From: a virus
IMG/VR virus record: IMGVR_UViG_3300013108_000108
Span: 1 to 24,089 of that record
Reading direction: 5' to 3' (one strand)
Length of the DNA stretch: 24,089 nt
The notes below the pieces were generated by a model. That model did not search any database. It saw only the letters and a list, made by a program, of their open reading frames with translations, and was not told the origin of the DNA. A program made the translations under genes and the position numbers. Positions 1-24,089 of the stretch are shown here, piece after piece; within the stretch, counting starts at the first letter, position 1, and each line of letters starts with the position of its first letter.

Positions 1-1
1 T

Positions 2-91
2 GATTTACATAGTTTTAGGATTAACATTAATAGCGATATCATTGATGTTATAAATAGAATTGCGAGAGCAATAGGTTATAAGAGGTTATAA
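2..91 (+). CDS. C-terminal end of an unknown gene cut by the window start
   Basis: The frame from base 2 is open for 29 codons and stops with TAA, three bases before the terminator stem. The visible tail is mixed, with an isoleucine-rich stretch and a basic end (IGYKRL). No family can be named. A competing reading exists: the frame from base 3 gives a very hydrophobic tail (YIVLGLTLIAISLML) that stops at 51-53, which could be the last membrane helix of a different protein. I prefer the first frame because its stop sits against the terminator, but the two cannot be separated from so short a piece. Confidence 0.4.
   Translation, partial: DLHSFRININSDIIDVINRIARAIGYKRL
49..56 (+). promoter_or_regulatory. 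Exact TATAAATA octamer (T4-type late promoter consensus)
   Basis: The octamer equals the T4 late-promoter consensus. If the upstream gene stops at 53 (the alternative frame), the motif sits at a gene end, as the other copies in this window do. If the upstream gene runs to 91, the motif is inside coding sequence and is probably chance. A start about 6 nt downstream would give an RNA of about 80 nt ending at the terminator at 94-140. Confidence 0.2.
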
Positions 92-93
92 CC
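73..93 (+). repeat. Two direct copies of AGGTTATAA, second part of a palindrome
   Basis: AGGTTATAA occurs at 73-81 and again at 83-91, a 10-base period. The second copy is part of the perfect palindrome GGTTATAACC (84-93). The spacing matches one helical turn, which would suit a protein binding one face of DNA. It could equally be low-complexity gene-end sequence. Confidence 0.35.
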
Positions 94-140
94 AAACCCA
101 CAACGTCCTTTATTTGCCATAAAGCGTTGTGGGTTTTTTT
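94..140 (+). terminator. Rho-independent terminator
   Basis: Inverted repeat AAACCCACAACG (94-105) / CGTTGTGGGTTT (125-136), with a 19-base loop and a run of T to 140. It ends the upstream transcript. The core CCCACA/TGTGGG is shared with the terminator at 22735-22761. Confidence 0.9.
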
Positions 141-222
141 GTGACTGCCAAATCTTGGTTTTAAGCAACGATCGTCAATTAAGCTCACTTACACCTTAAT
201 GCCGTTAAATCACACAAAAAAG
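141..222. other. Non-coding stretch with no recognised content
   Basis: Between the terminator and the first ATAAATA motif I see no convincing ORF with a ribosome site, no good -35/-10 pair and no strong hairpin. Confidence 0.5.
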
Positions 223-230
223 AATAAATA
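223..230 (+). promoter_or_regulatory. Putative T4-type late promoter, AATAAATA
   Basis: AATAAATA followed by CTAG, in a non-coding gap. By analogy with T4 late promoters (octamer at about -13 to -6), transcription would start near 236. That is exactly where the GC-rich structured segment begins. The assignment rests on motif resemblance and position only. Confidence 0.45.
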
Positions 231-235
231 CTAGC

Positions 236-318
236 GCCTGTCAGACAGTGGGGGTTCTGCCCTGACACGCTGGCTCGGGAGTGTTACATTCCTTGTTGAC
301 TTCCGGGCTGTTTTCTGT
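236..318 (+). ncRNA. Putative structured small RNA or leader RNA
   Basis: A GC-rich island in an AT-rich gap. Two hairpins can be drawn. The first is TGTCAG (239-244) with CTGACA (262-267), plus an inner CAG/CTG pairing. The second is a 12-base-pair stem without mismatches, 271-282 with 299-310, around a 16-base loop. Four of its pairs are G-U, so it folds well as + strand RNA and poorly as the complement, which argues for transcription on this strand. The second stem is followed by TTTTCTGTT, so it may be a weak terminator. An ATAAATA motif lies just before the element and another just after. No match to a known RNA family is recognised. Confidence 0.45.
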
Positions 319-330
319 TGATTCAATTTG

Positions 331-338
331 GATAAATA
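331..338 (+). promoter_or_regulatory. Putative late promoter GATAAATA upstream of the tail-fibre block
   Basis: GATAAATA lies 41 bases before the ATG at 380. A 6-base-pair hairpin, TTGTAT (342-347) / ATACAA (354-359), follows it. If the start were 6 nt after the octamer (about 344), most of the first hairpin arm would be absent from the RNA, so promoter and hairpin may be alternative readings. The same octamer precedes the portal and scaffold genes. Confidence 0.5.
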
Positions 339-379
339 AACTTGTATAAAGACATACAAAACAACAAGGAAATCATACT

Positions 380-505
380 ATGGAAACAGAACTAAACAAG
401 TTAATTAAGAGTTTAACAGCCCTCTCTAATCTAGCATTAATTTACCTTACTATTACGTGGGGATATGCAGGTTTAGAATTCATATTAAGGAGTATATTAA
501 ACTAA
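380..505 (+). CDS. 41-residue single-helix membrane protein
   Basis: A small ORF, ATG to TAA. A ribosome site AAGGA (366-370) lies nine bases upstream. The product starts METELNKLIKSL and continues with one long hydrophobic stretch, residues about 14-40 (LSNLALIYLTITWGYAGLEF and on), consistent with one transmembrane helix. Its TAA overlaps the ATG of the next gene in the junction TAATG, so the two are probably translationally coupled. It is the first gene after the putative promoter at 331. The role is unknown: a holin-like or host-envelope peptide is possible, but no family is recognised. Confidence 0.6.
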   Translation: METELNKLIKSLTALSNLALIYLTITWGYAGLEFILRSILN

Positions 506-837
506 TGGCAGCCGCAGAATATAATATAACAATTTCACAGAATGCAGACTTTACACGAAGCTTTCAACTAAAAGAAGCCAATGTAGTTGTTGATATAACA
601 AACAAAACGTTTTCTGGAAAGATTAAAAAGAATTACAACGAAACATCAGGCACTGACTTTACTGCAACAAATACAAACAATGCACAAGGTTTGTGGACAA
701 TGAGTCTTAGTGATACACAAACAGCCGCTCTTAAACCCGGCGATAATGTGTATGATATTGTAATGACAGACACAGTTAGTGGAGAGAAAACAAGATTACT
801 ACAAGGTAAAGCATACGTTAGCCCAGGAGTTAGTTAA
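505..837 (+). CDS. Small tail/baseplate-type beta protein
   Basis: The ATG at 505 starts MAAAEYNITISQNADF and gives 110 residues. It is preferred over an upstream GTG at 457 because AAGGAG lies at 487-492 and the start overlaps the previous stop. The pattern of an alternating polar/hydrophobic N-terminus, a middle segment with L-S-D-T-Q-T-A-A-L and then Y-D-I-V-M-T-D-T is typical of the short immunoglobulin-like or BppU-type proteins found next to phage tail fibres. It is followed without a gap by the giant fibre at 838. A structural role at the tail tip or fibre base is inferred from fold impression and position; no catalytic residues are evident. Confidence 0.65.
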   Translation: MAAAEYNITISQNADFTRSFQLKEANVVVDITNKTFSGKIKKNYNETSGTDFTATNTNNAQGLWTMSLSDTQTAALKPGDNVYDIVMTDTVSGEKTRLLQGKAYVSPGVS

Positions 838-3800
838 ATGAGCACATATACAATATTGCCAAAAGATGATAGTAATTTGGCAGTTACAGTCACCAGTGAT
901 GATCAAAGTCAAGTCATAGTTGTTGATTCAACCACACAACAAGTCACAGTTACAGAAGATGTAATAAGTGTTAGTGTTACACCAGGTCTTATTGGCAGTT
1001 TAACTGTTGATAGTGTTAATGGACACACTGGTTTGGTTGTATTAGACACTGATGATATTTCAGAAGGAACCAACAACAAATATTACACCGCAAGTCGAGA
1101 TACCGCACAATTCAATATTGATTTAGCATTAAAGACCACAGATGATTTAACTGAGGGTTCAACCAACGAATATTTTACAGATGCTAGAGCCAGAGCAGTT
1201 ATCAGTGGTGCTGGTGATATCAATTATAATAGTGCCACAGGTGTTATCAGCTTTGATAGTTCAAGCCTTGTTACAAGTGTAAACGGACAAGATGGTGCCG
1301 TTGTATTAAGCACATCAGACATCAGTGAAGGCTCAAACAAATACTGGACACAATTGCGTTTTGACAATGCATTAGGCAGTGCATCAACCACAGAATTACC
1401 AGAAGGCACAAATCTTTATTATACACCTGCCAGAGTTCAAAGTGTTATTACACAAAATACAGAACAATTTATAAAAGCTGATTCAACAGAAACCCTAACA
1501 AACAAATCAGGAAACATATCACAGTGGTCAAATGATAGTGATTATGTTACAAGTGTTAATGGAATTGAAGGTCCATCAACAGTATTAGACACAGACAATA
1601 TTCAAGAAGATACAAGCCCAACAAACAAATGGTTCACAGAAGCTAGAAGTAGAGCTTCAATTAGTGTAAACGACACTGGTGGAGATGGAAGTTTAAGTTA
1701 CGACAACACCACAGGTGTTCTTACTTACACAGGCCCAGCACCAAGTGATGTTAGAGTTTTACTAAGTGCCGTTGATGCTGGTGGAGATGGAAGCTTCAGT
1801 TATGATAGTTCAACTGGTGCATTCACTTACACTGGACCAAGTGCCACAGAAGTAAGAGCACACTTTACAGATGGTGTTGGAACAACTTATGATAACACTG
1901 ACGGAAGCTTTGACATTGGACAACCAGTTGGAACCAATGATGATGTAGAATTTAACAATGTTGTTGCTGATGAATTCATTGGAACAATAAGAGGTGAACA
2001 AGTATTCTTAGCTGAAGCAAGTGAAAATTTAAGCAAAGGCGATGTTGTTTATATTGATGGTGTTGCAGGAAACACACCAACAGTTGCTAAAGCTGATGCA
2101 GATGATACTGCTAAAATGCCAGCCTTTGGTTTAGCCAATGCTGACACAACCAGTGGAAACAGTGTTGAAGTTGTAGTTAACGGACAAATACATAATCTTG
2201 ACACAAGTGGTTTTAATTTAGGTGATAATGTTTACGTATCAACCACAGCAGGTGTGTTAACAAATGTGCCACCAAGTGGTGAAAACACTCTATTACAAAG
2301 TATTGGTAAAGTAGAAAGAGTTCACGCTAATGTTGGAGCAATATTTGTTAGTGGTGCGGGTAGAACAAATGCTACACCAAACTTAGATGATGGAAACATA
2401 TTCATTGGAAATGCTGCGAACTCAAGTTCAACTGCAACGCTAGATACCAGCATTGTTCCAGAAAATACTAATTTATATTACACAGACTCTAGAGCTGATG
2501 CCAGAGTCGATTTACAAACAGGAGCCAACCTCGACCTAAGTTTTGCGGACACAGATGACTTAGCAGAAGGACCATCAAACCTTTATTACACAGACGGCAG
2601 AGCTAGACTCAGTTTAACTGTTACAGATAACGGTGGTGATGGAAGTATCACGTATGACAGTGCTACAGGTGAAATTGATTACACCGGACCAAATCAAACA
2701 GAAGTAAGAGCACATATTACAAAAGCATTTGTTGATGCATTAGGCATTCAAGCGTCAAGTGTAGATGCTGACAGTGTTGCATTAGGCACAGATACAACAG
2801 GTGATTATGTGCAAAGCATTACAGGAACAGCAAACAAAATTGAAGTAAGCGGAAGTGGAACAGAAGGTAGACCAGTTACATTAACGTTACCAAGCACAGT
2901 TCAAATTGCACAAGATTTAACTGTAGGCGGAAACCTTACTGTAAACGGTGACTTAACATATCTAAACACAACAGACTTACAAATACAAGATAACTTATTT
3001 GAACTAAATGCAGGCTTAACAGGCGCACCAACAAATGACAGTGGAATGTTAGTTCAAAGAGGAACTGAAACAAATCAAATCTTTATGTGGGACGAAAGTG
3101 TAGACAAGTTTACATTGGGTGCCACTGCCAGTGAAGAAGGTGCTAAAGGAAACATAAGTGTTACTGTTGGAACATTGGTTGCAAACATTGAAGGTGATGT
3201 TACTGGTGATTTAACTGGTAATTCAAGTGGAACACACACAGGTGCAGTTATTGGTGATGTTACTGGTGATGTATTGGGTGATGTTACAGGTAACTTAACA
3301 GGTGATTCAAGTGGAACACACACTGGACCTGTTACAGGAACAACTGTTACTGCAAGTGGTGGATTTCAAGGTTCATTGGTTGGTCAAGTTACAGGAAATG
3401 TTACTGGAGATGTTACTGGAGATGTCACAGGCGATGTTACAGGTAAAATAACATCAACAGGAACAGGCGCACAAAAGAGTGTATTTACAGAAGTTGACAT
3501 CAATGGTGGCACAATAGATGGCACACCAATTGGCGGCAATGTAGCAAGCACAGGTGAATTTACAACTGTATCAACCACAGGTTCAATTACTGCTAATACA
3601 GGATTTGTTGGAAATGTAACAGGTGATGTTACAGGTTCAGTTACTGGAAACGTTACAGGAAATGTTACAGGAAACTTAACAGGTGATGTTACTGGTAATG
3701 TTAGTGGAACTGCCGGCACTGTTACAAGTTTAAGCAATCACGATACAGATGATCTAAGTGAAGGATCAACTAATCTATATTACACAACAACACGAGCCAA

Positions 3801-6800
3801 CACAGACTTTGATAGTAGATTAGCTACCAAAGACACAGACGATTTAGCAGAAGGTTCAAATGAATATTATACAGATGCCAAAGTATTAACTAAGATTAAC
3901 AACACCAGCATTGACGGTTTAAGCGATGTTGACACAACCACAGATACACCATCAGTTGCACAAGTATTAGAATGGGACGGAACCAATTGGGTCCCAGGTG
4001 ACTCAGGTATTGGTGATGTTACACAAACAGGCACACAAACACTAACCAACAAAACACTAACAACACCAATTATAGATGAATTAGGTAATAATGAAATTCA
4101 TTTGCCTCTTGATACAGGTTCAAATCATACTTTAATAAGTTCAACAGCATTAACTACTGGAACAAGTGGATTGCCAAACAGTCCATATATTAATAGATTC
4201 CACAGTAAATTAAAATTAAACACAGACTATAGTGGAAGTGATCAAGAATACTTTAGTGTAAGAGCGGCATACAGTGCCAATAATCCAGCTGCTACACCAA
4301 CAACAAGTGACAATTATATATCTGTAATGGAATTGCGTGGCACTGGTTCAAATATTGCCCATCAACTGCCAGGCTATGATCCAGATCATCTTGGTAAACA
4401 AAATGTTATAAGAAGTGTTGTATCAGGAGATGGATACGATCCTACCATGGGTAGACTGCAAATTGATGCAAGTGAACTTATATTCTTTGACAACGCATAC
4501 AAGTTCCCGTCAAGTTCCCCTGCAACTGGAGAAGTGTTATACGCTCAACATCTTAACAACGGCATAATGCAGTTGGGTTGGACTTCAAACACTGGAACAG
4601 TTTCAAGTGTTAACAGTCTTTCAGGCGCAGTTGTATTAAACACAGATGATATTGATGAAGATGCTAATCCAACAAACTTATATTACACAGATGCTAGAGT
4701 AGAAAGCAAATTAAACGCCACTAACTTAGATGAAATGCAGGATGTTGTTTATACAACAGCTCCACAGGCAGGTGAAGTGTTGCTATGGGATAGCAATGTT
4801 TTTCCAAATGGTGCATGGAGACCAAACGTAGTATCAGGAACAGGAACAGTAACAAGTGTTACAGGTGGAGTTGGTTTAACTGGTGGAACTATTACAACTG
4901 CCGGAACATTAGACGTTGATGTTGGAACAACTGCAAACAAGATAGTTCAATTAACTGGTAATGCAAAACTACCAGCAGTTGATGGTTCATTATTAACAAA
5001 TGTGCCAGCGTCAGGTGTGCAAAGTATTACACCAGGACCAGGTTTATATAATACACAAGGTGGAACAGGTGTTCCTATTACAAACAGTGGACAAATCAAT
5101 GTAGATGTTGGAACATTTAGTAATGGTTATATTGACAAGATTTGTCAATTTGATTCAAGTGGTAGACTACCAGCAGTTGATGGTTCACAATTAACCAGCT
5201 TGGCCTGGAGTGCATTAACAGGCACACCTACTACTATTGCAGGTTATGGAATAACTGATGCATTTGATGGAGCATTCAGTTCACTAAGTGGAACACCTAC
5301 TACTATTGCAGGTTATGGAATTACAGATGCATTTGATGGCGATTACAACAACTTAACAAACCAACCAACTATTCCAACAAACAACAATCAATTGACTAAC
5401 GGTGCAGGTTATACATCTAATACTGGAACCGTAACAAGTGTTGATAGTGGAACAGGATTAACAGGTGGACCAATTACAGGTTCTGGAACATTAAACGTTG
5501 ATGTTGGCACAGGTGCAAATCAAATAGTTCAATTAGATTCAAGTTCAAGACTACCAGCAGTCGACGGTTCACAGTTAACAAACATGCCATCAGGAACCAC
5601 AATCAACGGCAATGTAGACAACAGACTTATCACAGCTAGTGGAACAGCAAACACATTAAATGGTGAAGCTGACTTTACTTGGGATGGAAGCAATGCAGTT
5701 ATAGATGGTGATAACGGTTCAGGTGGTGGTGGCACTAGACTTGTAACACCAGTATTACATTTGAAAACAAGTGATAGTGGTTGGTATGCTGGACAGTTGA
5801 TGTGTAGTGATGCAAACGGTAAAGTGTTCACTCAGGTTGGACAACACAGCACATCTCTAGACACATATCAATGGAACATTACGCTAGATCCAGATAATAC
5901 ACATGGACGCTCAGGTGGTGTTACAACACATCCTGGTGATTACTTTATTGATTTCCAAAAAGATTATAAAGATCAAAGTGCCATTAAAATGAAGCAAAGA
6001 GTATTTGGTGCTAATGGTGGATTTGAATTAAGCATCCATGATGACTTTAACAGTGGATCACCAAGCTCAGGTCCAACTGGAGGTCCTGGATATGGATACA
6101 AACCATTTACACTTAAAGCAACTTCAATGACATTTGATAATGATGGTGATTCATACAAATTCCCTACAGGTGATGGAACTGCAGATCAGATAATAACAAC
6201 AGATGGTAATGGTAATTTAACATTTGTAGATCCAGAAGTAACATTAACTGGAACAGAAACACTAACAAACAAAACACTGTCAGCACCTGTTATTAGCGGC
6301 GGAATAACTTATCCTGCTAACACTGGAAATGGTAATACATTTACACCATTAAAGATTACTAATGAATATGATTCAAGTTTAACATATGATTACAGTATAT
6401 GGAACGGTGCTTTCAATATGGAAAACTACACAGATCCATATAATAAGAAAGTTAATGTTTGGCAATTAAGTTCAGAAAACAGAAAGAATTTCTTTAGAAT
6501 TGATTTAGAAAATAAAGTAGGCGTAAACGGTGATGGAACCAAAGAAGCTTCAAGTGTTACTGCTGGTAGTTTTGTTACTGGAAACAGATATCAAATTACA
6601 AGTGTAGGAACCACAGACTTTACACAAATTGGTGCAGCAAGCAATACTGTTAATTTAACATTTACGGCAACTGGTGCAGGTAGTGGAACAGGCACAGCAG
6701 ATAATTGGGACACAGGTTCAGGTAGTGTGTTGTTTTCACTTAAAGGTGGAGATGACATTGGATTTGTTCTTGCAAGCGGCGGACTCTCAGTTGGAACCAA

Positions 6801-7206
6801 ATATAGAATTCACACTGTTGGCACAACAGACTTTACAGCCGTTGGTGCAGCAAACAACAATGTAGGCACAGAATTTGTTTGTGACGCTACAGGTTCAAGT
6901 GGATCAGGTGTTGCAGTTGATCTGAGTCCGACTGCTGGTGAATTTAATCAATTTACTGCACACACTGGAACACAAACTCCTCCAGGTTGGCGCACTAACT
7001 TGAGTTTTGATGCAGAAAAAATTAGAATACACAGTGCTTACAACTTACCAAAATCAGATGGAACAAACGGACAAGTAATAACAACTGATGGTAATGGACA
7101 ATTAAGTTTTGAAGATCCTGAAACAATTACACTGACAGAATTAAAATCAGTAGTAGCTGCAAGTTCAGACTTTGCAGACTTCCAAAGCAGAATAGCTGCA
7201 CTTTAG
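838..7206 (+). CDS. Giant repetitive tail fibre, 2122 residues
   Basis: A mosaic host-recognition fibre. The visible parts are as follows. About ten copies of a D-D-(L/I)-x-E-G-(S/T)-x-N-x-Y-Y-T-D-A-R-A type repeat are scattered over residues 75-1290. A compact domain at about 385-525 contains KGDVVYI and LDTSGFNLGDNVYVS and resembles decoration-type (DUF2190-like) sequence. A common marine-fibre segment lies at about 700-775. A block at about 785-960 consists mainly of G-D-V-T-G/G-N-V-T-G repeats. T-Q-T-L-T-N-K-T-L motifs are present, and two copies of GTPTTIAGYGITDAFDG lie at about 1460-1500. Two copies of a V-G-T-T-D-F-T-x-(I/V)-G-A module lie at about 1906-2019, and the C-terminus is ASSDFADFQSRIAAL. 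There is no S74 chaperone domain. It starts directly after the previous stop (TAAATG). The function is inferred from repeat types known in marine phage fibres. Confidence 0.85.
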   Translation: MSTYTILPKDDSNLAVTVTSDDQSQVIVVDSTTQQVTVTEDVISVSVTPGLIGSLTVDSVNGHTGLVVLDTDDISEGTNNKYYTASRDTAQFNIDLALKTTDDLTEGSTNEYFTDARARAVISGAGDINYNSATGVISFDSSSLVTSVNGQDGAVVLSTSDISEGSNKYWTQLRFDNALGSASTTELPEGTNLYYTPARVQSVITQNTEQFIKADSTETLTNKSGNISQWSNDSDYVTSVNGIEGPSTVLDTDNIQEDTSPTNKWFTEARSRASISVNDTGGDGSLSYDNTTGVLTYTGPAPSDVRVLLSAVDAGGDGSFSYDSSTGAFTYTGPSATEVRAHFTDGVGTTYDNTDGSFDIGQPVGTNDDVEFNNVVADEFIGTIRGEQVFLAEASENLSKGDVVYIDGVAGNTPTVAKADADDTAKMPAFGLANADTTSGNSVEVVVNGQIHNLDTSGFNLGDNVYVSTTAGVLTNVPPSGENTLLQSIGKVERVHANVGAIFVSGAGRTNATPNLDDGNIFIGNAANSSSTATLDTSIVPENTNLYYTDSRADARVDLQTGANLDLSFADTDDLAEGPSNLYYTDGRARLSLTVTDNGGDGSITYDSATGEIDYTGPNQTEVRAHITKAFVDALGIQASSVDADSVALGTDTTGDYVQSITGTANKIEVSGSGTEGRPVTLTLPSTVQIAQDLTVGGNLTVNGDLTYLNTTDLQIQDNLFELNAGLTGAPTNDSGMLVQRGTETNQIFMWDESVDKFTLGATASEEGAKGNISVTVGTLVANIEGDVTGDLTGNSSGTHTGAVIGDVTGDVLGDVTGNLTGDSSGTHTGPVTGTTVTASGGFQGSLVGQVTGNVTGDVTGDVTGDVTGKITSTGTGAQKSVFTEVDINGGTIDGTPIGGNVASTGEFTTVSTTGSITANTGFVGNVTGDVTGSVTGNVTGNVTGNLTGDVTGNVSGTAGTVTSLSNHDTDDLSEGSTNLYYTTTRANTDFDSRLATKDTDDLAEGSNEYYTDAKVLTKINNTSIDGLSDVDTTTDTPSVAQVLEWDGTNWVPGDSGIGDVTQTGTQTLTNKTLTTPIIDELGNNEIHLPLDTGSNHTLISSTALTTGTSGLPNSPYINRFHSKLKLNTDYSGSDQEYFSVRAAYSANNPAATPTTSDNYISVMELRGTGSNIAHQLPGYDPDHLGKQNVIRSVVSGDGYDPTMGRLQIDASELIFFDNAYKFPSSSPATGEVLYAQHLNNGIMQLGWTSNTGTVSSVNSLSGAVVLNTDDIDEDANPTNLYYTDARVESKLNATNLDEMQDVVYTTAPQAGEVLLWDSNVFPNGAWRPNVVSGTGTVTSVTGGVGLTGGTITTAGTLDVDVGTTANKIVQLTGNAKLPAVDGSLLTNVPASGVQSITPGPGLYNTQGGTGVPITNSGQINVDVGTFSNGYIDKICQFDSSGRLPAVDGSQLTSLAWSALTGTPTTIAGYGITDAFDGAFSSLSGTPTTIAGYGITDAFDGDYNNLTNQPTIPTNNNQLTNGAGYTSNTGTVTSVDSGTGLTGGPITGSGTLNVDVGTGANQIVQLDSSSRLPAVDGSQLTNMPSGTTINGNVDNRLITASGTANTLNGEADFTWDGSNAVIDGDNGSGGGGTRLVTPVLHLKTSDSGWYAGQLMCSDANGKVFTQVGQHSTSLDTYQWNITLDPDNTHGRSGGVTTHPGDYFIDFQKDYKDQSAIKMKQRVFGANGGFELSIHDDFNSGSPSSGPTGGPGYGYKPFTLKATSMTFDNDGDSYKFPTGDGTADQIITTDGNGNLTFVDPEVTLTGTETLTNKTLSAPVISGGITYPANTGNGNTFTPLKITNEYDSSLTYDYSIWNGAFNMENYTDPYNKKVNVWQLSSENRKNFFRIDLENKVGVNGDGTKEASSVTAGSFVTGNRYQITSVGTTDFTQIGAASNTVNLTFTATGAGSGTGTADNWDTGSGSVLFSLKGGDDIGFVLASGGLSVGTKYRIHTVGTTDFTAVGAANNNVGTEFVCDATGSSGSGVAVDLSPTAGEFNQFTAHTGTQTPPGWRTNLSFDAEKIRIHSAYNLPKSDGTNGQVITTDGNGQLSFEDPETITLTELKSVVAASSDFADFQSRIAAL
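3193..3720 (+). repeat. Degenerate GGTGATGTTACTGGT-type repeats inside the tail-fibre gene
   Basis: Repeating units of about 12-15 bases encode G-D-V-T-G, G-N-V-T-G and G-N-L-T-G. They occur in two clusters (about 3193-3336 and 3391-3714), separated by less repetitive sequence. Two copies of a longer unit encode L-T-G-(N/D)-S-S-G-T-H-T-G. The copies differ mainly at synonymous positions, which points to older duplications followed by drift. Confidence 0.75.
5221..5339 (+). repeat. Near-identical 50-base direct repeat in the tail-fibre gene
   Basis: Bases 5221-5270 and 5290-5339 match at 47 of 50 positions by direct comparison. Both encode GTPTTIAGYGITDAFDG, the known fibre repeat. Their period is 69 bases, a multiple of three, so gain or loss of one unit would keep the frame. 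Confidence 0.8.
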
Positions 7207-7215
7207 GAGATATAG

Positions 7216-7809
7216 ATGGCACAAATAATTAAACCAAAACGTAGACATACTAGTGGAGCACCAACAACAAGTGATTTGGTTGAAGGTGAAATTGCAGTAA
7301 ATACACATGATTACAGTATCTATGTTAGAGATGATGCAAACAATATATTAAGAGTTGGCGGTGTGCAAACACCAATGCTAGAAGACTTGGATACTGCATC
7401 ACATGAAATAAAAACTACAACATCAATAAACAGTAATCTTGGATTACCAAATGTTGTTAAGATGGGATCATATTTTAAATTACCACATGTTGACAGCACT
7501 CATGCAACTGATTTTAGAATTGATGCACAATACTGTGAAGTAGGCAAAAGATATATGATTTCAGTTGTAGGTGATACTGATTGGACTGCAATGGGAGCCA
7601 GTGCTAACTTAACAAATCAAATCTTTACATGCACGGCAACTGGAAGTGGAACTGGAACATGCCAAGTTGGTGATGATTATTTTGGAATAATAGCATATGA
7701 TCCAGGCTCTGAATATATGGTTGTATACAATGAATATGACAGTGATGCAACTTCAGGATCAGCAATAAGATTTGGCTGGCAGAAACTATCCAAAGGCCAG
7801 TTCACATAA
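7216..7809 (+). CDS. Second fibre-like or receptor-binding accessory protein
   Basis: 197 residues, with GGAG at 7207-7210 just before the ATG. The N-terminus (KPKRRHTSGAPTTSDLVEGE, then I-A-V-N-T-x-D-x-x-I-Y-V-R) is the short segment often found at the start of phage fibre and tropism proteins, thought to dock the fibre to the tail. Residues about 105-150 carry the same V-G-D-T-D-W-T-A-M-G-A ... T-G-S-G-T-G-T module found twice at the end of the preceding fibre. The C-terminus is acidic and aromatic without a recognised domain. It lies ten bases after the fibre, so the two probably act together. It may be a short side fibre or fibre cap. Confidence 0.65.
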   Translation: MAQIIKPKRRHTSGAPTTSDLVEGEIAVNTHDYSIYVRDDANNILRVGGVQTPMLEDLDTASHEIKTTTSINSNLGLPNVVKMGSYFKLPHVDSTHATDFRIDAQYCEVGKRYMISVVGDTDWTAMGASANLTNQIFTCTATGSGTGTCQVGDDYFGIIAYDPGSEYMVVYNEYDSDATSGSAIRFGWQKLSKGQFT

Positions 7810-7824
7810 TAAAGGAGATCTACC

Positions 7825-8181
7825 ATGATTGAAAATGCGGACAACACTGAGGACAAACAGGAAAAAGCAGCACCAAAGAAAGGTGCACCAAAAAAAGAAA
7901 TAGATGTAAAAGTGTTACGCAACTTATTAGAAATACAATGCACAATAAAAGAATGTGCCCATGTATTAGGTGTAAGCACAGATACATTACAAAGAAACTA
8001 CAAAGATGTAATCGCACAGGGTAAAACCCAAGGTAAAGTTGCATTACGTAGAGCACAATGGAGAAACGCAATTGAGAAGAACAATGTTACTATGCAAATT
8101 TGGCTTGGTAAAAATGTTCTTAACCAAAGCGATACTCCATTAGATGAAGAAGCAGGAACTATTCTGCCTTGGACTGATTAA
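7825..8181 (+). CDS. Terminase small subunit
   Basis: 118 residues with a strong ribosome site (AAAGGAGA). A lysine-rich N-terminus is followed by a helix-turn-helix at about 39-62 (CTIKECAHVLGVSTDTLQRN). Next is a basic helix (KVALRRAQWRNA) and the motif NVTMQIWLGKNVLNQSD (87-103), which is characteristic of one family of phage small terminases. The protein would recognise phage DNA and regulate the large terminase. It is separated from the large subunit by small membrane-protein genes rather than abutting it, which is the main oddity. Confidence 0.8.
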   Translation: MIENADNTEDKQEKAAPKKGAPKKEIDVKVLRNLLEIQCTIKECAHVLGVSTDTLQRNYKDVIAQGKTQGKVALRRAQWRNAIEKNNVTMQIWLGKNVLNQSDTPLDEEAGTILPWTD

Positions 8182-8196
8182 TATAAGGTAAAGTCA

Positions 8197-8421
8197 ATGA
8201 GCAAACAAAACAAGTGGGCGGAAGTCACAGAACAAAACAGTAAAGATATTGTGGATATTAAACATGATATCAAAGTTATAAAGGACAACCATCTAAGCCA
8301 CTTGGAAGCTGATATGGCAAAACAATCAAAAGCAATTGAAAAGATAGACAACCGCATTTGGTGGGTGTTGGGAATTTTAGTTGCATCAACAGTGATAGGA
8401 ATGATTAAAAATGGCTTATAA
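8197..8421 (+). CDS. XhlA-like membrane protein with coiled coil, possible lysis protein
   Basis: 74 residues. Residues about 8-52 have the heptad-like pattern of a coiled coil (NSKDIVDIKHDIKVIKDNHL onward). They are followed by one transmembrane helix at about 54-70 (IWWVLGILVASTVIGMI) and a short basic tail. This layout is that of the haemolysin XhlA / phage holin-accessory family. AAGG at 8185-8188 is the ribosome site. Together with the two-helix protein at 8457 it forms a plausible holin pair, although no endolysin is in the window. The assignment rests on layout; a general membrane anchor is the alternative. Confidence 0.6.
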   Translation: MSKQNKWAEVTEQNSKDIVDIKHDIKVIKDNHLSHLEADMAKQSKAIEKIDNRIWWVLGILVASTVIGMIKNGL

Positions 8422-8455
8422 AAAGAAGAAAAAGAAAAAATACGGTAAGAAGTAA
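8411..8455 (+). CDS. 14-residue lysine-rich peptide, MAYKKKKKKKYGKK
   Basis: The ATG at 8411 lies inside the end of the previous gene in another frame, and the TAA at 8453-8455 is one base before the next ATG. AGGA at 8397-8400 is ten bases upstream, a usable ribosome site. It encodes nine lysines in 14 residues, flanked by tyrosines and glycine. It fills exactly the space between its neighbours, which favours a real gene. A purely A-rich spacer that happens to be open is the alternative. The function is unknown; nucleic-acid or membrane binding would be a guess from charge. Confidence 0.4.
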   Translation: MAYKKKKKKKYGKK

Positions 8456-8456
8456 T

Positions 8457-8669
8457 ATGAAACTAACCCCAGAACAATTAGATGCTTGGAGAGTGATACC
8501 AAGAATGTTGATACTAACATATATGATATGTTTTTATCTTGTTATAACTTGGTTTATGGATTTACCAGATCCAAACAATGCTCAGGCAGCATTTACTAGC
8601 ACAATGATTGGTGCAGGTGCGGCTTGGTTTGGACTTTATGTAAACGGAAAATCAAATGCCTCTAAGTGA
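8457..8669 (+). CDS. Two-helix small membrane protein, putative holin
   Basis: 70 residues. A short N-terminal amphipathic part (PEQLDAWRVIPR) precedes a transmembrane helix at about 17-34, a turn rich in Pro, Asp and Asn (DLPDPNNAQ), and a second helix at about 45-62 ending GAGAAWFGLYV. Small proteins with this DPNNAQAAF...GAGAAWFGLYV signature are common in marine phage genomes and usually lack a tested function. Size and topology fit a class II holin. The gene overlaps the start of the large terminase by 14 bases. Confidence 0.6.
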   Translation: MKLTPEQLDAWRVIPRMLILTYMICFYLVITWFMDLPDPNNAQAAFTSTMIGAGAAWFGLYVNGKSNASK

Positions 8670-9891
8670 TGTTCAAAAAGAAGTTAGCAATGACCCAAGT
8701 AGATTTAAGGTTGTTGTTGCAGGAAGAAGATGGGGCAAAAGCTGGTTATCAATGCATGAGATGGCCAAACATGCTAGGTTTCCCAATAAAAAGATCTTTT
8801 ATGTTGCACCAACATACAAGATGTGTCGTCAAATATTATGGGATGACATTAAGGAAAAATTTATAAGAGCCCGTTGGGCTAAGAAGATTAATGAAAGTAA
8901 TTTAGAAATTACATTAGTTAACGGCAGTAGAATATATTTACGTTCAGGTGATAACCCTGATAATTTGCGAGGTGTAAGTATGGATTACTTGGTTATGGAT
9001 GAAGCAGCTATGATAGATCAAAAGATGTGGACAGAAGTATGCCGCGCCGCACTAAGTGACAGACAAGGCGGTGCTATGTTTATTACAACTCCACAAGGCA
9101 AAGGTAGTTGGGTTTATGATTTATGGCAAGGTGCACATTCGCAAGAGAATTACAGTGCGTTTCAATACACTACATTACAAGGTGGTAATGTTACACAAGA
9201 AGAGATTGATGCAGCACGAAACGAATTAGATGAGAAATCATTTAGACAAGAATATGAAGCTAGTTTTGAAAGTTATGCTGGTGCAATTTATTATAATTGG
9301 GACAGTGCTACACATATTAAGAAACAAGATGTAGAATTTAAGAAGAATGAAATACTACATGTTGGAATGGACTTTAACGTATCGCCAGAAGTGGCTATGA
9401 TTTGCAGAGTTAATGGCAATGAAATAAGCGTTATAGATGAAATTAGTATGGAAGGATCAAATACATTTGAAATGGCAGAGGAATTGTTAAACAGATATCC
9501 AAATAATAGGTTATGGGTTTATCCAGATGCGTCAGGACAAGCACGCAAAACCAGTTCAAATACTTCAGATCATCACATACTAAGAAATGCAGGATTTGTG
9601 TTGAAAGTTAGAAACATCAACCCACCTGTTAAAGATAGAATAGCAAGTGTGAATGCAAGTTTAAAAGCAACAGATGGTAGCGTTAAACTTACAATTGATC
9701 CAAAGTGTAGGCATTTGATTAAATGTATTAGTAGTCAGACTTACAAGGAAGGCACGAGAATTCCAGACAAAAGCGGCAACCTCGATCATATGAATGATGC
9801 TTTAGGATACTTAGTGCATTGGATTAATCCAATAAGAACTAACAAACCAGAACACGCGAACACTAGTCCGCAGTTATGGGGCCATCATTAA
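8656..9891 (+). CDS. Terminase large subunit
   Basis: 411 residues; the ATP-driven motor and nuclease that packages DNA into the prohead. Walker A is AGRRWGKS (22-29) and Walker B is YLVMDEA (111-117), with D115 and E116. The coupling motif is TTPQGKGS (144-151). The C-terminal RNase H-like nuclease has the expected acidic residues: D239 in VGMDFN, D291 in YPDASG, and D377/D381 in DHMNDALGY. All core motifs are intact. The start overlaps the upstream membrane-protein gene by 14 bases, with only a weak GGA ahead, so translation is probably coupled. The first motif lies close to the N-terminus, so no shorter start is likely. Confidence 0.95.
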   Translation: MPLSDVQKEVSNDPSRFKVVVAGRRWGKSWLSMHEMAKHARFPNKKIFYVAPTYKMCRQILWDDIKEKFIRARWAKKINESNLEITLVNGSRIYLRSGDNPDNLRGVSMDYLVMDEAAMIDQKMWTEVCRAALSDRQGGAMFITTPQGKGSWVYDLWQGAHSQENYSAFQYTTLQGGNVTQEEIDAARNELDEKSFRQEYEASFESYAGAIYYNWDSATHIKKQDVEFKKNEILHVGMDFNVSPEVAMICRVNGNEISVIDEISMEGSNTFEMAEELLNRYPNNRLWVYPDASGQARKTSSNTSDHHILRNAGFVLKVRNINPPVKDRIASVNASLKATDGSVKLTIDPKCRHLIKCISSQTYKEGTRIPDKSGNLDHMNDALGYLVHWINPIRTNKPEHANTSPQLWGHH

Positions 9892-9896
9892 AAAAG

Positions 9897-9904
9897 GATA
9901 AATA
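9897..9904 (+). promoter_or_regulatory. Putative late promoter GATAAATA before the portal gene
   Basis: The octamer lies six bases after the terminase stop codon. It is followed by a 6-base-pair hairpin, TCAACA (9917-9922) / TGTTGA (9932-9937), and then the ribosome site. The same order (AAAAGGATAAATA, hairpin, AAAGGA, ATG) occurs before the scaffold gene at 12311-12383. Confidence 0.5.
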
Positions 9905-9968
9905 ACAAATATAGACTCAACACTTGATCACTGTTGAAAGAACTACCCTTATAAAGGAAAATATAATT

Positions 9969-11447
9969 ATGTTAACATTAGAACAATTAGAACAAACACA
10001 CCCTAGCTACAATGAAGTAGCCAAACAGGCTAACTACCACTACAAATCATATGTGGGTGGAGAATTGTATAAAAGTGGTAGTTACTTAACAAAATACATT
10101 GGCGAAAACGCTGGTCCAGGTGATCAGTATGGAAAGAGATTAGATTCAACTCCACTAGACAACCATGTGCAAACAACCGTAGATATTTACAGAAGCTTCT
10201 TATTTAGAACACTTCCAAAGCGTGAATTAGGCTTGTTAATCAACAACCCGTTGGTTAATGCTTGGCTTTATGACACGGACCAAGAAGGACAAAGCCTAGA
10301 CAGTTTCTTAAAAACTGCTAACGACTTGGCTATGGTGCATGGATCAAGCTGGATATTAATCGATAAGGCAAGTTACAAAGTAGAAACAGAAGCTGAAGCA
10401 ATAGCATTAGGTATCCGTGCTTATGCGGCAGTTTACACTCCACAAAACGTATTAGATTTTTATTGGGAGCGTAACATTGCAGGCAAGATGGAACTTGAAT
10501 ACATCAAAGTAAGAGAATCAGAAAATGATGAATATGTTACATTTACATGTTGGCACAAAGGTTATATAGAAAAATACAAAGTAACCAAAGACAAGCAAGG
10601 CAACTTAGAAAAAATAGTTGAACACGAAGAATATGAAAACCCATTGGGTTACATTCCATTTGTGTTTCACGCTCCACTAAAAAGTCCTACAAAAGGTGTG
10701 GGATTAAGTTTGATTGCGGATGTGGCAAACCAACAGAAATTCATATATAATTGTGCTAGTGAAATTGAACAACATTTGAGAATCAGTTCACACCCTACAC
10801 TAGTTAAACCAACAAGCACAGATGCAGTGGCTGGGGCTGGGTCAATCTTAAATTTAGATGAGTCAGTTGATCCAGGATTGAAACCTTATTTGCTTTCACC
10901 AGCATTAAGCACAACAGATAGTATACTAAAAGCAATTGATAATGCAGTTAACAGTATTAAACGCATGACACATACAAGTGCAATACAGGCAACAACAGGT
11001 TCACCAATGTCAGGTGTAGCATTACAAACAGAAAGACAATTGTTAAATGCTAAATTAAGTGACATGGCTGATACACTAAAAGAAACAGAATATCAAATGT
11101 GGATTACTTGGTTAGATTGGCAAGCATTAAGTATGCCAGAAGACTTTAATTTGGAATATCCAGAAACATTTGATATGCGTGATGAGATGCTTGAGTTAGA
11201 ATTTTTAATGAAAGCAAGAAGTTCAGGTGTATCAAATCAAATGTTCCAAGATGAGATTAGTAGACAAGTTGTTGCACTAACAGTAGATGATGATGAAATA
11301 CAAAATGAAATCTTATCAGATATGGATGGTGGTGAATTTGAACCACACGAAATGACAAACCCAGAAACTGGAGCTGTTACTGTTGTTACATCACAAGAGC
11401 AACATGAACAATTAAGTGCATTGGGTTATACACATGAGGGTGAATAA
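9969..11447 (+). CDS. Portal protein
   Basis: 492 residues from the ATG at 9969. I prefer this to an upstream TTG because AAGGA (9954-9958) is ten bases away and the preceding 60 bases look like a leader. It would form the dodecameric ring at the prohead vertex through which DNA enters. The sequence begins LEQLEQTHPSYNEVAKQANY and has the mixed alpha/beta body and long helical C-terminal half of SPP1-like or DUF4055-like portals. Near the end of the second third is a glycine/threonine-rich stretch, ATTGSPMSGVALQTERQLLN, comparable to the conserved S-G-x-A-L segment of portals. Position after the large terminase and before a MuF-like gene supports the call. Confidence 0.82.
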   Translation: MLTLEQLEQTHPSYNEVAKQANYHYKSYVGGELYKSGSYLTKYIGENAGPGDQYGKRLDSTPLDNHVQTTVDIYRSFLFRTLPKRELGLLINNPLVNAWLYDTDQEGQSLDSFLKTANDLAMVHGSSWILIDKASYKVETEAEAIALGIRAYAAVYTPQNVLDFYWERNIAGKMELEYIKVRESENDEYVTFTCWHKGYIEKYKVTKDKQGNLEKIVEHEEYENPLGYIPFVFHAPLKSPTKGVGLSLIADVANQQKFIYNCASEIEQHLRISSHPTLVKPTSTDAVAGAGSILNLDESVDPGLKPYLLSPALSTTDSILKAIDNAVNSIKRMTHTSAIQATTGSPMSGVALQTERQLLNAKLSDMADTLKETEYQMWITWLDWQALSMPEDFNLEYPETFDMRDEMLELEFLMKARSSGVSNQMFQDEISRQVVALTVDDDEIQNEILSDMDGGEFEPHEMTNPETGAVTVVTSQEQHEQLSALGYTHEGE

Positions 11448-11449
11448 AC

Positions 11450-12310
11450 TTGGCTTTCAATGTAAAGAAACATGACAGAGTTGTTGATAAAGCATTAGAA
11501 ACTATCAAAGCTGATGTGTTTGATAATGTTAAGGCATTAGAAAATACTATTGCTGATATAGTAGCACAAGAACTCCCACCAGAAACGGTAAGACCGCAAA
11601 TATTAGCAGCAGTGGCAGAACAAAGTGAGACTGTTAAACTTGCGGCACAACCTTTAACAACTATCAGTGAAGACTTTATGGCTCAAAGTAAAAACCCGGC
11701 TGGTCCGGAAGACTTTCAAAGCCAAAGTGCATTGTTAGATTTAAGTAGTGAAGAATTAAGTAATGCAATGTCAAGCTCAGGCGAAGATATTGTAAAAACA
11801 GTGGTGCTTGGCACAGTTGCAGGAATAGGAACTGCAACATTAATAAATCAAGCACGAGGAAGAGTCAGCGGAATATATATGGATTCAACAGATCCAGATG
11901 TAAGACGCGAACAACGTAATTTACGTAAATTAGTTAAAGGTGGTGCAAGTGCGGCGTTAGTCAATCAAAGCACAAACAAACTAAGACGTATGTTACCAGG
12001 AAGTGTTAATACAGCAGGTTCAATTGCTGTTAAATTAACAACAACGGCAGATAACGTTGTAGGTAGCTATAATGGCACTTATGCAAAAGCTCAAGCATCA
12101 CGTAATGGTGTTGAGAACTTTGAATATGTAGGTGGTGTTATGGCAACAAGTAGACCTTTTTGTGTATCAATGGTAGGCAGTATAATGAATGCAGAAGATA
12201 TACAAAATCTATGGGATGGTAGTAGTTGGGCTGGTAAAGAACCAGGTGATCCATTTGTTGTAAGAGGTGGATACAATTGCCGACACTATTGGGTGCCCGT
12301 AGAAGAATAA
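11450..12310 (+). CDS. MuF-like minor head (head morphogenesis) protein
   Basis: 286 residues from a TTG start, supported by GAGGG (11436-11440) inside the portal end and by lack of a better start. The N-terminal part is helical. The C-terminal 55 residues carry the hallmark of SPP1 gp7 / Mu F-type minor capsid proteins: R-P-F-C, then a segment with A-E-D-I-Q-N-L-W, and finally GGYNCRHYWVPV with paired Cys and His. These proteins bind the portal and are carried in the head. Order portal, MuF-like, scaffold, capsid is the standard one. The weak TTG start may keep its copy number low. Confidence 0.8.
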   Translation: MAFNVKKHDRVVDKALETIKADVFDNVKALENTIADIVAQELPPETVRPQILAAVAEQSETVKLAAQPLTTISEDFMAQSKNPAGPEDFQSQSALLDLSSEELSNAMSSSGEDIVKTVVLGTVAGIGTATLINQARGRVSGIYMDSTDPDVRREQRNLRKLVKGGASAALVNQSTNKLRRMLPGSVNTAGSIAVKLTTTADNVVGSYNGTYAKAQASRNGVENFEYVGGVMATSRPFCVSMVGSIMNAEDIQNLWDGSSWAGKEPGDPFVVRGGYNCRHYWVPVEE

Positions 12311-12315
12311 AAAAG

Positions 12316-12323
12316 GATAAATA
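12316..12323 (+). promoter_or_regulatory. Putative late promoter GATAAATA before the scaffold gene
   Basis: The octamer begins six bases after the stop of the MuF-like gene. A perfect 5-base-pair hairpin, GATAC (12340-12344) / GTATC (12349-12353), follows, then AAAGGA and the ATG at 12383. The layout parallels the leader at 9892-9968 and would give extra transcription of scaffold and capsid. Confidence 0.5.
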
Positions 12324-12382
12324 AAGATATATAAAAGTAGATACTTTAGTATCCAACCCTAACTTAATAAAGGAATATTGAC

Positions 12383-13069
12383 ATGACAATTGATAATCAT
12401 GGTGTGGAAACACAAACTGAAACTGTAGACACTGGGGATACAGCAACAGGCCAAACAAATGACTCCCAGGTTGAAGCCACTAAGACTTTTACTCAAGAAG
12501 AAGTAAATGAACTTATTGGCAAACGTGTTGCCCAAGTTAACAAGAAGTATGAAGGTGTTGACGTGGCGGAATACAACGCACTCAAGAGCTTGAAAGAGCA
12601 AGTTGAGGAAGAGAAACTAATCAAGAAGGAAGACTTTAATGGTGTTCTTAAAAAGCAAAAAGAAAAGTCTGATATGGAAATATCTAAACTTAGAAGTGAG
12701 CTTGAAAAGATCAAAATTGATGGTGCATTAATTGATGCGGCATCTAAAAGTAAAAGTGTTGCTCCTGATCATGTTGCTCAACTATTGAGAGGAAACATTA
12801 GACTAGACTCAGATGGTAACGTTATGGTTACTGATGAAACTGGAAAACAACGCTATACGGATTCAGCTGATCCAATGAGTGTTACCCAACTAGTTGAAGA
12901 GTTCCTATCAAGTAATACGTATTTCAAAAGTGCAGGCCCAAGTGGTGCAGGCTCTAAAGGCAATACAAATAACGCTAGTCCACAGAGTTTGGAATTAGCA
13001 CAACTTGATCTTACTAATGCTGAACATCGAAACTTATATAAGAAGATGAAAGCTGAAGGTAAGGTATAA
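12383..13069 (+). CDS. Capsid scaffolding protein
   Basis: 228 residues. After an acidic, threonine-rich start comes FTQEEVNELIGKRVAQVNKK, the phage scaffold signature. It is followed by a long highly charged helical region (about 65-115) likely to be a coiled coil, then a small ordered region and a glycine/serine/asparagine-rich tail. Such proteins direct assembly of the prohead shell and are then removed. It directly precedes the major capsid gene, as usual. No protease gene is visible nearby and no protease motif is seen in this protein. Confidence 0.85.
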   Translation: MTIDNHGVETQTETVDTGDTATGQTNDSQVEATKTFTQEEVNELIGKRVAQVNKKYEGVDVAEYNALKSLKEQVEEEKLIKKEDFNGVLKKQKEKSDMEISKLRSELEKIKIDGALIDAASKSKSVAPDHVAQLLRGNIRLDSDGNVMVTDETGKQRYTDSADPMSVTQLVEEFLSSNTYFKSAGPSGAGSKGNTNNASPQSLELAQLDLTNAEHRNLYKKMKAEGKV

Positions 13070-13092
13070 TTTTATAATTAGGAGAAAATGAT

Positions 13093-13908
13093 ATGGCAGA
13101 CGCATATTCATCAGGTTCATCTTTAGGTGACCTACTAGTCCCGTTAAAAGCGGCGACAATTTATCAAGCACAAGAACAATCTTTGTTCTTATCAGGTGCT
13201 TTAATCCCAATGGTTTCAACACCAGGTATCACATTACGTGTTCCAAAAATTGCAGACGTTACAGCTGAATCACTAGCTGGCGCAGACTTTACAGGTGATG
13301 TTACAGCACAAAACGTAACAGACGATAAAGTTGATATCGCAGTTGACTTAATAGCTGCACGTTCAGTTGTAAGAGACTTAGGCGGAATTTCAACAGACGA
13401 AATTGGCAGATCACTTGGACAAAGTGTTGCGAAAAAGTTTGATGAAGCTTGTATTACAGCTCTAGACTCACTAGAAGTCAAAGAGACTCCAGCTGACATT
13501 GGTTCAGTGGACGTTAACGACATCTTAGAAGTTGTTGGTCAAATCCGTGGAAACGGTGAAATGGGACAGCTATACGCAGTTCTTTCACCAACTGCAGCAG
13601 TTGAGCTAATGAAAAACATTGGCACAGACGCTTATGCTGGTGGTGATTTCCAAACTGAAGCACTACGTAACGGTTTCTTAGGAAAAGTTGCTGGTGTTAA
13701 CATGTTTATGTCAGCACACGTAGAAGGTGTAACTAAGATGGGTTACATCTTTGGTGAGAACGCGGCAAGAATCGCAATGCAAAAGAATGTTGATGTAGAA
13801 ATTGGCAGACGTGCAGAAGCAGTTGGTTTTGATGTTGTGGCATCAATCGCTGCTGGTGTTGGCGTTGTTGACTCTACACGCGGTGTTAAAATGGTTGACG
13901 CAGCTTAA
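13093..13908 (+). CDS. Major capsid protein
   Basis: 271 residues with a strong TAGGAG ribosome site. The layout fits a short HK97-fold capsid protein: the helical N-terminus SLGDLLVPLKAATIYQAQEQ, a glycine/proline turn before a beta strand (VSTPGITLRVPKI), a central helix (IGRSLGQSVAKKFDEACITA) and the later strand-rich segment GVNMFMSAHVEGV. The C-terminal D-V-V-A-S-I-A-A-G-V-G-V is typical. No N-terminal delta domain of about 100 residues is present, which is consistent with a separate scaffold gene. Codons include more C-ending forms (atc, gac, aac) than in neighbours, as expected for the most highly translated gene. Confidence 0.88.
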   Translation: MADAYSSGSSLGDLLVPLKAATIYQAQEQSLFLSGALIPMVSTPGITLRVPKIADVTAESLAGADFTGDVTAQNVTDDKVDIAVDLIAARSVVRDLGGISTDEIGRSLGQSVAKKFDEACITALDSLEVKETPADIGSVDVNDILEVVGQIRGNGEMGQLYAVLSPTAAVELMKNIGTDAYAGGDFQTEALRNGFLGKVAGVNMFMSAHVEGVTKMGYIFGENAARIAMQKNVDVEIGRRAEAVGFDVVASIAAGVGVVDSTRGVKMVDAA

Positions 13909-13924
13909 TCAGTAAACACGCTTA

Positions 13925-13949
13925 TACTGGGGGGTCTAACTCCCCAGTA
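13925..13949 (+). terminator. Stem-loop after the major capsid gene
   Basis: TACTGGGG (13925-13932) / CCCCAGTA (13942-13949) with a nine-base loop. No T-run follows, so it is more likely an RNA stability or processing element, or a partial attenuator, than a full terminator. The next gene begins 20 bases later. Confidence 0.6.
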
Positions 13950-13969
13950 ATTTAACTAGGAGAAATAAA

Positions 13970-14383
13970 TTGGCTTACGCAACAGCAGAAAACTTAAACT
14001 TTTATGCACCAGAAGTATACGAAGGTGATACAGAAGATTGGGACGCAGAACTGGCATTAGCTGAAACTGATATCAAAAATAAGATTGAAGTTAAGTGGTA
14101 TGATCAGGTAAAAGGTGGATCAACATTTGATGCATCTAAATTAACTGAGTCACAATGGACTAAAGCCACTGTTTATCAAACATTGGTTGCTTATGTGTTT
14201 CCAAAAATGTCTACCTTTAGAGTTGAAGATACATTCATTGAACAAATTAAGTTTTATCAAGAAAGACTTAAAGATGAATTAGATATGCAATTCGCATTGG
14301 GTATAAAGTATGATGATGACGGAGATGGAACTACTACCGTTGAAGAAACATACAAATACGCTCAAACAAGGTTATACAGATAA
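13970..14383 (+). CDS. Head-tail connector (adaptor) protein
   Basis: 137 residues from TTG, with AGGAG seven bases upstream (13958-13962). The mostly helical start (ATAENLNFYAPEVYEGDTED) and the pattern of alanine and acidic residues followed by L-T-E-S-Q-W-T-K-A-T-V-Y-Q-T-L resemble small connector proteins that sit below the portal, such as the HK97 gp6 or SPP1 gp15 group. The stop overlaps the start of the next gene (TAATG). It is called mainly from size, helical content and its place after the capsid gene. Confidence 0.6.
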   Translation: MAYATAENLNFYAPEVYEGDTEDWDAELALAETDIKNKIEVKWYDQVKGGSTFDASKLTESQWTKATVYQTLVAYVFPKMSTFRVEDTFIEQIKFYQERLKDELDMQFALGIKYDDDGDGTTTVEETYKYAQTRLYR

Positions 14384-14811
14384 TGGCCACAATAAGCGAT
14401 AGAGAAAGTATATGTGCTGAGATTGTTTCTTTATTTAAGAAACAACGCTCAGTAAAGTTTGGTAGAGTAGTCAGGGATCCAATCATTCCTGAGGAACTAC
14501 CACGCACTGCATTTCCGGCAGTTTATGTTGAATCAAGTGATGAAGACATAGAGGATATTGCATTTAGTGGATTAAGAGAAGGAGTTATGGAAGTTGCTTG
14601 TGTTGTAGTAATATCAGGCAAGAACCGTAATACCCAACTTAATGTAGCCATTAAGGCTATGGAAGATTCCATTAATGCAGATAGAACGTTGGATGCAAAA
14701 GCAATGGATTGTTCTCTTACGAGAATAGAACAACTTGAGGCAGGTGACATGAGTCCTTTCAGCTCAAGTAGAGTAGTGTTTACAGTTTCTTATGTATATA
14801 CTATTGAATAA
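14383..14811 (+). CDS. Tail terminator / tail completion protein
   Basis: 142 residues, coupled to the previous gene by TAATG. It begins with a helix (DRESICAEIVSLFKKQRSVK). Strands follow, with P-R-T-A-F-P-A-V-Y-V, then a long helix (LNVAIKAMEDSINADRTL), and it ends with strands (RVVFTVSYVYTIE). This is the order of lambda gpU-like tail terminators, which cap the tail tube and join it to the head. It lies directly before the tube gene, as expected. An alternative is another minor neck protein. Confidence 0.6.
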   Translation: MATISDRESICAEIVSLFKKQRSVKFGRVVRDPIIPEELPRTAFPAVYVESSDEDIEDIAFSGLREGVMEVACVVVISGKNRNTQLNVAIKAMEDSINADRTLDAKAMDCSLTRIEQLEAGDMSPFSSSRVVFTVSYVYTIE

Positions 14812-14831
14812 CATTAATCAGGAGAAATATA

Positions 14832-15221
14832 ATGCCGGCAATAAAAGGTAAAGATGGTGTTTTAACTGTTGAAGGAACTGCGGTAGCACAGGTTACAGCT
14901 TATTCATTAACAGAAACATCAGAAACAGCTGAAACAACAAGTTTTGATTCCACTAACGGATTTAAAACTCATGTTCCTACTTTAAAGAGTTGGGAAGGAA
15001 GCTGTGATCTTGTTTATAACGAACAAGAAATGACTGACACGGATTTAGCCCCAGGTGGCGATCCAAAAGCACTCATTCTGTATCCAGCAGGATCAGGAAC
15101 AAGTAATTACGCAGGTGATATTATTATCACTAGCATGGAAATTACTGGTGAAACAGCAGATGTTGTTTCTGCAACAATCAACTTCACGGGAACTGGTGCA
15201 TTAACCAGAACTCAAGTTTAA
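14832..15221 (+). CDS. Major tail tube protein
   Basis: 129 residues with CAGGAG before the ATG. It begins with glycine/valine strands (GKDGVLTVEGTAVAQVTAYS) and has T-A-E-T-T-S-F-D-S, then T-L-K-S-W-E-G-S-C-D-L. It ends with VVSATINFTGTGALTRTQV. This is the recurring motif set of siphovirus tube proteins, which share the gpV/Hcp fold. It would polymerise into the tail tube around the tape measure. A strong stem-loop follows the gene, as after the capsid gene. Confidence 0.85.
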   Translation: MPAIKGKDGVLTVEGTAVAQVTAYSLTETSETAETTSFDSTNGFKTHVPTLKSWEGSCDLVYNEQEMTDTDLAPGGDPKALILYPAGSGTSNYAGDIIITSMEITGETADVVSATINFTGTGALTRTQV

Positions 15222-15228
15222 GTTAAAT

Positions 15229-15258
15229 AGTATAGGCTGGGTAATACCAGCCCATACT
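15229..15258 (+). terminator. Stem-loop after the tail tube gene
   Basis: AGTAT (15229-15233), one unpaired A, GGCTGG (15235-15240), loop GTAATA, CCAGCC (15247-15252), one unpaired C, ATACT (15254-15258). Only two T follow directly, then TAAATT. It is probably a partial terminator or 3' stabiliser that helps set a high tube-to-other-protein ratio. Confidence 0.6.
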
Positions 15259-15275
15259 TTAAATTAGGAAATGAT

Positions 15276-15560
15276 ATGGCAAAAAGTAATTCAACAATGA
15301 AAAACATGAAAGCAGAGATGCAAAAAGATTTCAATAAGTTTGTCAATGATTTCCAAAGCAATTTGAGAGTTAGAACCCCAATAAGAACAGGTGCGGCAAG
15401 ACGTGCTTGGTCTAAAGTAGGTAACTTAACAATTGGAAGTGGAACTAGTAAGAAAATTCTTACTAACCAAGTTGGCTATGCTAGTATCTTAGATGATGGC
15501 TGGTCACAACAAGAGCCTAAAGGTATTGTTGACAATGCTTTTAAGCAAACAAGAAAATAA
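15276..15560 (+). CDS. HK97 gp10-like tail completion / head-tail joining protein
   Basis: 94 residues. The core T-P-I-R-T-G-A-A-R-R-A-W, followed by N-Q-V-G-Y-A-S-I-L-D-D-G and a P-K-G near the end, matches the gp10 family (T-x-R-T-G-x-L ... Y-A-x-x-L-E-x-G ... P-x-G). In most genomes this gene precedes the tail terminator; here it follows the tube gene, an unusual but known kind of shuffle. It is short for the family. Confidence 0.6.
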   Translation: MAKSNSTMKNMKAEMQKDFNKFVNDFQSNLRVRTPIRTGAARRAWSKVGNLTIGSGTSKKILTNQVGYASILDDGWSQQEPKGIVDNAFKQTRK

Positions 15561-15579
15561 CTAACAAGGAGAAACAGTT

Positions 15580-15927
15580 ATGAGTGATAAATTTAATATC
15601 ATGGAAAATGCAACACAGCATTTTAAAGAACAACTATCAGGTGGACTACTAAGTATTGAAGTTCCTGAATGGGGTGCAACTATTTGGTTCAAACCAGCAT
15701 TTACATTTGCACAACAAGAAAAGATTATTCAACTAAGCAATGAAGGAAAAATGGTTGAAGCAATGATTGAAACATTAATAGTTAGATCATTGGACAAAGA
15801 CGGAAAGAGATTGTTTACACATGCGTCAAAGACACGTTTAATGAATGAAGTAGACCCTAATATTATTATTAGAGTTGTTGGTGAAATGAACCAAGAGATC
15901 AAAGACGAAGACGTGGGAAAGCAGTAA
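15580..15927 (+). CDS. Tail assembly chaperone, short form (gpG-like)
   Basis: 115 residues with AAGGAG before the ATG. It is a compact protein (WGATIWFKPAFTFAQQEKII, then NEVDPNIIIRVVGEMNQEI) directly upstream of the tape measure, where lambda gpG and its relatives lie. It ends five codons after the central part of a frameshift signal: zero-frame codons are GTG GGA AAG CAG TAA. It would coat the tape measure during tail assembly. Most ribosomes should make this product; a minority should make the longer fusion. Confidence 0.8.
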   Translation: MSDKFNIMENATQHFKEQLSGGLLSIEVPEWGATIWFKPAFTFAQQEKIIQLSNEGKMVEAMIETLIVRSLDKDGKRLFTHASKTRLMNEVDPNIIIRVVGEMNQEIKDEDVGKQ

Positions 15928-16061
15928 GAGAAAAAGATCTTTATTTCATCTTTTTCTTAGCTGAACAATTGGGACGCAGTGTTGAGTGGATCATGCAAAA
16001 CATGTCAGTAACTGAACTGAAAGGTTGGGCGCAGTATTACACTATAAAAAATGAGAAGTAA
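15580..16061 (+). CDS. Tail assembly chaperone, -1 frameshift fusion (gpGT-like)
   Basis: A -1 shift on G GGA AAG (15915-15921) carries translation into an open frame that stops with TAA at 16059-16061. This adds 46 residues to the first 114, giving 160. The added part begins AVREKDLYFIFFLAEQLGRS and contains M-S-V-T-E-L-K-G-W-A-Q-Y-Y. The pattern aromatic/hydrophobic-L-A-E-x-L-G-R-x-V-x-x-(I/L)-x-x-M-(S)-x-x-E-(L/F)-x-x-W-x-x-(Y)-Y is typical of the second half of phage tail chaperones. This frame has no start with a good ribosome site of its own, which supports expression by frameshifting. It ends 16 bases before the tape measure ATG. Confidence 0.85.
15915..15957 (+). promoter_or_regulatory. 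Programmed -1 ribosomal frameshift signal
   Basis: The heptamer G GGA AAG (15915-15921) is in the correct phase of the zero frame and is identical to the lambda G/T slippery site. Seven bases later comes a perfect 10-base-pair stem, AGAAAAAGAT (15929-15938) / ATCTTTTTCT (15948-15957), with a nine-base loop. A further G-U pair (15928/15958) is possible. The spacing is ideal for a stimulatory stem-loop. The zero-frame stop at 15925-15927 lies between the two. Confidence 0.88.
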
Positions 16062-16077
16062 TTGAAGGAATTAAACT

Positions 16078-17865
16078 ATGAGTAACAATTATAATATAGA
16101 TATTACTGCAAAGGACAACACTAAAGGAACTATTAGCAGTGTCGGTGGTGGCTTAGACGGTTTAACAGCAAAATCAAATAAGTTCAAAGCAGCACTTGGT
16201 GTTGCAGGAACGGCCCTTGCGGCATTTGGTGTAGTTAAAGGAATACAAGGCCAAATTGACAAATTTGACGAACTAGCTAAAAGTGCCAGAGCGGCAGGCG
16301 CCGCTGGTAGCAATGAAGCGTTCCAAGGCTTCCAAGTAATGAAGCAAGCAATGAATGAAGCAGGTATTGATGCTGCTACATTTGATAGAGCTATGCTTCA
16401 AACAACATCAAGACTTAAAGCAGGAACAGAAGGACAGAAATCATTTGCGGCAGTCACTGACAAAATGGGTGACAGTATTTTAACTGCAAATGGTGAATTA
16501 AAATCAGGTCCTGAACTGTTACAAGCAATGATGAATGCCTTAAATGAAGGCACAATTTCAACAGAAGATTTTGCTAAAGTTGTTGGTGGACGAGCTGGTC
16601 CATTAATTCAACAACAATTTGCAAGCATCAACACAACTGCAGAAGATATGCAGAAAACCCTAGACGATGTTGCAGAAAACACAAACATTGTAGATGTAAG
16701 TGCAGCCGAAAACGCAGAAAAGTTTAATGATACTGTAGGTAGATTAAAAGAAGGCATGGGTCAATTAATGACTGATGCTATTACACCAATACTACCAGTA
16801 ATAACAAGATTGGCAGAAGACTTATTAGAAAAACTGCCAGGCATTGTTGACAGTGTTAGCACTGCATTTGAAAATTTAAAACCATTCTTAGATTTAATTG
16901 GCACAGTATTAACAGAAGTTGTTTGGCCAATCATGTCAAAAGTATTTGAAATATTAGGCAGTATTGCTGAAGCAATTGCACCATTAGTAGATGAATGGCT
17001 TCCAAAGATGAAAGATGGATTTACTACTGCTGGTGAAAAGATTCAAGATCTTGTTGATTTCTTTGTTGGCTTGATTGAAAAGATCAAAGCAATACCAGAA
17101 GAAGTTAAAAAGATGAAAGAAGCTATTGTTGGTAAAATGGGTGATATGGTTCAAGGAACCAAAGACAAACTAAATGGCTGGAAAGACAGTGTGTTAGGTA
17201 TCTTTAAGAAAACAGAAGATGAAGCAGTTGGTAACTCAATTATTCCAGATATGGTTGATGCAATCATAGATGAATTTACAAGAATGAAAGATGTTACTGT
17301 TGATACAACACAAGAAATGCATGAAGGTATTACTGGCGAGATGCAAAGTGGTGTTGATGATTTTACAAAGATTTTAACTAATGGATTTGAAAAAGGCAAG
17401 TTAGAAATGAATGACTTTAAAGGATTCTTTAGATCAACACTAACTACAATGATCAAAGACGCAATATCAGGTTCAAGACAAATTAATAGAAGTATGAGCT
17501 TGGGTCAAAGTTTACACGGAAGTGGAGGCGGAGGCAAAAAAGGTTTCTTTAGTAGTGTATTAGGTGGAATTGCTAATTCATTTATACCAGGACTAGGCAA
17601 ATTATTTGGGCGTGCAAGTGGTGGACCAGTAACCGGAGGTAAGAGTTACATCGTGGGAGAACAAGGTCCGGAGCTTTATACGCCGAGCGGAAATGGACAC
17701 ATATCACGTAATGGACAAGGTGGATCGGAAGGTTTAACAGTTAACTTCAATCTAAATACAATAGATTCAAGAAGTGGCACAGAATTTATAATAGAACAAA
17801 AGAAACAGATTGTAGGAATGATCAATGACGCATACACAAAACGAGGTAAGCAAGGAATTTATTAA
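16078..17865 (+). CDS. Tail tape measure protein
   Basis: 595 residues, beginning YNIDITAKDNTKGTISSVGG, the usual start of small tape measures. A hydrophobic stretch lies near 37-54 and a longer one near 270-305 (LIGTVLTEVVWPIMSKVFEI), likely the segments that interact with the host membrane. Charged helical regions lie between. The C-terminal part has N-G-F-E-K-G-K-L-E-M-N-D-F-K-G-F-F and then the highly conserved RASGGPVTGGKSYIVGEQGP (about 511-531) followed by ELYTPSG. The protein sets tail length; at about 1.5 angstrom per residue, tails would be short for a siphovirus, somewhat under 100 nm. The stop overlaps the next start (TAATG). Confidence 0.9.
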   Translation: MSNNYNIDITAKDNTKGTISSVGGGLDGLTAKSNKFKAALGVAGTALAAFGVVKGIQGQIDKFDELAKSARAAGAAGSNEAFQGFQVMKQAMNEAGIDAATFDRAMLQTTSRLKAGTEGQKSFAAVTDKMGDSILTANGELKSGPELLQAMMNALNEGTISTEDFAKVVGGRAGPLIQQQFASINTTAEDMQKTLDDVAENTNIVDVSAAENAEKFNDTVGRLKEGMGQLMTDAITPILPVITRLAEDLLEKLPGIVDSVSTAFENLKPFLDLIGTVLTEVVWPIMSKVFEILGSIAEAIAPLVDEWLPKMKDGFTTAGEKIQDLVDFFVGLIEKIKAIPEEVKKMKEAIVGKMGDMVQGTKDKLNGWKDSVLGIFKKTEDEAVGNSIIPDMVDAIIDEFTRMKDVTVDTTQEMHEGITGEMQSGVDDFTKILTNGFEKGKLEMNDFKGFFRSTLTTMIKDAISGSRQINRSMSLGQSLHGSGGGGKKGFFSSVLGGIANSFIPGLGKLFGRASGGPVTGGKSYIVGEQGPELYTPSGNGHISRNGQGGSEGLTVNFNLNTIDSRSGTEFIIEQKKQIVGMINDAYTKRGKQGIY

Positions 17866-19139
17866 TGATTACTATATTAGAATACCCAGATACAACTAAT
17901 CCACACTACATTGATCCACTTTACATTGGTGATGATAGCAGTGGATTTCAAGGAAGAATTAAAAGTTTAAGAGACGGAAACTATCAAACATTACACAGTG
18001 GAACACCACCAGCTAGTGTTGACGGTATGATGGAAAACATTAGTAGATTCAAATACTATTTGAAAAACAACTCATACAGTAACAATATATCAATATACGA
18101 TATTTGGTATTTGCCAATGATAAGAGGCACAGTAAATAGTTCAGGTGAGATTACTGCTGTTGAAATTATTACATATGGTAATCAAAGATTTAGACAACGC
18201 ACAGGTGCTTCAACTTATACAGGTTCAGCACGCATCAAAGCAAATGGAAACTTTTGGAAAGAAGGTGTTTCAAGTGTAAGCACTGCGGCAACACTTGCAG
18301 ATATAACCGTAAGTGCTGGTAGTGATGGTTACATTGATAGTGTTACATTGAATTCAGGTGGAAGTGGTTATGGAAGTGCAGGCTATGTTATGTTTGAAAT
18401 AGAACAAGCAGCCGCAGATACATATCCAGCAACACCAACTGCATTAGAAGCCGCAGATACTTGGGATACAAGTGATGGTTGGACAAACGGAAGTGAAGAT
18501 ACAACTAAAATTTGGCCAACAGTAGTAATACCAGAAAGTGCTGAAGTAAAATATGATCAGCCAGCAAGTGTTACAAGATCAATGACAGGTAAGAAATATG
18601 TTAAAAGTGCAGGCTTTACTAAGTGGGGTATTGAACTAAACTATCCACCAATGACGCCAAATCAATTTAAACAGTTTCACAGTGTTGTTCAAGCGGCACG
18701 TGGACAAACAACTCCATTCTTATTAAAATTAAATCCAAATGGAAAAAGCATAGTATGGAAAAACCTAAACAGTGGTAACAGTGCAAACAATTTAAGATTA
18801 AAAGATGATGTTGATGTTAGTGTTGAGAATCAAGTTATATTATTAGAAGGATTAGATGTAGGTGATACACTTAATGCAGGTGATGTAATTATTGGTCAAA
18901 ATGCAGACAACAACGGAGAAATAAATACTATCATAAGCACCGCAGATGCAAATGTATTTGGTGAAGCTAAAGTTAGATTAGCATACGGAATTAGAGCTGA
19001 TCAAGACGCAGGCGACCCTTGGAGCACTGCACCAGACGAAGTAATTGTTAGTTTAACAGAAAGTGAATTTGACTACACAGTTGGATTAGATGGATTATAC
19101 AGAATGACAGTTACAATGGAATTGGATGAATGGAAGTAA
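17865..19139 (+). CDS. Distal tail protein (GTA gp12 / Dit-like position)
   Basis: 424 residues, coupled to the tape measure by TAATG. It is strand-rich with several glycine-rich turns (VTLNSGGSGYGSAGYVMFEI). The middle segment VTRSMTGKKYVKSAGFTKWG and the F-H-S-V-V-Q-A-A-R-G-Q-T-T-P-F-L-L-K segment resemble distal tail proteins, which in many siphoviruses read 'R-G-x-x-x-x-F'. It ends with YRMTVTMELDEW, typical of such proteins. Domain insertions likely explain its length, which is longer than the common 200-300 residues. Position directly after the tape measure and before the hub supports a ring at the tail tip. Confidence 0.65.
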   Translation: MITILEYPDTTNPHYIDPLYIGDDSSGFQGRIKSLRDGNYQTLHSGTPPASVDGMMENISRFKYYLKNNSYSNNISIYDIWYLPMIRGTVNSSGEITAVEIITYGNQRFRQRTGASTYTGSARIKANGNFWKEGVSSVSTAATLADITVSAGSDGYIDSVTLNSGGSGYGSAGYVMFEIEQAAADTYPATPTALEAADTWDTSDGWTNGSEDTTKIWPTVVIPESAEVKYDQPASVTRSMTGKKYVKSAGFTKWGIELNYPPMTPNQFKQFHSVVQAARGQTTPFLLKLNPNGKSIVWKNLNSGNSANNLRLKDDVDVSVENQVILLEGLDVGDTLNAGDVIIGQNADNNGEINTIISTADANVFGEAKVRLAYGIRADQDAGDPWSTAPDEVIVSLTESEFDYTVGLDGLYRMTVTMELDEWK

Positions 19140-19142
19140 AGC

Positions 19143-19760
19143 ATGGCAGATAGAGGCATAGTAAGTCAAGCATTATTGGATGCAATTGATAAACAAGTAG
19201 TTACATATTACGAATTGTTTGAAATAACAACAATTCAAAGTGGGTCAACAGTTGTATACTACTTAACAAATGCACCACAAGATGTAACTCACAACAGCAA
19301 CACTTACAGAGCATTTGGACAATTTATTGGTATGGGTCCTGTTAGTGAAAATGCTACACAAGAAATTGCTCAAATGGCTATTAACATATCAGGCATTCAA
19401 CCATACGAAGCTAATGCAGTTAACCCTACTGAAAGTTTCATGGAAACAATAATAAAAGATACAACCATATATATTGATCAACCAGTAAAAATATATAGAA
19501 GCTTTTATGGATTAAACAATTTACAAATAGGTAGTTTTTTGTTGTTTGAAGGACAAATAGTAACTGCGGCAGTTGAATATGACTCAGAAGCAACAGCGGT
19601 AGTTGAATTAAAAGTAAGTTCACACTGGGTTAACTTTCAACGTTATACAGGACGCTTTACAAATTCAAACTCACAACAAACTTTCTTTAGTGGTGACACA
19701 GGATTTGACAAAGCAGAGCGTGTTCAAAAAGATATTGTATGGCAACAACCACCGGAGTAA
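19143..19760 (+). CDS. Tail hub protein (DUF2163 / GTA gp13-like)
   Basis: 205 residues. It has Y-Y-L-T-N-A-P-Q-D-V-T-H-N-S-N-T-Y-R-A near the start. The later segment S-S-H-W-V-N-F-Q-R-Y-T-G-R-F-T-N-S-N-S-Q followed by F-S-G-D-T-G-F-D and D-I-V-W is the recognisable C-terminal pattern of hub proteins that join distal tail and fibre. The family is related to lambda gpL, but the cysteines that bind an iron-sulphur cluster in gpL are absent here. The stop at 19758-19760 is two bases before the next ATG. Confidence 0.7.
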   Translation: MADRGIVSQALLDAIDKQVVTYYELFEITTIQSGSTVVYYLTNAPQDVTHNSNTYRAFGQFIGMGPVSENATQEIAQMAINISGIQPYEANAVNPTESFMETIIKDTTIYIDQPVKIYRSFYGLNNLQIGSFLLFEGQIVTAAVEYDSEATAVVELKVSSHWVNFQRYTGRFTNSNSQQTFFSGDTGFDKAERVQKDIVWQQPPE

Positions 19761-19762
19761 AC

Positions 19763-20197
19763 ATGACATTAGAACAAAGACACAAACTAGCATCATACTT
19801 AGCTGAACTTAGACACACCAAACACAATTGGGGTATTATGGATTGTCAGCTTATGACTGTTTATTGGGTTGATAAATTATTAGGCACAAACTATGCCAAT
19901 GATATTGCATACAAATACAAAGATAAAAAAAGTGCAGTTGTGTTTGCAAAAAGATATTTACAAGCTCCAGAATGGCTTGAGAAAGTAGGTTTTGCTGATA
20001 TAACTGATCAAAAAACTATATACAAAGATGGTGATGTATGGTTACAGAATCATGGAATGTATTATACTGCATGGATAATGTTTAGTGGATTACTTTACAG
20101 TGTTTGTGTAGATACTGGATTAGTTAATACTACACCAGAAGAATTAAGCAATGGATTTGGAAAATCAGATCCAACAATGAAGTTTAGGATGATATAA
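19763..20197 (+). CDS. NlpC/P60-like (DUF6950-type) tail protein
   Basis: 144 residues from the ATG at 19763, chosen because GGAG (19754-19757) lies five bases ahead; an in-frame ATG 24 bases earlier lacks a good site. The segment HNWGIMDCQLMTVYWVDKLL holds the D-C pair expected for the catalytic cysteine of the peptidase family. It is followed by N-Y-A-N-D-I-A-Y-K-Y and later G-D-V-W-L-x-N-H-G. Its place between hub and J-like proteins matches lambda gpK and GTA gp14, which help cross the cell wall. Whether it is active is uncertain, since the second catalytic residue (His) is not in the canonical context. Confidence 0.6.
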   Translation: MTLEQRHKLASYLAELRHTKHNWGIMDCQLMTVYWVDKLLGTNYANDIAYKYKDKKSAVVFAKRYLQAPEWLEKVGFADITDQKTIYKDGDVWLQNHGMYYTAWIMFSGLLYSVCVDTGLVNTTPEELSNGFGKSDPTMKFRMI

Positions 20198-20198
20198 T

Positions 20199-21692
20199 AT
20201 GCCACCACCAGTAGTAGCCGCAGTAGTTTCAGCAGTAGTAACAGCAGTAGTAACAACAGTAATTACTACAGTTGTTGAAGTTGTTATTGAAGCAGTATTT
20301 GGCAAAGAAAATACAGATGTGCGTGATGAAGAAGGAGCAATGGCTCAATCAACAACACAAGCACGTGCATTACTAGTTAACAAAAATTCAAACAACGCAG
20401 AAATTCCAATTATATACGGTAGATTACGAACAGGTGGAACAAGAGTGTATGCTGAAACCAGTAACAATTCAGGTAGTGTTGCAAACAACGAAGCAGGCAA
20501 CGAATACTTTAATACTGTTATTGTAATGTGTGAAGGACAAATGGGTGCAATCAAACAATTATATTTTGATGATGAAGTTGTTTGGGATGCAGATCAAAGT
20601 GGTGTTACACTAGACGGAAGCAATGGTAGATATGTATTAGATACATTTCAAGGTTCATATGGTAATTTAAATTCAGATGGTAATAAAATAACTTATCACG
20701 ATGGACGAGATGGACAAACACATGAAACTGAATTAACTTCAAGTGTTGGAAGCAGTGAATGGCCAAGCACAAGTGATTTACGAGGTGTAGCATACTTGTA
20801 TATCAGACTCAAAGCTGATGCTGAAAAGTATGCAGGTGGACTTCCACTGTTTACAGCAGTATTAGATGGTAAAAGGATTCCAGATGTAAGCAACACTGAC
20901 GAAGATGATACTAGTAAAACATACTTAACTACAATTACACAAAACCAAAATGCAGTTGATTGTATATACGATTATCTTACAAACACAAGATACGGAAAAG
21001 GTTTAGATCACGATTCAAATGGTAATTATGTTGCAGGTAAAGATATTGACCTTGACAGTTTTAAAACTGCAAGAACACAAGCTGAATCAAGTTCACATAA
21101 GTTTAATGGAACATTATCAACAAGACAAAGAATATATGAAAACATACAAAGATTAGTAAGCGGTTGTAATGGATTATTAATTTACAGTGCAGGCAAATAT
21201 AGATTAATTATACAAAATGCAAATGAATATGATGCCAACACTGCATATCAGTTTACAGAAGAAAATATGTTAAGCAATGTAACTATTACAAAAGGATCTA
21301 AAACAAATAGATTGAATAAAATTAGTTGTGGATTCAGTGACAAAGACAAAGCATATGTTGATAACATTGTTATTAGTAAAAGTAGCACATACTTGAGTGA
21401 AGACAATGGAACTGTATTAGAAACAACAACAGATCAACAATTAGTTACAGATTCAAGCAGAATTGCTACACTTAATTCATACAAACTAAATAAAAGTAGA
21501 TACCAGACAGCAATAAGTTTTCGTGCAACACATCAATCATTGGTAGTTGAAGCTGGTGATGTTGTAGGTATCAAACAAGATGCATTAGGTTGGACAACAC
21601 CAAAACCATTTAGAATTATGACCAGTGAAATTGCTGGTGATAATACTATTGAATTTACTGCGGTAGAATACGAATCTAGTATACAAATATAA
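20199..21692 (+). CDS. Tail tip attachment protein (J-like, central tail protein)
   Basis: 497 residues. It opens with about 33 hydrophobic, valine-rich residues (VVAAVVSAVVTAVVTTVITT, then VVEVVIEAVFG), a feature seen in the N-terminus of J-like and GTA gp15 proteins. Next comes A-E-I-P-I-I-Y-G-R-L-R-T-G-G-T-R-V, the conserved start of the J fold, then I-V-M-C-E-G-Q-M-G-A-I-K-Q-L-Y-F-D-D. Later parts include T-T-I-T-Q-N-Q-N-A-V-D-C-I-Y-D-Y-L-T-N-T-R-Y-G and a C-terminal segment with E-A-G-D-V-V-G-I. It is shorter than lambda gpJ and lacks the C-terminal fibronectin repeats, so receptor binding is probably left to the big fibre. Confidence 0.8.
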   Translation: MPPPVVAAVVSAVVTAVVTTVITTVVEVVIEAVFGKENTDVRDEEGAMAQSTTQARALLVNKNSNNAEIPIIYGRLRTGGTRVYAETSNNSGSVANNEAGNEYFNTVIVMCEGQMGAIKQLYFDDEVVWDADQSGVTLDGSNGRYVLDTFQGSYGNLNSDGNKITYHDGRDGQTHETELTSSVGSSEWPSTSDLRGVAYLYIRLKADAEKYAGGLPLFTAVLDGKRIPDVSNTDEDDTSKTYLTTITQNQNAVDCIYDYLTNTRYGKGLDHDSNGNYVAGKDIDLDSFKTARTQAESSSHKFNGTLSTRQRIYENIQRLVSGCNGLLIYSAGKYRLIIQNANEYDANTAYQFTEENMLSNVTITKGSKTNRLNKISCGFSDKDKAYVDNIVISKSSTYLSEDNGTVLETTTDQQLVTDSSRIATLNSYKLNKSRYQTAISFRATHQSLVVEAGDVVGIKQDALGWTTPKPFRIMTSEIAGDNTIEFTAVEYESSIQI

Positions 21693-21701
21693 GGAAAACA
21701 C

Positions 21702-21917
21702 ATGAGCAAAATTCAATTAAACGGAAATATTTCACTATCAGCACCAGATCAAACTGATGTTGTAACAAGAGCACCAGTTGGTATATTGAAAGATATTGTT
21801 ATTGAAAGAACAGGTGCAAATGCAGTTGCAAATGGACATTTATTACAGTATAATGCTGATGCAACACCAGAAGCACAATGGGAAAACAGTAATGTAATTG
21901 ACGGTGGCACTTACTAA
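21702..21917 (+). CDS. Small unknown protein after the tail tip gene
   Basis: 71 residues with AAGGAA before the ATG. The sequence is low in charge, with MSKIQLNGNISLSAPDQTDV and a middle part H-L-L-Q-Y-N-A-D-A-T-P-E-A-Q-W. The latter phrase ('L-x-Y-D-A-x-T-x-x-W') is like short segments in phage fibres where a value is compared with an expected one. It may be an accessory tail-tip or fibre-docking protein. No catalytic or membrane features are seen. Confidence 0.55.
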   Translation: MSKIQLNGNISLSAPDQTDVVTRAPVGILKDIVIERTGANAVANGHLLQYNADATPEAQWENSNVIDGGTY

Positions 21918-21977
21918 AACACCGCTTTAAACCCGTCAAATCAACGCATACAGCGTAGATAATTAATAGGATATAGT

Positions 21978-22523
21978 ATGACAACCCCCGTAAATAAACT
22001 GGCAGAAACAGAACCAGAAAAAATATACAAGCCAGAACTTAAATTAGTATTCAAACAATTTTTAGAGTTAGAAGACTATCGAAAACTAGCACACTTTGTT
22101 TGGGTCGAACAATATAAAGCACAAATACCAGGATCATACAGTGTATATGCAATGTATAAAAATGGCATAGCAATTGCCACTAATGCATTGTGTATAAATG
22201 AATGGCTTGATGCACACAACTTACCACGTAGAAAACCATTACATGAACAAACTGTTAAAAGAAGAATGTTGTTTAACAGAGATGATATAGAAAGAATTGA
22301 CAACAGAAACAGTGAATTTGAATACGTTCCACAAAGACCAGGACGCAAACAAGGTGCAGCAATAACCAGCAAACACGGTGAAAGAGTAGCAGAACAAATA
22401 TGGGAACTGTTTCAAGACGGACACGTGCCAGGTGATATAGCAACGGCAATTGGATGCACACCAGCTAATGTTTATTATCACATAAAAAAGATGCAAAAGA
22501 AGGTTGACAAACAAACGGCTTAG
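21978..22523 (+). CDS. Helix-turn-helix DNA-binding protein, unknown role
   Basis: 181 residues; TAGGA precedes the ATG. The C-terminal region, about 137-172 (RVAEQIWELFQDGHVPGDIA and TAIGCTPANVYYHIKK), is a clear helix-turn-helix of the homeodomain-like or resolvase type. A basic linker with P-R-P-G-R-K-like sequence precedes it. The N-terminal 110 residues are mixed and unrecognised, with aromatic-rich helices (HFVWVEQYKAQIPGSYSVYA). It is the last gene of the structural block, just before the terminator and the sigma70 promoters. That place would suit a regulator of the early/late switch, but this is inference. No recombinase catalytic domain is present. Confidence 0.6.
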   Translation: MTTPVNKLAETEPEKIYKPELKLVFKQFLELEDYRKLAHFVWVEQYKAQIPGSYSVYAMYKNGIAIATNALCINEWLDAHNLPRRKPLHEQTVKRRMLFNRDDIERIDNRNSEFEYVPQRPGRKQGAAITSKHGERVAEQIWELFQDGHVPGDIATAIGCTPANVYYHIKKMQKKVDKQTA

Positions 22524-22529
22524 TGTTAT

Positions 22530-22537
22530 CATAAATA
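22530..22537 (+). promoter_or_regulatory. Putative late promoter CATAAATA
   Basis: The octamer starts seven bases after the stop of the helix-turn-helix gene. Transcription from here would run through about 190 bases with no credible ORF to the terminator at 22735. It could therefore drive a non-coding RNA, or be a chance match. Confidence 0.35.
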
Positions 22538-22734
22538 CTAATATAAATTAAAACACCTTTAGTTATAAAACAGACATTACATTCTCCAATTTAATATATG
22601 TTATTACACGTTTTAATTTATTAGTTGTATAAGGGTTATACTTGGAAATTCATTGCCAAGCTCCTTTCAAATATATTGCTATAATTGAAATACAAGCAGA
22701 CAACTGCCCAATACTTTATACAACGTATCACAAC
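22538..22734. other. Intergenic control region with inverted repeats
   Basis: No convincing ORF. It contains a 6-3-6 inverted repeat, GTATAA (22627-22632) GGG TTATAC (22636-22641), then CTTGG (22641-22645) / CCAAG (22656-22660). The first resembles an operator; both could form small hairpins in RNA. The rest is AT-rich and featureless. Confidence 0.45.
22677..22685 (+). promoter_or_regulatory. Possible extended -10 promoter TGCTATAAT
   Basis: A consensus TATAAT at 22680-22685 is preceded by TG-N, which can work without a -35 box. TTGCCA at 22653 is 21 bases away, too far for a normal pair. Any transcript would meet the terminator at 22735 within about 45 nt, so its use is uncertain. Confidence 0.3.
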
Positions 22735-22761
22735 AAAAACCCACAGAAATGTGGGTTTTTT
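22735..22761 (+). terminator. Rho-independent terminator closing the structural operon
   Basis: AAAAACCCACA (22735-22745), tetraloop GAAA, TGTGGGTTTTT (22750-22760), then T. A GNRA tetraloop on an 11-base-pair stem with a T-run is a textbook terminator. Its end touches the -35 box of the next promoter. Confidence 0.92.
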
Positions 22762-22762
22762 C

Positions 22763-22791
22763 TTGACAAAAGCGTCTTTTTGTCATATAAT
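22763..22791 (+). promoter_or_regulatory. Consensus sigma70 promoter
   Basis: TTGACA at 22763-22768 and TATAAT at 22786-22791, 17 bases apart: a perfect match to consensus. The start is expected near 22798. It directs the genes from 22846 onward, presumably by unmodified host polymerase. Confidence 0.9.
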
Positions 22792-22799
22792 GATAAATA
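22792..22799 (+). promoter_or_regulatory. GATAAATA motif abutting the sigma70 -10 box
   Basis: The same octamer as before the portal and scaffold genes, placed immediately after TATAAT. If it is a late promoter, the genes at 22846 onward would be read both early and late, from starts only a few bases apart. Confidence 0.4.
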
Positions 22800-22845
22800 C
22801 ATTTAACAGTTGCAATAAGTGACTAGCATTAACAGGAGACAAAAA

Positions 22846-23283
22846 ATGCCAAAAAAACAACCAAAATTACCAATAGACAGAACAGATCAAACTTTTACAT
22901 ACGATCAAGTAGAAGATTTGATGTGCTATGCAATCCGTGAATATCTTAAAAATATAGAACTAGCTATGGAAGGACTTTACGAAAGTGAAGAGTTTCATGC
23001 TGAAGCAATAGAAAATAACTATACACCAGTTAATTGGTTATATTACGCAGTAGATGATACTGTGCGTAGATTAGGTCTTGCAACAATAGCCGCTTGGGAA
23101 GAATTTGATAGACGCGAAGGGTTAGAAAACTCAGCTCAGAAGATTGCTGATTTGCTTGACCCAGATAGAAAAGCTGAACTAATAGGCAAACAAATGTTTG
23201 ATCAAAAACATCCACAAACCAAAGAAAGCATGGCTAAATTAAAAGAAATGCTTAGAAGATCTAACAAAGGAGATAAAAAATGA
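22846..23283 (+). CDS. Unknown 145-residue soluble protein
   Basis: Start ATG 22846 with AGGAG at 22834-22838, seven bases ahead; an in-frame GTG at 22819 is less suitable. The N-terminus is basic (MPKKQPKLPIDR). The centre is helical and acidic (LKNIELAMEGLYESEEFHAE), with Y-T-P-V-N-W-L-Y-Y-A-V-D-D-T-V-R-R-L. The end is lysine-rich. No family is recognised. It is the first gene after a consensus sigma70 promoter, so it is probably an early gene. Its TGA overlaps the start of the next gene (ATGA). Confidence 0.75.
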   Translation: MPKKQPKLPIDRTDQTFTYDQVEDLMCYAIREYLKNIELAMEGLYESEEFHAEAIENNYTPVNWLYYAVDDTVRRLGLATIAAWEEFDRREGLENSAQKIADLLDPDRKAELIGKQMFDQKHPQTKESMAKLKEMLRRSNKGDKK

Positions 23284-23606
23284 AATGTTATATAATAGAT
23301 TATGAAACAAATTTAAGTGAACATGGCGAAGATTACCACAAAGTATACATGGCCAATGAAACTGAGAATTACAAACAAGTTTATACATATGTGTATCCCA
23401 AACAAGGAAATGGTAAAAAGATACACAACGCAAAAACTTGGATGGATATTTTAAATAGCCCAAGAGGTTATGCATTAGATGGATTAAAATATCTTGGCAA
23501 AAGCAAAGAACTAATTAATGCTGATAGCATAAACAAAATCAATGATGTTGAAGAATTTGCTACAAAACAAGACATGCTTGATTACTTAGATAAACAGTTG
23601 ACATAA
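23280..23606 (+). CDS. Unknown 108-residue protein
   Basis: Coupled to the previous gene by ATGA, with AAAGGAG (23267-23273) seven bases ahead. It begins MKCYIIDYETNLSEHGEDYH, with a hydrophobic strand then an acidic patch. Tyrosine-rich strands follow, then lysine-rich helices (YLGKSKELINADSINKINDV). No family is recognised. The fold may be a small alpha/beta one. The -35 box of the next promoter (TTGACA, 23598-23603) is embedded in its last codons. Confidence 0.7.
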   Translation: MKCYIIDYETNLSEHGEDYHKVYMANETENYKQVYTYVYPKQGNGKKIHNAKTWMDILNSPRGYALDGLKYLGKSKELINADSINKINDVEEFATKQDMLDYLDKQLT

Positions 23607-23626
23607 ACAAAAGGTCAACGTATAAT
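23598..23626 (+). promoter_or_regulatory. Second consensus sigma70 promoter, with an inverted repeat over the -10 box
   Basis: TTGACA (23598-23603), 17 bases, TATAAT (23621-23626). The imperfect inverted repeat GGTCAAC (23613-23619) / GTTGGCC (23633-23639) brackets the -10 box and the likely start near 23633. It looks like an operator site for repression; in RNA it would be mostly untranscribed. Confidence 0.85.
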
Positions 23627-23642
23627 TTATATGTTGGCCACT

Positions 23643-23675
23643 ATTAAGTAACTTAATGAACTAAAGGAACTAAAG
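23643..23675 (+). repeat. Leader repeats: small inverted repeat and 9-base tandem repeat
   Basis: ATTAAG (23643-23648) TAA CTTAAT (23652-23657) is a perfect 6-3-6 inverted repeat in the early leader. It is followed at once by two tandem copies of GAACTAAAG (23658-23666, 23667-23675). They sit between the promoter start and the first good ribosome site. Confidence 0.6.
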
Positions 23676-23706
23676 TAGTTAATTAACAAAAAAAGGAGCA
23701 TGAGCT

Positions 23707-23733
23707 ATGTCTTTCAGACCACTTCGTGTGTAA
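23707..23733 (+). CDS. Possible 8-residue leader peptide, MSFRPLRV
   Basis: ATG at 23707 lies eight bases after AGGAG (23694-23698), ideal spacing, and TAA comes after eight codons. The next gene starts 43 bases downstream with its own ribosome site. It could be a leader peptide or a ribosome stand-by. An overlapping ORF from the ATG at 23700 (26 codons) begins one base after AGGAG, too close. The evidence is the ribosome site only. Confidence 0.25.
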   Translation: MSFRPLRV

Positions 23734-23776
23734 AGGAAAAGACAAGAGAACATGAAATCATACAAGGAGAAAACAA

Positions 23777-24089
23777 ATGATTAAATTTAAGCAAGAAGAA
23801 AAGAAACCAGCAGTTGAAACACCAATTGCAGATAAAATTGTGCAAACAGATCAAGTTAAAAGTATTAAGTTGGGCGTGTTTCATAACACAGATCAGCTTA
23901 CTGCACAATGTGAGTTTAGTTTCGATGTTGACCAAAAAGGATGGGCTACAGATTGTATCAAGCTCACAAACAATTTAAGTAAATTAAATAATATAGCATA
24001 CAAAATGCCAGCTGACTTTGATTGGGCAAAAGAATGGTATGACAGTGTTATAGCAAAAAGCCGAGCATTCAATAAGTTTACAGGCAGTA
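23777..24089 (+). CDS. Unknown protein, 5' part only (runs past the window end)
   Basis: ATG at 23777 preceded by AAGGAGA (23764-23770). The frame stays open for 104 codons to the end of the window. The N-terminus is charged and lysine-rich (MIKFKQEEKKPAVETP). It is followed by strands with a hydrophobic rhythm (VKSIKLGVFHNTDQLTAQCE), and then an acidic/aromatic part (MPADFDWAKEWYDSVIAKSR). No family is recognised. It is expressed from the sigma70 promoter at 23598 after a 140-base leader. Confidence 0.75.
   Translation, partial: MIKFKQEEKKPAVETPIADKIVQTDQVKSIKLGVFHNTDQLTAQCEFSFDVDQKGWATDCIKLTNNLSKLNNIAYKMPADFDWAKEWYDSVIAKSRAFNKFTGS

Follow-up and report, generated by a model that had tools for sequence, protein, structure and literature searches.

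The window is a 24,089-base virus record from IMG/VR. Its structural genes encode tape measure, tail terminator, tail assembly chaperone, distal tail, and J-like proteins, while the genes scanned include no T4-type tail genes apart from fibre-related matches. The terminase is nearest to those of HTVC026P, DSL-LC06, and Vibrio phages, with 42–45% identity. By its gene content, the phage is siphovirus-like, not T4-like. A non-coding stretch between the intrinsic terminator of a preceding gene and a 41-aa ORF holds the whole element described here (Table 1), about 8 kb from the terminase genes, and equivalent terminators are found upstream of the element in the related contigs L002, L003, and L004. 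A search for tRNA and tmRNA genes was negative. Inspection by eye also turned up a short GTG ORF that spans hairpin 2, which was discounted, as the stem covaries and the frame is lost in the relative L008.

Downstream of the element, the 41-aa membrane-type ORF is conserved, always leads the fibre operon, and matches nothing in Pfam, PHROG, or the phage collection. Next come the LtfC-like protein and the giant repetitive fibre protein. In one related contig (L262:9784-13664), the region between the tail module and the RNA gene contains several small genes, very few of which match Pfam or PHROG entries. Upstream, a TTACCAAAATAAAGGTTTTGTTGAACC ... TTACAATTGGATTTGCAGAGATGCAA-like stretch recurs 5′ of the preceding terminator in L003, L240, L246, and L247, and may represent a second conserved, possibly non-coding stretch.

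Table 1 Features of the RNA element and its surroundings in the window.
Feature	Position	Strand	Basis or remark
Intrinsic terminator of preceding gene, AACCCACAACG ... CGTTGTGGGTTTTTTT	95..140	+	Direct reading
P1, promoter-like motif AATAAATA, preceded by ACAAAAAAG	223..230	+	TAAATA in 15/15 copies
Hairpin 1	233..271	+	Folding, covariation
Octaloop UGGGGGUU, on 3-bp CAG/CUG stem 246-248/257-259	249..256	+	Identical in 14/15 copies
Hairpin 2, terminator-like, 12 pairs including outer U-G	271..310	+	Folding, covariation
Anti-ribosome-binding-site loop (loop 2) UUCCUUGUUG	289..298	+	Exact reverse complement of 362-371
U-tract TTTTCTGTT, inferred RNA end	311..319	+	T-richness over 15 copies
P2, GATAAATA motif for fibre operon	331..338	+	GATAAATAA in 15/15 copies
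CAACAAGGAA ribosome-binding region of 41-aa gene, putative target	362..371	+	Loop 2 complementarity
41-aa membrane-type ORF, fibre operon gene 1	380..505	+	Kept in relatives
LtfC-like tail fibre protein	505..837	+	PF23926, phrog_3304; start overlaps previous stop (TAATG)
Giant repetitive fibre protein, 2122 aa	838..7206	+	Start abuts previous stop (TAAATG)
AACAAGGA ribosome-binding region of tail assembly chaperone gene (15580-15927)	15563..15570	+	Possible second target

The initial annotation had described a GC-rich island with two stems between two ATAAATA-type motifs, and all of these components were recovered, with AATAAATA as the first motif and GATAAATA as the second. The second stem (271–282 with 299–310) indeed has 12 pairs, including four G-U pairs and no mismatch, and runs directly into TTTTCTGTT, provided that the outermost U271-G310 pair is counted; RNAfold assigns this stem 11 pairs because U271 is used in hairpin 1. 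Searches of IMG/VR with the neighbouring proteins and loop motifs recovered, besides the window, 18 contigs with the complete element and one with a partial element. The comparisons below draw on 15 distinct sequences (the window, L002, L003, L004, L008, L016, L239, L240, L245, L246, L247, L250, L286, L290, and L292), which as orthologous copies are not independent observations. All 15 share a common layout of TAAATA motif, hairpin 1, hairpin 2, U-tract, second GATAAATA motif, and ACAAGGA ribosome-binding site. Within contig reach, every copy adjoins the same three downstream genes, and a covariance model finds a single copy per genome in a constant place.

Relative to dinucleotide-shuffled controls, the window alone folds with a modest excess of stability (z −1.7 for 95 nt and −2.2 for the trimmed 80-nt element), so stability alone is not decisive, and the reality of the structure is settled by the relatives, most of which fold with z between −2.5 and −4.2, and by covariation. 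The folding test proposed earlier for this locus was therefore only weakly positive in the window and clear in most relatives, while the covariation expected among relatives was found. In the 15-sequence alignment, 98.3% of cells in the 12 common pairs are paired, and double changes occur in eight of these pairs (24 double-change cells). The covariation score of 0.516 compares with 0.233 in column shuffles, none of which reached it (0/500), and slid controls pair at no more than 56%. An ungapped alignment of the six closest sequences is consistent with this over 27 pairs. Compensatory changes thus exceed those of both the shuffled and the slid controls, as for an RNA with conserved secondary structure, with stems that vary by compensatory substitution and loops that stay constant. 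The middle stem of hairpin 1 (239–244/262–267) covaries, while its outermost four pairs (233–236/268–271) are weakly kept, which fits an RNA start near position 236. Two adjacent hairpins form the fold of nearly every member; in L290 this fold is obtained only with the octaloop held open, about 2 kcal/mol above the predicted optimum.

The G-U pairs identify the transcribed strand, as had been argued from the window. Of the 176 paired cells in the alignment, 19 form G-U in + strand RNA, and an antisense transcript would have A-C at these places. Not one of the few cells left unpaired in the common stems is A-C, so the sense strand is the RNA. Taken together, the comparative data make it nearly certain that window positions 231–320 encode a member of a structured RNA family. 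A terminator with chance structure only, or a DNA element such as a packaging site, would account for the terminator-like form of hairpin 2 and for the modest significance of the single-sequence window fold. This explanation is extremely improbable given two covarying hairpins with invariant loops, G-U pairs that fit sense RNA only, and the distance to the terminase genes; in addition, an intrinsic terminator needs no conserved loop.

The RNA matches no described family that we could find. No Rfam 15 model matched the window stretch at its gathering score, with only chance-level similarities, and none matched L016, L245, L290, or L292 with E up to 0.5, in keeping with the initial statement that the RNA was not recognised. 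The literature consulted, with partial coverage, likewise yielded no description of this RNA. The covariance model gave no matches in HTVC026P (bases 1-19973 only), HTVC111P, HTVC112P, HTVC202P, or DSL-LC06, nor in the LtfC regions of Melnitz-1, Mosig, and S-CAM1; across all of these, the best chance match had E 0.33. Among isolated phages, megablast returned no DNA match, a more distant search mode returned chance matches only, and no homologue of the 41-aa protein was found. Bacterial genomes contained 24 pattern matches; the best bacterial model score (L304, Aequorivita, E 0.0014) came from a locus in which the structure proved absent on inspection. Loci L011-L014, L020, L021, L045, L062, L288, L291, and L318-L324 carry the pattern without the fold and were judged to be chance occurrences. 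Since a final scan keyed on hairpin 1, loop 2, and P2 also gave chance matches only, the RNA family appears restricted to this lineage within IMG/VR.

The flanking motifs belong to a strand-specific class. In ten contigs of the group, GATAAATA occurs 39 times in the sense and never in the antisense orientation, with 31 of the occurrences intergenic, and related forms (TATAAATA, AATAAATA, GCTAAATA, and others) occur 56 times in sense versus once in antisense. With almost every gene in the same orientation, codon preference may contribute to the bias, but the promoter-like sites fall mostly outside genes. By analogy, the TAAATA-type motif would form a promoter-like class resembling T4 late promoters, in which a phage sigma factor reads a −10 element of TATAAATA type. 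No sigma factor was found among the scanned genes of these incomplete records. The description of the RNA gene as late thus keeps the resemblance of its motif to T4 late promoters but not a T4-like phage; as the phage is siphovirus-like, we infer "late" from the motif and from the structural genes that it precedes. In the window, NATAAATA motifs stand on the coding strand at the gene boundaries at 331, 9897, 12316, and 22792, and also at 223 and 22530, several of them with AAAAAAG in front. Just 5′ of P1 (window 200–222), a conserved TGCC is followed about 15–20 nt later by CAAAAAAG, a pair also present upstream in L002, L003, L239, L240, L246, L247, and L250; in L250 extra sequence separates the pair from P1. 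This arrangement suggests an extended promoter or activator site.

At the 3′ end, the nine positions after hairpin 2 contain a mean of 6.1 T over the 15 copies versus 2.3 in the background, and hairpin 2 has the form of an intrinsic terminator, a GC-rich stem directly before a U-tract. A simple consensus terminator scan, whose rule needs loops of 3–8 nt, did not report hairpin 2 in the window or in L016. Some copies, L002 and L003 among them, have a weak U-tract at which transcription may read through. The proposal of a self-contained RNA gene of about 80 nt is supported, at the level of sequence, by covariation, the U-tract, a sense-only promoter motif, and the lack of an Rfam counterpart. 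Two adjacent stem-loops of about 70–80 nt directly after a phage promoter also recall putL of HK022, whose put RNA is not a terminator and acts in cis on RNA polymerase (PMC9378689). A processive antiterminator of this kind, in which the nascent two-hairpin RNA would stay on RNA polymerase so that later terminators are read through, is quite unlikely here because, unlike in HK022, a conserved U-tract comes directly after hairpin 2 and P2 lies beyond it. In addition, conservation sits in the apical loops, and the match of loop 2 to a gene start would be left unexplained.

The octaloop of hairpin 1 is the most constant part of the RNA. Of the 15 copies, only L240, with UGAGGGUU, departs from the UGGGGGUU sequence of the other 14, and the loop is carried on closing stems of six different sequences (CAG/CUG, CUG/CAG, CGG/CCG, AGG/CCU, UGG/CCG, and CAA/UUG) that are 100% paired. 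From this constancy we infer that the loop is a candidate recognition element. In computed pairings, the interaction of the UGGGGGUU loop with loop 2 is weak, and a generic 16S anti-Shine-Dalgarno is a stronger partner, with −9.6 kcal/mol between GGGGGU of the loop and ACCUCC of the generic 16S rRNA 3′ end; a role for either modelled pairing is speculation. One reading of these data is a decoy: the UGGGGGUU loop would capture either a protein, of phage or host origin, or the 16S anti-Shine-Dalgarno, and the complementarity of loop 2 would be secondary. The constancy of the octaloop on six stems and the favourable 16S pairing fit such a decoy, which is nevertheless unlikely, since it leaves loop 2 and the fixed place 5′ of the fibre operon unexplained and one copy carries the variant loop. 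Doubtful to a greater degree is a two-loop regulator in which GGGGGU would mimic a Shine-Dalgarno sequence and UUCCUU an anti-Shine-Dalgarno, the two loops kissing and then opening to engage both mRNA and ribosome. If true, such a regulator would re-tune the translation starts of several late genes, beyond the neighbour alone.

The loop of hairpin 2 is complementary to the downstream ribosome-binding site, a feature that had been missed in the initial annotation. The UUCCUUGUUG loop is the exact reverse complement of CAACAAGGAA, which lies 5′ of the 41-aa ORF. UCCUUGU in the loop and ACAAGGA at the ribosome-binding site are each present in 15/15 copies, and loop and site share 7–11 Watson-Crick nucleotides in all 15. 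Loop 2 is partly a generic anti-Shine-Dalgarno, and some complementarity is expected at any gene start; because UCCUU complements any AAGGA, the match was compared with all other gene starts. By match length, the adjoining gene ranks first or second in eight of ten genomes. By accessibility-corrected pairing energy (−4.7 to −8.9 kcal/mol at the adjoining gene in ten genomes), it ranks between 1 and 5 of 26–33 gene starts in every genome. In these computations, loop 2 offers accessible and conserved complementarity to a translation start. An ACAAGG before the start codon is conserved in only 2 of 25 gene families, those of the 41-aa gene and the tail assembly chaperone. In L240, L246, and L247, the loop UGU persists while its local mini-stem partner ACA is gone, which suggests that UGU is held by the mRNA. 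On the same branch, the flanks of the pairing have drifted without compensation, leaving 7 nt in L240 and L246. The AACAAGGA region of the tail assembly chaperone gene (15563–15580) is also conserved and complementary to loop 2, and by its sequence this gene is a possible second target.

These observations bear on whether the RNA acts as a separate molecule or as part of the fibre mRNA. The main rival to a discrete RNA is a cis-acting leader or attenuator, in which P1 would be the main fibre-operon promoter and hairpin 2 would terminate part of the transcripts; on read-through, loop 2 would form a long-range pseudoknot with the ribosome-binding site some 70 nt further on, and a binder of the UGGGGGUU loop might act as the switch. 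Element and operon share a strand, the element always comes directly 5′ of this operon, loop-site complementarity holds in 15/15 copies, and the U-tract is variable and sometimes weak, all as expected of a leader. Against this, P2 is equally conserved (15/15) between element and gene and would bypass the leader, the U-tract is always present, and the RNA has neither a ligand-aptamer-like core nor an Rfam riboswitch match. We consider a leader rather unlikely, and prefer a discrete small RNA because it accounts for more features than the rivals do: P1 and P2, the U-tract between them, the complementarity of loop 2, and the fixed genomic position. The cis and trans modes may coexist.

In the preferred reading, P1 would drive an RNA from about position 236 to about 318, the start being placed by analogy with T4 late promoters and the end at hairpin 2 as intrinsic terminator. 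Loop 2 (UUCCUUGUUG) would pair in trans with the CAACAAGGAA region of the mRNA that starts at P2, and the same pairing could form in cis on any read-through transcript. Such pairing would block ribosome binding to the 41-aa gene and, through presumed translational coupling, reduce synthesis of both the LtfC-like and the giant fibre protein, because the starts of these two genes overlap or abut the preceding stops. Given a promoter class common to RNA and target, the RNA would be likely to serve in dampening or balancing the output of fibre in the late phase of expression. On sequence grounds, we give somewhat better than even chances to a self-terminating late small RNA that represses the fibre operon at translation, with the tail assembly chaperone perhaps a further target; the RNA probably tunes tail-fibre output. 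The invariant loop of hairpin 1 is left unexplained by this pairing mechanism.

Several known phage RNAs share parts of this design. VpdS, DicF, and other phage-derived small RNAs pair with ribosome-binding sites in trans (PMC12197685). The RNA described here would resemble them in being short, with its own promoter, a terminator-like 3′ end, and a seed complementary to a ribosome-binding site. It differs in sharing a strand with its putative target and sitting right in front of it, in carrying the seed in the terminator loop, in having a second invariant loop, and in belonging to an uncultured marine siphovirus-like group; any role of Hfq would be hypothetical here. Lambda OOP and aQ and P22 sas are antisense RNAs from the strand opposite their targets (PMC12197685). 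Like these, the present element would be a small phage RNA that acts on a neighbouring phage gene by base pairing, but its complementarity is confined to a loop of 7–11 nt. Lambda 6S RNA is a short transcript that begins at the late promoter and stops at a terminator close by, ahead of the late genes. The likeness would extend to a short RNA with a promoter-proximal terminator before structural genes, and the differences are the second promoter motif and a loop whose complementarity to the gene downstream is conserved.

The family and its layout therefore appear new, while the kind is already known, since phage small RNAs that pair with mRNAs have been described (PMC12197685). Few phage-encoded regulatory RNAs have been described in uncultured marine phages, and the present work adds to these phages a well-supported RNA family absent from Rfam. 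It also reveals a strand-specific, TAAATA promoter-like class in a siphovirus-like genome, and offers an explicit and mutable base-pairing hypothesis in which giant tail-fibre genes would be balanced by an RNA instead of a protein.
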